From Pseudomonadota bacterium (GTDB taxonomy: Bacteria > Pseudomonadota > Alphaproteobacteria > Rhodobacterales > Rhodobacteraceae): a stretch of DNA of 64,000 nt. The notes under the pieces were generated by a model, which was given only the letters and a program-made list of their open reading frames with translations, had not been told where the DNA came from and did no database searches. Location: contig JAIUPD010000002.1 of the NCBI GenBank assembly GCA_020161615.1, positions 372,001-436,000 of the forward strand, read 5' to 3'. Both the position numbers and the translations under genes were made by a program. Numbering within the stretch: position 1 is the stretch's first letter; each line of letters begins with the position of its first letter. Below, piece after piece: positions 1 through 64,000 of this stretch.

Positions 1-59
1 AGCGAGCGGGCAAAGCCGGAGACATCCGGCGTGGTCAGGGGGATCAGGTCGCGCGACAT
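1..59 (-). CDS. 5' fragment of an unidentified protein, cut by the window edge
   Basis: An ATG on the minus strand (complement of 57-59) opens a frame reading MSRDLIPLTTPDVSGFARS that runs off the left edge with no stop. Only about 19 residues are visible, so no domain can be assigned. The start is vaguely like that of small DUF2087-type regulators of Rhodobacterales, but this rests on memory of short N-termini and is weak. It is codirectional with the downstream-facing universal stress protein gene but separated from it by a palindrome and about 218 bases, so it is probably a separate transcription unit. Confidence 0.4.
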   Translation of the reverse strand, partial: MSRDLIPLTTPDVSGFARS

Positions 60-235
60 GGAAACCTCGGGTCTGCGCCGCGGGCGGGGTCGGGGTCGCT
101 GACTTCCGACATGCGGCGCCGAGGGGCCAGTCGTCGGGATGGTAATGGCAGGTTTAGCTTCCCTTGCGGGACAGCGACGCCTTGGGAACTGCCGACCAAT
201 GCAGAGGATAATCCGCCCCGGCGCGCGCAGCAAGC

Positions 236-265
236 CGTAGGATGGGCAATATTACCCATCCTACG
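236..265. repeat. 30-bp near-perfect palindrome, REP-like family
   Basis: The arms CGTAGGATGGG (236-246) and CCCATCCTACG (255-265) are exact reverse complements, and the 8-base centre continues the symmetry except for one pair. It lies just past the stop of the universal stress protein gene, so it could act as a transcript 3' end. The same GTAGGRTGGG...CCCAYCCTAC theme recurs at 24674, 60074, 60218, 60262 and 62892. Confidence 0.75.
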
Positions 266-277
266 GGGGCCTGTGCC

Positions 278-1117
278 CTAGTGTGCGAGGAACACCGCGC
301 GTTTGGCATTCTCCAGCACATTGCGGGTCGCGCCGCCCAGGATCGCCTCGCGCAGGCGCGAATGGCCATAGGCGCCCATCACCAGGACCGAGGCGTCGAT
401 ATCCTCCATATGCCGCATCAGCACGTCCGAGACCCGGGGCAGGGTCTTGGCCAGGACCGAGACTTCGGCCCTTACGCCATGCCGCGCCAGCATCTGCGTC
501 AGCATGCCGCCGGGGTCCGAGCGTTCGGGGCTGTGCACCGGCGGATCGACCACCACCACCTGCACAGAATCGGCCGCCTGCAACAGCGGCAGCGCCCGGC
601 GCACGGCGGACAATGCCTCGTTCGACTGGTTCCAGGCGATCATCACCGATTTGCCGAAATCCTTGACCAGCTTGCCTTGTGGCAGCACCAGCACCGGCGC
701 CTGCCCTTCGAACAGCGCGGCCTCGATCACCGCCTCCTGCGTGGTGCCTGCGCCGCCGGTATAGGGACCGGTCTGCACCACCAGATCAGAAAAGCGCGCC
801 CGAAGCCCGACGAGCGAGGGCAGCCCGCCGAACTGCGCCACGGCCGAATCGACCCCCCAGCGCAGCACATTCCCGTCCAGCATCCGCCGCGCCTGGGCTT
901 CCAGCGCCTCGGCCTCTTGCTGGGCACGCTCCAGGGTTTCCTGCAGCATGATTGGCGAGGCCCCCATGTAGAACCCGCCCGCCGGGGTCATATCGACGCC
1001 AAGCAGGGTGGCGGTGAGATGCGCCTCGTTCCGGGCGGCGATTTCCATCGCGGCAGGGAGCGTGGCGGAAAGCTCGGAACTGCTTGCGACAAAGGTGAGA
1101 ATTGACTTGTAGGCCAT
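278..1117 (-). CDS. Universal stress protein, tandem UspA domains
   Basis: The 279-residue product has the length of a tandem two-domain universal stress protein. The C-terminal domain ends with the ATP-binding signature GAYGHSRLREAILGG, matching the family pattern G-2x-G-9x-G, followed by a TRNVL-type stretch. The start is the ATG at 1117 because AAAGGAG sits just upstream; an upstream extension to 1243 lacks a ribosome site and overlaps the FNR boxes. The gene is divergent from ccoN, a neighbourhood common in Rhodobacteraceae, and shares with it a region holding two FNR boxes, so induction at low oxygen is likely. The role is inferred: cytoplasmic nucleotide-binding stress protein, ligand unknown. 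Confidence 0.9.
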   Translation of the reverse strand: MAYKSILTFVASSSELSATLPAAMEIAARNEAHLTATLLGVDMTPAGGFYMGASPIMLQETLERAQQEAEALEAQARRMLDGNVLRWGVDSAVAQFGGLPSLVGLRARFSDLVVQTGPYTGGAGTTQEAVIEAALFEGQAPVLVLPQGKLVKDFGKSVMIAWNQSNEALSAVRRALPLLQAADSVQVVVVDPPVHSPERSDPGGMLTQMLARHGVRAEVSVLAKTLPRVSDVLMRHMEDIDASVLVMGAYGHSRLREAILGGATRNVLENAKRAVFLAH

Positions 1118-1195
1118 AGAGAGGTCTCCTTTGGCGTGTGTGTCATAGGACATAGCCTGACCCTGCGATACTCTGCCGCGGATGCGGTCCTTACC

Positions 1196-1209
1196 TTGAT
1201 ATGCGTCAA
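1196..1209. promoter_or_regulatory. FNR/FnrL box, usp-ccoN intergenic
   Basis: TTGATATGCGTCAA matches the FNR consensus TTGAT-N4-RTCAA, with a perfect palindrome of the outer positions. It is nearer to the usp start (79 bases) than to ccoN and may serve the usp promoter. Confidence 0.8.
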
Positions 1210-1229
1210 TATAGCCCGGGTACCAGGAC

Positions 1230-1243
1230 TTGACCTGAATCAA
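1230..1243. promoter_or_regulatory. FNR/FnrL box upstream of ccoN
   Basis: TTGACCTGAATCAA matches TTGAY-N4-RTCAA. It lies 106 bases before the ccoN start and 20 bases from the first box, a position suited to class II activation of ccoNOQP under oxygen limitation, as known for FnrL/FixK-controlled cco operons. Confidence 0.85.
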
Positions 1244-1349
1244 GGTTTTGCCGCCCTAGGCGCTGGATAAGGGCGGTGGCGAAACAGGCCCCGAGTCCCC
1301 CCGGACCCTCGGGGGGAACGCCAACGATAAAACGAAGGGACGCAAACAA

Positions 1350-2948
1350 ATGTGGGATTACGTCAAGCTGATCTTGCTTGCCGCCGTCGCGGTGCTCGCC
1401 GCGTATGCCGCAAGTCAAGCGCGTGACCTCGCCTACCTGGTCCACATGATCATCTTCATGGGGGCCGCGGCGATCGCCTTCCTCTGGCAGATCCGCCATA
1501 TCGGGGAAGGGGTTCACAACCAAAACGAATATTTCGACGGCGTGGTGCGCTATGGCGTGATCGCCACGGCCTTCTGGGGCGTCGTGGGCTTCCTGGTCGG
1601 CGTGGTCATCGCCTTCCAGCTGGCCTTTCCGTCGCTGAACTTCGAGGTGCTGCAGGGCTTCGGCAATTTCGGCCGTCTGCGCCCGCTGCACACCTCGGCG
1701 GTGATCTTCGCCTTTGGCGGCAACGCGCTGATCGCCTCGGCCTTCTATGTCGTGCAGCGCACGACCGCGGCGCGGCTTTTCGGCGGCGGCCTGGGCTGGT
1801 TCGTCTTCTGGGGCTATCAGGTCTTCATCCTGCTGGCCGCGACCGGCTATGTGCTGGGCTCGACCCAGGGCCAGGAATACGCCGAACCCGAATGGCTGGC
1901 CGACCTGTGGCTGACCATCGTCTGGGTCGTCTTCCTGCTGATCTACATGGGCACGCTGATCAAGCGCCGGGAACCCCATATCTATGTGGCGAACTGGTTC
2001 TACCTGTCCTTCATCGTCACCATCGCCATGCTGCATGTGGTCAACAACCTGCAGGTGCCGGTGTCGTTCCTGGGCTCGGCCTCGATCCCGGTCTGGTCGG
2101 GCGTGCAATCGGCCATGGTGCAATGGTGGTACGGCCATAACGCGGTGGGCTTCTTCCTGACCGCCGGCTTCCTGGGGATGATGTATTACTTCATCCCGAA
2201 ACAGGCCGAGCGTCCGGTCTATAGCTACAAGCTGTCGATCATCCACTTCTGGGCGCTGATCTTCCTCTACATCTGGGCCGGTCCGCACCACCTGCATTAC
2301 ACCGCGCTGCCCGATTGGGCGCAGACGCTGGGCATGACCTTCTCGATCATGCTGTGGATGCCCAGCTGGGGCGGGATGATCAACGGCCTGATGACGCTCT
2401 CGGGCGCCTGGGACAAGCTGCGCACCGACCCGGTGATCCGGATGATGGTCGTCGCCGTGGGCTTTTACGGCATGGCCACCTTCGAGGGGCCGATGATGTC
2501 GATCCGCGCGGTCAACTCGCTCTCGCATTACACGGACTGGACCATCGGTCACGTCCATTCGGGTGCGCTGGGCTGGAACGGGATGATCACCTTCGGGATG
2601 CTCTATTACCTGGTGCCCAAACTGTGGAAGCGCGAGCGGCTCTATTCGCTGTCGCTGGTCAGCTGGCACTTCTGGCTCGCCACGATCGGCATCGTGCTCT
2701 ACGCCGCCTCGATGTGGGTGACGGGGATCATGGAAGGGCTGATGTGGCGTCAGGTCGACGCGCAGGGCTTCCTGGTGAACTCGTTCGCCGACACCGTTGC
2801 CGCGAAGTTCCCGATGTATGTGGTGCGCGGCGTGGGCGGCCTCATGTTCCTCGTCGGTGCGCTGATCATGTGCTACAACCTGTGGATGACCGTGCGGAAG
2901 GTGGGCGAAGCGAAGCCTGCCACCTCCGTCGCGGTCGCCGCTGAATAA
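1350..2948 (+). CDS. ccoN: cbb3-type cytochrome c oxidase subunit I (CcoN)
   Basis: Catalytic heme-copper subunit of the high-affinity cbb3 terminal oxidase in the inner membrane, reducing oxygen to water. At 532 residues it has the usual CcoN length and about 12 membrane segments. Visible ligands: H114 and H403 for low-spin heme b, H401 for heme b3, and H263, H313 and H314 for CuB. Y307, six residues before H313, fits the cbb3-specific cross-linked tyrosine. The ATG at 1350 follows AAGGGA and gives the family start MWDYVKL. First gene of ccoNOQP, downstream of two FNR boxes. Confidence 0.98.
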
Positions 2949-2963
2949 GCGGAGGGTGTGACG

Positions 2964-3689
2964 ATGGGTATTCTCGATCACCACAAGAAAATCGAAACGC
3001 ATGCCACCCTGCTGCTGGTCCTCAGCTTCCTGGTGGTGACCATTGGCGGCCTCGTGCAGATCGTGCCCCTGTTCTATCTGGAGAACACGATCGAGGAAGT
3101 GGAGGGCATGCGCCCCTACTCGCCCCTGGAGCTGACCGGGCGCGAGATCTACGTCCGCGAGGGCTGCTACGTCTGCCACAGCCAGATGGTGCGCCCGATG
3201 CGCGACGAGGTTGAACGTTACGGCCATTACTCGCTGGCGGCGGAGTCGATGTACGACCATCCGTTCCAGTGGGGCTCGAAGCGCACCGGGCCTGACCTGG
3301 CGCGCCTCGGCGGCCGCTATTCGGACGAATGGCACGTGGCCCACCTGGTGAACCCGCGCGACGTGGTGCCGGAATCGGTGATGCCGCCCTATGCCTACCT
3401 GCTGGATCGGCCGGTGACGCCCGAATACGTGCAGGATCTGATGCGGGCCTACCGTCTGGTCGGCGTGCCCTATACCGACGACATGATCGAAGCCGCGCCG
3501 GAAGATTTCCGCGCCCAGGTCGATCCTTTCGGCGACAGCGGCGCGCTGCTGGATCGGTATCACTCGGCCCAGGTCCGCAACTTCGATGGCCAGGAAGAGC
3601 TGACCGAAATGGACGCGCTGATCGCCTATATGCAGATGATCGGCACGCTCGTGGACTTCAGCACCTTCACCGCCGAAACCAGCCGCTGA
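2964..3689 (+). CDS. ccoO: cbb3-type cytochrome c oxidase subunit II, monoheme (CcoO)
   Basis: Membrane-anchored monoheme c-type cytochrome that passes electrons to CcoN. The N-terminus has a single membrane helix (about residues 15-38), followed by a periplasmic domain with the heme c site C68-Y-V-C71-H72; a methionine in ESVMPP is the likely axial ligand. The start is taken at ATG 2964, seven bases after GGAGGG (2951-2956); an in-frame GTG at 2958 is only one base from that site and is unlikely. The product is 241 residues. It follows ccoN by 15 bases. Confidence 0.96.
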
Positions 3690-3701
3690 CGGAGGGGGAG
3701 C

Positions 3702-3917
3702 ATGGAAACCTATACCCTTCTCCGCAGCTTCGCGGACAGCTGGTATCTGCTGTTCATGACGCTCTTCTTCGTCGGCATCATCGCCTGGGCCTGGCGCCCG
3801 GGCAGCCGCAGGGCTCAGGACGAGGCTGCCAGCAGCATCTTCCGCAACGACGACAGACCGGCAGCGGGCGCGGCCTATGACGACGCCCCCCGCAGCCAGA
3901 GCCAGGGGGCACGCTGA
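3702..3917 (+). CDS. ccoQ: cbb3-type oxidase small subunit (CcoQ)
   Basis: A 71-residue protein with one membrane helix (about residues 13-31) and a polar C-terminal tail rich in Asp, Arg and Ala. Length, topology and position between ccoO and ccoP identify CcoQ, which stabilises the oxidase complex in oxygen. A strong ribosome site, GGAGGGGG, precedes the ATG by a few bases. Its stop overlaps the ccoP start by one base (TGATG). Confidence 0.93.
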   Translation: METYTLLRSFADSWYLLFMTLFFVGIIAWAWRPGSRRAQDEAASSIFRNDDRPAAGAAYDDAPRSQSQGAR

Positions 3918-4792
3918 TGGCCACGCCGAACAAGAAGAACCATGATCGCCCGACCACCGGGCATTCCTGGGACGGGATCGAGGAATTCGACAACCCGATG
4001 CCGCGCTGGTGGCTGTGGACCTTCTACGCCACGATCATCTGGGCGGTGGTCTACTGGATCCTGTTCCCGGCCTGGCCGCTGGTCCGGGGCGCCACCGCCG
4101 GCGTGCTGGGCTATTCCTCGCGCGCCGATGTCGCGGCCGAGATCGCGGCGGCCGATCAGGCCAACCAGGTCTGGTACGATCAGCTGATGGCCACCGACGT
4201 CACCGAGATCGCGGCCAACCCGGAGCTGGAACGCTTCGCGGTCAACGCCGGGGCCGCGGTGTTCCGGGCGCAATGCTCGCAATGCCACGGCGCGGGCGCC
4301 AACGGATTGCGTCCGGGCTCGGGCTTCCCGAACCTTCTGGACGACGAATGGATGTGGGGCGGCACCATGGAGGACATCGTGCAGACGGTGACCTATGGCA
4401 TCCGCAACACCGATTTCCCCGATGCGCGCTATTCGGAAATGCCTTCGTTCGGGCGGGACGGGTTGCTGACCCCGGCGGAAATCGACCAGGTGGTGAACCA
4501 TGTCCTCGCCATTTCGGGGCAGGCGCATGACAACGCCCTGGCCGCGGCGGGCGAGCAGGTGTTCTTGGACAATTGCGCGTCGTGCCACATGGACGACGGC
4601 TCGGGCGATCCCTTCGTCGGTGCGCCTGCGCTGAACAACGCGATCTGGCTCTATGGCGGCAGCGCCGACGAGATCCGCGCCTCGGTCCACAACGCCCGTT
4701 TCGGCATCATGCCCGGCTTCACCGGCCGTCTGCCCGATGCGCAGATCCGCGCGGTCGCGGCCTATGTCCACCAATTGGGCGGTGGCCAGTAA
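3917..4792 (+). CDS. ccoP: cbb3-type cytochrome c oxidase subunit III, diheme (CcoP)
   Basis: Diheme cytochrome c subunit that accepts electrons from soluble or membrane cytochrome c. One N-terminal membrane segment (about residues 33-55) precedes two cytochrome c domains with heme sites C120-SQ-C-H124 and C220-AS-C-H224. The 291-residue length is normal. The start codon overlaps the ccoQ stop by one base, showing translational coupling. Last gene of the structural operon; a strong hairpin follows at 4805. Confidence 0.97.
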   Translation: MATPNKKNHDRPTTGHSWDGIEEFDNPMPRWWLWTFYATIIWAVVYWILFPAWPLVRGATAGVLGYSSRADVAAEIAAADQANQVWYDQLMATDVTEIAANPELERFAVNAGAAVFRAQCSQCHGAGANGLRPGSGFPNLLDDEWMWGGTMEDIVQTVTYGIRNTDFPDARYSEMPSFGRDGLLTPAEIDQVVNHVLAISGQAHDNALAAAGEQVFLDNCASCHMDDGSGDPFVGAPALNNAIWLYGGSADEIRASVHNARFGIMPGFTGRLPDAQIRAVAAYVHQLGGGQ

Positions 4793-4804
4793 GATCCCGA
4801 CAAA

Positions 4805-4826
4805 CCGGGCCCGTTCGCGGGCCCGG
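4805..4826 (+). terminator. Hairpin after ccoP with UUCG loop
   Basis: CCGGGCCCG and CGGGCCCGG form a perfect 9-bp stem around a TTCG tetraloop, 12 bases after the ccoP stop. There is no T-tract, so it may stabilise the mRNA end or act as a partial terminator. A second inverted pair, GGCTGCACCGG (4828-4838) and CCGGTGCAGCC (4867-4877), follows directly. Confidence 0.7.
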
Positions 4827-4958
4827 TGGCTGCACCGGACCGGTCCTGTTCGCGCGTTTCCCGGGGCCGGTGCAGCCGTTTCCATGGTCAAGGCGCACCC
4901 GGCTGTCCCTCCGGTGTGCGCCTTTGCCACATTTAACCCGTGCCGAGAATCCGGGTTT

Positions 4959-4972
4959 TTGATGCAGGTCAA
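4959..4972 (+). promoter_or_regulatory. FNR/FnrL box upstream of ccoG
   Basis: TTGATGCAGGTCAA matches TTGAT-N4-RTCAA and ends 58 bases before the ccoG start. It indicates that ccoGHIS has its own low-oxygen promoter, separate from ccoNOQP. Confidence 0.8.
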
Positions 4973-5030
4973 GGTTACCTCAGCGACGCCGTGCGATTGA
5001 CCATCGCAAGCAAGCAAAGGAAGCGATTCC

Positions 5031-6464
5031 GTGAGTTCCTCAGAAAATTACGAACCGCAGCTCTACGCCAAGCGCGAGCCCGTGTTCCCGCGCCGCGTCA
5101 AGGGTAGTTTCCGCACCCTGAAATGGTGGCTGATGGCGCTGATGCTGGGCGTCTACTACATCACGCCCTGGATCCGCTGGGACCGGGGCCCCGATCTGTC
5201 CGATCAGGCGGTGCTGGTCGATCTGGCGAACCGGCGCTTCTTTTTCTTCATGGTCGAGATCTGGCCGCACGAATTCTATTTCGTCGCGGGCCTGCTGATC
5301 ATGGCCGGGATCGGGCTGTTCCTGTTTACCTCGGCGCTGGGCCGGGTCTGGTGCGGCTATGCCTGCCCGCAGACCGTCTGGACCGACCTCTACATCCTGG
5401 TAGAGCGTTGGGTCGAGGGCGACCGCAACGCCCGCCTCAGGCTCTACCGCCAGCCCTGGGGCGCCGAGAAGATCCGCAAATACGGCACCAAATGGTTTCT
5501 CTGGCTGCTGATCGGCCTGGCCACGGGCGGCGCCTGGGTGTTCTATTTCACCGATGCGCCGACGCTGCTGCGCGACCTCGTGACCTTCGACGCGCATCCC
5601 GTGGCCTATGGCACCATCGCCTTCCTGACCGCCACGACCTTCCTGTTCGGCGGCTTCTTCCGCGAGCAGGTCTGCATCTACGGCTGCCCTTGGCCGCGCA
5701 TCCAGGCGGCGATGATGGACGAGGACACGATCACCATCAGCTACCGCGAATGGCGGGGCGAGCCGCGCGGCAAGCAGCGCAAGGGCGAGGCCGAGGGCAG
5801 CCACGGCGATTGCATCGATTGCATGGCCTGCGTCAACGTCTGCCCGATGGGGATCGACATCCGTGACGATCAGCAGCTGGCCTGCATCACCTGCGGGCTG
5901 TGCATCGACGCCTGCAACGATGTCATGGACAAGATCGGCAAGCCGCGCGACCTGATCGGCTATATGGCGCTGACGGACGAGACCCGCGAACGCGCCGGCA
6001 ACCCGCCGAAATCCATCTGGAAACACGTCTTCCGCCCGCGCACGATCGTCTACACGACGCTCTGGGCCGGGATTGGCCTGGGCCTGCTGGTGGCGCTGTT
6101 CCTGCGGACGGATATCGACATGTCGATCTCGCCCATCCGCAACCCGACCTATGTCACCTTGTCGAACGGCTCGATCCGAAACACCTATGACATTCGCCTG
6201 CGGAACATGAACGAGAACGCGCGGCAGTTCTATCTGACGGTGGCCGACAACCCCTCGATCACCTTGACGATGGAGGGTGTGCAGGGCCAACTGGTCACCG
6301 TGGGACCGGACGAACAGCTGATCCAGCGCGTCTATCTAACCGCCTCGGCCGGGACCCCGGCGGCTGCGGCCGCGACGACCCCGGTGCGCCTGTGGGTCTC
6401 GGTCACCGGCGAGACCGACCGCATCTATGGCGAAACCGTCTTCAACGGGAGTGGACAGCGATGA
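5031..6464 (+). CDS. ccoG: Cytochrome oxidase maturation protein CcoG (membrane Fe-S protein)
   Basis: Polytopic membrane protein with a cytoplasmic ferredoxin domain, known to reduce Cu(II) to Cu(I) for cbb3 assembly. The 477-residue product shows membrane segments in the N-terminal half, the conserved YACPQT and YGCPWP motifs, then two [4Fe-4S] clusters coded around 5811-5925 (CIDCMACVNVCP followed by CITCGLCIDAC), one further membrane helix, and a C-terminal immunoglobulin-like FixG domain. The start is GTG at 5031, with AAAGGAAG upstream. First gene of ccoGHIS; its stop overlaps ccoH by four bases (ATGA). Confidence 0.96.
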   Translation: MSSSENYEPQLYAKREPVFPRRVKGSFRTLKWWLMALMLGVYYITPWIRWDRGPDLSDQAVLVDLANRRFFFFMVEIWPHEFYFVAGLLIMAGIGLFLFTSALGRVWCGYACPQTVWTDLYILVERWVEGDRNARLRLYRQPWGAEKIRKYGTKWFLWLLIGLATGGAWVFYFTDAPTLLRDLVTFDAHPVAYGTIAFLTATTFLFGGFFREQVCIYGCPWPRIQAAMMDEDTITISYREWRGEPRGKQRKGEAEGSHGDCIDCMACVNVCPMGIDIRDDQQLACITCGLCIDACNDVMDKIGKPRDLIGYMALTDETRERAGNPPKSIWKHVFRPRTIVYTTLWAGIGLGLLVALFLRTDIDMSISPIRNPTYVTLSNGSIRNTYDIRLRNMNENARQFYLTVADNPSITLTMEGVQGQLVTVGPDEQLIQRVYLTASAGTPAAAAATTPVRLWVSVTGETDRIYGETVFNGSGQR

Positions 6465-6928
6465 GCGAAACCCAGGGGCGCCCCCTTACCGGCCGCATGG
6501 TCCTGGCGATCACCGTCTCGGCCTTCAGCGTCATCATCGGTGTCAATCTGGTGATGGCCTGGTTCGCGGTCGACACTTTCCCGGGGCTTGAGGTGCGCAA
6601 TTCCTATGTCGCGAGCCAGGGCTTCAACGACCGCCTGCGCGAGCAGCGGGCGCTGGGCTGGACGACCGAGGTCGATATGACCGGCGGGCGCCTGACGGTG
6701 CGGATCCTGGGCGCCGACGGCAACCCGGCCCCCGTTGCCGAGATCTCGGCGATCCTGGGCCGGCCGACCACCGAACGCGAGGATACCGTGCCCGAATTCC
6801 GCTTCGAGGGCGGGGCCTTCGTCGCCGATGTCGATGTCGATTACGGCAATTGGGATCTCAGGCTTGTCGCCCAGGCGGCGGATGGGTCCGAGTTCGCCTA
6901 TCGTCTCGGCCTGATCCACCACCGCTGA
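6461..6928 (+). CDS. ccoH: Cytochrome oxidase assembly protein CcoH (FixH family)
   Basis: A 155-residue protein with one N-terminal membrane helix (about residues 14-36) and a periplasmic beta-rich domain, as in FixH/CcoH proteins, which assist cbb3 assembly. The ATG at 6461 overlaps the ccoG stop (ATGA), which fixes the start; an in-frame extension to 6392 lies inside ccoG and is rejected. The characteristic beginning of the domain, including FPGLEVRNSYVASQGFN, is present. Confidence 0.93.
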   Translation: MSETQGRPLTGRMVLAITVSAFSVIIGVNLVMAWFAVDTFPGLEVRNSYVASQGFNDRLREQRALGWTTEVDMTGGRLTVRILGADGNPAPVAEISAILGRPTTEREDTVPEFRFEGGAFVADVDVDYGNWDLRLVAQAADGSEFAYRLGLIHHR

Positions 6929-6938
6929 GACGGCAGCC

Positions 6939-9155
6939 ATGACCGACACGATGACCAACCCCACGGCCGAGCCTGAATATCCCGCACTCGCGGCCTGCCC
7001 GGCCTGCATCGCCACGCCCTCGGCCGTGGATCGTGCCCGGGCAGCGGCGGCGGAAAAGGCCGCGCGGATCATGCTGTCGGTGCCGGATGCGCATTGCGCG
7101 CTCTGCATCCAGACGGTCGAGAGCGACCTGGAGAAGATGCCGGGGGTGAAAAGCGCCCGGCTGAACCTGACGCTGCGCCGCGTCTCGGTCGAGGCCGAGC
7201 CGGGCATCAGCGCCGAGTCCATCGCCAAGCGGCTGGAGAAGATCGGCTATCCGGCCTATGAGCTCGACCCCGGGCAGCTGTCGATGACCGAGACCGACAA
7301 GCAGGGCCGCGACCTGTTGATGCGGCTGGGCGTGGCCGGGTTCAGCATGATGAACATCATGCTGCTGTCGGTCGCCGTCTGGTCGGGCGCCACCGACGCG
7401 ACGCGCGACCTGTTCCACATGATTTCGGCGATGATCGCCGTGCCGACCGTCGCCTTCTCGGGCCAGCCCTTTTTCCGCAAGGCCTGGGCCGGGGTGCGCA
7501 ACGGCCGGCTGGACATGGATTTCCCCATCTCGCTGGCCATCGTTTTGGCGACCGGCATGTCGCTGTATGAGACGTTCAACAGCGGCCATCACGCCTATTT
7601 CGATGCCGCCGTGATGCTGACCTTCTTCCTGCTGGCCGGGCGCTATCTCGATTTCCGCACCCGGGCCGTGGCGAGGTCTGCCGCGCAGGAGCTGGCGGCG
7701 CTGGAAGTGCCCCGGGCCATCCGCCTGACGGGCGAGGCCGAGGAGCCGGTGGCGGTGGCCGATCTGCGGCCGGGTGAGCTGGTTCTGGTGCGCCCGGGGG
7801 GCCGGATTCCGGTCGATGGGGTGGTCGTCGCGGGCCAGTCGGAACTGGACCGCAGCCTGCTGACCGGCGAGACGCTGCCGGTCTTCGCCGGCCCCGATCT
7901 GGTGGTGACGGCGGGGGCGGTGAACCTGACCGGGCCGCTGACCCTCCGCGTGACGGCGGCCGGCAAGGACAGCTCCTTGCACCGGATGGCCGATCTGGTG
8001 GCGGTGGCCGAGAATGCGCGTAACAAATACACGACGCTGGCCGAAAAGGCGGCGCGGATGTATTCGCCCTCGGTCCACCTTCTGTCCTTCGCGGCCTTCG
8101 CGGTCTGGATGTGGCTGACCGGCGGCGACGTGCGCTTCGCGCTGAACATCTCGGCCGCGACGCTGATCATCACCTGTCCCTGCGCGCTGGGGCTGGCGGT
8201 GCCTGCCGTGGTCACCGCGGCCTCGGGCCGGCTGTTCCGCGCGGGGCTGCTGATCAAGGACGGCTCGGCGCTGGAGCGTCTGGCCGAGGTCGATACCGTG
8301 GTTTTCGACAAGACCGGCACCCTGACCCGCGGCACGCCCGAGCCGGTGACGCTGGAGGGCCTCTCGCCCGAGGCGCTGGCCATCGCCGCGGCGCTGGGCG
8401 GGGCATCGTCGCATCCGCTGGCGCAATCGCTGGCGCAGGCGGCTCGGGCCGAGGGCGCGATCCCCGCGGTACTGACCGAGGTGGCCGAGGTCCCGGGCTT
8501 TGGCGTGCAGGCGCTCTGGCAGGGGCGCCGGGTGCGGCTGGGCCGCGCGCATTGGGTCGGGGCCGAGCCGTTGGACGTGACCGCCGCCTATCTGGGCATC
8601 GAGGGGCAGGCGCCGCAATCCGTGGCCTTCGCCGACCGGCTGCGCGACGGCGCCGAGGAAGCGGTTGCCGCCTTCAAGGCGCAGGGCAAGCGGGTCATCC
8701 TGATCTCGGGCGACGTGCCGGGGGCGGTGGGTGATCTGGCGGCGCGGCTGGGGATCGACGATTGGCGGGCCGAGGCGCTGCCCGAGGACAAATCCGCTGC
8801 CATCAACGCCCTGCAGGCGCAGGGACACAAGGTGCTGATGGTCGGCGACGGGCTCAACGATACCGTCGCGCTGAGTGCCGCGCATGTCTCGATCTCGCCC
8901 GCCTCGGCGCTGGATGCGGCGCGGGTGGCCTCCGATATCGTGTTGCTCGGCACCTCGCTGGCGCCGCTGCCGGAGGCGCAGCGCGTCTCGGTCCGGGCCG
9001 TGCAGCGGATCCGCGAGAATTTCGCCATCTCGTTCGGCTATAACGTCATCGCCGTGCCGATCGCGCTGGTGGGCCTGGCTTCGCCCCTTATCGCGGCGCT
9101 GGCGATGTCGGTCTCCTCGATCACCGTGGCGCTGAACGCGCTGCGGCTGAAATAA
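6939..9155 (+). CDS. ccoI: Copper-exporting P1B-type ATPase for cbb3 assembly (CcoI)
   Basis: Copper-translocating P-type ATPase needed for metallation of the cbb3 oxidase. Of its 738 residues, the N-terminus carries a C20-PA-C23 pair and a heavy-metal-associated domain with C53-AL-C56. Eight membrane helices are expected; the metal site C413-P-C415 and the phosphorylation motif D457-KTGT are visible, with LTGE in the actuator domain, SSHPL in the nucleotide domain and GDGLND near the end. It lies 10 bases after ccoH and 20 before ccoS. Confidence 0.97.
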   Translation: MTDTMTNPTAEPEYPALAACPACIATPSAVDRARAAAAEKAARIMLSVPDAHCALCIQTVESDLEKMPGVKSARLNLTLRRVSVEAEPGISAESIAKRLEKIGYPAYELDPGQLSMTETDKQGRDLLMRLGVAGFSMMNIMLLSVAVWSGATDATRDLFHMISAMIAVPTVAFSGQPFFRKAWAGVRNGRLDMDFPISLAIVLATGMSLYETFNSGHHAYFDAAVMLTFFLLAGRYLDFRTRAVARSAAQELAALEVPRAIRLTGEAEEPVAVADLRPGELVLVRPGGRIPVDGVVVAGQSELDRSLLTGETLPVFAGPDLVVTAGAVNLTGPLTLRVTAAGKDSSLHRMADLVAVAENARNKYTTLAEKAARMYSPSVHLLSFAAFAVWMWLTGGDVRFALNISAATLIITCPCALGLAVPAVVTAASGRLFRAGLLIKDGSALERLAEVDTVVFDKTGTLTRGTPEPVTLEGLSPEALAIAAALGGASSHPLAQSLAQAARAEGAIPAVLTEVAEVPGFGVQALWQGRRVRLGRAHWVGAEPLDVTAAYLGIEGQAPQSVAFADRLRDGAEEAVAAFKAQGKRVILISGDVPGAVGDLAARLGIDDWRAEALPEDKSAAINALQAQGHKVLMVGDGLNDTVALSAAHVSISPASALDAARVASDIVLLGTSLAPLPEAQRVSVRAVQRIRENFAISFGYNVIAVPIALVGLASPLIAALAMSVSSITVALNALRLK

Positions 9156-9175
9156 TCCTTCAAGCGGGGGTCCCG

Positions 9176-9334
9176 ATGGACATTCTTGCCGTGTTGATAC
9201 CCGTATCGCTGTTTCTGGGGCTGGCGGGGCTGGTGGGGTTCTGGTGGACGCTGAAACGCGGCCAGTACGACGACCCCGAGGGCGACAGCCAGCGCATCCT
9301 GCGCGGCGATTATGACGACCATCCGAAGCCTTGA
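9176..9334 (+). CDS. ccoS: cbb3-type oxidase maturation protein CcoS
   Basis: A 52-residue gene: one membrane helix (residues about 4-26) followed by a polar tail. The GFWWTLKRGQYDDPEGD stretch is the classic CcoS signature. CcoS is required for insertion of the heme and copper cofactors into CcoN. The ATG at 9176 is preceded by a G-rich ribosome site (GCGGGGG) and follows ccoI by 20 bases, completing ccoGHIS. The stop is TGA at 9332-9334. Confidence 0.95.
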   Translation: MDILAVLIPVSLFLGLAGLVGFWWTLKRGQYDDPEGDSQRILRGDYDDHPKP

Positions 9335-9413
9335 GGGGGCCGCGCGGCCTTGACCTTTGGCGGCGGCGAGCCCTTATTACCCCCGACAGACCGCCAATCA
9401 ATGAGGTAACCCG

Positions 9414-10013
9414 ATGGCCTTCACCCTTCCCGATCTTCCCTATGCCCATGACGCGCTGGCCGACCTGGGCATGTCGAAGGAAACGCTGGAATACCACCAC
9501 GACCTGCACCACAAGGCCTATGTCGACAACGGCAACAAGCTGATCGCCGGGACCGAATGGGAAGGCAAGTCGCTGGAAGAGATCATCAAGGGCACCTATC
9601 AGAAAGGCGCCGTCGCCCAGAACGGCATCTTCAACAACGCCTCGCAGCACTGGAACCACAACCAGTTCTGGGAAATGATGGGTCCCTCGGGCAAGAAAAT
9701 GCCGTCGGAACTGGAAGCCGCGATCAAGGACAGCTTCGGGTCGGTCGACAAGTTCAAGGAAGATTTCGCCGCCGCGGGCGCCGGGCAGTTCGGCTCGGGC
9801 TGGTGCTGGCTGGTGAAGGACACCGACGGCGGCCTGAAAGTGACCAAGACCGAGAACGGCGTGAACCCGCTCTGCTTCGGCCAGACCGCGCTGCTGGGCT
9901 GCGACGTCTGGGAACACTCGTATTACATCGACTTCCGCAACAAGCGTCCGGCCTATCTGTCGAACTTCCTCGACAAGCTGGTGAACTGGGAAAACGTGGC
10001 CTCGCGCCTCTGA
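9414..10013 (+). CDS. sodB: Superoxide dismutase, iron type
   Basis: Cytoplasmic Fe superoxide dismutase of 199 residues, the usual length. By alignment with E. coli SodB the metal ligands are H28, H82, D164 and H168 (in DVWEH). Q78 in NNASQHWNH occupies the position of the Fe-type active-site glutamine, and the Mn-type glycine-histidine motif is absent, so iron is preferred. The start ATG follows GAGGT. It has its own transcription unit with a strong terminator at 10050, downstream of the cbb3 maturation genes. Confidence 0.96.
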   Translation: MAFTLPDLPYAHDALADLGMSKETLEYHHDLHHKAYVDNGNKLIAGTEWEGKSLEEIIKGTYQKGAVAQNGIFNNASQHWNHNQFWEMMGPSGKKMPSELEAAIKDSFGSVDKFKEDFAAAGAGQFGSGWCWLVKDTDGGLKVTKTENGVNPLCFGQTALLGCDVWEHSYYIDFRNKRPAYLSNFLDKLVNWENVASRL

Positions 10014-10049
10014 GCCCTGTTAGACGCGGCCCTTTTCCGGGGCCTGAAG

Positions 10050-10086
10050 CACCCCGCGTCCGACCCGGCGCGGGGTGTTTCTTGTT
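10050..10086 (+). terminator. Rho-independent terminator of sodB
   Basis: CACCCCGCG (10050-10058) and CGCGGGGTG (10069-10077) form a 9-bp stem, followed by TTTCTTGTT. It sits 37 bases past the sodB stop. Confidence 0.88.
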
Positions 10087-10173
10087 GCGCGGGGGGACGC
10101 CGGGCGCGGCGGGCCGGGCGGAACCTTGGCCGCTGCGGGACGTTTCCCTTGCAGCAAGAGAGAGGAGGCCATG

Positions 10174-10398
10174 ATGGCTGAACGAGTGCGCTCGCGCGAT
10201 GGATCGCGCGAAACCGACGCCATTCTCGAGGGCGATGCCGGGACCGGACCGACCGGCCAGCAAGGCAGCGCCGGCGGCAATCTGCAACGCAAGGTCGGCA
10301 CGCGCGACGAGAAAAAGCGCGTCGACGAGACCTCGGACGGGATCACCCGGGCCTTGGCCGGGGATCGCAACGAGAGCGGCGACAAGGAGAAGATGTGA
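10174..10398 (+). CDS. Small, highly polar protein of unknown function
   Basis: A 74-residue, very hydrophilic protein rich in Asp, Glu, Arg, Lys and Gly, with no membrane segment or recognised motif; it looks intrinsically disordered. The ATG at 10174 is five bases after GGAGG (10164-10168); the ATG at 10171 is only two bases away. Its stop overlaps the start of the host-attachment family gene by one base (TGATG), so the two are translationally coupled and probably work together. I do not recognise the family. Confidence 0.75.
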   Translation: MAERVRSRDGSRETDAILEGDAGTGPTGQQGSAGGNLQRKVGTRDEKKRVDETSDGITRALAGDRNESGDKEKM

Positions 10399-10853
10399 TG
10401 ACCCGATTGACGCAGGGCACCTGGGTGCTGGTCGCGGACGGGCAGAAGGCCCTGTTCCTCAGGAATGACATGGATGCGCAGGACCCGCATCTGGTGGTGA
10501 TGCGGATCGAGGAGCAGGAGAACCCGGCCGACCGCGACCAGGCCACCGACCGGCCGGGCCGGATGGCCGACAACGGGCCGGGGCAGCGCTCGGCCCTGGC
10601 CGAGACGGATTTTCACCAGCTGGCCAAGGAGCGGTTCGCCGACGATCTGGCCGAAATCCTGTACAAACAGGCGCATAAAGGCAGGTTCGATCGGCTGGTG
10701 ATCGCGGCGCCGCCCTCGGTTCTGGGGGATCTGCGCGGCAAGCTGCATAAGGAGGTGGCAAGCCGGGTGGTGGCAGAACTGGACAAGACGCTGACCAACC
10801 ATCCGCTCGACAAGATCGAGGCGCTGGTGAAGGACGAGCTGGAAAAGGCCTGA
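10398..10853 (+). CDS. Host attachment family protein
   Basis: A 151-residue cytoplasmic-looking protein of the Host_attach family (named from Agrobacterium proteins needed for attachment to plant cells). It shows the N-terminal WVLVADGQKALFLRN beta-strand region, a middle segment with FADDLAEIL, and the conserved RLVIAAPPSVLGDLR followed by a helical end (NHPLDKIEALVKDEL). The start is ATG 10398, overlapping the upstream stop; a GTG three bases earlier is less likely. The biochemical role is unknown, and the fold recalls release-factor-like or VLRF-type proteins. Confidence 0.85.
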   Translation: MTRLTQGTWVLVADGQKALFLRNDMDAQDPHLVVMRIEEQENPADRDQATDRPGRMADNGPGQRSALAETDFHQLAKERFADDLAEILYKQAHKGRFDRLVIAAPPSVLGDLRGKLHKEVASRVVAELDKTLTNHPLDKIEALVKDELEKA

Positions 10854-10946
10854 AACTTCTCCCGTTTCGGGGGTCGCGGCGGCGGGGGCATCGAGCCCCC
10901 GCCGCCGCGGCGCGCAGGCCCGCGCGCGGTCGTGCCCGGCGCGGCG

Positions 10947-12038
10947 TCAGTCGGGCAGGATGAGGTCGGCCCAGAGGATCGCGTGGGTCGCGCCGGGGTT
11001 GGGCCAGAGCAGACCCGCGTCCCGGACGATGAGGCGGCGGTCGGGCAGCAGGTAATCGACCCTGAGCGCTCCGGGCCCGTCAGGCCAATGCGCGGTGGCC
11101 GTGGTCGGCGGCCCGATGGTGCCGGGGAGCGGCGCCTGGGGTGCCGGGTCCTGCAGCAGCGGGTGGGCAAGCAGGGCGCCCATCACGGCCTGGTCACCGG
11201 CGCCCGTCTGGGGGTCGAGGTTGGAATTGCCGATCAGGACGAAGGGCGTCTGGGGCGGCGCAGTGTCGAGCCGCCAGCGCCAGAAGGCGGTCTCGGCGGC
11301 GTTTCTGAGCGCGTTGCGGTCATGCGGGCCGCCGAAGAGGGGCGGGCCCGCGTGCCAGGCGAGCAGGGTGAGCGGCCCCCCGGGCGTAGCGAGTGTCACC
11401 TGCCAATGGCCGGTACTGGAGAGGCGTTGCACGGCGAAGACTTCGGGTGACGGGAAGGGCTGCCCCGCCTGCATCGGCAGTTGCGTGCCGGGCAGGTCCT
11501 GCCAGAGGAAATCGCTGAAATCCAGGCTGCCGCCGATCGGCCAGCGGGAGAGGAGTGCCATGCCGCCGGCACCGGCGAAGCGGCCCCAGCCCTGGGCGTC
11601 GTCCGCCTCGCCCCGCCGGCCATTGCCGTCGAGGTCGAGGCCGGTGGCAAGGCCGCTGTTGGGCCGGGGAGCATGGGCATGAGGCAGGACAAGCCCACCC
11701 TCGGCCAGGAGCGCGGCGAAGGCCGTCAGGGCCAGAAGATCACGGTCATGGTCGACATCGAGCAGCAGGATGGCGTCGGGGGCCAGCGTCACCAGGGCGT
11801 CGCGGGCGGCCAGGACATCCGCCGCACCCCGCCGGATATCGCGCAGCAGGAGGCCGGGACCGTCGCGCCCGAGGCCGGTGTGCCAGAGGGCCAGCCGCAG
11901 CGGTTCGGCGCCGCAGGGCAGGGCGGTGGCGAGGAACAGCAGGCAGAGGAGGAGGCCGGCGAGCCGGTGGCGGCGTCGGTCAGCCGGGCTGCGCAGCGGA
12001 TCCGGGCGCCGGGGCGGGCGCCGGCAAGGAGCGCTCAG
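10947..12038 (-). CDS. Secreted endonuclease/exonuclease/phosphatase-fold protein, start uncertain
   Basis: The frame encodes an arginine-rich leader, a hydrophobic signal segment (LAGLLLCLLFLATALPCGA) and an EEP-type domain with IGNSNLDPQTG near the Mg-binding strand, a DYLLP motif and a terminal H-AILWADL, as in DNase I/phosphatase-like proteins. An outer-membrane or periplasmic location is likely. There is no ATG, GTG or TTG between the end of the upstream gene and the signal peptide. The nearest candidate is CTG at 12038, which overlaps the upstream TGA as CTGA; the only other in-frame start is a GTG at 12158, deep inside the neighbour. Confidence 0.75.
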   Translation of the reverse strand: MSAPCRRPPRRPDPLRSPADRRRHRLAGLLLCLLFLATALPCGAEPLRLALWHTGLGRDGPGLLLRDIRRGAADVLAARDALVTLAPDAILLLDVDHDRDLLALTAFAALLAEGGLVLPHAHAPRPNSGLATGLDLDGNGRRGEADDAQGWGRFAGAGGMALLSRWPIGGSLDFSDFLWQDLPGTQLPMQAGQPFPSPEVFAVQRLSSTGHWQVTLATPGGPLTLLAWHAGPPLFGGPHDRNALRNAAETAFWRWRLDTAPPQTPFVLIGNSNLDPQTGAGDQAVMGALLAHPLLQDPAPQAPLPGTIGPPTTATAHWPDGPGALRVDYLLPDRRLIVRDAGLLWPNPGATHAILWADLILPD

Positions 12039-12886
12039 GCGGTGGCGAAGGCGTTGCCCTCGGAATCGGCGAAGCGGCGGCGGCTGGCACGGATCATCCG
12101 CGCCACGCGGGCCATGGCCACCCCGCGCATCACCAGACTGGCCGGGACATAGGCCCACAGCACGATCCCCCAGACGAAGCCCATCGGCGAGAGCAGCGTC
12201 AGCGGCTTCACCAGAACCTCGGACACGATCACCGCGCCCGGCAGCAAGAATGGCAGCACAAGCCCTAACGCAATGTTAATGCGGGCGTGGCGCTGCAGGC
12301 GCAGAACCACGTCATTGCCGGCCGTGGGGTCGAAAGTCGGCAGGTTGATCCAGACGTTGAACGGGCCGTTGCCCATGGGCCAGGCATTGAGGCGGATGGC
12401 GGTGACGAAACCCGCGACCGTGGTCGCGGCCAGCACCAGGGCCAGCGCGGCGCCGTCGCGGACCATCGCCAGATGCTCGGCCGGGACGGCGGCGGGCAGG
12501 GCGTTGACGAGGAGGCGCACCGGGCTGAGGCCGAAATCGAGGATCTGGCCGCAGAGCGCCCCGGCCGCGGTGGCAAGGCCGCCGAGGATCCCGGGTTCGA
12601 CCAGGTTGCGCTGCATCAGCGCCATCAGCACGGTCATCAGGGCGATCAGCGCGAAGCGGGTGCGGTTGAAGGGGGCGGCGAAGCGGAATTCGATGAGGCC
12701 GGGGTATTCCGAGGCGTATTCGGCAAAGACGATACCACCGGCGAACAGCGCCAGCAGGATCATGCTCTGCGCGGTGTCAGGGGCGGTCGAGGGCACGACC
12801 AGTGCCGGAAACAGGGCCAGGACAACGACAAGCAGGGCGCGTGCGGCGGCGCCCGGGACGTGCGACTTCGATTTCGCGTCACCCAT
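12035..12886 (-). CDS. Polytopic membrane protein of unknown function
   Basis: A 283-residue integral membrane protein with roughly seven hydrophobic segments, a short polar N-terminus (MGDAKSKSH) and an arginine-rich C-terminus. The ATG at 12886 is preceded by AGGGGAT. It is the first gene of a two-gene unit with the secreted EEP-fold protein and ends in an overlap with it. I do not recognise a characterised family; the sequence looks like a lineage-restricted Rhodobacterales membrane protein. Confidence 0.8.
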   Translation of the reverse strand: MGDAKSKSHVPGAAARALLVVVLALFPALVVPSTAPDTAQSMILLALFAGGIVFAEYASEYPGLIEFRFAAPFNRTRFALIALMTVLMALMQRNLVEPGILGGLATAAGALCGQILDFGLSPVRLLVNALPAAVPAEHLAMVRDGAALALVLAATTVAGFVTAIRLNAWPMGNGPFNVWINLPTFDPTAGNDVVLRLQRHARINIALGLVLPFLLPGAVIVSEVLVKPLTLLSPMGFVWGIVLWAYVPASLVMRGVAMARVARMIRASRRRFADSEGNAFATA

Positions 12887-13076
12887 GCTCGATCCCCTGG
12901 CCGGCCGGTGAAAGCCGGTGGAGTGTTTGCGGCGACCGGCGAATGCCAGTGCCTGCCTCAATTTTGCCACAATTCTGCCCATTTTCCCGCGACCCCGCAA
13001 GACGTCCACAAAGGGTGGCGCATCAAGAAGGGGATTCCGAGGCAGAAATGCCGCAGCTTTGCATCAAACTGGAGGC

Positions 13077-13104
13077 AAAAAAGAGGCGCCCCCGGAGGGA
13101 CGCC
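13077..13104 (-). terminator. Terminator downstream of leuD
   Basis: On the minus strand GGCGTCCC and GGGGCGCC form a stem with one mismatch and a short loop, followed by TCTTTTTT. It begins about 26 bases past the leuD stop and closes the leuC-hdeD-leuD unit. Confidence 0.85.
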
Positions 13105-13129
13105 CTAACAATTTGCAATCGCTGGAAAA

Positions 13130-13735
13130 TCAGAGCCAGGGGAACTGGGTTTTCTGCTTTTCCTCATAGGCGTCGATTGACGACACTTTTTCCAAACTCA
13201 GGCCGATATCGTCGAGCCCGTTCATGAGGCAATGCTTCTTGAACGGGTCGATGTCGAAGCCGAAGCTCTTGCCGTCCGAGGCGGTCACCGTCTGGTTTTC
13301 CAGATCCACCGTGATCCGCGCATTGGCGCCATTGGCCGCGTCGTCCATCAGATAATTGACGGCCTCGGGCGGCAGGACGACCGGCAGGATGCCGTTCTTG
13401 AAGCAGTTGTTGTAGAAGATGTCGGCGAAGCTGGTCGAGATGACGCAGCGGATGCCGAAGTCGAGAAGCGCCCAGGGCGCGTGTTCGCGCGACGAGCCGC
13501 AGCCGAAATTGTCGCCGGCGACGATGATCTCGGCCTGCCGGTACTGCGGCTTGTTCAGGACGAAATCGGGGATTTCGTTGCCCTGACGGTCGTAGCGCAT
13601 CTCGTCGAACAGGTTCTTGCCGAGACCCGAACGCTGGATCGTCTTCAGGAACAGTTTCGGGATGATCATGTCGGTGTCGATATTGACCAGCGGCATGGGC
13701 GCCGCGATCCCGGTCAGGGTGGTGAATTTGTCCAT
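13130..13735 (-). CDS. leuD: 3-isopropylmalate dehydratase small subunit
   Basis: Small subunit of isopropylmalate isomerase, which with LeuC converts 2-isopropylmalate to 3-isopropylmalate in leucine synthesis. At 201 residues it is typical and shows the swivel-domain signature [15 protein letters not shown], the IDTDMIIPK substrate region and the [11 protein letters not shown] loop. The ATG at 13735 starts MDKFTTLTG. It is separated from leuC by the hdeD-like gene; all three are closely spaced and codirectional. Confidence 0.97.
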
Positions 13736-13752
13736 TTCAATCTCCGAAAGGG

Positions 13753-14264
13753 TCAGGACCGGCGGGCGATGAGGCCCAGCGCGATCAGGCCGATACCATC
13801 GGCCAGCAGCTGGAGGCCCAGCAGCAGGCCCAGAAGCGAGGTGGCGGCAGCGCCGATATCCGTGACGACCAGAAAGCCGATCAGGACCGAGGCGGCGCCG
13901 CTGAGAAGCAGGAACCAGAAGAGCGAGGTCTCGCGCAGGCGCCAGGCCATGCCCAGCCGCACCGCCCCGGTGAGGAGGAAGACGATCCCCACCAGCAGCG
14001 TGAGCGAGACGACTCCGGCGAGCGGATCGGCGATCAGCGAGATCCCCGCCAGCAGCGCCAGAAGGCCGACGGCCCCGGTCCAGATCCGGTGCGGCAGGTC
14101 CCGGCCGGTGACGGCGGCCCAGGTCTGCACAATGCCCGCGAAGACAAGCACCATGCCGACCAGCGTCGTCACCGCCAGCGAGGCGGCAAAGGGATTGGCC
14201 AGCGCCAGCACCCCGCCGATCAAAAGGACCGCGCCGACGGTCAGGAAGACCGAGGCCGGGCGCA

Positions 14265-14265
<1 letters not shown>
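13753..14265 (-). CDS. HdeD/DUF308 family membrane protein
   Basis: A 170-residue protein with six predicted membrane helices in the paired pattern of DUF308/HdeD proteins. HdeD of E. coli is an acid-resistance membrane protein, but the molecular function of the family is unknown. The ATG at 14265 overlaps the leuC stop by one base (TGATG), so it is translationally coupled to leuC; a GTG directly upstream is an alternative. The end is 17 bases from the leuD start. Its placement inside a leucine unit may be incidental. Confidence 0.88.
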
Positions 14266-15683
<1,418 letters not shown>

Positions 15684-15755
15684 GGCTCATCTCTCACGGA
15701 TTTGGCTTGGATAGGCTTGGTGCCTGCGGGCAGGCACCGGCGGCGGACCAAAGGG

Positions 15756-15848
15756 TCAGCCGCGAAGTCGCGCGAGGACAGACCGGTTTTCCCGGGCGAA
15801 ACGCTGCGGCAGGCGCGCGTGATCGGTCATGTCGAAGAAGCGGATCAT
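15756..15848 (-). CDS. Candidate 30-residue small ORF upstream of leuC
   Basis: A short frame, MIRFFDMTDHARLPQRFARE followed by 10 more residues, ends 72 bases before leuC on the same strand. It contains few leucines, so it does not look like a leucine attenuation leader, and no good ribosome site precedes the first ATG; a second in-frame ATG at residue 7 is possible. No family recognised; it may be non-coding. Confidence 0.25.
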   Translation of the reverse strand: MIRFFDMTDHARLPQRFARENRSVLARLRG

Positions 15849-15875
15849 GCGCGGTTCATACGCCCGAATCCGGGT

Positions 15876-16097
15876 TCAGGCAAGCGAGGACGGCGTTTGC
15901 ACCGCCTCCAGCAGATCGCCGGGCTGGCAGTCGAGCACCTCGCAGATACGGGCGAGGGTCTCGAAGCGGATGCCCTTGACCTTGCCTGACTTCAGCAGGC
16001 TGATGTTCTGCTCGGTGATGCCCACGCGCTCGGCCAGGTCGCGGCTTTTCATCTTGCGCATGGCCAGCATCACATCGAGCCGCACGACGATTTCCAT
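15876..16097 (-). CDS. XRE/Cro-CI type transcriptional regulator (YozG-like)
   Basis: A 73-residue protein consisting almost entirely of a helix-turn-helix domain: SRDLAERVGITEQNISLLKSG is the HTH, followed by FETLARICEVLDCQPGDLL, the conserved end of the small YozG-type regulators. Such proteins are usually encoded beside a DUF2975 membrane protein, as here, with a one-base overlap (TGATG). It probably controls its own operon through the direct repeats at 16626-16665. Confidence 0.92.
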   Translation of the reverse strand: MEIVVRLDVMLAMRKMKSRDLAERVGITEQNISLLKSGKVKGIRFETLARICEVLDCQPGDLLEAVQTPSSLA

Positions 16098-16627
16098 CAG
16101 ATGAAGCCCCGGTTTTCTTCGGCCATCTCGGCGGCCTCGTGCATCGCCCAGCCGATCATCACCATCAGCCCGCCCGCCAGGACCTGCCCAAGGTCGGCGC
16201 CCTCGAGCGAGAGGGCCAGCACCCGTTCACCCGGCGGATTGGCCAGGCTGGCCAGCATGATCTGCAGCGGGCGGGAGACAAGCTCCAGCGCCACGGCGAC
16301 CAGCAGCGCCGCGCCGATCCGCTGGATATGGCGCGCGCAGGCCTGCGTCAGGGTCTCGCCCCCGGCGTAGCGCCCCAGCAGCAGGGCCATCTGATGCAGC
16401 CCATAGAGCATGGCCAGCGAGGGCAGGGCGCCCAGGGCGGCGACCCCGGCGCGGTGAAGGGGATCGAGCCTGTGGTCAGGGGCGATCCCGGCCGCGCGGC
16501 GCAATGCCTCGGGCAAATCCAGAAAGGCGATCCCGGCCAACAGGGCAGTGGCAAGGATCGCCATCGCCACCCAAGTCAGAACCCGGAGAGTGGCGGCCCA
16601 GCGGCGCACAGGTGCGGTGTCGGTCAT
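16097..16627 (-). CDS. DUF2975 family membrane protein
   Basis: A 176-residue protein with four hydrophobic segments, ending in the DUF2975-typical LAGGLMVMIGWAMHEAAEMAEENRGFI region. Its coupling to a small XRE regulator is the hallmark of this family; the function is unknown, possibly membrane sensing linked to the regulator. The ATG at 16627 is preceded by AAAGGAG. One of the two 10-bp direct repeats overlaps the start codon. Confidence 0.85.
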   Translation of the reverse strand: MTDTAPVRRWAATLRVLTWVAMAILATALLAGIAFLDLPEALRRAAGIAPDHRLDPLHRAGVAALGALPSLAMLYGLHQMALLLGRYAGGETLTQACARHIQRIGAALLVAVALELVSRPLQIMLASLANPPGERVLALSLEGADLGQVLAGGLMVMIGWAMHEAAEMAEENRGFI

Positions 16628-16665
16628 TGTAATACTCCTTTCACAGCCAATATTTATTGTAATAC
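16626..16665. promoter_or_regulatory. Paired direct repeats before the DUF2975/HTH operon
   Basis: ATTGTAATAC occurs at 16626-16635 and again at 16656-16665, a period of exactly 30 bases or about three helical turns, in a notably AT-rich stretch. On the minus strand the copy at 16656 contains TATTACAAT-type -10-like bases and the copy at 16626 overlaps the DUF2975 start codon. These are candidate operators for the small XRE regulator. Confidence 0.55.
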
Positions 16666-16697
16666 ATTAAAAGAATATCGAATCAAGGGGAATCGCC

Positions 16698-17259
16698 ATG
16701 CGCCCAATGATCGCCGCCTTCTGCCTCGCCGCCAGCCTGCCGGCCTGCGCCACACTCAACCCCGTCACCGCCCTGCGCCTGTCCCGGCTCGATCCGCTGA
16801 CCGCCGATCCCGCCGCCATCGCCGCGCGGTTGACTCTGCCCGATGGGTTGGGGGTGAGGCCGGGCAGCGCGGTTCTGACCCTCTCCGCCAGCCGGCAGGA
16901 TACCGGTGAAGCCTTCCAGCATGCCTATTCCCTGGAAGAAGGGGGCACGGTCTGGCGGCTCTCGCCGACGGATCTCCGTTCGCTGCGCGCCGCGCAGGCC
17001 GAGGCCGCCCGCTGGAGAGCCGAGGCGCCGGATGAAAGTTCCGGCGCCCTGTCGCTCAGCCTTGGCGGTTGTGCCATCGGCGCGGGGCCAAACCCCGAGG
17101 CAACCGTTTCCGCCGATCTAAGCCTCGACGGGGGCGTCCGCTACGCGCCGCTGATCCGCGGGCTGTCCCTTGCCGACATCGCAGGGGCCGCAAGCCCGGG
17201 CGCTGTCCTGCCCGCCTGCCCATCACCCGGGGGGGCAAAGGCCCCGACAGCAGCGATGA
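16698..17259 (+). CDS. Lipoprotein of unknown function, probable frameshift near the 3' end
   Basis: The N-terminus MRPMIAAFCLAASLPACATL is a lipoprotein signal with the lipobox LPAC (C18). About 170 residues of a plausible secreted protein follow, ending in AVLPACP, which resembles the normal end of related Rhodobacterales lipoproteins. The frame then stays open to 18425 across most of the MscS gene, which is implausible. Removing one G from the G7 run at 17229-17235 would bring in the TGA at 17257-17259, the end used here. A sequencing error, a true mutation or slippage are all possible. No function is recognised. Confidence 0.55.
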
Positions 17260-17382
17260 CGGCACCGCGACGGGAAGGGGCAGGGCGAACGCGACAGCGC
17301 TTGCCGCCGCTTGGCAGGCGCGCCGCGCTGTCAGCCCGTTCATTCCCGTGGACTTGCTTCCCCGAGGCCGTAAACTTGCCGG

Positions 17383-18756
17383 ATGGACCGCGAAATCGTC
17401 TCCTGGCTGCAAAGCCTGCGCGACAGCGCTGCCGAGTTCTTCAACGCGCTGCTGTTCTTCGGGCAGACCATGCTGCTGCCCTCGCGCCTGCAACAGATCG
17501 GCGTGGCGCTGGTGCTGGCCCTGTTCGCCTGGGCCCTGTCGCGCTGGCTGGCACCGCGGGTCGATGCCTGGATGCATGCGCAGGAGGGGCGGCCGAAATG
17601 GCAGCTGCGGCTGTTCATCGTCCTGCGCCGCCGCTTGCCACTGATCCTGTACATGCTGCTGATCTGGGGCGCGGTCTGGGTCTTTGCCGCGGCCTATGCC
17701 TTTCCTTCGCGCCGCTATGTGCTGGTGCTGGTGGCGACCATCGCCACCGCCTGGCTGGGCATCCGCCTGGCCGCGCAGCTGATTCGCAACCGGCTGGTGC
17801 GAACGCTGGCGGTCTGGGGCCTGTCGATCTGGGCCACGCTCTATTACCTCGATCTTCTGGACGAGACGAGCAGCGCGCTCGACGCCATCGCCGTCCGATT
17901 CGGCGATTTCGAGCTGTCGGCGATCAAGGCGGTGGTGCTGACCGCCGCGCTTTTCACCGCCGCCCGGGCCGTCACCATCGGCTCCTCGCGCCGGATCCGC
18001 GGCATGGCCGACATTTCGCCCTCGATGCAGGAGCTGCTGGTCAAGCTTCTGCGCATCGGGCTTTACGGCGCGGCCTTTTTCATCGGACTGAAGGCAGTGG
18101 GGTTCGACCTGACGGGCCTCGCCGTGCTGTCGGGCGCCATCGGCGTGGGGCTCGGCTTCGGGCTGCAGAAAGTGGTCTCGAACCTCGTGTCGGGCGTCAT
18201 CATCCTGCTGGACAAATCGGTCAAGCCCGGCGACGTCATCTCGATCGGCGATACCTTCGGCTGGATCGAGGAACTGGGCGCGCGCTATGTCTCGGTCGTG
18301 ACCCGCGACGGCAAGGAATACCTGATCCCCAACGAGGATCTGATCACCGGCCAGGTGGTCAACTGGTCGCATACCAACGAATTTGTCCGCCTCGACATCT
18401 TTTTCGGCACCTCCTATGCCGATGACCCGCATGCCGTCCGCCGCATTGCCATCGAGGCTGCGCTGAGCTGTCCGCGGGTTCTGCAACACCGCGCGCCGGT
18501 CTGCCATATCACCGGATTCGGCGAATCCTCGGTCGATTACATCCTGCGCTTCTGGATCACCGATCCCACGGGCGGGCTGACCAATATCCGCGGCAATGTC
18601 TATCTGGCGCTGTGGGATGCGTTCAAGGCGCAGGGGATCTCCATCCCCTTCCCGCAGCGCGAGGTGCGGATCCTGGGCGAGGCGCCCGCCGGGGGTGCGG
18701 CCGGGCCCGCGTCCGAGGTGCCGCCCGATGGCGCCCGCGACCCCTCGGCGAAGTGA
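17383..18756 (+). CDS. Mechanosensitive ion channel, MscS family
   Basis: A 457-residue inner-membrane protein with an N-terminal extension of several helices, the pore helix region LSGAIGVGLGFGLQKVVSNLVSG, then the beta domain (VKPGDVISIGDTFGWIEELGARY, PNEDLITGQVVNWSH) of MscS. It opens under membrane tension to release solutes in osmotic downshock. The extra N-terminal membrane segments place it with the larger MscS-like channels rather than E. coli MscS (286 residues). The C-terminal tail is Ala/Pro-rich and probably disordered. Confidence 0.93.
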   Translation: MDREIVSWLQSLRDSAAEFFNALLFFGQTMLLPSRLQQIGVALVLALFAWALSRWLAPRVDAWMHAQEGRPKWQLRLFIVLRRRLPLILYMLLIWGAVWVFAAAYAFPSRRYVLVLVATIATAWLGIRLAAQLIRNRLVRTLAVWGLSIWATLYYLDLLDETSSALDAIAVRFGDFELSAIKAVVLTAALFTAARAVTIGSSRRIRGMADISPSMQELLVKLLRIGLYGAAFFIGLKAVGFDLTGLAVLSGAIGVGLGFGLQKVVSNLVSGVIILLDKSVKPGDVISIGDTFGWIEELGARYVSVVTRDGKEYLIPNEDLITGQVVNWSHTNEFVRLDIFFGTSYADDPHAVRRIAIEAALSCPRVLQHRAPVCHITGFGESSVDYILRFWITDPTGGLTNIRGNVYLALWDAFKAQGISIPFPQREVRILGEAPAGGAAGPASEVPPDGARDPSAK

Positions 18757-18852
18757 TGCCGCCGCCCGCGCGGCGCCGCACGGGCCTCCATTGAGATTCC
18801 CTCGGGCGCGCGTTACATTGAGGGGTAATCGCCCCTGCAGGAGGACAGTTCT

Positions 18853-19248
18853 CTGTCTTACATCGACCCGGCCGCCGTCGCGGCCCCCGCCGCCAACCCT
18901 TCGGCCCCCGATTTCTCGGCCGCCGATGTTCTGGCCTTGGTCCTGCAATCCCTCGATGACGACAAGGCCGAGGAGATCGTGACGATCGACCTGCGCGGCC
19001 GTTCGTCCGTGGCCGATTACATGGTGATCTGTTCGGGCCGCTCGTCCCGCCAGGTCGCCGCCATTGCCGAGAAGCTGCTGGAGCGGCTGAAGGCGGCTTA
19101 CCGCATCACCGCCCGGTCTGAGGGCAAGGAAACCGGCGACTGGGTGCTGCTCGATACCGGGGATGTGGTCGTGCATATCTTCCGCCCTGAAGTGCGCGAG
19201 TTCTATCAGCTCGAACGCATGTGGCAGGTGCCTGCCGGCAAGGCCTGA
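18853..19248 (+). CDS. rsfS: Ribosomal silencing factor RsfS
   Basis: RsfS binds uL14 on the large ribosomal subunit and blocks subunit joining during starvation. The conserved core is clear: SLDDDKAEEIVTIDLRGRSS, ADYMVICSGRSSRQV, and GDWVLLDTGDVVVHIFRPE. No ATG, GTG or TTG exists between the in-frame TAA at 18826 and a TTG at 18937 that would cut off conserved helix residues. CTG at 18853 lies eight bases after a perfect AGGAGG (18839-18844), so it is proposed as the start, giving 131 residues. The stop overlaps rlmH by one base. Confidence 0.85.
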   Translation: MSYIDPAAVAAPAANPSAPDFSAADVLALVLQSLDDDKAEEIVTIDLRGRSSVADYMVICSGRSSRQVAAIAEKLLERLKAAYRITARSEGKETGDWVLLDTGDVVVHIFRPEVREFYQLERMWQVPAGKA

Positions 19249-19718
19249 TGCGGCTGCACATCGTCGCGGTGGGCCGGCTGCGCGCCGGGCCCGAGCGGGT
19301 GCTGATCGACGATTACCTCAAACGCCTCGACCGCACCGGCCGGCCGCTGGGGCTGGGTCCCTGCGCGGAACATGAGGTCGAGGACCGCAAGGGCGGGGGA
19401 ATGGAGGCGGAAGCGGTGCTCCTGGCCCGCGCCTGCCCCGCGGGCGCGGTGCGGGTGGTGCTGGACGAGCGGGGGTCGGTGATGCCCTCCCCGGATTTCG
19501 CCCAGCGGCTGGCGAAATGGCGCGACGAGGGCCGGCAGGATCTGGCCTTTTTCATCGGCGGCGCCGATGGCCTGGCACCGTCGCTCAGGGCCGAGGCGGA
19601 CGCGGCGCTCAGCTTCGGGGCGATGGTCTGGCCCCATGCGCTGGTGCGGGTGATGCTGGCCGAACAGCTCTACCGCGCGGCGACGATCCTGGCGGGATCG
19701 CCCTATCATCGGGAATAG
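19248..19718 (+). CDS. rlmH: 23S rRNA (pseudouridine-1915-N3)-methyltransferase RlmH
   Basis: SPOUT-family methyltransferase of 156 residues acting on pseudouridine 1915 of 23S rRNA. Family signatures are visible: LHIVAVGRLRAGPE at the start, LDERG, FFIGGADGL (the SAM-binding knot) and the end LAEQLYRAATILAGSPYHRE. The ATG at 19248 overlaps the rsfS stop (TGATG); an in-frame start at 19221 lies within rsfS and is rejected. The rsfS-rlmH order is widely conserved. Confidence 0.96.
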   Translation: MRLHIVAVGRLRAGPERVLIDDYLKRLDRTGRPLGLGPCAEHEVEDRKGGGMEAEAVLLARACPAGAVRVVLDERGSVMPSPDFAQRLAKWRDEGRQDLAFFIGGADGLAPSLRAEADAALSFGAMVWPHALVRVMLAEQLYRAATILAGSPYHRE

Positions 19719-20108
19719 CGGGCGTTCCGCCCGCGGCGAGGCGGGGGGCCAGCCCCCCGCACCCCCCGCTCAAGGGGGTTTTCCACCCCCTTGAGAAACC
19801 CCCAAGGATATTTAGAGAACAAAGATGAAGATTAAGAGGGCGTTAAGCCGCCTTCTTTGCGCCCGAAATATCCTCGGGGGGTGAATTGGCCGCAGGCCAA
19901 GAGGGGGCAGGAGGCCCCCCTACTTCGGCGCGGCGTCGCCGCGCCGCCGGTCGCCCCCCGTTTCGTCGCTTGCGGGCTCGGCGCCGGAGGCGTCGCGGCC
20001 GAGGGTGACACCCCTCCCCGGCCGGACCTCGCGCAGCCGGGGAGCAAGGGCATTGCCCCCGCCGACCCCCGCGCTTAGACAGGCAGCACGAAGACCGGAG
20101 CACCCGTC
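19719..20108. other. Gene-free interval of 390 bases rich in hairpins and repeats
   Basis: No credible gene was found. It holds three inverted repeats: GCGGGCG/CGCCCGC (19718-19734, directly at the rlmH stop), GCGGGGGG/CCCCCCGC (19741-19760) and CTCAAGGGGG/CCCCCTTGAG (19769-19795), which could end rlmH transcripts. Then comes a short AT-rich stretch (19800-19870) that may hold a promoter, and the dispersed repeat at 19875. The remaining part leads to gpmI. Confidence 0.7.
19875..19910. repeat. Dispersed intergenic repeat, copy 1
   Basis: The segment starting CGGGGGGTGAATTGGCC and ending AAGAGGGGGCAG is repeated at 45463-45499 with only small differences. The centre TTGGCCGCAGGCCAA is itself an inverted repeat. 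The same wording occurs near gene ends in Rhodobacteraceae genomes from general experience; its role is unknown. Confidence 0.75.
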
Positions 20109-21632
20109 ATGACCCATCCCAAACCCGTCGTCCTGTGCATTCTCGATGGCTGGGGCATCAATCCGCGGACCGAAGGCAATGCCGTGGCGCTGGCCGAAAA
20201 GCCCAATTTCGACCGGCTGATGGCGACCTGCCCGCATGCGACCTTGGTCACTTTCGGCCGCGGCGTGGGCCTGCCGACCGGGCAGATGGGCAATTCCGAG
20301 GTCGGGCACACCAATATCGGCGCGGGCCGGGTCGTCGCCATGGATCTGGGCCAGATCGACCTCGCGGTCGAGGATGGCTCCTTCGCCGCCAATGCCGCGC
20401 TTCAGGCGTTCATCGCCCGGCTCAAGGCCACCGGTGGCACGGCGCATCTGATGGGCGTCGTCTCGGACGGGGGTGTGCATGGCCATATCACCCATCTGAA
20501 GGCCGCCGTCGCCGCCATCGCCGGCGAGGGCGTCCCGGTTGCAATCCATGCCATCACCGATGGTCGCGACGTGGCGCCGAAATCGGCCGACCGCTTCATC
20601 GCCGATCTGGCCGCCAGCCTGCCCGAGAATGCCTGCATCGCCACAATCATCGGCCGCTACTGGGCCATGGACCGCGACTCGCGCTGGGAGCGGGTCGAGC
20701 GCGCCTATGACGCCATGGTCCGGGCCGAGGGCCGCGCCGCGCCGGATGCGGTCGCTGCCGTTGCCCAGGCCTATGCCGCGGGCGAGACGGATGAATTCAT
20801 CGACCCGACCGTCATCGACGGCTACAAGGGCGCGCGCAACGGCGACGGATTCTTTTGCCTCAATTTCCGCGCCGACCGCGCGCGTGAGATCCTGGCGGCG
20901 CTGGGTGCCCCTGCCTTCCGCGGTTTCGAGGCCAAGGGCCGCGTCGAATGGGCCAGCATGCTGGGCATGGTCGATTATTCCGAGGCGCATAACGCCTTCA
21001 TGCACACCGCCTTCCCCAAGCGGGTGATCAGGAACACGCTCGGCGAATGGGTGGCGAAGCAGGGGCTGCGCCAGTTCCGGCTGGCCGAGACCGAGAAATA
21101 TCCCCATGTCACCTTCTTCCTGAACGGCGGCAAGGAAAGCCCGGAGGAAGGCGAGGACCGTTTCATGCCCTCCTCGCCCAAGGTCGCGACTTATGACCTC
21201 GCGCCCGAGATGTCCTCGGCCGAGGTGACCGACCGGTTCGTCGCCGCCATCGAGGCGGGCTATGACCTGATCGTCACCAATTACGCCAATCCCGACATGG
21301 TGGGCCACACCGGCATCGTCGAGGCCGGGGTAAAGGCGGTCGAGGCGGTGGATCGGGGCCTCGGCCGGGTGCTGGCGGCGCTGCAAAAGGCGGGGGGCGC
21401 GATGATCGTCACCGCCGACCACGGCAATTGCGAGCAGATGATCGATTACGCGACCGGCGGGCCGCATACCGCGCATACCACCAATCTGGTGCCGGTCATC
21501 CTAGTGGGCGGCCCCGAGGGGGTGACGCTGGCCGATGGGCGGCTGGCGGATCTGGCGCCCACGGTCCTGGAATTGATGGGCGTGCCGCAGCCCGAGGACA
21601 TGACCGGCCAATCCCTGATCCGGCGGGGCTGA
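20109..21632 (+). CDS. gpmI: 2,3-bisphosphoglycerate-independent phosphoglycerate mutase
   Basis: Interconverts 3- and 2-phosphoglycerate in glycolysis; a two-metal alkaline-phosphatase-superfamily enzyme of 507 residues. Visible motifs: CILDGWGI near the N-terminus (metal), N62-S63-EVGH with S63 the phosphorylated serine, HAITDGRDVAPKS, NFRADRARE, and the C-terminal metal sites NYANPDMVGHTG and TADHGNCEQM. The start ATG is at 20109. Followed by the EnvC-like gene after three bases. Confidence 0.97.
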   Translation: MTHPKPVVLCILDGWGINPRTEGNAVALAEKPNFDRLMATCPHATLVTFGRGVGLPTGQMGNSEVGHTNIGAGRVVAMDLGQIDLAVEDGSFAANAALQAFIARLKATGGTAHLMGVVSDGGVHGHITHLKAAVAAIAGEGVPVAIHAITDGRDVAPKSADRFIADLAASLPENACIATIIGRYWAMDRDSRWERVERAYDAMVRAEGRAAPDAVAAVAQAYAAGETDEFIDPTVIDGYKGARNGDGFFCLNFRADRAREILAALGAPAFRGFEAKGRVEWASMLGMVDYSEAHNAFMHTAFPKRVIRNTLGEWVAKQGLRQFRLAETEKYPHVTFFLNGGKESPEEGEDRFMPSSPKVATYDLAPEMSSAEVTDRFVAAIEAGYDLIVTNYANPDMVGHTGIVEAGVKAVEAVDRGLGRVLAALQKAGGAMIVTADHGNCEQMIDYATGGPHTAHTTNLVPVILVGGPEGVTLADGRLADLAPTVLELMGVPQPEDMTGQSLIRRG

Positions 21633-21635
21633 GGG

Positions 21636-22763
21636 ATGCGGCTCGCCCGGATCCTGGCGCTCGTTGCCTGTCTGGCCGGCCCCGCCCCGGTGGTGGCGGA
21701 TACGGCCGGGAACGCGCAGGCGGCGGCGATCGCGCTGCTGAACGCCATCGACTCGCTGGCCGAGGCGCGGCGCGCGCCCGATCAGGTGGCGGCGCTGACC
21801 CAGGCGATTCAGGCGCATGAGGCCGGGCTTTCGGCCCTGCGCGAGGGGCTGCGCGAGGCGGCGCTGCGCGAGGCCTCGATCAACCGGGTGCTGGAGCAGC
21901 AGCAGGCGCAGGTCAGCCGGATCCTGGGCGCGATGATGGCGGTCGAGCGGATCGAGGGACCGGTGATGCTGGTCCATCCGCAGGGCCCCTTGGCCACGGC
22001 GCGCGCCGGGATGATGATCGCCGATGTCGCGGCCGGCATGCAGGCCGAGGCCGACCGGATCGGCGCCCTGGCCCGCGAGCTGGCGGCGCTCAGGGAATTG
22101 CGCGAGACGGCGGTGGAGACGCTGGCGGCGGGGCTGGCCAGTCTGCAGGGCGCGCGGGCCGAACTCAGCCAGGCCATGGCCGACCGGCGCGACCTGCCGC
22201 CCCGGGTCGGCGATGACGAGACGCGGATGCTGGCGTTGCTGGAATCGGTCCGCACGCTGCAGGATCTGGCGACCGGGCTGGCCACCCGGCCCTCGGGCGC
22301 TTCGGCCGAGCTGCCGATTTTCGACACGGCGCGGGGCCGTTTGCCGATGCCGGTGATCGGCACCCGGCTGCGTGGTTTCGGCGAGGCCGATGCGGCGGGC
22401 ATCACCCGGCCGGGCCTGGTGGTCGCTACTGAACCCGGGGCGCTGGTCACCGCGCCCTGGTACGGGACGGTGCGGTATCGCGGCCCCTTGCTGGATTACG
22501 GCAATGTCGTGCTGTTGGAGCCGGGCGAGGGCTGGCTGATCGTTCTGGCCGGGCTGGATCTGGTCTATCCGCGGCAGGGCGAGGTGGTGGCGCAGGGCGA
22601 TGCGCTGGGTCTGATGCCGGGGGGCGCGACGGGTGCTGACGAATTCGTGCAGGCGGATCCGGTGGCGGGACGGAGCGAAACGCTGTATCTGGAACTCAGG
22701 CAGGACGGGCAAGCCATTGACCCGGCCGACTGGTTCGACTTGAGTGGTGAGGAACGGCCGTAG
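21636..22763 (+). CDS. EnvC-like murein hydrolase activator, degenerate LytM domain
   Basis: A 375-residue exported protein: signal peptide (about residues 1-21), a long coiled-coil region (about 25-210) and a C-terminal LytM/M23-like domain. In the LytM domain the metal-binding histidines of active M23 peptidases are not seen (LEPGEGWLIVLAGL stands where active enzymes have catalytic His residues), as in EnvC, which activates amidases rather than cutting peptidoglycan. Its gene lies between gpmI and ctpA, a context common in alphaproteobacteria. Role in cell separation is inferred. Confidence 0.88.
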   Translation: MRLARILALVACLAGPAPVVADTAGNAQAAAIALLNAIDSLAEARRAPDQVAALTQAIQAHEAGLSALREGLREAALREASINRVLEQQQAQVSRILGAMMAVERIEGPVMLVHPQGPLATARAGMMIADVAAGMQAEADRIGALARELAALRELRETAVETLAAGLASLQGARAELSQAMADRRDLPPRVGDDETRMLALLESVRTLQDLATGLATRPSGASAELPIFDTARGRLPMPVIGTRLRGFGEADAAGITRPGLVVATEPGALVTAPWYGTVRYRGPLLDYGNVVLLEPGEGWLIVLAGLDLVYPRQGEVVAQGDALGLMPGGATGADEFVQADPVAGRSETLYLELRQDGQAIDPADWFDLSGEERP

Positions 22764-22832
22764 AACGGCCGGCGCGGGAGGGGCCTGCGGACGAGCCGCG
22801 GTCACATCCGAACCGACAGACGGGATGGAAGC

Positions 22833-24170
22833 ATGAACAGATATCTGGTGGCGGCAGCGGCGGGCATCCTGGGGGGTGTCGTGCTGTCGACCCAAGTGGC
22901 GGCGCCGCTGCTCGCGCAAGAGCAGGACGCCAACCAGTCGGTCTATGAACAGCTCGACCTCTTCGGCGATGTGTTCGAGCGGATCCGCTCGCAATACGTG
23001 ACCGAGGCCGAGCCGCGCCAGCTGATCGAGGCGGCCATCAACGGCATGCTCAATTCGCTCGACCCGCATTCCAGCTATCTGCCGCCCGACGATTACGAGG
23101 ACATGCGCGTGCAGACGCGCGGCGCCTTCGGCGGTCTGGGGATCGAGATCACCCAGCAAGAGGGCTATGTCCGCGTGATCACGCCCATCGACGACACGCC
23201 CGCCGCCGCGGCGGGCGTCCAACCGGGCGATCTGCTGACCCATGTCGATGGCGTCTCGCTTCTGGGTCTGACGCTGCCCGAGGCCGTGGATCTGATGCGC
23301 GGGCCGGTCGGGTCCGAGATCGTGGTGACGATCCTGCGCGAAGGCGTGGCCGAACCCTTCGACCTGTCGATCATCCGCGACACGATCCGCATCCAGGCGG
23401 TGCGTGGCCGGGTCGAGGGCAATATCGTCGTCCTGCGCGTCTCGACCTTCAACGAGCAGACCTACGACAACCTCGAAAGCGAGCTGAACGAGGGGATCGA
23501 GCAGATCGGCGGCATCGACAACCTGCAGGGCGTCGTGCTGGATCTGCGCAACAACCCGGGCGGTCTGCTGGTGCAGGCGATCCGCGTTTCGGATGCCTTC
23601 CTGGAGACCGGCGAGATCGTCTCGACCCGCGGGCGCGACGGTGCCGATGGCGAGCGTCACAATGCGACGCCGGGCGATCTGATCGACGGGCGGCCGATGG
23701 TGGTGCTGATCAACGGCGGCTCGGCCTCGGCCTCGGAAATCGTGGCGGGCGCGCTGCAGGATCACCGCCGGGCGGTGGTGGTGGGCGAGCGCAGCTTCGG
23801 CAAGGGCTCGGTGCAGTCGTTGATCCCGCTCCGGGGCGATGGCGCCATGCGGCTGACGACGGCGCTCTACTACACGCCCTCGGGCCGCTCGATCCAGGCC
23901 CTGGGCGTGGCGCCCGACATCGTGGCCCATCAGCCGCCGGTTGCCGATACCGCCGCCGTCGCGCCCGAGGACGACACGCCGCGGCCCCCGCGCAGCGAAT
24001 CGAGCCTGCGCGGCGCTTTCCAGAACGGCACCATCTCGGACGACGAACGCCGGCAGATGGAGGAAGAGGAACGCGCCGCCGAGGAGGTCTCGCGCCTGCG
24101 CAGCGAGGATTACCAGCTGGCCTATGCGCTGGATATCCTGCGCGGCCTGTCGGTGATGAACGGTCAGTGA
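22833..24170 (+). CDS. ctpA: Carboxyl-terminal processing protease, S41 family
   Basis: Periplasmic PDZ-containing serine protease of 445 residues. An N-terminal signal or anchor segment is followed by a PDZ domain ([19 protein letters not shown] to about residue 185) and the S41 catalytic domain with [15 protein letters not shown], the serine motif S297-A-S-A-S301-E and the general base K324 in FGKGSVQS. The C-terminal tail is charged. It often acts together with EnvC/LytM factors in peptidoglycan remodelling. Its stop overlaps the rppH start as GTGA. Confidence 0.96.
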
Positions 24171-24667
24171 CGGGGGCGCCGATGAGCCCGGCCGAGGTCG
24201 ACGCGCTGCCCTATCGGCCGAATGTCGGCGTGATGCTGATTGACGACCGGGGGCTGATCTTCGCCGCCCGGCGGCTCGACAGCGCGGTTCCGGCCTGGCA
24301 GATGCCCCAGGGCGGGATCGACGAGGGCGAGGACCCCCGCGCCGCCGCCTTGCGCGAGTTGCAGGAAGAGACGGGCGTGCCCCCCGCGCTGGTGCAGGTG
24401 CTGGCCGAGACGCCGGACTGGCTGGCCTATGACTTGCCGCCCGAGCTCTTGGGCAAGATGTGGAAGGGGCGCTACCGGGGCCAGAAGCAGAAATGGTATC
24501 TGCTGCGGTTTCTGGGGCGCGACGACCAGATCGACCTGGAGCAGGAACACCCGGAGTTCAGCGAATGGCGCTGGGTGACGGCCGAGGAGATGATCGAGGC
24601 GATCGTGCCCTTCAAGCGCGAGATCTACCGGCAGGTGGTGGCGGCGTTCCGGTCGCATCTGGCCTGA
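24167..24667 (+). CDS. rppH: RNA pyrophosphohydrolase (Nudix)
   Basis: Removes pyrophosphate from 5'-triphosphate mRNA or dinucleoside polyphosphates. The 166-residue product has a full Nudix box, [20 protein letters not shown] followed by TGV, the [11 protein letters not shown] start and [15 protein letters not shown] typical of RppH. The GTG at 24167 overlaps the ctpA stop by four bases (GTGA); an ATG at 24182 is an alternative. Downstream lie REP-like palindromes. Confidence 0.95.
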
Positions 24668-24673
24668 GGGGCA

Positions 24674-24731
24674 GGTGGGATGAAATCCCACCCTACAGGG
24701 CGCCCGTCGGGTGGGGTGTCATCCCCCCGCG
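24674..24731. repeat. REP-like palindromes after rppH
   Basis: GGTGGGAT and ATCCCACC (24674-24692) flank GAA, followed by CTAC, matching the right half of the family seen at 60218. A second, poorer palindrome, GGGTGGGGTGTCATCCCCCC, lies in about 24708-24728. They separate rppH from the MFS gene. Confidence 0.7.
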
Positions 24732-24803
24732 CGCGGTCTCTGGACCTTGCCTGATATTTCGGCAATCGTGCACGGCCTTTCACCTGTTCACGGACTTGCG
24801 CGC

Positions 24804-25982
24804 ATGAAGCTCGGCATCTTCTTTCTGGTTCTCGCCTATGTGCTGAGCCAGTTCTACCGGGCCTTCCTGGCCGTGCTCTCGCCGGTGCTGGGGGTAGAGA
24901 TCGGCGCGACGCCGCAGGACCTCGCGCTGTCCTCGGGGCTGTGGTTCCTGACTTTCGCGCTGATGCAGATCCCGGTCGGTGCCGCGCTCGACAGCATCGG
25001 GCCGCGGCGGACCGCGGCCTGGCTGCTGGGGCTGGCAGGCGGCGGCGGGGCGCTGGTCTTTGCCCTGGCGCAGCAGGCCTGGCACATCCATGCGGCGATG
25101 ATCCTGATCGGCATCGGCTGCTCGCCGGTGTTGATGGCCGCCTATTACATCTTTGGCCGGGTCTATCCGGTGCGGGTCTTCGCCACGCTCGCCGGGGCGA
25201 TCATCGGCTTTGGCACCCTGGGTAATCTGGCGGGCGCCTGGCCGCTGGCCTGGGCGGCCGAGACCTTCGGCTGGCGGCAGAGCGTGCTGGGCCTCGCCAT
25301 GGCAACCGTGGCGGTGGCTCTGGCGCTCGGGGTCTTCGTCAAGGATCCGCCGCCGGTGGACCAGCCTGCCGCCGGGCGCGGATCGCTGCTCGACGTACTG
25401 AAACTGCGCGCGCTCTGGTTGATCCTGCCCCTGATGGCGGTGAATTATGTCCCGGCGGCGGCCATCCGGGGCCTTTGGGCCGGGCCCTTCTTCCGCGATG
25501 TCTATCAGGCCGATGCGCTGGCCATCGGCACCGCGACGCTGGTCATGGCGCTGGCCATGGTCGCGGGCAGCTTCGCCTATGGCGCGGCCGACCGGGTCTT
25601 CGGTACCCGCAAGGGCGTGGTGCTGGTCGGCAACCTGCTGAGCGCGGCCTGCGTGCTGGCCCTGTGGCTGGCGCCGACCGCGGGCTATTGGGCCGTGGCC
25701 TGCCTGATGGCCGGGATCGGCTTTTTCGGCTCGTCCTTCCCGGCGATGGTGGCGCATGGGCGCTCGTTCTTCCCGCCGCATCTGCTGGGCCGGGGGGTCA
25801 CGCTGATGAACCTTTTCGGGATTGGCGGGGTGGGCGTGTTCCAGACCCTCTCGGGCAGCCTGCATCGCGCCGTCGCCCCGGTTCCGGCCGAGGCGCCCTA
25901 CCAGGCGATCTTCCTGATGTTCGCGCTGCTCCTGCTGGCAGGCGCCGCGCTTTACGCCTTTTCGCAAGACCGCACCGACTGA
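24804..25982 (+). CDS. Major facilitator superfamily transporter
   Basis: A 392-residue protein with 12 predicted membrane helices. After helix 2 the loop contains DSIGPRRT, the degenerate MFS motif between helices 2 and 3, and the central loop (VFVKDPPPVDQ) separates the two halves. The substrate cannot be told. The start is set at ATG 24804 (MKLGIFF); the in-frame extension to 24711 runs into the palindrome region and encodes no membrane sequence. It stands alone between rppH and asd. Confidence 0.88.
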   Translation: MKLGIFFLVLAYVLSQFYRAFLAVLSPVLGVEIGATPQDLALSSGLWFLTFALMQIPVGAALDSIGPRRTAAWLLGLAGGGGALVFALAQQAWHIHAAMILIGIGCSPVLMAAYYIFGRVYPVRVFATLAGAIIGFGTLGNLAGAWPLAWAAETFGWRQSVLGLAMATVAVALALGVFVKDPPPVDQPAAGRGSLLDVLKLRALWLILPLMAVNYVPAAAIRGLWAGPFFRDVYQADALAIGTATLVMALAMVAGSFAYGAADRVFGTRKGVVLVGNLLSAACVLALWLAPTAGYWAVACLMAGIGFFGSSFPAMVAHGRSFFPPHLLGRGVTLMNLFGIGGVGVFQTLSGSLHRAVAPVPAEAPYQAIFLMFALLLLAGAALYAFSQDRTD

Positions 25983-26098
25983 GCGCAGCCCCGGGGGACC
26001 GGGCCGCCGATAAATCGCCGCGGCCGGGGTCCGGGGGCTTTCCAGTCAACGCGCAATCCTTTATGCGCGCCCCTGACCGCTGGGTTCAGGAGGGATAC

Positions 26099-27121
26099 AT
26101 GGGCTACAAAGTCGTTGTTGTCGGCGCCACGGGGAATGTGGGCCGCGAGATGCTGAACATCCTCGCCGAGCGCGAATTCCCGGTGGACGAGATCGCCGCG
26201 CTGGCCTCGCGCCGGTCGCTGGGTACGGAATGCTCGTTCGGCGACAAGACGCTGAAATGCCAGGACCTCGACACGTTCGATTTCAAGGGCTGGGACATCG
26301 CGCTCTTTGCCATCGGTTCGGACGCGACCAAGACCTATGCGCCGAAGGCGGCGGCGGCGGGCTGCGTGGTGATCGACAATTCCTCGCTCTATCGCTACGA
26401 TCCCGATGTGCCGCTGATCGTGCCGGAAGTGAACGCCGACGCCATCACCGGCTATTCAAAGAAGAACATCATCGCGAACCCCAACTGCTCGACCGCGCAG
26501 ATGGTCGTGGCGCTGAAGCCGCTGCATGACCGCGCCCGCATCAAGCGCGTCGTCGTCTCGACCTATCAATCGGTGTCCGGCACCGGCAAGGAGGCGATGG
26601 ACGAGCTGTGGAACCAGACCAAGGGCGTCTTCGTCCCGGGTCAGGAGGTTGCGCCCTCGGTCTATCCCAAGCAGATCGCCTTCAACGTGATCCCGCATAT
26701 CGACGTCTTCCTCGACAGCGGCGACACCAAGGAAGAATGGAAGATGGTCACCGAGACCAAGAAGATCCTCGATCCCAAGATCAAGGTGACGGCGACCTGC
26801 GTGCGGGTGCCGGTCTTCGTCGGCCATTCGGAATCGATCAACATCGAGACCGAGGATTTCCTCGATTGGGAAGAAGCGACCGAGATCCTGCGCGAGGCGC
26901 CCGGCATCCTGGTCGTCGACAAGCGCGAGCCGGGCGGCTACATCACGCCCATCGAATGCGTCGGCGAATACGCGACCTATATCAGCCGCATCCGGCAGGA
27001 TTCGACCATCGATAACGGGCTGAACCTGTGGTGCGTCAGCGACAATTTGCGCAAGGGCGCGGCGCTGAACGCGGTGCAGATCGCCGAGGTCCTGGGCCAG
27101 CGCTGCCTGAAAAAGGGCTGA
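26099..27121 (+). CDS. asd: Aspartate-semialdehyde dehydrogenase
   Basis: Forms aspartate semialdehyde from aspartyl phosphate for lysine, threonine and methionine synthesis. The 340-residue enzyme shows the NADP-binding VVVGATGNVGREML, the active-site cysteine in NPNCSTAQM, the SVSGTGKEAMDEL segment and the VPVFVGHSES substrate region. The ATG at 26099 follows AGGAGGG with good spacing; a long upstream in-frame extension lies inside the MFS gene and is rejected. A terminator follows at 27143. Confidence 0.97.
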   Translation: MGYKVVVVGATGNVGREMLNILAEREFPVDEIAALASRRSLGTECSFGDKTLKCQDLDTFDFKGWDIALFAIGSDATKTYAPKAAAAGCVVIDNSSLYRYDPDVPLIVPEVNADAITGYSKKNIIANPNCSTAQMVVALKPLHDRARIKRVVVSTYQSVSGTGKEAMDELWNQTKGVFVPGQEVAPSVYPKQIAFNVIPHIDVFLDSGDTKEEWKMVTETKKILDPKIKVTATCVRVPVFVGHSESINIETEDFLDWEEATEILREAPGILVVDKREPGGYITPIECVGEYATYISRIRQDSTIDNGLNLWCVSDNLRKGAALNAVQIAEVLGQRCLKKG

Positions 27122-27142
27122 GGACCGCGCCCAGATCGTCCG

Positions 27143-27169
27143 AAAGGCGCCCGCTGGGGCGCCTTTTTT
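27143..27169. terminator. Terminator between asd and the convergent sulfotransferase gene
   Basis: AAAGGCGCCC and GGGCGCCTTT form a 10-bp stem around GCTG, followed by more T residues on the plus strand. The AAA on the left arm gives a T-tract for the minus strand too, so it can serve both convergent genes. Confidence 0.92.
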
Positions 27170-27172
27170 CTT

Positions 27173-28213
27173 TCAGGGCAGGGCGGCGACCAGCACCCGG
27201 GCCAGATCCTCGGGCTTCACCTGTCCCAGCAGCCAGTCGCGGACCGCCTGCCGCTGTTCGGCCTCGGGCGGCAGCGGGGCGTCGCTGTCCGGGCCTTCCA
27301 GGGGCAGCGTACGGTCGAAGGCGTGCTGATTGAGGAAGGCGATGTCGTCCCGGTTGGCGCGGCGGATCCATTCCTGGATCGCCGCCGGCGGATCGGTGAG
27401 CTTGGGCAGTCCGGTCAGCCCCGGCGCGCGGCGCAACCGCTCCAGCAGGACCTGGCGGCGCTGGATCTGGGCCGCGTCGCCGCCGCTGCCCAGCCGCTCG
27501 AACCCTTCGTTCAGCCCGAGGATCCAGAGCGTCGCGGCGGCGCTGAAACTCTCGTTGGTGCTGTGCACGGGATGGAGCGGGGCGACCGGCTGGCCATGGA
27601 TCAGGCCGATCTGCTGGTAAAGATCGACAAGCAGATCGCCGCCGGCCAGACAGGCGCGGTCGAACCGGCGCAGGATCACGTTCTCGGCGCCAAGTTGCTG
27701 GCGATAGCGGCGCAGCGTATCCGCCGCGCCCAGCCTCACCTGCGCGGGCAGGGGCAGATCGGCCAGTCGCGCGCCGTCGCGGATCAGCTGGTCCAGTGCC
27801 GAGCGGTAAAGCGGCACCGGGTCGCGGACATACATCAGCACGACGATTTCGGAAAAGGTCCGGCGCAACTCGTCAAGGATGGGTCCGGGGCGCAGGTAAT
27901 AGAGCGACTCGCTGGACAGGATGGTCAGCGCGGGCCCCTGCGCGCCGATTTCGGCGGCCATCCGGTCCCATTCCCGGCGGCTGAAAGCGCGGGATTCTTC
28001 GCGCGTGGCGAAATGCAGCCGTTCCTTCGGCAGGAGGGGTTTTCGCCCGGGCTCGAACAGGTTCGACAGCACGCGGGGCGGGGGCACGGTGGCATCGCTG
28101 GGTTGCCAATAGGCGATCCCCTGCTGCGCCAGCGCCGCGCGGTTCAGGAACAGCGAGTCCTGGATGGTGGTCGATCCCGCCTTGGCGGCACCGATATGCA
28201 ACAAGAGCTTCAT
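27173..28213 (-). CDS. Sulfotransferase-family protein 1
   Basis: A 346-residue protein whose N-terminus, MKLLLHIGAAKAGSTTIQDS, has the PAPS 5'-phosphosulfate loop pattern of sulfotransferases (GxxKxGST). A second region, VLMYVRDPVPLYRSALDQL, matches the 3'-phosphate-binding RDP...S motif. It would transfer sulfate from PAPS to a carbohydrate, probably the polysaccharide made here. The start is ATG 28213; the extension to 28405 overlaps the promoter area of the divergent gene. Divergent from a second sulfotransferase and a GT2 operon. Confidence 0.82.
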   Translation of the reverse strand: MKLLLHIGAAKAGSTTIQDSLFLNRAALAQQGIAYWQPSDATVPPPRVLSNLFEPGRKPLLPKERLHFATREESRAFSRREWDRMAAEIGAQGPALTILSSESLYYLRPGPILDELRRTFSEIVVLMYVRDPVPLYRSALDQLIRDGARLADLPLPAQVRLGAADTLRRYRQQLGAENVILRRFDRACLAGGDLLVDLYQQIGLIHGQPVAPLHPVHSTNESFSAAATLWILGLNEGFERLGSGGDAAQIQRRQVLLERLRRAPGLTGLPKLTDPPAAIQEWIRRANRDDIAFLNQHAFDRTLPLEGPDSDAPLPPEAEQRQAVRDWLLGQVKPEDLARVLVAALP

Positions 28214-28394
28214 CGTGATCCTCGGACCCGGGGGCGTTCGGTGCGGGCCTTTCCGGCTATCCTGACATCCCGCGCCGGGCAAGTCACCGCCGGCCCGCGC
28301 GCCATTGCCGCCGCTGGGACGATGGCCTAGGGTCGGGGTCGTCCGGCGCGGCGGCGGACGTCCCGGGGCTGACATCCCCCGACGAGGAAACACG

Positions 28395-29039
28395 ATGACC
28401 GTCATTCTCAGGAAATACGGCCTTGGCTATCTGTCGGTGCCCAAGGTCGCCTGTACCTCGATCAAGGCGATGATGTTTGAGGTGGAGAACGGCTTTGCGT
28501 TCCGTCCCTTCTCGGCCAACGGTCAGATGCGTTGGATTCACAATTTCTATCCGTCTGTCCCTTTCGCGGAACTGAAGCGCGGCCGTCTGCGCGATCTGCA
28601 CCGCATCACCGTGGTGCGCGATCCGATCAAGCGGGCACTGTCGTGCCACAGCAACCGCGTCGTGCAGCACCGCGAACTTTCGCGCGAGATCGCCGGAGAG
28701 CGGTTGGCCGGCTCGGGCCTGCCCTTCGACCCCGACCTCTCGACCTTCGTGCGCAACATTGCCGAATACTCGCGCCGGGTGGCCGAGATCGGCCACCACA
28801 CGGCGCCGCTGACGGTCTTTCTGGGCGAGAATCCCGGCTATTTCCACCGCATCTACCGCTTCGAGGAATTGCCCGAGATGGTCGCCGACGTGGGCCGGAT
28901 CACCGGCAAGGAGGTGGCGCTGGAGGTCATGCAGCGGTCGAGTGGGAGTGCCAAAATCGAGCAGCTTTCGCCCGACGAGATCACCCTTCTGAAAGATTAC
29001 TATGCCGAAGATTACGCTATCTTCGGCGCCTATTTCTGA
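28395..29039 (+). CDS. Sulfotransferase family 2-like protein
   Basis: A 214-residue protein of the carbohydrate sulfotransferase type related to chondroitin and HNK-1 sulfotransferases. It has the 5'-phosphosulfate loop YLSVPKVACTSIKAMM and the 3'-phosphate motif VVRDPIKRALSCH. The start ATG at 28395 follows a GAGGAAA site. It heads an operon with a GT2 glycosyltransferase (four bases downstream) and the large multidomain gene, supporting sulfation of a surface glycan. The acceptor is unknown. Confidence 0.85.
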   Translation: MTVILRKYGLGYLSVPKVACTSIKAMMFEVENGFAFRPFSANGQMRWIHNFYPSVPFAELKRGRLRDLHRITVVRDPIKRALSCHSNRVVQHRELSREIAGERLAGSGLPFDPDLSTFVRNIAEYSRRVAEIGHHTAPLTVFLGENPGYFHRIYRFEELPEMVADVGRITGKEVALEVMQRSSGSAKIEQLSPDEITLLKDYYAEDYAIFGAYF

Positions 29040-29043
29040 GCCG

Positions 29044-30825
29044 ATGACCGGGCGGCCCGCCGATCCTGCCGCGCCCCTGATCACGGTGATCGTCGCCGTC
29101 CACCAGGTCGCACCGCAGATCGCCGAGGCCATCGCCAGCCTGCGCGCGCAATCGCTGCCGGATTTCGAGGCGCTGGTCGTCGATGACGGCTCGACCGACG
29201 GATCGGGGCGGCTCGCCGCCGAGGCTTTCGCCGGGGATGCGCGCTTTCGCCTGCTGGTGCAGCCGAACCGGGGCCTGTCGGCGGCCCGCAACGCGGGGCT
29301 CGACCAGGCGCGGGGGGAGTTTGTCGCCTTCCTCGACGGCGACGACGCGATGGCGCCCGATTTTCTGGAGGTGCTGCACCGGGCCATTCTGGAAGAAGGG
29401 ACGGAGTGGGCGGCCTCGGGCCTTGCGCTGGTCTATCCGGGCGGCGAGGAGCGGCCGCATCCGGGGCTTCACGCCTGCGACATGCCGCCCGAAGCCGGGC
29501 GTCTGCCCTTGACCGATGCCTGCGAGGTGGCGCGGATCTTCCCCTCGGCCTGGAACAAGCTCTATCGCCGGTCGCTGTTCGACGGGATCAGGTTCCCGGA
29601 GGGAAGTTGGTTCGAGGATCATGAGGTCTTCTGGGCGATGGCCCGCCGCGCCCCCCTGCTGGCCTATCGGCCCCAGGCCCTGTACCGCCATCGCCGCGAC
29701 CGGCCGGGCCAGATCACCGGCGCCGACAGCGACCGGGTTTTCGACGTGCTCAGGGTGCTGGACCGGCTGGGACCGGTAATCCTGGGCAGCGGGATGGCCC
29801 GCGCGGCCGAGGGCTATGCCCGCCTGTCCGCCCGGCTGATCCACGAACGCGCGCTGGTGATCCGCGACCCGACCCGCCGTGCGCGCTTTCTGACGGCGGC
29901 GCAGGCCTTCTTGCAGCATCGCGGGGCAGGCTGGCAGGCCGATTGGGACCCCGAGATCAGCCGCGGGCTGGGGTTGGCGCTGGCGGGGGTGCTGCCGCTC
30001 TCGGTCGTGGTGCAGGGCGATCCGGGCCCGGCGCTGGCCGCGCTCGACGCGCAGGGCATGGCGGATTTCGAGCTGGTGGTGCTGGGGGACGGGGCGCCCG
30101 GCGTCCTGCCATCGGGCCGCGCGGTGCGGCGGCTCGATCCGGCGGGCCTGACGCCTGCCCGCCTTGCCTCGGTGCTGGAGGGGCGCTGGGTCCTGCTGCT
30201 GGCCCCGGGCGAGGTGCCGCTGCCCGAGGGGCTGATGAGGCTGGTCAATCTGGGTGAGCGGCTGGACCTGCCGCTGATCATCGGCGCGTTGGAGCGGCGG
30301 GGGCGGGGCTATCACGACGGCTGGACCGACAACCGCGTCGTGCCCGGGCTCGATGCGTTGCCGGTCTGGGGCGGCGAGGTCGCGATGGGCGGCGCGCAGG
30401 CGCTGAAGCTTTATCCGGCGCTGGGCAACCGGCTGATGCGGCGCGAGTTGCTGGCGGCGCTGCCCGGGTCGCCGGGGCTGGGGCGGGAGGCGGGCTCGGC
30501 GCAGATGCTCGCGCTTCTGGGCGGGCTGCAGGCGGGCAGGGCGGGCTACACGCGGCTCGCCGTCCTTTCGGTGCCGGACCGGCCCTTGGCGATCCCCGGC
30601 ACCGGAGCCGCGCGCCGCCTGCTTTCCGCCTGTCCGGCCCTGCCCGATCTGCCGCAAGGCTGGCAGGCCGTGGTGCTGTTGCGGCTGGCGCGGCTGCGGG
30701 GAGGGGGCCTGCGGCTGGTTGGGGCGCTGGCCGGGGCGCTGCGCGAGGGCTGGCTTGCCGGGCGCAAGGCTGCGCCGGACCCGGACCTGCCGCGCTGGGT
30801 TCGCAGGCTGATGCCCCGGCGGTGA
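29044..30825 (+). CDS. GT2 glycosyltransferase with a long second domain
   Basis: The first about 230 residues are a GT-A fold family 2 glycosyltransferase: LITVIVAVHQVAPQIAEAI, LVVDDGSTDGSGRLA, NRGLSAARNAGLDQARGEFV and the metal-binding FLDGDDAM. The remaining about 350 residues have another strand-rich segment (PLSVVVQGDPGPALAALDAQ onward) that looks like a degenerate second GT-A domain without the DXD motif. The 593-residue start is ATG 29044, four bases after the sulfotransferase stop. Sugar donor and acceptor unknown; membership in the polysaccharide island suggests assembly of its repeat unit. Confidence 0.85.
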   Translation: MTGRPADPAAPLITVIVAVHQVAPQIAEAIASLRAQSLPDFEALVVDDGSTDGSGRLAAEAFAGDARFRLLVQPNRGLSAARNAGLDQARGEFVAFLDGDDAMAPDFLEVLHRAILEEGTEWAASGLALVYPGGEERPHPGLHACDMPPEAGRLPLTDACEVARIFPSAWNKLYRRSLFDGIRFPEGSWFEDHEVFWAMARRAPLLAYRPQALYRHRRDRPGQITGADSDRVFDVLRVLDRLGPVILGSGMARAAEGYARLSARLIHERALVIRDPTRRARFLTAAQAFLQHRGAGWQADWDPEISRGLGLALAGVLPLSVVVQGDPGPALAALDAQGMADFELVVLGDGAPGVLPSGRAVRRLDPAGLTPARLASVLEGRWVLLLAPGEVPLPEGLMRLVNLGERLDLPLIIGALERRGRGYHDGWTDNRVVPGLDALPVWGGEVAMGGAQALKLYPALGNRLMRRELLAALPGSPGLGREAGSAQMLALLGGLQAGRAGYTRLAVLSVPDRPLAIPGTGAARRLLSACPALPDLPQGWQAVVLLRLARLRGGGLRLVGALAGALREGWLAGRKAAPDPDLPRWVRRLMPRR

Positions 30826-30893
30826 GGATTTGTTGAAACGGCAAGGCGGCCTTGCCATAAGCACGGGGTTGCCGAAAGGGTCTGGGTCCGGTC

Positions 30894-33800
30894 ATGTTCT
30901 CGTTCAAAACCGCCGGTGGTGCCCGGTTCCGCTGCGAGGCCGATTTCGTCTGGGGCTCGGTCCTCAACGTCAACTTCCATGCGGATGACTGGCGCTCGAT
31001 CCCCTTTCACCTCTCGATTCGCCGCGACGAGGCGCTGGTCGTGGTCAACCGGCAGGATCCGAAGGGCTGGCGGCGTGAGATCCGCAGGCCGATGCGGTTT
31101 GACAGGGTGGCGGTGCCGGTCGAGGTGCTCTTTGCCGCGGGCCGCGTCCGGGTCAGTGTCAATGGCGTGGCCATCGGCAGCTTCGACGCCTATCCCCGCC
31201 TCGACCCGACCTGCCGCTACGGGCTGCGGCGCGGCTTTCCCGGTCTTGGCCGCATCGCCCATGTCGATGTGCAGGGCGATGTGGTCTGGAACAGCGTCCT
31301 CGTCGACCGCGCGCAGCACGGGGCGCCCCCGTCCGACGAGATCGCGCTCAGCGACGCGCTCGAGGTGATCCGGCGCGGCGTGGGCGACGACAGCCCGCCC
31401 CTGGGCGTCCTGCGGATCATGGGGCAGGAGGCAGAGGTCCCGGCGGCCTTGAAGGCGCTGCCCTATCTCCTGCCCGATGGGACGCATGAACACGCGATGG
31501 TCGCGGTCCTGCCCGGCTGGCTCTGGTCGGGGGGTGTTCAGGCGCTGGACATGGTGCTGGAGGATGCCGCCGGCCGGGGGCTGGGGGGGCTCAGGCTGGA
31601 GCGCCCGGCACTGGTCGAGCGGATCGAGCGGCTGGCGTTGTCGGGCGGGCTGGAGGGCGACGACCGGGTCGCGATCCAGGCCATCGAGCATGCAAGGCAC
31701 GCGGGCCTCGCCGCCGATCTGACGCCTGAGGCCTATCACCGGCTGGCCCATGCCGCGGCGCGCTTCCGTCTGGCAGATTTCCTGGCCGAAGGGGGCGAGG
31801 CGCCCCGCGCCGTTTCATCCCCCGACCTGCCGCCCGCGCCGCTGCCCCGCCGTGCCGAGGAAGCCTCGGACCGTTTTACCGCCGCCCTGCGCGCCGATCC
31901 CGGGTCGGATCCCCTGGCCCTGCTGGCGGCCGAGCTGGCGGCGCTGGACAAGCCCCACGACCAGGGCGAGTTGGTCGAGCGGCTGATCGAATGCTTCGCC
32001 CTGGCGGACAGGCTGGAGGATCTGTTCCGCCTGCGCCGCGACCGGGCCCTTCCGGCGCTCAACCCTCCGGGGGCGGGGGACCTCTATCGGCGCGGGCTGC
32101 TCTTGAGCCTGGATTATGCCGAGGGGCGGTTCGGGGCCATCGCCGCGACGCTCTGGGATCTGGCGCCCGAGGGGCCGGCCTGGCTGCCGACACCCGCGCT
32201 GGGCTGGGTTCTGGAACAGGCGGCACGGGCGGCGCCCGGGCTGGACGGGACAGCCCCCCTCGACTGGCAGCGGACCGACATGCTGAAGGCGGGGCTGGAC
32301 ATGGTGGCGGCGCGGGCACAGGGCTATTGGGGGCGCAGCCCCTGCCGACGGCTGATCCGCGCCGTGCTGGTGATCCTGCTGAACGCCGATTCCCTGCCCG
32401 AGGATGTCCGCCAGAAGGCGATCTGGACCGCGCTCAGGGCCTATGGGCTGACGCCCGGTTTCTGGGATCTGGTCGAGGCGGAGATCGCCCGCGGCTGGAC
32501 CCCACCGCGCCAGATTGTGCCGGTGCGGGCAGCCTTTGCCCGGATCCGCGCCGCGTTTGATGCCGGGACGCGCGACGAGGCGGCGTTGTCGCGGGATCTG
32601 GATCTGTTCCGGCAACTTGGTTGCCCCGACCTGCAACGCTTCCGGCGCGAGCTGTTCGGGCCGCTGGGCCTGCCCGGGGCCGAGGCGGCGCGGCCGCTGG
32701 CGCCGCTGGTCGCGGGTTTCGACCCCGACGAGGCGCTGCTGCGCCATCTCAGTTTCCCGGGCAACGCCGACAGGCTCGACGCCGCCGGGCTGGAGGGGGT
32801 GGCCGAGGTGATCGCCGACAGCTTCTCCGGGATGCCGCGCAATCCCTTCGCCCGGCTGCAGGGGCGGATGCTGGCCGAGGCGACGGCGCTGCTGGAGGCA
32901 CCGGACGAGGCGACGATGGCGCGGTTCCTGAGAGGGGCGGCTGCGATGATGTCGGGCTACAGCCGCTTCATGGGGATCGCCCTGCCGCTGGCGCTGCTGC
33001 GCGGTCTCTGCGACCGGGGGCGGGCGGCGGAGGGCGCACCGCTGGTGGCGCAGATCGCGGCCGCGCTGCCCGATCTGGCAAAGGACCCCGCCACCGCCGC
33101 CGCGCTCTTCACCGCCCCTGCGCCGCGGCTGGCGCTCGATGCGCTGACCCGCGCGCATGGCACCCTGCCGGCGGTGGCGGCGCTGGCCCTGGCGCTGGAG
33201 CCGCTGCTGGCCCCCGGCCCGCCCCCCCCGCGTGAGGACCGCGCGGCGGACCTCAGCGCCCGGGCGCATCCGTTGCAGGACACGCTCCTCTGCCTCTACA
33301 CCTGCCAGCCCTATCTGGAGACCCGGGTCCGGGCGATCCGCGAGACCTGGCTGCCGCTGCTGGCGAAGATGGGCGTGCCCTGCCTGATCTTCGTCGGCGG
33401 CGGGGACGGGCGGCGCGAGGGGGATGTCATCTATCTCGACGCGCCCGACGATTACGAATCCCTGCCGAAAAAGACCCTGGCGATGGCGCGCTGGGTGCTG
33501 GACCACACCGATTTCGCCCATCTGGTAAAGGTGGATGACGATTGCTTCGTCGACCCGGAATCCTGGTTCGGCGATCTGGCCCATCGGTCGACGAATTATT
33601 ACGGCCGCAGCCTGACCCGGCGGCGCGGGCAGATGGACCGGACCTGGCACCAGCCCAAATCCCGCAGCCGCCGCGCCCGGATGGAGCTGGACAAATCGCC
33701 CGAGCCCTCGACCTATGCCGATGGCGGATCGGGCTACGCCCTGTCGCGCATCGCGCTTCAGACGCTGATCGAGGCCAGCGAGCGGCCCGAGGGCCGGGCG

Positions 33801-35033
33801 CTGATCCATGTGTCCTTCATGGAGGACAAGCTGGTCGGCGACCTGTTGGCCAGTGCCCGGATCGCGGTGGACAACACCGATTACCGCGTGGCGCTGCTGC
33901 GCCGGACCCGACCGGGCGGCCCGCTGGTGTCGCTCTGGGACAACGGGTTCCTGCCGTTCAAGGGGTCGGGCATGAAACTGGCCCATCTGGATGGGCCCGA
34001 GAAGATGGCCGAGGTGCTGGCGGGCCTGTCGCAGCCGCGGCCGGTGCAGGCCAAGATCTGGCCCAGCTATCAGCCGGTGCGGCAGGGCTGGGCCTCGAAC
34101 ACGCTGGACCTGATCTCGCCCCCGGAGAAGCTAGCGGAGGTCAACGAGGCGCCCGTGGCGGTGGTATCCTGCCTGAGGAACGAGCGCTTCATGCTGCCCC
34201 GCTTTCTGGAGCATTACCGCGCGCTGGGGGTTCGGGGATTCCTGATGGTCGACAACGGTTCGGACGACGGCAGTTTCGACTATCTGGCCGCACAGCCCGA
34301 TGTGGCGCTCTTCTCGGTCGATACGCCCTATTCGGAATCGCAATACGGGGTGGCCTGGCAGCAGGCGCTGTTGGCCAATCTCAGGCCGAACCGCTGGTCG
34401 CTGGTCGCCGATCTGGACGAATTACTGGTGCTGGCCGCGGATCTGAGCGGGGATCTGCCCGCGCTTGTGGAAACGCCCGCGTTCCGGGGCGCCGATGCCG
34501 CGCGGCTTTTCATGCTGGACATGTATCCCGAAGGACCGCTTTCGGGCGCGGATTTCCGGGCCGAGGGCCCCTTCGCGCAAGCCGGTTTCGTCGACCGAGA
34601 GCCCTTTCTGGCCGTGACGGGTGCACGCGGACCCTATTCCGATGCGCCGGTCTGGACCAGCGCGCTCAGGCACCGGCTGATCCCCGGCGCGCGGTCGGAC
34701 CTTTTCGTGGCGCAGAAGATCGCGCTTCTGAAATACCGGCCCTGGATGCGGCTCTCGGCCGGGCTGCATTTCGTGGCGGATGCGCGGCTGGCCCCGCGCG
34801 ACCTGATCTTCGCCCATTTCAAGTACAGCGCCGCCTTTCATGCCAAGGCCAGGGCCGAGGTCGCCCGCCGCCAGCATTTCAACAATGCCGAGGAATACCG
34901 CAAATATCTGGCCGTGGTCAGCGAGGGGCGGGACGTGATCCACGATCCGGCAATCTCGGTCCCCTGGGACCAGGCGCCTTTCGTCCGCCGGCTTCTGGGG
35001 CTGGAGGCGGGCCGCGCTCAGTCCCGGGCATAG
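30894..35033 (+). CDS. Multidomain galectin-like / GT31 / GT2 glycosyltransferase
   Basis: A 1379-residue protein with four parts. Residues 1-145 resemble a galectin: H39-x-x-x-R43, N52, W59, E62 and R64 match the carbohydrate-binding pattern of galectins, with identical N-W-E-R spacing but a shorter loop after R43 and Ser at the position of one Asn. About 150-790 is helical, TPR-like, unassigned. About 793-1080 is a GT31 (beta-1,3-galactosyltransferase/Fringe) domain: RAIRETW (~812), VKVDDDCFVD (D881-D883), ADGGSGYALSR and E977-D978. About 1086-1379 is a GT2-type domain (VVSCLRNER, DNGSDDGS, D1173-L-D1175-E). It overlaps the convergent GT4 gene by 16 bases. Confidence 0.88.
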   Translation: MFSFKTAGGARFRCEADFVWGSVLNVNFHADDWRSIPFHLSIRRDEALVVVNRQDPKGWRREIRRPMRFDRVAVPVEVLFAAGRVRVSVNGVAIGSFDAYPRLDPTCRYGLRRGFPGLGRIAHVDVQGDVVWNSVLVDRAQHGAPPSDEIALSDALEVIRRGVGDDSPPLGVLRIMGQEAEVPAALKALPYLLPDGTHEHAMVAVLPGWLWSGGVQALDMVLEDAAGRGLGGLRLERPALVERIERLALSGGLEGDDRVAIQAIEHARHAGLAADLTPEAYHRLAHAAARFRLADFLAEGGEAPRAVSSPDLPPAPLPRRAEEASDRFTAALRADPGSDPLALLAAELAALDKPHDQGELVERLIECFALADRLEDLFRLRRDRALPALNPPGAGDLYRRGLLLSLDYAEGRFGAIAATLWDLAPEGPAWLPTPALGWVLEQAARAAPGLDGTAPLDWQRTDMLKAGLDMVAARAQGYWGRSPCRRLIRAVLVILLNADSLPEDVRQKAIWTALRAYGLTPGFWDLVEAEIARGWTPPRQIVPVRAAFARIRAAFDAGTRDEAALSRDLDLFRQLGCPDLQRFRRELFGPLGLPGAEAARPLAPLVAGFDPDEALLRHLSFPGNADRLDAAGLEGVAEVIADSFSGMPRNPFARLQGRMLAEATALLEAPDEATMARFLRGAAAMMSGYSRFMGIALPLALLRGLCDRGRAAEGAPLVAQIAAALPDLAKDPATAAALFTAPAPRLALDALTRAHGTLPAVAALALALEPLLAPGPPPPREDRAADLSARAHPLQDTLLCLYTCQPYLETRVRAIRETWLPLLAKMGVPCLIFVGGGDGRREGDVIYLDAPDDYESLPKKTLAMARWVLDHTDFAHLVKVDDDCFVDPESWFGDLAHRSTNYYGRSLTRRRGQMDRTWHQPKSRSRRARMELDKSPEPSTYADGGSGYALSRIALQTLIEASERPEGRALIHVSFMEDKLVGDLLASARIAVDNTDYRVALLRRTRPGGPLVSLWDNGFLPFKGSGMKLAHLDGPEKMAEVLAGLSQPRPVQAKIWPSYQPVRQGWASNTLDLISPPEKLAEVNEAPVAVVSCLRNERFMLPRFLEHYRALGVRGFLMVDNGSDDGSFDYLAAQPDVALFSVDTPYSESQYGVAWQQALLANLRPNRWSLVADLDELLVLAADLSGDLPALVETPAFRGADAARLFMLDMYPEGPLSGADFRAEGPFAQAGFVDREPFLAVTGARGPYSDAPVWTSALRHRLIPGARSDLFVAQKIALLKYRPWMRLSAGLHFVADARLAPRDLIFAHFKYSAAFHAKARAEVARRQHFNNAEEYRKYLAVVSEGRDVIHDPAISVPWDQAPFVRRLLGLEAGRAQSRA

Positions 35034-36043
35034 ACCTCAAGCAGGGCGTCGAGATGCTCGTCCATGCTGGTGGGGGGCTGGGCGCGGGTCCAGTAATCGG
35101 CGGGCTGCACCGCGCCCTCCAGCATCCGGTACAGTACGCGGTGCAGATCCTGCGCGTCGCCTGCGCGGAAGACGAAGGCCGGCGCGCGACCCAGTTCCTG
35201 CGCGCCGCCGCGATCCGAGGTGATCAGCGGGATATGGCGGGCGTGCATCTCCAGTGCGACCTGGGGCAGGTTGTCCTCCCATTGCACGGGGACGATGCCC
35301 AGGGCGACATCGGCCAGCAGCGCGGTCAGGTCGTCATGCGTGTAGCCGTCGACATGCCGCACCTCGGCCAGATGCGGGCGCAGCGCGTTGAGCCCGGCCA
35401 TCGCCCCGGCATCGCCCGACCGGGCGGCGACGGTCAGGCGCAGGCGGCGGGCCTGGACCAGCGGCAGGGCCTGCAGCGCCTGCATCAGGAAATGGAACCC
35501 CTTGTCGCGTCGCATATAGCCCAGATAGGCCAGATGCAGCGTGCCGTCCGGGGCCAGGAACCCGGGACGCGGCAGCGTCTTTTGCCACTCGGCGGCCTCG
35601 GCGGTGCCGATGTAGAGGGTTTGCAGCCGCTCGGCATGGATTCCGTGCAGCAGCGCGATCTGCCGTACCCGGTCCGAGACGCAGAGTACCCGGTCGCAAT
35701 GGGCGTTGATCAGCCCGACCATCCGCGCCCGGCGCCGGGCGAAAGGGTCGCCCGCGTGCCCGTGAGGGCGGAGGCCGATGGCGGGGGGCGGGGCGGGCAC
35801 ATCGTCGCCGCGCCGCCGCCGCAACAGCCTGCGGGCCAGCCGCCAGGCACGGCTCATGCCGGGGCGGAAGAGCCGGTCGTAGAAGGCGGTCCCGGGGCCG
35901 AGGCCGCGTTGCGACAGGCTCCAGGCAAAGGCATAGGCTAGCCGCACCGGGCCCGGCTGCGGCGGGGCGGGCAGGCAGCGGGCGCATTTCGCCCCGGCGT
36001 GGAAATCGTCGCAGGTCTCGCGCTCGGCGAACCAGAGATTCAC
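35018..36043 (-). CDS. GT4 glycosyltransferase, C-terminal part of a frameshifted gene
   Basis: The frame of 341 codons opens with GTG AAT CTC TGG and begins VNLWFAERETCDDFHAG, which is internal to GT4 enzymes, where it normally follows HNYYPFCPQ. It carries the C-terminal Rossmann domain with LAYLGYMRRDKGFHFLMQAL (donor-binding start) and the EX7E-like region VALEMHARHIPLITSDRGG. Alone it lacks the acceptor-binding half encoded at 36040-36489, so it is probably inactive unless the frame is restored. It should be read with that half as one gene of about 490 residues. Confidence 0.8.
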   Translation of the reverse strand: MNLWFAERETCDDFHAGAKCARCLPAPPQPGPVRLAYAFAWSLSQRGLGPGTAFYDRLFRPGMSRAWRLARRLLRRRRGDDVPAPPPAIGLRPHGHAGDPFARRRARMVGLINAHCDRVLCVSDRVRQIALLHGIHAERLQTLYIGTAEAAEWQKTLPRPGFLAPDGTLHLAYLGYMRRDKGFHFLMQALQALPLVQARRLRLTVAARSGDAGAMAGLNALRPHLAEVRHVDGYTHDDLTALLADVALGIVPVQWEDNLPQVALEMHARHIPLITSDRGGAQELGRAPAFVFRAGDAQDLHRVLYRMLEGAVQPADYWTRAQPPTSMDEHLDALLEVYARD

Positions 36044-36489
36044 CTGGGGCAGAACGGATAGTAATTGTGCAGGGACAGCACGAAGCGGGTCCGCGGCCAG
36101 CGTGGGCGCAGGGCGAGGATATTGGCGGGCAGCCCCTCAAGATTGTTTAAATGGATCACGTCCCAGGGACCGGTCCGGTCGATGAAATCGGCGAAGGCCC
36201 GTTCGGTGGCGGCATGGTCGAGCTGCGCGGCCCCGGCGAAATCGGCGTGCGAGGGGGCGACAAGCCCCGAATTGACCAGTGCGTAGCGGGGGCTGGGGCC
36301 GTCCGCCAGCGTCACCACACGGGGCGTCCGGCGCCACAGATCATGGGCGATACCGGAGGAAAGGAAGGCGGTCTCGACCCCCGCACGGCCAGCGAGCGCG
36401 GCGATCAGGTTGCGCTGATAGACGCTGACGCCGCCGCCCCGCCCCTCGGGATCGCGGTAATCGACCCAGTTGACGTAGAGGATTCTCAC
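36040..36489 (-). CDS. GT4 glycosyltransferase, N-terminal part of a frameshifted gene
   Basis: A 149-residue fragment: MRILYVNWVDYRDPEGRGGG and VSVYQRNLIAAL are the start of a GT4 N-terminal Rossmann domain, DVIHLNNLEGLP the middle, and it stops abruptly after LSLHNYYPFCPR. The next frame continues exactly with VNLWF. One extra C in the run at 36046-36049 (G on the plus strand) would restore HNYYPFCPQVNLW. The GTG start at 36489 overlaps the stop of the upstream sulfotransferase-like gene (GTGA). Confidence 0.82.
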   Translation of the reverse strand: MRILYVNWVDYRDPEGRGGGVSVYQRNLIAALAGRAGVETAFLSSGIAHDLWRRTPRVVTLADGPSPRYALVNSGLVAPSHADFAGAAQLDHAATERAFADFIDRTGPWDVIHLNNLEGLPANILALRPRWPRTRFVLSLHNYYPFCPR

Positions 36490-37568
36490 GCCTCGGGATC
36501 CCGCGGGTCTTTCGGCGTGGCCTCACGGCGCGCCGCCTCCTCCAGCACCCCGATCCGGCCCGAGAGCGAGACGACATGCGCCCTGAGCCGCCCGATCTCG
36601 CCCGCCATGAGGGCGATGAGGGCATCGAGGTCCTGCGCTGGACCCTCGGGCAAGTCGGGCAGGGCGGCGAGCATCGTCTCGGCGTCCAGCGCTGCGCCGG
36701 GCAGGGCGGCGACCGCCTCGATCCCCCGCCGCGCCTCGTCGCGGATCGTGGCCAGCGCGCGGCCCGGCCCGTCGCCATCGTCGCTGTCCAGGCTGGCCTG
36801 GGCATGGGCGTTCATCAGCTCGCGCACATGGCGGGGCAGGTCCACACGGTTGAGGCCCCGGTGATAGGCCAGCCGCCGCGGGTCGATCCGCCGGTTGGGA
36901 TCGCCGGGCATCGGCTCGGCCAGCGGCGGAACCGGAAAACCGAGCGCGCCGAGGAAATCGGCATAAAGCGCATCGCCCTCGCGCAGCGAGGGGTCGTAGG
37001 GGCGCAGGATCACCGCCCCGGCGCCGAAAATCTCCAGCCAGGGTGTCAGCGCCAGCGCGTAATCCCAGTGGATCGGCTCCATCTGGGTAGAGAGGGCGGT
37101 GGCGAAACTGCCGACCGGGATTCCCATCTTGACCAGTTGATTGTACCAGCTTTGCAGATGCGCCTGCGGCGGCCGGAGATAGGCGATCACCCGAAACCGC
37201 AGGTCGGGCGCCTGGTTGATCTGCTGGCGCAGCAGGGTCGCCGCCGCAGGATGGGCGCCGAGGCGGATGAATTCCTCGCTGCTGACCAGAAGGGAATGGC
37301 CATCGGGCAGCGCCCGGGCCTCGTCGAACAGCGCCTGCCAGATCCTGCCCGGCGGGCGGGGACTGGCATAGCCATGCATCAGCTCGCTCACCCCCGCCCG
37401 GCGCAGAAGCGAGAAGGCCAGCGCGGAATGCTTGGCGTGCTTGCGCGTCTCGGCGGCGTAATGCAGCCCCACCTCGGCCAGCAGGTCGCGGTTATAGTCG
37501 AGGTAGCTCTGCAAGGCCGTGGTGCCGGTCTTGAAATGCCCGATATGCAGGATCAGTTCACGCGCCAT
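36486..37568 (-). CDS. Sulfotransferase-like protein 3
   Basis: A 360-residue protein starting MARELILHIGHFKTGTTALQ, the sulfotransferase 5'-phosphosulfate loop, with FRVIAYLRPPQAHLQSWYNQ at the place of the 3'-phosphate motif (RPP instead of RDP). The C-terminal 40 residues form a predicted coiled coil (LIALMAGEIGRLRAHVVSLS). It follows kpsT by 34 bases and overlaps the GT4 gene, so it belongs to the kpsE-kpsT-ST-GT4 operon. Activity as a polysaccharide sulfotransferase is inferred. Confidence 0.8.
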   Translation of the reverse strand: MARELILHIGHFKTGTTALQSYLDYNRDLLAEVGLHYAAETRKHAKHSALAFSLLRRAGVSELMHGYASPRPPGRIWQALFDEARALPDGHSLLVSSEEFIRLGAHPAAATLLRQQINQAPDLRFRVIAYLRPPQAHLQSWYNQLVKMGIPVGSFATALSTQMEPIHWDYALALTPWLEIFGAGAVILRPYDPSLREGDALYADFLGALGFPVPPLAEPMPGDPNRRIDPRRLAYHRGLNRVDLPRHVRELMNAHAQASLDSDDGDGPGRALATIRDEARRGIEAVAALPGAALDAETMLAALPDLPEGPAQDLDALIALMAGEIGRLRAHVVSLSGRIGVLEEAARREATPKDPRDPEA

Positions 37569-37602
37569 GGTCGTTTTCGGTCGTTCCAGAGGGGGGCGGC
37601 GA

Positions 37603-38256
37603 TCAGCGCATGTTCCATTGGTGACGGCTCACGGCTTCGTCCAGATCGGCAAAGAACGTGAGCTGTCCCTCATGCAGGACGATCGCCGCGTCGCAATATT
37701 CGCGCAACTCGTTGAGGTTGTGGTTCACCAAAATGGCGCTCGAATTCAGGATCCGCTCGCGGAACACAGCCGCGCTTTTGCGGCGGAAACGGGCATCGCC
37801 GACGGCCGTCACCTCGTCCACCAGATAGGTGTCGAAGGGAATGCCCATCGAGATGCCGAAGGTCAGGCGCGAGCGCATGCCCGAGGAATAGGTGCGGATC
37901 GGCATGTGGAAATGCTTGCCGATCTCGGCGAAATCCTGGACGAAATCCATCAACTCGTCGGTATCGGCGCCATAGACCCGGGCCAGGAAGCGGGTGTTCT
38001 GCGCCCCGGTCAGATCGCGGTGGAACGAGCCCGCGAATCCCACCGGCCAGGAGATCGAGCCATCGGACCAGACCCGCCCCGTATCGGGCGGCAGCGTGCC
38101 CGCGATCAGTTGCAGAAGCGTCGTTTTTCCCGCCCCGTTGCCGCCCAGCAGCGCCAGCGAGCGCCCGGTCGGCAGGGTCAGGTTCAGCCGCTGGATCACC
38201 GGGAAATACTCGTTGTGCAGCCAGAACCCCTTGGACAGGTCGTCGAACTGGATCAC
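37603..38256 (-). CDS. kpsT: Capsule polysaccharide ABC transporter ATP-binding protein (KpsT-like)
   Basis: ATPase subunit of an ABC-2 type polysaccharide exporter. Walker A is G38-GNGAGK44-T45, the ABC signature Y123-SSGM127, Walker B YLVDE (D147, E148) and the H-loop region LVNHNLNEL. At 217 residues it matches KpsT/CtrD/BexA, which lack the C-terminal carbohydrate-binding domain of Wzt proteins. The start is GTG at 38256, with GGGGGTGA upstream, three bases after the kpsE stop. Partner permease kpsM is at 39624 on the other strand. Confidence 0.92.
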   Translation of the reverse strand: MIQFDDLSKGFWLHNEYFPVIQRLNLTLPTGRSLALLGGNGAGKTTLLQLIAGTLPPDTGRVWSDGSISWPVGFAGSFHRDLTGAQNTRFLARVYGADTDELMDFVQDFAEIGKHFHMPIRTYSSGMRSRLTFGISMGIPFDTYLVDEVTAVGDARFRRKSAAVFRERILNSSAILVNHNLNELREYCDAAIVLHEGQLTFFADLDEAVSRHQWNMR

Positions 38257-38259
38257 GGG

Positions 38260-39555
38260 TCACCCCCGGTCCCTGAGGCTGTAATAGATCAGCGCCAGGG
38301 CCGACCAGGCCAGCGTCAGGAACAGCAGCGTCAGCAGCACGAATTGCAGCCGCCGGGGGTATTCCGCCTGCTCGGCCAGCGTCGGGCGCACATAGGTCGC
38401 CAGATACAAGCTCTTGCGCTGCGCGTTCGAGCGCGCGGCATCGAGGGCGGCCAGCGCTGCGGTATAGGTCCGCTCGGCGAATTCCTGATTGACCATCAGG
38501 CTTTCGAACTGGGCGATGAGGCGGGGATAATCCGTGTCGAAGACGGTGACGTCCTGCGTGGCGAAATTGCGCCGCTCCTCGCCGATACGGTCGCGGATCA
38601 CCTCGATCCGGCGTTCGGCCTGGCGCACGCGGGGGTCGCTGTCGGCGGTGGTCTGCAACAAGAGGTCGTAATCCACCAGCGCCTGCGCCAGCTGTTGCTG
38701 AAGGCCGTTGATGACGCCCATGCGCCCCTCGATATCGGCCTGGGGATCGACGATCTGGGTGCGGGCGCGGAAGCTCGCCAGATCCTCGCGCGCGCTGCGC
38801 AGCCGGGCCAGCGCCTCCTCGAGGTCGCGCTCGGCATTGGCCATGCTGTCGCGCCGGGCCTGTTCGTTCAAGGCGTTGATCATCGCCTCGCTTTCGGCCA
38901 CGACGATCCGGGCGATGCGGCGGGCTGTCTCGGCGTCGCCGGCGCGGACCTGCACATCCATCAGGCCCGAATTCTTGTCGTACGAGACGGTGACAACCCG
39001 GTTCCAGAACCAGACCAGATCCTCGATCGTGGCGCTGGGCCAGATCGAGAAGACCGGATCGGTTTCCCAATGGGTCGAATAATGCCCCCGAAAGTCGATC
39101 TCGGCCTGCACGCGCTCGACCAGCTGCTGGCTGTGGATGAAGGCGAACAGCACATCCGTGTTCGACGAGGCACCGCCGCCGACGAAGGCGCTGAGCCCGC
39201 CCATCAGATCCGAGGCCGAGGCCGATTCCTCGCTGCGCACGGTGAACCCGGTGGTCGAGGCGTACTGGTCCCGGGCCAGCAGGTAGAGGTACAGGGTCGC
39301 CAGCGCCGTCGGCACCAGCACCAGCAGCACGAAGGACAAGAACAGCCCGTGGTGGCGGCGCCGCAAGCGGGCGGGGGCGACCAGCGGGCGGACCTCGGCC
39401 GGGGGGGCGGCTGCCAGCTCGGCCTCGGGGACGGGGTGGGGCGGCCGGACGGCGCTTGCCTGCGGCTTCGCCTCGCTCTCGGCCGCCGCGGCCTGGGCCT
39501 TGCGTCGTGCTTCCTGGCGTTGCCGAGGCCTGAGGTTGTCCACCCGGAACTCCAA
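38260..39555 (-). CDS. kpsE: Capsule export inner-membrane protein (KpsE-like)
   Basis: Polysaccharide co-polymerase/export family protein of 431 residues. A charged Ala/Pro-rich N-terminal stretch (about 1-65) precedes a membrane helix (about 70-92), a large periplasmic region with a long coiled coil (about 220-330) and a C-terminal membrane helix (about 405-425), the topology of KpsE/CtrB/BexC. It links the inner-membrane ABC transporter to the outer-membrane channel. First gene of the minus-strand operon, 68 bases from the divergent kpsM. Confidence 0.9.
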   Translation of the reverse strand: MEFRVDNLRPRQRQEARRKAQAAAAESEAKPQASAVRPPHPVPEAELAAAPPAEVRPLVAPARLRRRHHGLFLSFVLLVLVPTALATLYLYLLARDQYASTTGFTVRSEESASASDLMGGLSAFVGGGASSNTDVLFAFIHSQQLVERVQAEIDFRGHYSTHWETDPVFSIWPSATIEDLVWFWNRVVTVSYDKNSGLMDVQVRAGDAETARRIARIVVAESEAMINALNEQARRDSMANAERDLEEALARLRSAREDLASFRARTQIVDPQADIEGRMGVINGLQQQLAQALVDYDLLLQTTADSDPRVRQAERRIEVIRDRIGEERRNFATQDVTVFDTDYPRLIAQFESLMVNQEFAERTYTAALAALDAARSNAQRKSLYLATYVRPTLAEQAEYPRRLQFVLLTLLFLTLAWSALALIYYSLRDRG

Positions 39556-39623
39556 GTGTTGTTTGCGTTGGCCGGTCGATTTCTACATAGTCGCGGCCTG
39601 ATTGGCCAGCAGTAGGAGAGGGC

Positions 39624-40466
39624 GTGGCCTCGGACGGGACCTTCATTGTCGGGGGCAACCGCAACGGCGGACCGCGGGCGCTGCCCCCGGCGCGGCTGAA
39701 CCGCCGTTACCGCGCCCTGCGGACAATCGCCGCCCTGATCCTGCGCGAGGTGTCGACACGCTTTGGCCGCACGCCCGGCGGCTTCGCCTGGGCGGTGCTG
39801 CAACCCCTGGCCACGATCATCGTGCTGGGCCTGGCCTTTTCGCTCATCGCCCGCACGCCCGCGCTGGGTACGAGCTTTCTTCTGTTCAAGGCGACCGGGC
39901 TTCTGGCCTATCAAACCTTTCAGTCCAATTCGATGATGGTCGGCAAGAGCCTGGCCTTCTCGGCCCCGTTGCTGACCTATCCCGGCGTCACCTGGGCCGA
40001 TGCGATCCTGGCGCGGGTGATCCTCAACACGCTGGTGTCGGTGGTGGTGGCGGTGCTGATCCTCGCCGGGATCATCGTGGCGCTGGACCTGTCCCTGATC
40101 CTCAACTGGGGCGATATCGTGCTGGCGATGGCGCTGGCGGCGCTGCTGGGCCTGGGGATCGGCACGCTGAACTGCTACCTGTTCGAGCGGATCGCCATCT
40201 GGGCGAACCTCTGGGGCATCCTGAATGCGCCTTTGATGATCATGTCGGGGGTGATCATCCTTTACGACGACCTGCCACGCCGGGCGCAGGAATGGCTGTG
40301 GTACAATCCCGCCCTGCACGTCACCGGGCTGATGCGGGCGGGGTTCTATTCGACCTATCAGCCCACCTATGTCTCGGTCGCTTATGTCCTGGCCTGGGCG
40401 CTGATCCCCCTGGTGCTGGGCCTCTTGCTGCTCAGGCGCTATCACCGCGACCTGCTCACTCGTTGA
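39624..40466 (+). CDS. kpsM: Capsule polysaccharide ABC transporter permease (KpsM-like)
   Basis: ABC-2 type permease of 280 residues with six membrane helices and the family segments REVSTRFGRTPGGFAWAVLQP near the N-terminus and WLWYNPALHVTGLMRAGFYS near the C-terminus. With KpsT and KpsE it exports a lipid-linked polysaccharide. The GTG at 39624 is used with AGGAGAGG just upstream; no ATG fits. Its 3' end overlaps the convergent GT2 gene by 11 bases. Unusually, it is divergent from kpsE and kpsT. Confidence 0.9.
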   Translation: MASDGTFIVGGNRNGGPRALPPARLNRRYRALRTIAALILREVSTRFGRTPGGFAWAVLQPLATIIVLGLAFSLIARTPALGTSFLLFKATGLLAYQTFQSNSMMVGKSLAFSAPLLTYPGVTWADAILARVILNTLVSVVVAVLILAGIIVALDLSLILNWGDIVLAMALAALLGLGIGTLNCYLFERIAIWANLWGILNAPLMIMSGVIILYDDLPRRAQEWLWYNPALHVTGLMRAGFYSTYQPTYVSVAYVLAWALIPLVLGLLLLRRYHRDLLTR

Positions 40467-41442
40467 GCGCGTCGGCCCGGGTCAGAACCTCGGCATGGGG
40501 GCGGCCGGTCCGTCCGCGCAACCCGTCCCGCAGCGCCAGGCCGAAGAGTGCCAGGAACCGCCGCCGCTCGCCCCCGTGATAGCGCAGCCGGTAGAGCCAG
40601 CGCGGAATATAGAGGCAGAGCACCGGATAGAAGAAGATCCCGGTGGCGATCCGGTAGAGGATCAGCATGTTGCGATGGTAGTAATAGACCTTCCACAGCG
40701 GGCGCAGCCGGGGATCGGCGGGCGAATAGGTGGTGCAGGCATGCACGAAATGCACCTCGGGCGCGAAACCCAGCCGATACCCCGCCCGCGTCAACCCCAT
40801 CGTGTAGATCGCGTCATCGCCATAGAGAAAAAGGGCCGGATCGGGATAACCCGCCTCGGCCACCACCCGGGCGCGGACGAAGAAGCCCACGAACGAGGCG
40901 CCATCGACCGGCCTGAGCCCCGGCAGGGCGAAATCCTTTTCGCCCAGATGAAAGGCGCCGCGGCCGCCGCCCAGCAGTGTGCGCAGCAGAATCCCCTTGT
41001 GCCAGAAAGGGTTGAAGGTCGGGCGGTTCATGTCGGCCAGCGTGCCGTCGGGGCAGCGGACAGCGGCGGCGATCCCGTCATAGCCCTTCAGGTCGAGGCG
41101 CTGGAAGATGTCCAGCGCGCCGGGTTCGGGGCGGGAATCGTCGTCCATGATCAGCAGCCAGTCGGGCGACAGCGCCGCCATCGCCTGCCGCATCCCGGCC
41201 TCGAACCCGCCGGCGCCGCCCAGGTTCCGCGGCAGCGTCAGGACATGGAGCCGGGGCTCGCGCTGCGCCGCCAGCCACGCGCCTGTCCCGTCGTCCGAGG
41301 CATTGTCGACGACCAGCACTGCCGCCAGATCCCGCGCGGGCGCGGCCAGCAGCGCCGCAAGCGTCTGGCGCAGATCGGCGAGACGACGATGGGTTGCAAC
41401 GACAGCCACCAGCCGCCCGTTCTCGCCTGTTTCGTCCTGCAT
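40456..41442 (-). CDS. GT2 glycosyltransferase, galactofuranosyltransferase-like
   Basis: A 328-residue GT-A enzyme: VAVVATHRRLADLRQTLAAL, VVDNASDDGTGAWL, LPRNLGGAGGFEAGM and the metal site LLIMDDDSRP. The NLGGAGGF stretch and DDDSRP combination is characteristic of GlfT1/GlfT2-like and rhamnosyl transferases. The catalytic-base region is LFLYGDDAIYTMGL. Since glf (UDP-galactopyranose mutase) lies 2.8 kb away, transfer of galactofuranose is a reasonable proposal but not proven by sequence. C-terminal hydrophobic stretches may dock on the membrane. Confidence 0.85.
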   Translation of the reverse strand: MQDETGENGRLVAVVATHRRLADLRQTLAALLAAPARDLAAVLVVDNASDDGTGAWLAAQREPRLHVLTLPRNLGGAGGFEAGMRQAMAALSPDWLLIMDDDSRPEPGALDIFQRLDLKGYDGIAAAVRCPDGTLADMNRPTFNPFWHKGILLRTLLGGGRGAFHLGEKDFALPGLRPVDGASFVGFFVRARVVAEAGYPDPALFLYGDDAIYTMGLTRAGYRLGFAPEVHFVHACTTYSPADPRLRPLWKVYYYHRNMLILYRIATGIFFYPVLCLYIPRWLYRLRYHGGERRRFLALFGLALRDGLRGRTGRPHAEVLTRADALNE

Positions 41443-41640
41443 CGCGCCGTCTCACCGTTACTGCGTCCCAGCTAGGCGATCCACCGGCGGGAAGTCAAAC
41501 CGGCAGCGGGCACAACCGGCGCGGTTATTTCCAATACCCGTCAAATCGGCGGCGAACGCCGCATTTTCGCCACATTTTGGCGCCGGGGCGGCAACGGGTC
41601 GGCTGCTAGGCTGGTGCGGTTCCTGGGTAAAGGTGTCTCC

Positions 41641-44271
41641 ATGCGACTCCAGTTGCAGGGTGTGGTCAAGACAGGGGTGGCGCTGCTCGACTCCGGCATC
41701 ACCGATCTTGAGATCGGTGTCGTCAACGGTGTCGTGCATCTCTACGCCTCGACCGGGCGCAATGGCGGGATCGCGGAGTATGTCGTCGGCGCCAACGGAC
41801 AGGTCAGCCTGCAGACCAGCGTGATCTTCCCGGCCAGCATCACCAGCGGCGTCAGCGACCGGCTGGTGGTCGCCGAAACCGGCTCGGGCGGGATGCTGAT
41901 GATCGGCGACAGGGCCAGCGGGCTGGTGGCCTATACGCTGCGCCCGGATGGCGGGATCGGCAGCCAGACCACGATCGACTGGCAAGCGGTGGACAATGCC
42001 ATCGCCCAGGGCTCGGACGCGCATCTGAGCGCGCGCGTCATCCTGAGCGATGGATCGCTCGCCCTGTTCCCGGCGGGCACCGATACCAGCCAGGTGATCG
42101 ACCTGCGCTGCGCCACGGTCAACGGCCGCGATTTCGTCATCACCGCCGATCAGGCCGGCAACAGCGTCACCGCGTATCGCGCCGATGGGTCGGGCGGCAG
42201 GCTCAGCGCCACGGGCAGCATGGGGGCCGAGCAGGGGCTGGGCATCGACGCGCCGACGGCGATGGAGGTGGTGACGCTGGACGGCAGGACCTATGTGGTG
42301 CTCGCCTCGGCCAACACCAGTTCGCTTTCGGTGATGGAACTGACCGCCGACGGCCAGCTGCTGCCGACCGATCACCTGGTCGATACCGGCAACACCCGCT
42401 TCGAGGGGGTGCAGGCCATGGATGTGATCCAGGCAGGCGGCCATACCTTCGTCGTCGCGGGCGGGGCCGACAACGGGATCACCGTCTTCGAACTGCTGCC
42501 CGGCGGCACGATGGTGGCCATTGCCACGCTGGCCGACGACAGCGCCACCTCCATGCACCGGGTCACGGCGATCACCCTGGCGGTCGACGGAGACACGCTG
42601 CATGTCTTCGTCGGCTCGCAGAACGAAAGTGGCATCACCGAATACCGGCTGAACCTGACCACGCTGGGCGAGACGATGCAGGGCACGGCCACGGCCGAGC
42701 GTCTGGCGGGCACCGGACGCGACGATGTGCTGATGGCCTCGGGTGCGAATGACACGCTGGTGGGGGGCGGGGGCGACGACATCCTGGTGACCGGCGGCAC
42801 CGGCACCGTGATGAGCGGCGGCATCGGCGCCGATGTCTTCGTGGTGCGCGCGGGCAGCGGCGGCGCGGTCATCACCGATTTCGACCGCGGCCTCGACCGG
42901 CTGGACCTCAGCGACCTGCCGATGCTGCGCGATGTCTCGCAGTTGAATTTCACCGCCACCTCGACCGGCTGCGTCATCGAATACCGTGGTCACACCATGG
43001 TCATCACCTCGTCCAACGGCCAACCCCTGCGCCAGGCCGATGTCTTTCCCAACGGTTTCGACTGGGCCGACCGCTACGCCTATATCCCGCCCGAGACCGA
43101 GACGCCGGTCAGCGCCGGCGTCAGCCGTGAGGGGGGCGCCGCCGGCGACCGGCTGCTGGGCACCGCACGCGACGACACGCTGCGCGGCGGGCTGGGCAAG
43201 GACACGCTGGAAGGGGGCGACGGGAACGACCTGCTGGATGGGGGCGAGGGGCGCGATCTGATCAGTGCCACCTCGGGCAACAACACGCTGCTGGGCGGTT
43301 ATGGTCAGGACACGATCAACGGCGGGTCCGGCGCCGACTGGATCGAGGGCGGGGGCGGCAAGGACATCCTCTATGGCGATGCCGGCAACGACACGATCCA
43401 TGGCGGCGACGGGCGCGACATCATCCGCTCGGGCGGGGGCAACGATCTGGTGTATGCCGGGTCCGGCGGCGGCTCGATCTTCCTGGCAAGCGGCGATGAC
43501 ACGGCCTATGGCGGCGACGGGCGCGACGTGATCCAGGGCCAGGCCGGGGCCGATCTGATCTATGGCGGCGAGGGGAACGACAACATCCGCGGCGGCAGCG
43601 AGAATGACACCCTGCAGGGCGAGGGCGGCAATGACATGCTGGACGGCGGCGGCGGCGAGGATCTGCTGAACGGCGGCCTCGGCAACGACACGCTGCGCGG
43701 CGCGGCGGGCAACGACATCCTGCTGGGCGACGAGGGCGCGGACCGGCTGGAAGGGGGGGCGGGCAACGATGTGCTGGACGGCGGCGCCGGGGACGACCAG
43801 CTTTACGGCGGCGAGGGGCATGACAGCCTGATCGGCGGCTCGGGCAATGACGCGCTTCAAGGCGAGGATGGCAATGACACGCTGACCGGTGCCTGGGGCG
43901 ACGACTGGCTGTCCGGCGGGGCTGGCAACGACGTGCTGAACGGCGGGGCGGGCAGCGACACGCTGCGCGGCGGCTCGGGGCATGATCTGCTCTGGGGCGG
44001 GGGCGGCGCCGATGTGTTCGAGTTCTTTCGCGATCACGACAGGGGCGAGGTGATGGATTTCAACCCCGACGAGGGCGATCTGATCCGCCTGGACGACTGG
44101 ATCTGGTTCAGCCTGGGCGACCTGACCGCGGAAGAGGTCGTGGACCGCTTCGGCTCGCTGGACGAGGCCGGGAATGTGGTGCTCGATTTCTCGGATGTGG
44201 GCGGCAATGTCGTGGTGTTGAACGGCTTCAACGACCTCGACGCTTTGCCCGCGCATATCGAGATCATGTGA
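41641..44271 (+). CDS. RTX-type calcium-binding protein with propeller-like N-terminus
   Basis: An 876-residue acidic protein. Residues about 1-340 contain repeated strand segments of the kind seen in beta-propellers (VVAETGSGGMLMIGDRA, VVLASANTSSLSVMEL, FVVAGGADNGITVFEL). RTX nonapeptides GGxGxDxLx appear at about 355-410 and again, in long arrays, at about 495-790. The end (DFNPDEGDLIRLDDW to the final HIEIM) is typical of type I secreted RTX proteins, which lack an N-terminal signal. ATG 41641 follows AAAGGTG. Probably a Ca-folded surface or secreted protein; the secretion genes are not in the window. Confidence 0.87.
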   Translation: MRLQLQGVVKTGVALLDSGITDLEIGVVNGVVHLYASTGRNGGIAEYVVGANGQVSLQTSVIFPASITSGVSDRLVVAETGSGGMLMIGDRASGLVAYTLRPDGGIGSQTTIDWQAVDNAIAQGSDAHLSARVILSDGSLALFPAGTDTSQVIDLRCATVNGRDFVITADQAGNSVTAYRADGSGGRLSATGSMGAEQGLGIDAPTAMEVVTLDGRTYVVLASANTSSLSVMELTADGQLLPTDHLVDTGNTRFEGVQAMDVIQAGGHTFVVAGGADNGITVFELLPGGTMVAIATLADDSATSMHRVTAITLAVDGDTLHVFVGSQNESGITEYRLNLTTLGETMQGTATAERLAGTGRDDVLMASGANDTLVGGGGDDILVTGGTGTVMSGGIGADVFVVRAGSGGAVITDFDRGLDRLDLSDLPMLRDVSQLNFTATSTGCVIEYRGHTMVITSSNGQPLRQADVFPNGFDWADRYAYIPPETETPVSAGVSREGGAAGDRLLGTARDDTLRGGLGKDTLEGGDGNDLLDGGEGRDLISATSGNNTLLGGYGQDTINGGSGADWIEGGGGKDILYGDAGNDTIHGGDGRDIIRSGGGNDLVYAGSGGGSIFLASGDDTAYGGDGRDVIQGQAGADLIYGGEGNDNIRGGSENDTLQGEGGNDMLDGGGGEDLLNGGLGNDTLRGAAGNDILLGDEGADRLEGGAGNDVLDGGAGDDQLYGGEGHDSLIGGSGNDALQGEDGNDTLTGAWGDDWLSGGAGNDVLNGGAGSDTLRGGSGHDLLWGGGGADVFEFFRDHDRGEVMDFNPDEGDLIRLDDWIWFSLGDLTAEEVVDRFGSLDEAGNVVLDFSDVGGNVVVLNGFNDLDALPAHIEIM

Positions 44272-44280
44272 CGCGATGCT

Positions 44281-45447
44281 CTAAAGCGGCGGGCGCAGGA
44301 AGGGCCGGGGCGCGCGCCCCTCGGCCTTTGCGGTCAGATAGGCGCGCGCGGTGTCCAGCGCCTCCCGGATCGCCACATCCATGTCGAGATACCGATAGCT
44401 GCCCAGCCGCCCGGCAAAACTCACGCCCGTCTCGGCCCCGGCCCGCGCGGCATAGTCGCGCAGAAGCGCCTTCTCGGCCACCAGACGCACCGGGTAATAG
44501 GGAATGTCCCCCGGTCCCGCCGCCCGCGAATATTCGCGGTAAAGGATGGATTCCGCGTGGCTTTCCCAGGGCGCGAAATGCTTGTGCTCGGTGATCCGCG
44601 TCCAGGGCACCCCGGCATCGCAGTAGTTCATCACCGCGCAGCCCTGCCAGTCGCCCCGATGGGTGAAGCGCTCAAAATCCAGCGTGCGGTAGGCCAGCCG
44701 CCCCCGGTCATAGCCGAACCAGGCGTCGAGGGGCCCGGACCAGAAGACATGCGCCGCCCCCGCCCGCATCGCCCGGTCATAGGGCGTGTTCAGATCCACC
44801 CGGATCCCGGGATGGTCCAGAATGCTGTCCGCCATCGCAGTGTAGCCGCCCTCGGGCAGGCCCTGGAACGGATGGGCGAAATAGGCGTCGTCATAGTCGA
44901 AGCGCACCGGCAGCCGCTTCAGGATCGAGGCCGGCAGCTCGGCCGGGTCGCAGCCCCATTGCTTCTGCGTATAACCCTTGAAGAAGGCCTCGTAGAGCCG
45001 CCGCCCCAGCATCCGCAGCGCGCATTCCTCGAAACTGGCGGGTTCGCCGTCGCCCGGCTCGGCCTGCGCCGCCAGGAAGGCGCGCGCCTCGTCCGGACGG
45101 AGGGTCTCGCCGAAGAACTGGTTGATGGTCAGCAGGTTGATCGGCAGCGCATGCACGCGGCCGCCCGCCATCGCCTTGACCCGGTGGATATAGGGGCGAA
45201 AGCGCTGGTGGCGGTTCACATAGGCCCAGATTTCGGGATCGCCGGTGTGAAAGATATGCGGGCCATAGACATGGACCATGACCCCGGTCTCGGGATCGCG
45301 CTCGGTATGGCAATTGCCCGCGACATGGCCCCTTGCCTCGACGATGCGCACCCTGAGCCCGGCCTCGGCCAATTCGCGCCCGATCACCGCACCGGTGAGC
45401 CCCGCGCCGACGATCAACACCTCGCTGCCCAAACCCCGCCCTTTCAC
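44281..45447 (-). CDS. glf: UDP-galactopyranose mutase
   Basis: FAD enzyme converting UDP-galactopyranose to UDP-galactofuranose. The 388-residue sequence has the FAD-binding VLIVGAGLTGAVIGRELA, GNCHTERDPETGVMVHVYGP and HIFHTGD, INLLTINQFFG, YTQKQWG and the C-terminal FAD-contact region LGSYRYLDMDVAI. The GTG at 45447 gives the longest start; a TTG at 45432 preceded by AAAGGGCGGGG is an alternative. It is convergent with the RTX gene (nine bases apart) and next to the Kdo genes. Confidence 0.95.
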   Translation of the reverse strand: MKGRGLGSEVLIVGAGLTGAVIGRELAEAGLRVRIVEARGHVAGNCHTERDPETGVMVHVYGPHIFHTGDPEIWAYVNRHQRFRPYIHRVKAMAGGRVHALPINLLTINQFFGETLRPDEARAFLAAQAEPGDGEPASFEECALRMLGRRLYEAFFKGYTQKQWGCDPAELPASILKRLPVRFDYDDAYFAHPFQGLPEGGYTAMADSILDHPGIRVDLNTPYDRAMRAGAAHVFWSGPLDAWFGYDRGRLAYRTLDFERFTHRGDWQGCAVMNYCDAGVPWTRITEHKHFAPWESHAESILYREYSRAAGPGDIPYYPVRLVAEKALLRDYAARAGAETGVSFAGRLGSYRYLDMDVAIREALDTARAYLTAKAEGRAPRPFLRPPL

Positions 45448-45462
45448 TTTGTCACAAATACG

Positions 45463-45499
45463 CCGGGGGTGAATTGGCCGTCAGGCCAAGAGGGGGCAG
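45463..45499. repeat. Dispersed intergenic repeat, copy 2
   Basis: Nearly identical to 19875-19910: GGGGGTGAATTGGCCG then CAGGCCAAGAGGGGGCAG, with one inserted T in the centre. It lies between kdsB and glf, both on the minus strand, 16 bases before the glf start. Confidence 0.75.
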
Positions 45500-45506
45500 C
45501 GCCCCC

Positions 45507-46319
45507 TCACTCCATGCCCATCCGCTTGAGATAGCCTTCGATCAGGGGCACGTCAGAGGGGTTGTTCAACTCCCAGAAGGCGGCGCCGGGGGCCGAGACC
45601 TCGACCGCGGCGATCTTGTGCCCGTGTTCCAGGAAGCGCAGCTGTTCCAGCCCTTCCACCTGCTCCAGCTGCCCGGGCGCGAGGCCCGCATAGAGGTCCA
45701 GGGCCGCGGGGGTATAGGCGTAGAGCCCGACATGGTGGAAGACCGGGATCGCGTCGTGGCGTTTCAGGCTGCCGGTGAAGGGGATGACTTCCTTCGAGAA
45801 ATAGATCGCGTTGCCCTTGAGGTCGCGCACCACGGTGGTCGCACCCACGCGCCCGTGCTTGCGGTCGTTGAGGAAATTGTCCAGCGCCTCGCGGTCGCAG
45901 CGCAGGACGGGCGTGGCGACCTGGCGCTCGTCATCCTCGCGCATCGCGGCGATCAGGGCGCTGACGAAATGCGGCGGGGTCAGCGGCGCGTCGCCTTGCA
46001 GGTTGACCACGATGGGCTGGGTCAGGCCCGCGTTCCTTACCGCCTCGGCCACGCGCTCGGTCCCGTTGGCGCATTCGGGCGCGGTCATGATGACATCGGC
46101 GCCGATGCGGCGGGCTTCCTCGGCGATGCGCTCATCGTCGGTGGCCACATAGAGCCCGGTCACGCCCCGCGTCGACACCGCCGCCGCCCGCCCGGCCATG
46201 ACCGAGCGTTCGAGCAGGCTGCGTTCGATGCCCGAGGCGCCTTTCAGCTTGGCCAGGGGCTTCGCTGGATACCGGGTCGAGGCATAGCGCGCCGGAATGA
46301 TGATGACGGCTTCACGCAT
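45507..46319 (-). CDS. kdsB: 3-deoxy-manno-octulosonate cytidylyltransferase (CMP-Kdo synthetase)
   Basis: Activates Kdo as CMP-Kdo for lipopolysaccharide or capsule linker synthesis. The 270-residue enzyme begins VIIIPARYASTRYPAKPLA, contains YVATDDERI, the VVNLQGDAPL metal/substrate motif and the HHVGLYAYTP and VEGLEQLRFLEHG segments. The ATG at 46319 lies inside the end of kdsA (eight-base overlap) with AAGGAGAG as ribosome site; an extension to 46346 is rejected. Forms an operon with kdsA. Confidence 0.95.
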   Translation of the reverse strand: MREAVIIIPARYASTRYPAKPLAKLKGASGIERSLLERSVMAGRAAAVSTRGVTGLYVATDDERIAEEARRIGADVIMTAPECANGTERVAEAVRNAGLTQPIVVNLQGDAPLTPPHFVSALIAAMREDDERQVATPVLRCDREALDNFLNDRKHGRVGATTVVRDLKGNAIYFSKEVIPFTGSLKRHDAIPVFHHVGLYAYTPAALDLYAGLAPGQLEQVEGLEQLRFLEHGHKIAAVEVSAPGAAFWELNNPSDVPLIEGYLKRMGME

Positions 46320-47145
46320 CGAGGCTCTCCTTCGACAGCCGGTCAAAGGCCGAAAGGCGCGAAATCAGCGCCTTCATCTGGTCCAGCGGCACCATGTTCG
46401 GCCCGTCCGAGGGGGCGTTGTCGGGGTCCTGATGCGTCTCGATGAACAGCGCCGAGACGCCGACCGCGCAGGCCGCCCGCGCCAGAACCGGCACGAATTC
46501 ACGCTGCCCGCCCGAGGTCGTGCCCTGACCGCCCGGCTGCTGCACCGAATGGGTGGCGTCGAAGACCACGGGATAGCCGGTCTGGGCCATCACCGGCAGG
46601 CCGCGGAAATCGGTGACCAGGGTGTTGTAGCCAAAGGACGTGCCGCGGTCGCAGAGCAGGATGTTGCGGTTGCCGGTGCTCTCGATTTTCTGGGCCACGT
46701 TCTTCATGTCCCAGGGGGCGAGGAACTGGCCCTTCTTCACGTTGACCGCCTTGCCCGTCTCGCCCGCGGCGATCAGCAGGTCGGTCTGGCGGCACAGGAA
46801 GGCCGGAATCTGCAGCACGTCGACCGCCTGCGCCGCCTTGGTACAATGCCAGGGCTCGTGCACATCGGTCAGCACCGGCACGCCGAATTCCTCGCGGATC
46901 GCGGCCAGGATCTCCAGCCCCTTCTCCATCCCCAGCCCGCGCTGGGTGGTGACGGAGGAACGGTTCGCCTTGTCGTAGCTGCCCTTGAAGATCAGCTTCG
47001 TGCCCGAGGGCGCGCAGGCCTCGAGGATCCCCGCGCACATGGCCCGGGCGTGGTCCAGGCTTTCCAGCTGGCAGGGGCCGGCGATCAGGCCGAAGGGGTG
47101 GCTACCCCCCAGGATGACGTCGCCGATGGTGACAAGCTGGGCCAT
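46312..47145 (-). CDS. kdsA: 3-deoxy-8-phosphooctulonate synthase
   Basis: Condenses arabinose 5-phosphate and phosphoenolpyruvate to Kdo 8-phosphate. The 277-residue sequence shows the DAHP-synthase superfamily motifs LIAGPCQLES, FKGSYDKANR, PVLTDVHEP, the NVKKGQFLAPWDM loop, CDRGTSFGYNTLV and VVFDATHSVQQPGG. The start ATG at 47145 follows GGGGGAGC. With kdsB, 26 bases from the adjacent SulP gene's end. Confidence 0.97.
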   Translation of the reverse strand: MAQLVTIGDVILGGSHPFGLIAGPCQLESLDHARAMCAGILEACAPSGTKLIFKGSYDKANRSSVTTQRGLGMEKGLEILAAIREEFGVPVLTDVHEPWHCTKAAQAVDVLQIPAFLCRQTDLLIAAGETGKAVNVKKGQFLAPWDMKNVAQKIESTGNRNILLCDRGTSFGYNTLVTDFRGLPVMAQTGYPVVFDATHSVQQPGGQGTTSGGQREFVPVLARAACAVGVSALFIETHQDPDNAPSDGPNMVPLDQMKALISRLSAFDRLSKESLDA

Positions 47146-47200
47146 GATGCTCCCCCGGAAATACTGTCAGCAGGGTGCATAGGGCGCGGGCGTTCTCAGG

Positions 47201-48889
47201 TCAACTGACCGGCGCCGCGCTGGTCCCGGGCATTGCGGCGTCGCGCCCCAGCAGTGCGCGGGCGCGGGCGACACCCTGCCGGAGCGTCCCCTCGATCTCG
47301 ACTTCGGGTGGGCGCAGGTCATGGGCGTGGAACTGGGCTTTCAGATCCTCCGAGGCGCCGGTCAGGATCACGGCAACGCCCTTGCGCCGGGCGCTGCGGA
47401 CCAGCCCCTCGACGGTATGGATCGCGGTGCTGTCGACCAGCGCCGCATCGGCGAAATCGACGACCAGCGCGCGGTGGGTATCGGCGATCCGCTCCAGCAC
47501 CGCGCCGACCGAGGCGGCCGCGCCGAAGAAGAAGGCGCCGCGGATGCGGTAGACCATGATCTCGTCGCTGCGGCTGAGGCCGGGGACCGGCGGATCGTCC
47601 AGCCCCTCGGCCTCGACCATCGAGACTTCGGCGGCCTTGGACATGCGGTGGATGAACAGGACCGAGCCCAGCGCGAAACCCACGACGATGGCCTCGGTCA
47701 GGTCGCGGAACACGGTCAGCAGCAGGGTGACCATCAGGACGGCGGCATCCGCCCGGGACGAGCGGAAGAGCGTGGCGATGGCGTGCCGTTCGATCATGTT
47801 CCAGGCGACGGTGGCCAGCACCCCGGCCAGCGCCGCCAGCGGCACCATGCCGACCAGCGGCGCGGCCAGCATCATGAAGACCAGGATGAACACGGCGTGC
47901 AGCATGCCCGCGACGGGGGAATGGGCATTGGCGCGGACGTTGGTGGCGGTCCGGGCGATGGTGCCGGTGGCGACCATGCCGCCCATCAGGCCGGACATGA
48001 TATTGGCGACGCCCTGCGCCAGAAGCTCCATGTTCGAGGAATGGCGCCGCCCGCTCATTCCGTCGGCCACCACCGCGGACAGCAGCGCCTCGATCGACCC
48101 CAGCAGCGCGAAGCCCAGGGCATTGGGCAGGACCGCGACCATCAGCCCCCAGTCGAGCGGCGGCAAGCTGGGCGCGGGCAGCATCGAGGGCACCGCGCCA
48201 AAGGTCGAGACGATGGTCGGCGTGTCGAGGGCGAAGAGGTTGACCGCCAGCGTCGTCGCCGCCACCGCGATCAGCAGGTTTGGCAGCCGCGGCGCCCAGC
48301 GCTTCAGCCCCAGGATCAGCGCGATGGTCCCCGCCGCCAGCGCCACCGTCACCGGGTTCAGCGTCGGCAGCGCCTGCCAGATGACCGGCAGTTTCTCCAG
48401 GATCGGACCGGGTTCGGGGCCGCTGAGCGTCAGTCCCAGCAGGTCCTTGATCTGGCTGGCGAAGATGATCGTACCGATCCCGGCAGTGAAGCCCACCGTC
48501 ACCGGATAGGGGATGAACTTGATATAGGAGCCAAGGCGCAGCAGCCCGATGGCGCCCATGATGACGCCCGCCAGCATCGTCGCCATGACCATCCCGGCGA
48601 TGCCGTGCTCATGCACCGTCGCCGCGACCAGGACGATGAAGGCGCCCGCCGGCCCGCCGATCTGGAACCGGCTGCCGCCCAGGGCCGAGATGAAGAAGCC
48701 GCCGATGATCGCGGTGTAAAGCCCCATGGCCGGCGTCCCGCCCGAGGCGATGGCAATCGCCATCGACAGCGGCACGGCGACGATGGCCACGGTCAGCCCC
48801 GCGATCGCATCACGTTTCAGATGATCGGCGCCATAGCCCTCGCGCAGGACGGCATAAAGCGCCGGCACCAGCCGGTCGGAATAGGGCAT
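47201..48889 (-). CDS. SulP family anion transporter with STAS domain
   Basis: A 562-residue transporter with about 12-14 membrane helices, the SulP signature area PLSMAIAIASGGTPAMGLYT, the LLGSIEALLSA segment, and a C-terminal cytoplasmic STAS domain (IRGAFFFGAAASVGAVLERI, LVVDFADAALVDSTAIHTVE). SulP proteins carry sulfate, bicarbonate or dicarboxylates. A carbonic anhydrase 87 bases upstream on the same strand suggests bicarbonate; sulfate for the sulfated glycan is an alternative. The start ATG is at 48889. Confidence 0.93.
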   Translation of the reverse strand: MPYSDRLVPALYAVLREGYGADHLKRDAIAGLTVAIVAVPLSMAIAIASGGTPAMGLYTAIIGGFFISALGGSRFQIGGPAGAFIVLVAATVHEHGIAGMVMATMLAGVIMGAIGLLRLGSYIKFIPYPVTVGFTAGIGTIIFASQIKDLLGLTLSGPEPGPILEKLPVIWQALPTLNPVTVALAAGTIALILGLKRWAPRLPNLLIAVAATTLAVNLFALDTPTIVSTFGAVPSMLPAPSLPPLDWGLMVAVLPNALGFALLGSIEALLSAVVADGMSGRRHSSNMELLAQGVANIMSGLMGGMVATGTIARTATNVRANAHSPVAGMLHAVFILVFMMLAAPLVGMVPLAALAGVLATVAWNMIERHAIATLFRSSRADAAVLMVTLLLTVFRDLTEAIVVGFALGSVLFIHRMSKAAEVSMVEAEGLDDPPVPGLSRSDEIMVYRIRGAFFFGAAASVGAVLERIADTHRALVVDFADAALVDSTAIHTVEGLVRSARRKGVAVILTGASEDLKAQFHAHDLRPPEVEIEGTLRQGVARARALLGRDAAMPGTSAAPVS

Positions 48890-48976
48890 GGCCCCCTCGC
48901 ATGTAGTCGGATCGGGCCGAGCCTAGCGCGCGGCCCCTCCGGTATGCAAGGGTATCCCGCAGCCCGAAGCGCCGTC

Positions 48977-49630
48977 TCAGAGCACCGAGGCGAAGCTGTC
49001 CGTTTCGGCGTCGTAGGCTTCCAGCCCGCCCTCGCCGATGTCGTGCCAGAGCCCGTGCAGGGTCAGCGTCTCGTTCTCGACCGCTTCCTTGACGAACGGG
49101 AAGGTCATCAGATTGTTGATCGAGATGCGCACCGCCTGCTTTTCCATGGCCGCGATCCGGGCCTCGGGGTCGGTGAATTCTGCCGTGGCCTCGTAGCCGG
49201 GGCGCAGGATCTCCATCCAGTTGCCGACGAAGCTGGAGCCCGAGGCGAGTTCCGGCGCCTTGCCCGCGCACATGTCGTGACAGCCGCGCACACCGCCGCA
49301 GTTCGAATGACCGACCACCAGCAGATGCGCGACCTTCAGCGCCGTCACCGCGTATTCGACCGCGGCCGAGGTGCCGTGGTGGTCACCGTCGGGCGTGTAG
49401 GGGGGCACCAGATTGGCGATGTTGCGGTGGATGAAGAATTCGCCCTGATCGGCGCCGAAGATCGCCGTGACATGCACGCGAGAATCGCAGCAGGCGATCA
49501 GCATCGAGCGCGGATGCTGTCCTTCCTGGGCCAGATGGCGGAACCAGCTCTTGTTCTCGGCATAATGTGTGGCGCGCCAGCCACGAAACCTGTTGACGAG
49601 GTATCCGGGCAGTTTGCGGGCGTGAGACAT
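48977..49630 (-). CDS. Beta-class carbonic anhydrase
   Basis: Interconverts CO2 and bicarbonate with zinc. The 217-residue protein has the zinc and catalytic residues C47, D49-x-R51 (CCDSRV), H108 and C111 (GHSNCGGV), and the REMNIAN-equivalent HRNIANLVPP. The start ATG at 49630 follows AGGGAA with normal spacing; ATG 49636 falls within that ribosome site. It is probably cotranscribed with the SulP gene and supplies or uses transported bicarbonate. Confidence 0.95.
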   Translation of the reverse strand: MSHARKLPGYLVNRFRGWRATHYAENKSWFRHLAQEGQHPRSMLIACCDSRVHVTAIFGADQGEFFIHRNIANLVPPYTPDGDHHGTSAAVEYAVTALKVAHLLVVGHSNCGGVRGCHDMCAGKAPELASGSSFVGNWMEILRPGYEATAEFTDPEARIAAMEKQAVRISINNLMTFPFVKEAVENETLTLHGLWHDIGEGGLEAYDAETDSFASVL

Positions 49631-49787
49631 GTGCATTTCCCTATACTTCCAGGCCGGAGACAGTGCTATGCTCAAATTGCAGGAAAATCGAGCGACAATT
49701 CCGCACCCGAGGCAACGATTTGTTAGCCTGGATCAAAGATCCTCCACGGGCGCAAGGGAGAGTCGGAGAGGCAGAAAGGGTGCAATC

Positions 49788-50168
49788 GTGACATTCGTCA
49801 TCGAGATGCGTCCAAGCGAGCGGGTTGTCATCGACACCGCTGTCTTGGATGACGTGTTCAATCGCTATGGCCGCCGTGGGGCCGAAGACTTCGTGATGGA
49901 AGCGGTCGAGGCCATCTCGGATACGCTGGCCGAAGTTGACGCGCTGGGGCGCGAGGATCGCCTGGCCGAGATCGCGCCGCGCGCTCAGGCCGTGTCGCGG
50001 CGCAGCGCCGATATCGGGCTGACCTCTCTGGCCAAGGTGGCGCGCGACATGGGCATCGCCGCCCGCCGGGGCGACGTGATCGCCTATCGCGCCGTCTGGG
50101 AACGTCTGGTGCGCATCGGCGACCGCTCGCTGGCGAATGTCTGGATGGAGCCCCGCCTCTCTCTCTGA
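49788..50168 (+). CDS. Small helical protein, HPt-like without the phosphohistidine
   Basis: A 126-residue protein predicted to be all-helical. The stretch LAEIAPRAQAVSRRSADIGL, then LTSLAKVARDMGIAARRGDV, follows the pattern of HPt phosphotransfer domains (helix with His, conserved Gly, then L..LAR..E.A...GD), but a Gln stands where the phospho-accepting His would be expected. The start is GTG 49788 with AAAGGG seven bases upstream; earlier in-frame codons cover an unconserved leader. Divergent from the carbonic anhydrase. Function unknown. Confidence 0.65.
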   Translation: MTFVIEMRPSERVVIDTAVLDDVFNRYGRRGAEDFVMEAVEAISDTLAEVDALGREDRLAEIAPRAQAVSRRSADIGLTSLAKVARDMGIAARRGDVIAYRAVWERLVRIGDRSLANVWMEPRLSL

Positions 50169-50311
50169 TCCCCGCTTGCCGCAGGATTGCCGCGCCGCCT
50201 GTTTCGACGGGCGGCGACGGCTTGCGCGCCCCCGGGCCGGGCGCGGAAAGGCCCTTTCCCTTCCTCCCCGGGGGGCTTTAGGGTGGGGCCGTTCTGCATC
50301 TGAGAGGGCCC

Positions 50312-51733
50312 ATGCGACAGAGCCTTGCTACCTTCGCCCCCGCCGACGCGCCGTCGGTTCCGTTGCACGCGGTCAGCGCTGACGGGCTGGCGGCCTGGCT
50401 GGACCAGCAGCCCGAACGGGTGCGCACCTGGCTGAACGCGACCGGCTTTTCCGCCGCTGCGGGCGAGACGCTTTGCGTGCCGGATGTGGCGGGCGCGGTC
50501 TCGATGGCGGTTTTCGGGCTGGGCGGTGCCAAGGCGCGCGCCCGGCGGCGCATGGCGCTGGGCGCCGCCCGCAAGAAGCTGCCACGCGGCACCTATCACC
50601 TGGCCGGAGGCTTCGAGGCCGAGGACCTGCCGGAACAGGCGCTGGGCTGGCTGCTGGCGGGTTACAGCTTCGACCGGTTCCGTCACCGGTCCGCCGATGA
50701 GGTATCGCTGGCGATGCTCAAGGCGCCCGCCGGGATTGATGCCGAACGCGTGACGGTGCTGGCGGCGGCCGAATGCCTGACACGCGACCTGATCAACACC
50801 CCGGCCTCGCAGATGGGACCCGAGGAGCTGGAGACGACGCTGCTGGCCCTGGCCGAGGAGTTCGGCGCCCATGTCTCGGTCACCTATGGCGACGATCTCC
50901 TGCAGGAGAATTTTCCGCTGATTCACGCGGTCGGCCGGGCCTCGGACCGGATCCCGCGGCTGCTGGATCTGCGCTGGGGCGACAGCGGCCCGCGCATCAC
51001 GCTGGTCGGCAAGGGGGTCTGCTTCGATACCGGCGGGCTCGACATCAAGCCCGCTGCCTCGATGGGGCTGATGAAGAAGGACATGGGGGGCGCCGCCACC
51101 GTCATGGGGCTGGCGATGATGATCATGGCGCTGGGCTGGAAGGTGCGGCTGCGCGTGCTGATCCCGGCGGTCGAAAATGCGATCTCGGGCAGCGCCATGC
51201 GCCCGGGCGACGTGCTGACCGCGCGCAATGGCCTGACGGTCGAGGTGAACAACACCGATGCCGAGGGGCGTCTGGTGCTGGCCGATGCGCTGGCCCTGGC
51301 TTGCGAGGAAGCGCCCGACGCGCTGATCTGCATGGCGACCCTCACCGGCGCGGCGCGGGTGGCGCTGGGGCCGGACCTGCCGCCCTTCTACACCGATGAC
51401 GAGGATCTGGCCCTGGCCTTGTCCGATGGCGCCGCGGCCGAATCGGACCCCTTGTGGCGCATGCCCTTCCACGAGCCCTATGAAGCGTTGATCGAGCCCG
51501 GCATCGCCGATCTGGACAATGCGCCGGGGGGTGGCATGGCCGGGTCGATCACCGCCGCGCTGTTCCTGCGCCGCTTCGTCACGCCCGGCACGCGATTCGC
51601 GCATTTCGACATCTACGGCTGGCAGCCGAAAGACGAGCCGGGTCGCCCCAAGGGCGGACAGGGGCAGGGCGCGCGGGCCGTGCTCTGGGCCCTGCCCGAG
51701 GTTCTGGGTCCGGGTATCGAGGGTGGCGCGTGA
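50312..51733 (+). CDS. Leucyl aminopeptidase family protein (M17)
   Basis: Cytoplasmic two-metal aminopeptidase of 473 residues. The C-terminal catalytic domain shows GKGVCFDTGGLDIKPA, MKKDMGGAATVMG and the M17 signature N314-TDAEGRL321; the N-terminal domain is shorter and more divergent than PepA of E. coli. Peptide turnover is the likely role, possibly of peptidoglycan peptides, because its stop overlaps the start of an NlpC/P60 hydrolase gene (GTGA). The start ATG is at 50312. Confidence 0.94.
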   Translation: MRQSLATFAPADAPSVPLHAVSADGLAAWLDQQPERVRTWLNATGFSAAAGETLCVPDVAGAVSMAVFGLGGAKARARRRMALGAARKKLPRGTYHLAGGFEAEDLPEQALGWLLAGYSFDRFRHRSADEVSLAMLKAPAGIDAERVTVLAAAECLTRDLINTPASQMGPEELETTLLALAEEFGAHVSVTYGDDLLQENFPLIHAVGRASDRIPRLLDLRWGDSGPRITLVGKGVCFDTGGLDIKPAASMGLMKKDMGGAATVMGLAMMIMALGWKVRLRVLIPAVENAISGSAMRPGDVLTARNGLTVEVNNTDAEGRLVLADALALACEEAPDALICMATLTGAARVALGPDLPPFYTDDEDLALALSDGAAAESDPLWRMPFHEPYEALIEPGIADLDNAPGGGMAGSITAALFLRRFVTPGTRFAHFDIYGWQPKDEPGRPKGGQGQGARAVLWALPEVLGPGIEGGA

Positions 51734-52542
51734 CCGACCGGCGCTATTTCCGCGCCGCGGGCGGGGTGGCGCATGACAGCCTGAAGGGCGCGCTGGACGG
51801 CGTGCTCTTCGTGCCGGGCCGCTGGCAGCGCGTCGTGGTGCCGCTGGCCGATCTCTGCGCTACGCCGGGCGGGGCGCGGGACCGGCAGATGCTGCTGGGG
51901 ACGCGGATCTGCGTGATCACCGAATGCGACGGCCATGCGTTCGGCTTCGACGGGGACGAAGGCTATTGCGGCTGGATCGCCGAGGCGGCCCTGGGCGACG
52001 ATCTGTCGGTCAGCCATTGGGTCGCGGCGCCGGCCACGCATGTCTACGGCGCCCCCGACATCAAGCAGCGCGAGCGGATGGCCCTGAGCATGGGCGCAAG
52101 GCTGCAGGTCACGGGCGAGGTCGGGCGCTTCGCGGTGACGCCGGGCGGGTATGTCCCCTCCCGGCACCTGCGCCGGATCGGCGACTGGCGGGCGGATGCG
52201 GTGGCGGTCGCGCGGGATTTCCTGGGCACGCCCTATCTGTGGGGCGGCAACTCGCGCGACGGGATCGATTGCTCGGGCCTGGTGCAGGCGGCGTTCCGGG
52301 CCCTGGGGCGCGAGTGTCCGGGTGACAGCGATCTGCAGAGCCTGATGGAGGGCGCCGAGGTTCTGGAAGGGGCCGAGGAAGCGGGCGATCTGATCTTCTG
52401 GGCCGGGCATGTGGCGATGGTCAGCGAACCCGGTCGCCTGATCCACGCCAATGCCCACCACATGGCAGTGACCGAGGAGCCGATGGCGGATGTGCTGGCC
52501 CGGGCCGAGGAGCCGGTGATCCGGCGGTTGCGGGTGGTGTAA
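51730..52542 (+). CDS. NlpC/P60 family peptidase with N-terminal SH3-like region
   Basis: A 270-residue protein. Residues about 1-150 resemble bacterial SH3-like repeats; about 155-270 is the NlpC/P60 cysteine peptidase domain with C181 in GIDCSGLVQAAF, H227 in WAGHVAMV and H-ANAHH near the third catalytic position. It would cleave D-Glu-DAP or related peptide bonds of peptidoglycan or its fragments. No signal peptide is evident, so a cytoplasmic recycling role with the coupled aminopeptidase is plausible. The GTG at 51730 overlaps the upstream stop. Confidence 0.92.
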   Translation: MTDRRYFRAAGGVAHDSLKGALDGVLFVPGRWQRVVVPLADLCATPGGARDRQMLLGTRICVITECDGHAFGFDGDEGYCGWIAEAALGDDLSVSHWVAAPATHVYGAPDIKQRERMALSMGARLQVTGEVGRFAVTPGGYVPSRHLRRIGDWRADAVAVARDFLGTPYLWGGNSRDGIDCSGLVQAAFRALGRECPGDSDLQSLMEGAEVLEGAEEAGDLIFWAGHVAMVSEPGRLIHANAHHMAVTEEPMADVLARAEEPVIRRLRVV

Positions 52543-52627
52543 TCGTCGGAATGTGTTTTGCCCGGCGGCATGCCGGGCAGCGCTCGCACCACCCCGGCGG
52601 TCCGGGCGTCGCCCTCGTCGCGCGGCG

Positions 52628-53233
52628 TCAGCCGAGTTCAACCGAGGGAATCACCCCGAAGAACTGCCCGCCCGACCAGAGCCCGAACCACGACTCTTCC
52701 CCGACGGGGTGATGCGCGCCGATCTCGACCAGCCGGTAGAAACTCTTGCGGTCGATCAGCGCCTCCAGCCCGGCGCGGACCATGACATAGGGCGCGGGCT
52801 CGCCGGTTTCGGCGTCCCGCACCACGCGGATCGGATGCTCGGGCCCGGCCTCGACGGTATCGCCCACATTGGTCTCGAACCGCAGCACCTGCGCCTCGCC
52901 CGTGCCCGAGACCGTGTAATCCACCGCCACGAAAGGCGCGTCATCCACCATGATCCCGACCTTCTCGACCGGGGTCACCAGGAAATACTTGCCATCCTCC
53001 CGCTTCAGGATGGTGGAAAACAGCCGCACCAGCGCCGGCCGCCCGATGGGCGTGCCCAGATAGAACCAGGTCCCGTCCCGGGCGATCCGCATGTCCAGAT
53101 CGCCGCAGAACGGCGGATTCCACAGATGCACCGGCGGCAAACCGCCCTTTTTCGCGGCCTTGCTGGCCGAGGCGGCGAGCGACTCGGCATCCGGTGTGGC
53201 GGCGGGTGTCACATTGTCTTGTGGCGCGGTCAT
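52628..53233 (-). CDS. DUF1285 family protein
   Basis: A 201-residue soluble protein of the DUF1285 family, widespread in proteobacteria and of unknown function. Recognisable segments include [37 protein letters not shown] and [15 protein letters not shown]. The N-terminal 30 residues are low-complexity Ala/Ser-rich. The start ATG at 53233 lacks a strong ribosome site. It is divergent from moxR, a conserved neighbourhood in alphaproteobacteria that suggests a link with the MoxR module. Confidence 0.93.
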
Positions 53234-53317
53234 TTTATCCAACTGGGTCTGGGCGAGCGGGTAACCCCTGACATATAACCCGTGGGGAACAGAGGTCACG
53301 CCCGGAGGAATGCGCCC

Positions 53318-54318
<1,001 letters not shown>

Positions 54319-54322
<4 letters not shown>

Positions 54323-55215
54323 GCATCGCCGCGCCCCATGGCGCTGACCTTCGCCGCGAGGGTGAAGCGCTTTCGGGTGCCCTGCCGCCCCTGCTGGTTG
54401 CCGCCGAGCACCTAGCGCAATCGGTGCTGCCCGGCGCCCACGGCCGCCGCCGCGCGGGGTCGGGGGCCGAGTTCTGGCAATTCCGCCCGCTGGCCCCCGG
54501 TGAGGGCGTGGCGCGGATCGACTGGCGCCGTTCGGGACGGGGGGACGATCTGTTCCTGCGCGAGACGGAATGGCAGGCGGCGCGGGCGGTGACGCTCTGG
54601 GTCGATGGCGGGGCGGCGATGTCCTTCACCTCGGCCCGCGAGCGCGAGACGAAGGCGGCGCGCGCGCGGCTTCTGGCCATGGCGCTGGCGCTGGTGCTGC
54701 TCCGGGGCGGCGAGCGCGTGGGTCTGGCCGAGGCAAGCCTCGCCCCCCGCGCCGGGCGGGCGCAGGCCGGGCTTCTGGCCGCGGCGCTGGCCGAGGAAGC
54801 CGAACAAGGCGCCGAACATGGCGCCATCGACCTGCATGCCTCGCCCAGCGGCGGACATGTGGTGATCTTCTCCGATTTCCTGGGCGATCTGGCCCAGATC
54901 GAGGGCGCGCTGGCCCTTGCCGCCGCCCGGTCGATGCGCGGCATCCTGGTGCAGATCCTCGACCCCGCGGAGGAGGCCTTTCCCTATGACGGCCGCACCC
55001 GGTTCGAAAGCATGTCGGGCCATCTGAGTTATGAGACCCTGCGCGCGGGCGATCTGCGCGAGGCCTATCTGGCCCGGCTTGCCGCGCGCAAGGACCATCT
55101 GCACGCCATGGCCCGGCAATCGGGTTGGCACGCGACGACGCTGCACACCGACCGGCCGGCCGCCGAGGGGTTGCTCTGGCTCTATCAGGCGCTGGGCGAG
55201 GCGCGGCGGCGATGA
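54319..55215 (+). CDS. DUF58 domain protein
   Basis: A 298-residue protein of the DUF58 family, usually encoded after moxR. The signature [20 protein letters not shown], then [16 protein letters not shown], begins the domain; the rest resembles a VWA-like fold, with [19 protein letters not shown] at the strand that bears the degenerate metal site. The GTG at 54319 overlaps the moxR stop (GTGA). A soluble partner or substrate of MoxR is inferred. Confidence 0.93.
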
Positions 55216-57980
55216 ACATGCTCGGTTTCACCACGCCTCTCCTGCTCTGGGCGCTGCTGGCGCTGCCGATCCTGTGGTGGCTATTGCGCGCCGTGCCGCC
55301 CGCGCCGGTCCGCCGCCGCTTCCCCGGTATCGCCCTGCTCCTGGGCCTGCGCGACCGCGACCCGGAGAGTCAGCGCACGCCCTGGTGGCTGTTGCTCCTG
55401 CGCGTGGTGGCGCTGGCCGCGTTGATCCTGGCGCTGGCCGGGCCGGTGCTGAACCCGTCCCGCGCGCTGCCGGGGCAGGGCAATCTGCTGATCGTGATGG
55501 ATGCCAGTTGGGCCAGCGCCCGCGACTGGCCACGCCGGCTGGAACGGGTCAGCCAGGCGTTGGACGGCGCGCAGCGGGCCGGCCGGCCGGTTGCCGTGGT
55601 CTTGCTGACCGATCCGCCGCAGGGCGTCATCGAATTCCGCGCTGCCGAGCATTGGCACGAGCGGCTGACCGGCCTGACGCCCCGCCCCTGGTCGCCCGAA
55701 ACCGTGCTGCCCGACTGGGCCGGGGCGATTCCCGAGGGGACCGAGACGCTGTGGCTCAGCGACGGGCTGGCGCGGGACGGGCGCAATGCGCTGCTGTCGG
55801 CGCTGTCCGGGAAGGGGCCGGTCCAGGTCTATCAGCCGGAAACGCCGGTCGTGGCGCTGGCGCCGCCCAGCTTCGACGGGCAGGACGTGACGGTCAGCGC
55901 CCGCCGGACCCAGGGCCCGCCGCTGGCCCTGACCCTGCTGGCCATCGGCCGCGATCCCGCCGGGGCCGAGCGCGACCTTGCCCGCGCCGCGCTGGTCTTC
56001 GATCCCGGCGCGCTGAGCGCCGAGGCGCTGTTCGACCTGCCGCCGGAATTGCGCAACCGCATCACCCGCTTCCAGATCGAGGGCGCGCGGGGGGCAGGCG
56101 CGGTGACGCTGACCGACGACAGCCTGCGCCGCCGCAAGGTGGCGCTGCTGACGGTGCGGGAGGGCAATGAATCCCTCGCGCTGCTCAGTCCGCTACATTA
56201 CCTGCGTCAGGCGCTGGAGCCTTCGGCCGATCTGGTCGAATCCTCCTCACTCGACGATCTGCTGTTGACCGGCCCCGATGTCATCGTGCTGGCCGACATG
56301 CCGGCGATGACCGAGGCCGAGGCGCAGGAACTGACCGATTGGGTCGAGGCGGGCGGGCTGCTGCTGCGCTTCGCCGGGCCGCGGATGGCGGGCGCGGGGG
56401 CCAGTGCCTCGGGCTTCGGCGCGCCGAGCGAGGATCCGCTGCTGCCGGTGCCGCTGCGCGCGGGCGGCCGCACCGTGGGCGGCGCGATGAGCTGGGGCGA
56501 TCCCCGCTCGCTGGCGCCATTCCCCGAGGATTCGCCCTTCGCCGGTTTGCCCGTGCCCGATGACGTGGGCATCCGCGCCCAGGTTCTGGCCCAGCCCGGC
56601 CCCGAACTGGCCAGCCACACCATCGCCGCGCTGGCGGATGGCACGCCCTTGGTCACAAGGGCCGCGCGCGGTTCGGGACAGGTTGTGCTGTTCCACGTCA
56701 CCGCCAACGCCGAATGGTCGAACCTGCCGATCTCCGGGCTTTTCGTCAGCATGCTGGAGCGGCTGGCGATCTCGACCCGGGGCGCGGTGCCCGAGGCGGG
56801 CGAGCTGGAAGGCACGCATTGGCAGCCCGAGGAAGAGCTGGACGGTTTCGGCCTGCTGCACAGCACCGCCAACCGCCCGGCCGTGACGGGCGAGGATCTG
56901 GCCCCGGTTCTGGCCGGTGAACGCGCGCCGGGGCCGGACCTGCCGCCCGGGCTTTACGCCGGAACGGCGCTCAGGCTCGCGGTCAATGCGACCGACGCGC
57001 AGACCCCGCTGACGCCGGCGCAATGGCCGATGGGCACCAATGTGGAAACCGGGGTGGAACGGCCCGAGGTGCCGCTGGGCGGTTACCTCTTCGCCGCCGC
57101 CGCCGCGGTTCTGATGCTGGACGCGCTGGCCACGCTGGCGCTGGGCGGGCGGCTGCTGCGCGCGGCGATGCTGCTGCTGGCCCTGGGCCTGTCGGTCCCG
57201 CGGGCCGAGGCGCAGCCGGTCGATACGCGGCTTCTTGAGGCCACGGAATCGGTGGTGCTGGCCGCCGTGACCACCGGCGATGGGCAGGTCGACGATGTGG
57301 CGCTGGCGGGGCTACGCGGCCTGTCGCTGGCGCTTTACCAGCGGTCCTCGGTCGAGCCTGCGCTGCCGATGGCGGTGAATGTCGAGACGGACGAGCTGTC
57401 GATCTTCCCTTTCCTCTATTGGCCCGTGACGGCGGACAGCCCGCTGCCCACGGCCCAGGCCAACGACCGGCTGAACCGCTACCTGCGCTCTGGCGGGATG
57501 ATCCTGTTCGACACCCGCGACGCTGATCAGGCGCGGCTGACCGGCGGCATGACCTCGGCCGGCCGGCGGTTGCAAGAGATCGCGGCGGGGCTCGACATCC
57601 CGCCCCTGGAACCCTTGCCTGAGGATCACGTCCTGACCCGCACCTTCTATCTGCTGGCCGATTATCCCGGCCGCTGGCAGGGCGGCACCGTCTGGGTCGA
57701 AGCCGCGCCGCCCGATGCGCAACGCGCCGAGGGAATGCCGTTTCGCAACCTCAACGATGGGGTGACGCCGGTGGTGATCGGGTCGAACGACTGGGCTTCG
57801 GCCTGGGCGGTCGATGAGCAGGGGGTGCCCTTGCTGCAGGTCGGGCGCGGCTCGACCGGCGAGCGGCAGCGCGAAATGGCGCTGCGCTTCGGCGTCAACC
57901 TGATCATGCATGTCCTCTCGGGCAACTACAAATCCGATCAGGTGCATGTGCCGGCATTGCTGGAAAGGCTGGGGCAATGA
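55212..57980 (+). CDS. BatA N-terminal / DUF4159 membrane protein
   Basis: A 922-residue protein. Residues about 1-90 match the BatA N-terminal domain with two membrane helices (FTTPLLLWALLALPILWWLL and a second near 60). A VWA-like strand, LLIVMDASWASARDW, has an imperfect metal site. Two more hydrophobic segments around 630-670 lead to the C-terminal DUF4159 domain (LSIFPFLYWPVT, YLRSGGMILFDTRD, NLIMHVLSGNYKSDQVH). ATG 55212 overlaps the DUF58 stop (ATGA), fixing the start. Probably the membrane partner of the MoxR system. Confidence 0.92.
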   Translation: MNMLGFTTPLLLWALLALPILWWLLRAVPPAPVRRRFPGIALLLGLRDRDPESQRTPWWLLLLRVVALAALILALAGPVLNPSRALPGQGNLLIVMDASWASARDWPRRLERVSQALDGAQRAGRPVAVVLLTDPPQGVIEFRAAEHWHERLTGLTPRPWSPETVLPDWAGAIPEGTETLWLSDGLARDGRNALLSALSGKGPVQVYQPETPVVALAPPSFDGQDVTVSARRTQGPPLALTLLAIGRDPAGAERDLARAALVFDPGALSAEALFDLPPELRNRITRFQIEGARGAGAVTLTDDSLRRRKVALLTVREGNESLALLSPLHYLRQALEPSADLVESSSLDDLLLTGPDVIVLADMPAMTEAEAQELTDWVEAGGLLLRFAGPRMAGAGASASGFGAPSEDPLLPVPLRAGGRTVGGAMSWGDPRSLAPFPEDSPFAGLPVPDDVGIRAQVLAQPGPELASHTIAALADGTPLVTRAARGSGQVVLFHVTANAEWSNLPISGLFVSMLERLAISTRGAVPEAGELEGTHWQPEEELDGFGLLHSTANRPAVTGEDLAPVLAGERAPGPDLPPGLYAGTALRLAVNATDAQTPLTPAQWPMGTNVETGVERPEVPLGGYLFAAAAAVLMLDALATLALGGRLLRAAMLLLALGLSVPRAEAQPVDTRLLEATESVVLAAVTTGDGQVDDVALAGLRGLSLALYQRSSVEPALPMAVNVETDELSIFPFLYWPVTADSPLPTAQANDRLNRYLRSGGMILFDTRDADQARLTGGMTSAGRRLQEIAAGLDIPPLEPLPEDHVLTRTFYLLADYPGRWQGGTVWVEAAPPDAQRAEGMPFRNLNDGVTPVVIGSNDWASAWAVDEQGVPLLQVGRGSTGERQREMALRFGVNLIMHVLSGNYKSDQVHVPALLERLGQ

Positions 57981-60049
57981 ACGGAACCGCGCTGGTCTTC
58001 GATCCGCTTCTGTCCTGGCCGGTGATCGCCGTGCTGGGCGCGCTGGCGCTGGCCGTGACGTTGCTGTCGGTCTGGCGGGGGCTGGCGGGCTGGCCCTTCC
58101 GCACGCTGGGTCTGGCGCTGATCCTGGCCGCGCTGGCCAATCCCGCCCTGCAATCCGAGGAACGCCAGCCGCTGAGCGACATCGCCCTGGTGCTGAGGGA
58201 CGACACGGGCTCGAACCGGCTGGCCGGGCGGGGTGACCAGACCGACGCGGCGGCGGCGCAGATCGGCGCCGAACTGGCCCGGCTGGGGATCGAGGAACGG
58301 GTGGTCTCGGTCCCGGACGGGGCCGACAACACCGGCTCGACCCTCAACACCGCGCTGGCCGCGGCACTGGCCGATCTGCCGCATGACCGGCTGGCAGGGG
58401 TCTTCGTCCTTTCGGACGGGATCGCCCATGACGCGGTGAGTGCCGCGCCCCAGGCCCCGGTCCATCTGATCGAGACCGGCACGCCCGGCGACTGGGACCG
58501 CCGCCTGATCATCCGCAACGCCCCGGCCTATGCGATCCTGGGCGAGACGCTGAGCCTGACCATCCGCATCGAGGATGAGGGCGCCGTGCCCGAGGCCCTG
58601 CGCGACCGCCCGGTGCAGGTGGGCTTCGCGCTGAACGGCGACGATCTGCGCTATGCGACGGCGCCGGTCGGGCAGGATCTGACGCTGGACCTGACGCTGG
58701 ACCGCGGCGGGCTGAACGTGCTGCGCTTCCAGCTGCCGGTCGTGGACGGCGAACTGACCGACCGCAACAACGCGGGCGTGGTGCAGATCAACGGCATCCG
58801 GGACCGTCTGCGGGTGCTGCTGGTCTCGGGCGAGCCGCATACGGGGCAGCGCACCTGGCGCAACCTGCTGAAATCCGACCCGTCCGTCGATCTGGTGCAT
58901 TTCACCATCCTCAGGCCGCCGGATCGTCAGGACGGGGTGCCGGTCAACGAACTCTCGCTGATCGCCTTCCCGACGCGCGAGCTGTTCGTCGAGAAGATCA
59001 ACGAATTCGACCTGATCATCTTCGACCGCTATCGTCGCCGCGGGATCCTGCCGCCCTCCTATTTCGACAATATCCGAAGATACGTCATGGAAGGCGGCGC
59101 CCTGCTGGTTGCCGGTGGCCCCGAACTGGCCAGCGCCGAGAGCATCTATCACTCCGCCCTGGGCCGGATCCTGCCGGCCGAGCCGACCGCGCGGGTCTTC
59201 GACCAGCCCTTCACGCCGCATCTGTCCGAGATCGGCCAGCGCCACCCCGTGACGGCCGGGCTCGACACAGATTTCCCGCCCCGCGACGGCAGCGCGCTGC
59301 CCGGCTGGGGGCGGTGGCTCAGGCAGATCGAGCTGACGCCCGGCGCGGGCGAGGTGGTGATGCAGGGCATCGGCGACCGGCCGCTTCTGGTGCTGGATCA
59401 CGCGGGCGAGGGGCGGGTGGCGATGCTGGCCTCGGACCAGGCCTGGCTTTGGGACCGCGGGTTCGAGGGCGGCGGGCCGCAGGCGGAATTGCTGCGGCGT
59501 CTGGCGCATTGGATGATGCGCGAGCCGGATCTGGAGGAGGAGGCGCTGGTCGCCACCGGCGACGGGCTCACGATGTCGATCACCCGCCGCTCGCTGTCGG
59601 ACGGGCCGCATGCGGTAACCATCACCGGGCCCGACGACAGCAGTGTCGAGGTGCCGCTGACCGAGACCGAGCCGGGCCGCTTCACCGCTGAATGGGAGGG
59701 GGCCGAGCCGGGCCTCTACCGGCTGCGGTCGGACGACTTGGACACGGTGGCGGTGCTGGGTACGGCCAACCCCCGCGAATACGAGCGGGTGGTGGCGGAT
59801 GCCGCGCCGCTGACGCCCTTGCTGGAAGCGACCCGCGGCGGGGTGGCGGCAGTGGCGGCGGGCGTGCCGTCGCTGCGGCTGGTCGAGGCCGGGCGCCAGG
59901 CCTGGGGCCGCGGCTGGCTGGGCGTCACGCCGCGCGGCGCCTATGTGACGACGGATCTGCGCCTCTCGCCGCTGCTGCCGGCCTGGCTGTGGCTGCTGCT
60001 GGGCGTCGGGTTCGTCCTGGTCGGATGGCTGCGCGAGGGGCGGCGGTGA
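57977..60049 (+). CDS. Large membrane protein with amidotransferase-like domain
   Basis: A 690-residue protein: two N-terminal membrane helices (about 10-55), a VWA-like strand with a weak metal site (IALVLRDDTGSN), beta domains, a class I glutamine-amidotransferase-like fold (RVLLVSGEPHTGQRTWRNLL, FDLIIFDRYRRRGILPP, GGALLVAGGPELAS) lacking an obvious catalytic Cys, and a C-terminal membrane helix (LPAWLWLLLGVGFVLVGWL). It closes the moxR operon with an ATGA overlap. Such proteins accompany DUF4159 genes throughout alphaproteobacteria; function unknown. Confidence 0.9.
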   Translation: MNGTALVFDPLLSWPVIAVLGALALAVTLLSVWRGLAGWPFRTLGLALILAALANPALQSEERQPLSDIALVLRDDTGSNRLAGRGDQTDAAAAQIGAELARLGIEERVVSVPDGADNTGSTLNTALAAALADLPHDRLAGVFVLSDGIAHDAVSAAPQAPVHLIETGTPGDWDRRLIIRNAPAYAILGETLSLTIRIEDEGAVPEALRDRPVQVGFALNGDDLRYATAPVGQDLTLDLTLDRGGLNVLRFQLPVVDGELTDRNNAGVVQINGIRDRLRVLLVSGEPHTGQRTWRNLLKSDPSVDLVHFTILRPPDRQDGVPVNELSLIAFPTRELFVEKINEFDLIIFDRYRRRGILPPSYFDNIRRYVMEGGALLVAGGPELASAESIYHSALGRILPAEPTARVFDQPFTPHLSEIGQRHPVTAGLDTDFPPRDGSALPGWGRWLRQIELTPGAGEVVMQGIGDRPLLVLDHAGEGRVAMLASDQAWLWDRGFEGGGPQAELLRRLAHWMMREPDLEEEALVATGDGLTMSITRRSLSDGPHAVTITGPDDSSVEVPLTETEPGRFTAEWEGAEPGLYRLRSDDLDTVAVLGTANPREYERVVADAAPLTPLLEATRGGVAAVAAGVPSLRLVEAGRQAWGRGWLGVTPRGAYVTTDLRLSPLLPAWLWLLLGVGFVLVGWLREGRR

Positions 60050-60073
60050 GAGGGCATGTCAGGTGACAGACCT

Positions 60074-60098
60074 GTAGGGTGGGATTCCATCCCACCCT
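60074..60098. repeat. REP-like palindrome after the MoxR operon
   Basis: GTAGGGTGGGAT (60074-60085) is followed by TCC and ATCCCACCCTCC, a near-perfect palindrome 24 bases past the last gene of the moxR operon. It may end or protect that transcript. Confidence 0.75.
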
Positions 60099-60217
60099 CC
60101 GAGGCGCATGACAGGACTCTCCGGCTTTGGCGGCGTGGCTGGTGCGGGCGAGCATGCAGTCTACGGGAGGCGCCGGTGACGCTGCACGCCTGGGGGTGAT
60201 CATCCCGGGGCGCTGAC

Positions 60218-60284
60218 GGTGGGATGAAATCCCACCCTACGGGGGGTCATGTCGCACGCCTGTAGGGTGGGATTTCATCCCACC
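60218..60284. repeat. Inverted pair of REP-like elements
   Basis: The 23-base element at 60218-60240 (GGTGGGATGAAATCCCACC plus CTAC) and the one at 60262-60284 (GTAG plus GGTGGGATTTCATCCCACC) are exact reverse complements, separated by 21 bases. Each is also palindromic by itself. A related, more divergent element starting GTAGGATGCGCGC follows at 60318-60350. The arrangement resembles BIME/REP pairs of enterobacteria. Confidence 0.8.
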
Positions 60285-60346
60285 GAACACCACCCACAAT
60301 CCAAACGCCTCACCCCGTAGGATGCGCGCTCGCACGCACCGCCCCC

Positions 60347-61234
60347 CTACGGCACCGCAATCTCGCCCCGCGACACCGGCACCGCCGAGCCCGCCACCCG
60401 GACCGAGTCCAGCGCCCCGTCCTTCACCACCACCGTCAAGCCGATCTCGGACGGCCGCCCCATCTCGACCCCCTGGGCGATCGCGACCGGCGTCTCACCC
60501 TCGGCTACCAGTCCCCGCGCATGCAGTTCCGCCGCGAAGATGGCGCTGGCCGAGCCGGTTGCCGGATCCTCGGGGATGCCCGCCGGGGGCGAGAACATCC
60601 GCGCGCGGTAACCACCCTCGACCGGTACGTAGCACCAGGCGGAATCGACCCCAGCCTCGGCCATCAGCCGCGACCAGAAGGGCTCGCGCGGGCCGGCGGC
60701 GGCGAGCGTTGCGAGATCCGGCAGCGGCACATAGAGGAACCCGGGACCGCCTTGCCAGAGCGACGGCGCGGGATGCCCCGCAGCGCCCACGGCCGCAACC
60801 CCCAGCGCCTGCGCGCAGAGGGTGGGATCGGCCCGGCCGGGCAGCGCGAAAGGCGTGACGGGGGCGGTGAATTCGGCGCGCAGGCGGCCCCTTTGCCGCG
60901 TCACGGTGACGGGGACGAGGCCCGCCTCCTCCTCCAGGACCAGCGGCTGCACCCGGTCCGGGCCGTCCCCGGCCAAGCCCGAGAGGCAGAGGGCGCAGCC
61001 GATGGTCGGATGCCCGGCGAAGGGGATCTCGGCGGTGGGAAAGAAGATGCGGACCCGCGCGGTATGGGCCTTGTCGCGGGGCGGCAGGACGAAGATCGTC
61101 TCGGACAGGTTGAATTCACGGGCGAGCACCAGCATCTGCGCCTCGCTCAGCCCCTCCGCCCCATGAACGATGGCCAGCGGATTGCCGCTGAACCGCGTTT
61201 CGGTGAAAACGTCCCAGATTTCGAAAGTCAGCAT
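60347..61234 (-). CDS. PhzF family isomerase-like protein
   Basis: A 295-residue protein with the two-lobed PhzF/diaminopimelate-epimerase-like fold. Signatures: FSGNPLAIVHG, the catalytic glutamate in LSETIFVLPP, IFFPTAEIPFAGHPTIG and EDPATGSASAIFA. Related enzymes isomerise trans-2,3-dihydro-3-hydroxyanthranilate in phenazine synthesis, but most family members have unknown substrates and no phenazine genes are here. The ATG at 61234 is preceded by AGGTGGAG; a GTG at 61246 is possible. Confidence 0.92.
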   Translation of the reverse strand: MLTFEIWDVFTETRFSGNPLAIVHGAEGLSEAQMLVLAREFNLSETIFVLPPRDKAHTARVRIFFPTAEIPFAGHPTIGCALCLSGLAGDGPDRVQPLVLEEEAGLVPVTVTRQRGRLRAEFTAPVTPFALPGRADPTLCAQALGVAAVGAAGHPAPSLWQGGPGFLYVPLPDLATLAAAGPREPFWSRLMAEAGVDSAWCYVPVEGGYRARMFSPPAGIPEDPATGSASAIFAAELHARGLVAEGETPVAIAQGVEMGRPSEIGLTVVVKDGALDSVRVAGSAVPVSRGEIAVP

Positions 61235-61284
61235 GTCGCGCTCCACCTGTCCGGTGGGCAGGCTAACCCGGCAGGTAGCCGGGG

Positions 61285-61314
61285 AAAAGGGCGCGCCCGT
61301 GACCGGGCGCGCCC
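61285..61314 (-). terminator. Terminator downstream of the small heat-shock gene
   Basis: GGGCGCGCCCG (61289-61299) and CGGGCGCGCCC (61304-61314) form a perfect 11-bp stem around a four-base loop, with TTTT following on the minus strand (61285-61288). It lies 27 bases past the hsp20 stop. Confidence 0.9.
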
Positions 61315-61340
61315 TCCTTCACGCATAGGCGGCGGAGACC

Positions 61341-61802
61341 TCAGGCCGCCGAGGCGTCAACCAGTTGGGCGTTCGACTTGGTGCTGGCAATCTCGATCCG
61401 GCGGGGTTTCAGCGCCTCGGGGATCTCGCGCACCAGGTCGATATGCAGCATGCCATCGGCATGGGTCGCGCCCGAGACGCGGACATGATCGGCCAGATGG
61501 AAGCGGCGCTCGAAGGCGCGGGTGGCGATGCCGCGGTGCAGATAGGTCCGCTCGGCGGTATCGTCGGCCTTGCGGCCGGAAACGGTAAGCCCGTTCTCCT
61601 TCAGCTCCACCGAGAGTTCATCGGCGGCAAAGCCGGCGACCGCGACCGAGATGCGATAGGCATTTTCATCGGTCTTCTCGATGTTGTAGGGCGGGTAGGT
61701 CGGCTGCACGGGTTCGGCCGCCAGGACGCGATCCATGAGATCCGCCATCCGGTCGAAACCCACGGAGGCACGGAACAGGGGGGTCGGGTCGAAAGCACGC
61801 AT
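61341..61802 (-). CDS. Small heat-shock protein, Hsp20/IbpA-like
   Basis: ATP-independent holdase chaperone of 153 residues. The N-terminus RAFDPTPLFRASVGFDRM and YPPYNIEKTDENAYRISVAV are IbpA-type; the alpha-crystallin domain follows with ELKENGLTVSGRK, the RGIATRAFERRFHLADHV segment and a C-terminal tail. ATG 61802 is used because AAAGGA sits nine bases before it; ATG 61811 immediately abuts that site. A sigma-32-type promoter lies at 61900-61928 and a strong terminator follows the gene. Confidence 0.94.
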   Translation of the reverse strand: MRAFDPTPLFRASVGFDRMADLMDRVLAAEPVQPTYPPYNIEKTDENAYRISVAVAGFAADELSVELKENGLTVSGRKADDTAERTYLHRGIATRAFERRFHLADHVRVSGATHADGMLHIDLVREIPEALKPRRIEIASTKSNAQLVDASAA

Positions 61803-61899
61803 CGGTGTCATCCTTTGATAAGCGATGTCAATGTGTTGCCCGCCGGAAGGCCCGGCCGGGCTGTGTCCCGGACCCCATCATGGGCGCCCGGTCCCCCCG

Positions 61900-61928
61900 A
61901 TGTGGGAAGCCTTTTCGCGGGTTTCAAG
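61900..61928 (-). promoter_or_regulatory. Sigma-32 (RpoH) type promoter of hsp20
   Basis: On the minus strand CTTGAAA (61928-61922) and CCCACAT (61906-61900) are separated by 15 bases, a close match to the RpoH pattern CTTGAAA-N(11-16)-CCCATNT. The implied leader of about 90 bases is GC-rich and could fold over the AAAGGA ribosome site, but no known thermometer type was recognised. Confidence 0.75.
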
Positions 61929-61936
61929 AGGTTCCG

Positions 61937-62725
61937 TCAGGGCCGGACGAAGCGCGCGCTGCGCCTTGCGCCCTGCGTGCCGGGGGCCGTCAGGCCGGAG
62001 ACGCCCTGGTCGAGCGCGGTTTCCAGCGCCTGCACCCGGCCCGACAGCCGCATCCCCAGCGAGAGCGGCCTGTCGCCGGTTTCCGCCCGGGCCGAGATCA
62101 GCGAGACGATCCGCACCTCGCCCCCCTCCACCGCGAAGACCGGCGAGCCCGAGGAGCCGAAGTCGATCTGGCAGGAAAAGACCGAAACCCCGTCGCGGCG
62201 CTGGTCGAGGACGTGGCAGGTCTCCTGGATCGAGGGGGCCTCCGCCCGGCCGCGACCATAGCTGACCACGGCGACGGCGGTGCCGCTGACGGCGGGAACC
62301 TCGCCCACGCGGAAGGGCTGGATGGCGGTGGTGCGCACCGGCCGGTCGAGTTCGAGGACGGCGATATCCTCGGAGACGTTGCTCAGATCGGCCCCGGCGG
62401 CGAAATCGAAGGCCGGCCAGATGGCGGCGCGGGTGACGCCGCGAATGGCCTCGGCCCGGCCGGTGCGGAACCCGGCCAGGAATTCGAGCCGGCTTTCGGG
62501 CAGGCGGGCGCCGGTCGCGCGGTCAAAGAGGCAATGGGCGGCCGTCAGCACCCGGTCGGGGGCGATGAGCGTCGCGGTGCAGAAGCCCATGCCCTGCATG
62601 TCGAGCCTGCCGACGGCCTCCCACCCGCGCGAGGCGTCGCCGGTCTGCAGGGCCTGCAGGCGGCTGTCCTCTTGGGCGGGTGCTGGCAGGGGCAGCAGGG
62701 CGAGGATGAGGGCAAGGTGGCGCAT
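61937..62725 (-). CDS. Trypsin-like serine protease, secreted
   Basis: A 262-residue protein with a signal peptide (MRHLALILALLPLPAPA, cleavage near Q19) and a chymotrypsin-fold domain: H64 in LTAAHCLF, D120 in SEDIAVLEL and S192 in FGSSGSPV form the triad. The GSSGSP motif and size resemble glutamyl-endopeptidase-like and other short S1 proteases of alphaproteobacteria. Cysteine pair C49/C65 could form a disulfide. The start is ATG 62725; the frame continues upstream to 62992 through repeat DNA and is rejected there. Substrate unknown. Confidence 0.92.
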   Translation of the reverse strand: MRHLALILALLPLPAPAQEDSRLQALQTGDASRGWEAVGRLDMQGMGFCTATLIAPDRVLTAAHCLFDRATGARLPESRLEFLAGFRTGRAEAIRGVTRAAIWPAFDFAAGADLSNVSEDIAVLELDRPVRTTAIQPFRVGEVPAVSGTAVAVVSYGRGRAEAPSIQETCHVLDQRRDGVSVFSCQIDFGSSGSPVFAVEGGEVRIVSLISARAETGDRPLSLGMRLSGRVQALETALDQGVSGLTAPGTQGARRSARFVRP

Positions 62726-62891
62726 GGGTCCGGCTATGGGCGGGGCGCGGGCAAGGTGCAAGCGGAAGGTGGCGGAATTGGGGCGGTGGCAGCGCCGCGC
62801 GGCGGGGCGCAGGCTCCCGCCCGCCCACCACGCCTGCGCCCCGCCGCGGGTGATAGGGCGGCGGGGAAGGACGTAGGGTGGGCGCGGTTGG

Positions 62892-62914
62892 GTAGGGTGG
62901 GGTTTCACCCCACC
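62892..62914. repeat. REP-like palindrome between glcF and the protease gene
   Basis: GTAGGGTGGGG, TTT-like centre and CCCCACC form a palindrome of the family described at 60218. A partial copy, GTAGGGTGGGCGCGG, begins 19 bases earlier. Confidence 0.7.
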
Positions 62915-62975
62915 ATGCCGGGCCTCCCGAACGCCGCTTCGCCTTGGGACAGCTCCAGGAACGCCTTGCCGCTTC

Positions 62976-63032
62976 GGTGCGGGCAGGCACACTCCCTATG
63001 GCTGGCGGGTAGGGTGCGTGCTTGCCCGCACC
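62976..63032. repeat. Inverted pair of a second REP-like variant at the glcF stop
   Basis: GGTGCGGGCAGGCACACTCC plus CTA (62976-62998) and TAGGGTGCGTGCTTGCCCGC plus ACC (63010-63032) are reverse complements at about 20 of 23 positions, separated by 11 bases. The right copy lies within the last codons of glcF, so this mobile-like sequence forms the C-terminus STHPTRQP of the protein. Confidence 0.7.
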
Positions 63033-64000
63033 GCTTCGAGGCCGCGCGGCCTCGGCCCGCCCGTGGCCCAATCCACCAGTTCGACCGTATGCACCACCGG
63101 GACGCCGGTGCCCGAGCCGATCTGCATCATGCAGCCGATGTTGCCCGCGGCGATCACGTCAGGGGCTTTCGCTTCCAGCGTCGCCACCTTGCGGCGTTTC
63201 AGTTCCCCCGAGATCTCGGGTTGCAGCAGGTTGTAGGTCCCGGCCGAGCCGCAGCAGAGATGGGGATCGGCGGGTTCCACGACCGTGAAGCCCAGCCGCT
63301 TCAGCAGCGCCTTTGGCGCGTCCTTGATCTGCTGGCCGTGTTGCAGCGAACAGGCGGCGTGGTAGGCGACGCGCAGGGGTTCGGGGGCCGCGCCCTCGGG
63401 TTTCAGGCGGGTCAGGACCTCGGACACATCCTTGGCCAGCGCGGCGATCTGCGCGGCCTCGGCCGCCTGCGGGTCGTTCCTGAACATATGGCCGTAATCC
63501 TTCACCGTCGTGCCGCAGCCCGAGGTGTTGATGACCACGGCGTCGAGGCCGTCGCCCTTCACCTCGGCCATCCAGGCCTTGATGTTCTGCGCCGCCGAGG
63601 CGTGGCTCAGCGCGGTCTGCCCCATGTGATGGGTCAGCGCGCCGCAGCAGCCCGCGCCCCGGGCCACCACCACCTCGCAGCCCAACCGGGTCAGCACGCG
63701 GATCGTCGCATCGTTGATGTCGGTGTTCAGCGCCTTCTGCGCGCAGCCGGTCATCAGGGCGACGCGCATCCGGCGCGGCCCCTGGGCCGGGAAGACCTGT
63801 GGCGCGTCGTTGCGGCTGACCGGCGGGATCTGTTTCGGCGCCATCGCCAGCATCGCCTTCAGCCTTGCGTCCGGCATGAGGAAAGCGAAGGGGCGCCCGA
63901 TCTTGGCCCCCAGAAGCGCCAGCCGGAAGCGGGTGGGATAGGGGATGATCCGGGCCAGCATCCAGCGCAGGAAACGGTCCATCGGCGGGCGCTTGTAGGT
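62996..64000 (-). CDS. glcF: Glycolate oxidase iron-sulfur subunit, 5' end beyond the window
   Basis: The C-terminal 334 residues of GlcF; the frame continues past the right edge (TYKRPPMDRFLR). Two cysteine-rich CCG domains are visible, with MTGCAQKALNTDIN and GAGCCGALTHHMGQ in the first and YHAACSLQHGQQI and LCCGSAGTYNLLQPE in the second. GlcF forms glycolate dehydrogenase with GlcD and GlcE and passes electrons from glycolate oxidation to the membrane. The N-terminal ferredoxin-like Fe-S part is outside the window. The last residues are encoded by a REP-like repeat. Confidence 0.94.
   Translation of the reverse strand, partial: TYKRPPMDRFLRWMLARIIPYPTRFRLALLGAKIGRPFAFLMPDARLKAMLAMAPKQIPPVSRNDAPQVFPAQGPRRMRVALMTGCAQKALNTDINDATIRVLTRLGCEVVVARGAGCCGALTHHMGQTALSHASAAQNIKAWMAEVKGDGLDAVVINTSGCGTTVKDYGHMFRNDPQAAEAAQIAALAKDVSEVLTRLKPEGAAPEPLRVAYHAACSLQHGQQIKDAPKALLKRLGFTVVEPADPHLCCGSAGTYNLLQPEISGELKRRKVATLEAKAPDVIAAGNIGCMMQIGSGTGVPVVHTVELVDWATGGPRPRGLEAVRASTHPTRQP

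Follow-up and report, generated by a model that had tools for sequence, protein, structure and literature searches.

A single bacterial protein combines a galectin domain (Gal-bind_lectin), a GT31 domain (Galactosyl_T) and a further GT-A glycosyltransferase domain (Glyco_tranf_2_4), all scoring above their Pfam cut-offs. It is encoded by an open reading frame at 30894-35033 (+) of the analysed DNA, a 64,000-nt stretch of contig JAIUPD010000002.1 (GCA_020161615.1; 372,001-436,000, forward strand) that is called the window here, and is 1379 residues long. The combination had been proposed from the letters alone (the sequence-only reading) and is confirmed, being borne out by profile searches and predicted folds. 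The galectin-GT protein represents a conserved family seen in capsule gene clusters of Rhodobacteraceae, and it belongs to a larger set that includes an upstream GT2 protein. Neither domain family is new, nor is the concept of a lectin module attached to a transferase; the surprise is that an enzyme of bacterial capsule synthesis has a conserved galectin, and has it together with GT31, as plant enzymes do.

Domain architecture

AlphaFold2 models were built from alignments of the window protein with fetched relatives. The model of residues 1-335 has a mean pLDDT of 82.5 (pTM 0.58) and that of residues 300-1379 a mean of 85.8 (pTM 0.85), with pLDDT below 50 in two short stretches within the GT31 domain. 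From the N-terminus the models give a galectin, a beta-rich part, helices, the GT31 domain and a GT2-type domain. The sequence-only reading expected about 640 helical residues between the galectin and GT31; instead, some 90 beta-rich residues precede about 535 helical ones. The beta-rich part (residues ~148-236; 31335..31601, +) forms strands in the model of residues 1-335, and its profile found no solved relative below E 0.9. The solenoid-like part that follows (residues ~237-771; 31602..33206, +) is all-helical in the models and contains no Pfam family common to the members. Among solved chains a designed helical repeat came closest by profile (E 0.1), and the PPR, armadillo and importin rows in the fold-search output are weak. 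No NCBIfam model matched the 1379-residue protein at E 0.001.

The protein has no hydrophobic segment (no 19-residue window reached 1.6 on the Kyte-Doolittle scale; the controls KpsM and KpsE gave 69 and 18 at the same threshold) and is therefore expected to act in the cytosol. There is no sign of a recent transfer into this genome, as the GC content of the gene (0.706) resembles that of its flanks (0.683-0.700).

The galectin domain

The galectin is a carbohydrate-binding fold known above all from animals; as lectins, galectins are studied in animals and fungi. In the window protein the fold occupies residues 1-142 (30894..31319, +). The Gal-bind_lectin family (PF00337, cut-off 22.1) matches the whole protein with 22.8 bits and residues 1-150 with 29.4 bits, a jelly-roll galectin fold is predicted for the N-terminal domain by the AlphaFold2 model and fold comparison, and a PDB profile search matches this part to solved galectins. 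Neither a different N-terminal fold nor profile scores far below threshold, the outcomes named beforehand as telling against the sequence-only reading, was observed.

That reading had also placed a galectin sugar-binding pattern at residues 39-64. The positions were read against a list of what we take to be the sugar-contact residues of galectins, including N46 and a second histidine. In the H39-x-S41-x-R43 motif (31008..31022, +) the histidine and the serine are each present in 27 of 28 sequences and the arginine in 25. Among N52, W59, E62 and R64 (31047..31085, +) the asparagine and tryptophan are invariant (28/28) and the glutamate is found in 26, so that H, R, N, W and E are each kept in 25-28 of the 28. 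The arginine of E-x-R, by contrast, occurs in only 8/28. The conserved columns of the galectin part are chiefly these sugar-contact positions, despite identities to the window sequence of 19-89%. The H-x-S-x-R spacing is identical in the solved Toxascaris galectin (PDB profile alignment). A serine occupies the position of N46 of classic galectins in the window protein, the loop holding their second histidine is shorter, and in the 28-sequence comparison one relative (L057) lacks both the galectin histidine and the serine. A chance motif is excluded by the profile match, the predicted fold and the conservation. A phage origin of the galectin part was also considered and rejected: residues 1-150 had no match in a phage collection at E 0.1.

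The catalytic domains

The GT31 domain (residues ~790-1060; 33261..34073, +) matches Galactosyl_T (PF01762) with 47.8 bits (cut-off 23), while Fringe reaches 12.8. The fold and the acidic motifs are present in the predicted structure and the alignment: V-D-D-D (D881-D883; 33534..33542, +) and M-E-D-K (E977-D978; 33822..33827, +), which are among the motifs singled out beforehand, are both invariant in 20/20 rows. Galactosyltransferases are among the nearest solved relatives of this domain. GT31 also includes glucuronyl-, GlcNAc- and other transferases and the collagen glycosyltransferase LH3 likewise ranked high in Foldseek, so family membership does not fix the donor sugar.

The C-terminal GT2-type domain (residues ~1070-1369; 34101..35000, +) has a GT92-like fold and matches Glyco_tranf_2_4 (PF13704) with 82.5 bits (cut-off 27.5). 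Its metal-site motif, D1173-x-D1175-E1176 (34410..34421, +), is invariant in 19/19 rows. The domain matches the plant galactan synthase GalS1; other GT-A folds, ThuS among them, score about as well. A Foldseek search with the C-terminal part of the protein placed human CHSY3-CHPF on top (8e-8), with alignments that are not rigid (rmsd ~24); the Pfam search of the window protein gave no CHGN match at E 1 or better.

The gene upstream (29044..30825, +) ends 68 bases before the galectin-GT reading frame. It encodes an active-looking GT2 domain (PF00535, 106 bits) and a second half in which the GT2 fold is repeated in degenerate form (hhalign probability 98.8). In 15 of 30 relatives this GT2 is fused into the reading frame of the galectin protein, giving proteins of ~1800-2070 codons, and in 9 it is a separate upstream frame; it is thus fused or adjacent in 24/30 and was not found in the other 6, one of which is cut by a contig end. 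On the 30-row tree the fused state requires two changes, against a mean of 10.3 with shuffled labels. The galectin sits where the GT2 half joins the GT31 half.

The capsule locus

Relatives of KpsM, KpsT and KpsE are present around the gene, which suggests an ABC-exporter-dependent capsule locus of the KpsMTE type. They are a KpsT-like ATPase of 217 aa (37603..38256, -), a KpsE/BexC/CtrB-like export protein (38260..39555, -; TIGR01010, E 5e-68) and a KpsM-like permease (39624..40466, +; ABC2_membrane, KpsM model 80.6 bits), all called "-like" here because their scores lie below the curated NCBI equivalog or subfamily cut-offs. The capsules exported by KpsMTE systems are made in the cytosol, where a lipid bearing a Kdo linker serves as their base. 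KdsB- and KdsA-like genes for CMP-Kdo synthesis (45507..47145, -; CTP_transf_3, DAHP_synth_1) lie in the window, with 77% identity to the annotated kdsA and 58% to the annotated Kdo cytidylyltransferase of L040, and two frames for KpsC/KpsS-type proteins (PF05159) were found on contig C1, outside the window. A UDP-galactopyranose mutase (Glf; 44281..45447, -; PF03275, 244 bits) is encoded as well, and because of it galactofuranose, and hence UDP-galactose, is expected.

Sulfotransferase and probable sulfotransferase genes lie on both sides of the galectin-GT gene. A Sulfotransfer_2 protein (28395..29039, +; PF03567, 59.2 bits) and a sulfotransferase-like protein recognised by motif only (27173..28213, -; no Pfam match at E 1) lie upstream. 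Downstream, a probable sulfotransferase (36486..37568, -) matches Sulfotransfer_4 below the cut-off (E 0.032), and its counterpart in L039 is annotated as a sulfotransferase family protein. Between it and the galectin-GT gene is a convergent GT4-type glycosyltransferase gene (35018..36489, -), pieces of which match Glyco_trans_1_4 and Glyco_trans_4_4; its frame is broken near 36040 here and is single and open in both relatives checked (L004, L005). The locus also contains a second GT2 glycosyltransferase (40456..41442, -; PF00535), and the window an RTX repeat protein gene.

Most loci of the relatives are syntenic. When the window genes were searched by tblastn against 25 loci, several of them cut by contig or flank ends, the GT4 gene was found in 20/25, KpsT in 17/25, sulfotransferase relatives in 13/25 and Glf in 12/25 (not found in 13/25 within the stretches searched). 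Five loci (L010, L015, L017, L020, L022) showed none of the window Kps genes within the stretches searched. All five annotated plasmid stretches carry an annotated sulfotransferase, and three of the five carry a RepA gene and rfbCBDA. Genes for UDP-Galf, dTDP-rhamnose and GDP-fucose are present in these stretches, in which no UDP-glucose dehydrogenase was seen by annotation.

Distribution across genomes

The genome samples were drawn subsets, screened with a loose first look; the surveys overlap and their counts are not additive, since some sampled genomes are, by their identical ORF lengths, surely conspecific with named loci. In the order sample of 292 genomes the Pfam galectin family turned up in 12, each time in a frame of 1364-2085 codons, and in the class sample of 289 in one, the window's own. 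A bacterial galectin profile detected 12 of 295 genomes of the family and 1 of 299 of the phylum, again the window's own, which was also the single hit of Pfam GT31 in the phylum sample (1/299). With a GT31 profile, 19 genomes of the 292-genome order sample gave a match, which was strong in 16. In all 16 the galectin part is in the same protein (12 by the Pfam survey, 4 by a later check). The three weak matches are proteins of 651-733 codons with the Glyco_tranf_2_4-like part first and no galectin match.

Two relatives, L022 and L059 (the latter a second copy, on a plasmid of genome G192), carry GT31 and Glyco_tranf_2_4 and gave no galectin match; a galectin is therefore dispensable for the catalytic part. 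In Rhodobacteraceae, galectins may be a module attached to glycosyltransferases more generally: L065 has a galectin-like part (below the Pfam cut-off) with a GT2, and L064 a galectin-like part (not listed by Pfam) with a GT31-like part. Outside Rhodobacterales, a Sulfurisoma relative with no galectin match adjoins APS kinase and Sulfotransfer_2 genes, and a Methylobacterium relative (L017) does possess the galectin. By its GC content (0.570 vs 0.692) the Methylobacterium copy looks foreign and recently acquired; the window's other genes were not found in its stretch by tblastn. Contamination by eukaryotic DNA is excluded, since many genomes and plasmids share the layout and have their genes in one order. 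Among the literature matches listed, none described a galectin-GT31 protein from bacteria, and no paper treating galectin, glycosyltransferase and Rhodobacteraceae jointly was found; both are weak negatives, as subscription papers were scarcely covered.

A possible role of the galectin

On balance, the window protein is probably a multi-site glycosyltransferase of capsule synthesis that works in the cytosol and uses its galectin to grip beta-galactosides of the chain under construction. Together with the upstream GT2 protein it would present three active-looking transferase domains and a galectin on a helical scaffold. GT2, GT31 and Glyco_tranf_2_4 would together assemble a repeat that includes one or more beta-galactosides, and a galactose-containing chain would be built in the cytosol, probably on a Kdo-bearing lipid. 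By gripping beta-galactoside units of the nascent chain the galectin could keep the acceptor close to the catalytic sites, and this grip might raise processivity or fix the order of additions. The finished chain would be exported by the KpsMTE-type transporter and modified by the sulfotransferases after its synthesis. Sugar binding, galactose as donor and product, sulfation, the lipid carrier and the chain-holding role are what we infer from these data; the same goes for the suggestion of the sequence-only reading that this could be a processive or bifunctional enzyme which keeps hold of its own product. A lectin-clamped polymerase, in which the galectin grips the enzyme's own nascent beta-galactoside chain so that elongation is processive and chain length is set, is possible, if somewhat doubtful.

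Where polysaccharides leave the cell by ABC transporters, carbohydrate-binding modules are known to act in ending the chain or in its export, as in WbdD and the C-terminal domain of Wzt. On this precedent the galectin might sense a primer or a finished, galactose-bearing end, setting chain length or handing the chain to the exporter. The position of the galectin at the junction of the GT2 and GT31 halves would suit such a sensor, as would a KpsT that at 217 aa is too short for a carbohydrate-binding module of its own; we consider it unlikely. Reuse of the fold as a structural or protein-docking module that binds no sugar is quite unlikely. The serine in place of N46, the shorter second-histidine loop, the variable R64 and the loss of the histidine and serine in L057 are compatible with it, but conservation is centred on the sugar site and the Toxascaris galectin shares the H-x-S-x-R spacing.

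The top rank of human CHSY3-CHPF and the adjacent Sulfotransfer_2 gene point in another direction, to a polymerase of a sulfated, glycosaminoglycan-like chain in which the sugar transferred by GT31 is not galactose (but, e.g., a uronic acid or an amino sugar) and the galectin recognises some less common unit. This is improbable given the non-rigid CHSY3-CHPF alignments, the preference for Galactosyl_T over Fringe, the missing CHGN match and the lack of an annotated UDP-glucose dehydrogenase in the annotated plasmid stretches. There is next to no chance that the domain calls themselves are chance or contamination: the whole-protein galectin score is barely above its cut-off (22.8 vs 22.1), but both explanations are refuted above.

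If the galectin does work as a clamp on a polymerase, bacteria would have a functional galectin, and it could serve as a model of why plant GT31 enzymes carry galectins too. The bacterial pairing of galectin and GT31 in any case offers a soluble system for asking how a transferase benefits from a galectin. The locus also suggests that Rhodobacteraceae make a beta-galactoside-bearing and probably sulfated surface polysaccharide, encoded in part on RepA plasmids, which may matter for how these bacteria attach to surfaces and for their contacts with animals and algae that have galectins.

Comparison with known systems

Among matches of the main protein (Foldseek) and of the upstream GT2 is the E. 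coli K4 chondroitin polymerase (K4CP). K4CP and other two-domain capsule synthases resemble the window protein in being capsule enzymes with two GT-A sites; to our knowledge they have neither a galectin nor a GT31 domain. Likeness to the GT92 enzyme GalS1 is limited at the family level, as Pfam GT92 matched only the relative L009, below the cut-off (16.5 vs 23). The Toxascaris leonina galectin shares ~16% identity over superposed residues, whereas the galectin here is part of a large cytosolic enzyme.

In human CHSY3-CHPF, as in the window protein, a single chain holds a GT31-type domain and, after it, another GT-A domain. The second domain is, however, of another family, as the CHGN search indicates, and the alignments are not rigid; we know of no galectin in human chondroitin synthase.

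Excerpts of PMC4687291 describe Arabidopsis GALT1-GALT6 as predicted type II Golgi proteins with a Galectin (PF00337) and a GT31 (PF01762) domain in one protein, and term the role of the galectin in these plant enzymes future work. Human GT31 enzymes are said in an excerpt of PMC9321575 to carry an N-terminal galectin domain. The plant architecture invoked by the sequence-only reading holds in its order, galectin then GT31 in one chain, as the GALT1-GALT6 excerpts give it (PMC4687291). The window protein is nevertheless not a plant-type enzyme, because it has no hydrophobic membrane segment, an extra transferase domain and a spacer of ~620 residues between galectin and GT31; unlike GALT1-6, it also lies in a capsule locus and its relatives often have a fused GT2. 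In layout the window protein resembles both the GALT enzymes and human chondroitin synthase, and it belongs to neither.

Genes beside the main protein

The main protein is adjoined on the reverse strand by a GT4-type gene (35018-36489), which in the window is split over two frames with an interruption near position 36040. In both relatives checked (loci L004 and L005) the gene is uninterrupted, in a single open frame; the interruption is either genuine or an assembly error. Also inside the capsule locus is a forward-strand gene (41662-44271) for an RTX repeat protein with 14 HemolysinCabind stretches, and counterparts of it are found in 11 of the 25 related loci. Downstream of the capsule locus, a carbonic anhydrase gene (48977-49636, reverse strand) adjoins a putative SulP transporter gene, a likeness judged by eye.

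Other domain combinations and distant relatives

A second, galectin-less GT31 + Glyco_tranf_2_4 protein is encoded in locus L059 (2017-5631, reverse strand); its contig, 63,231 bases long, also carries a copy that has the galectin. Proteins of 651-733 codons in L061, L062, and L063 have the reversed order, with the Glyco_tranf_2_4-like part first and the GT31-like part last, and none of the three gave a galectin match. The 717-codon frame in L064 (206-2356, reverse strand) starts galectin-like (hhalign 95) and ends GT31-like, with no match to Glyco_tranf_2_4. In L065 a 704-codon frame (2002-4113, reverse strand) has a galectin-like N-terminal part, under the Pfam cut-off (hhalign 89), followed by a GT2 domain; this is possibly a different galectin-transferase fusion.

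Relatives also occur outside Rhodobacterales. The Methylobacterium copy (L017, 9263-13420) looks as if it was recently acquired, because its GC content is 0.570 vs 0.692 in its surroundings. The Sulfurisoma relative (L022, 7981-14760) is adjoined by APS kinase, methyltransferase, and Sulfotransfer_2 genes, neighbours which here too hint at a sulfated glycan.
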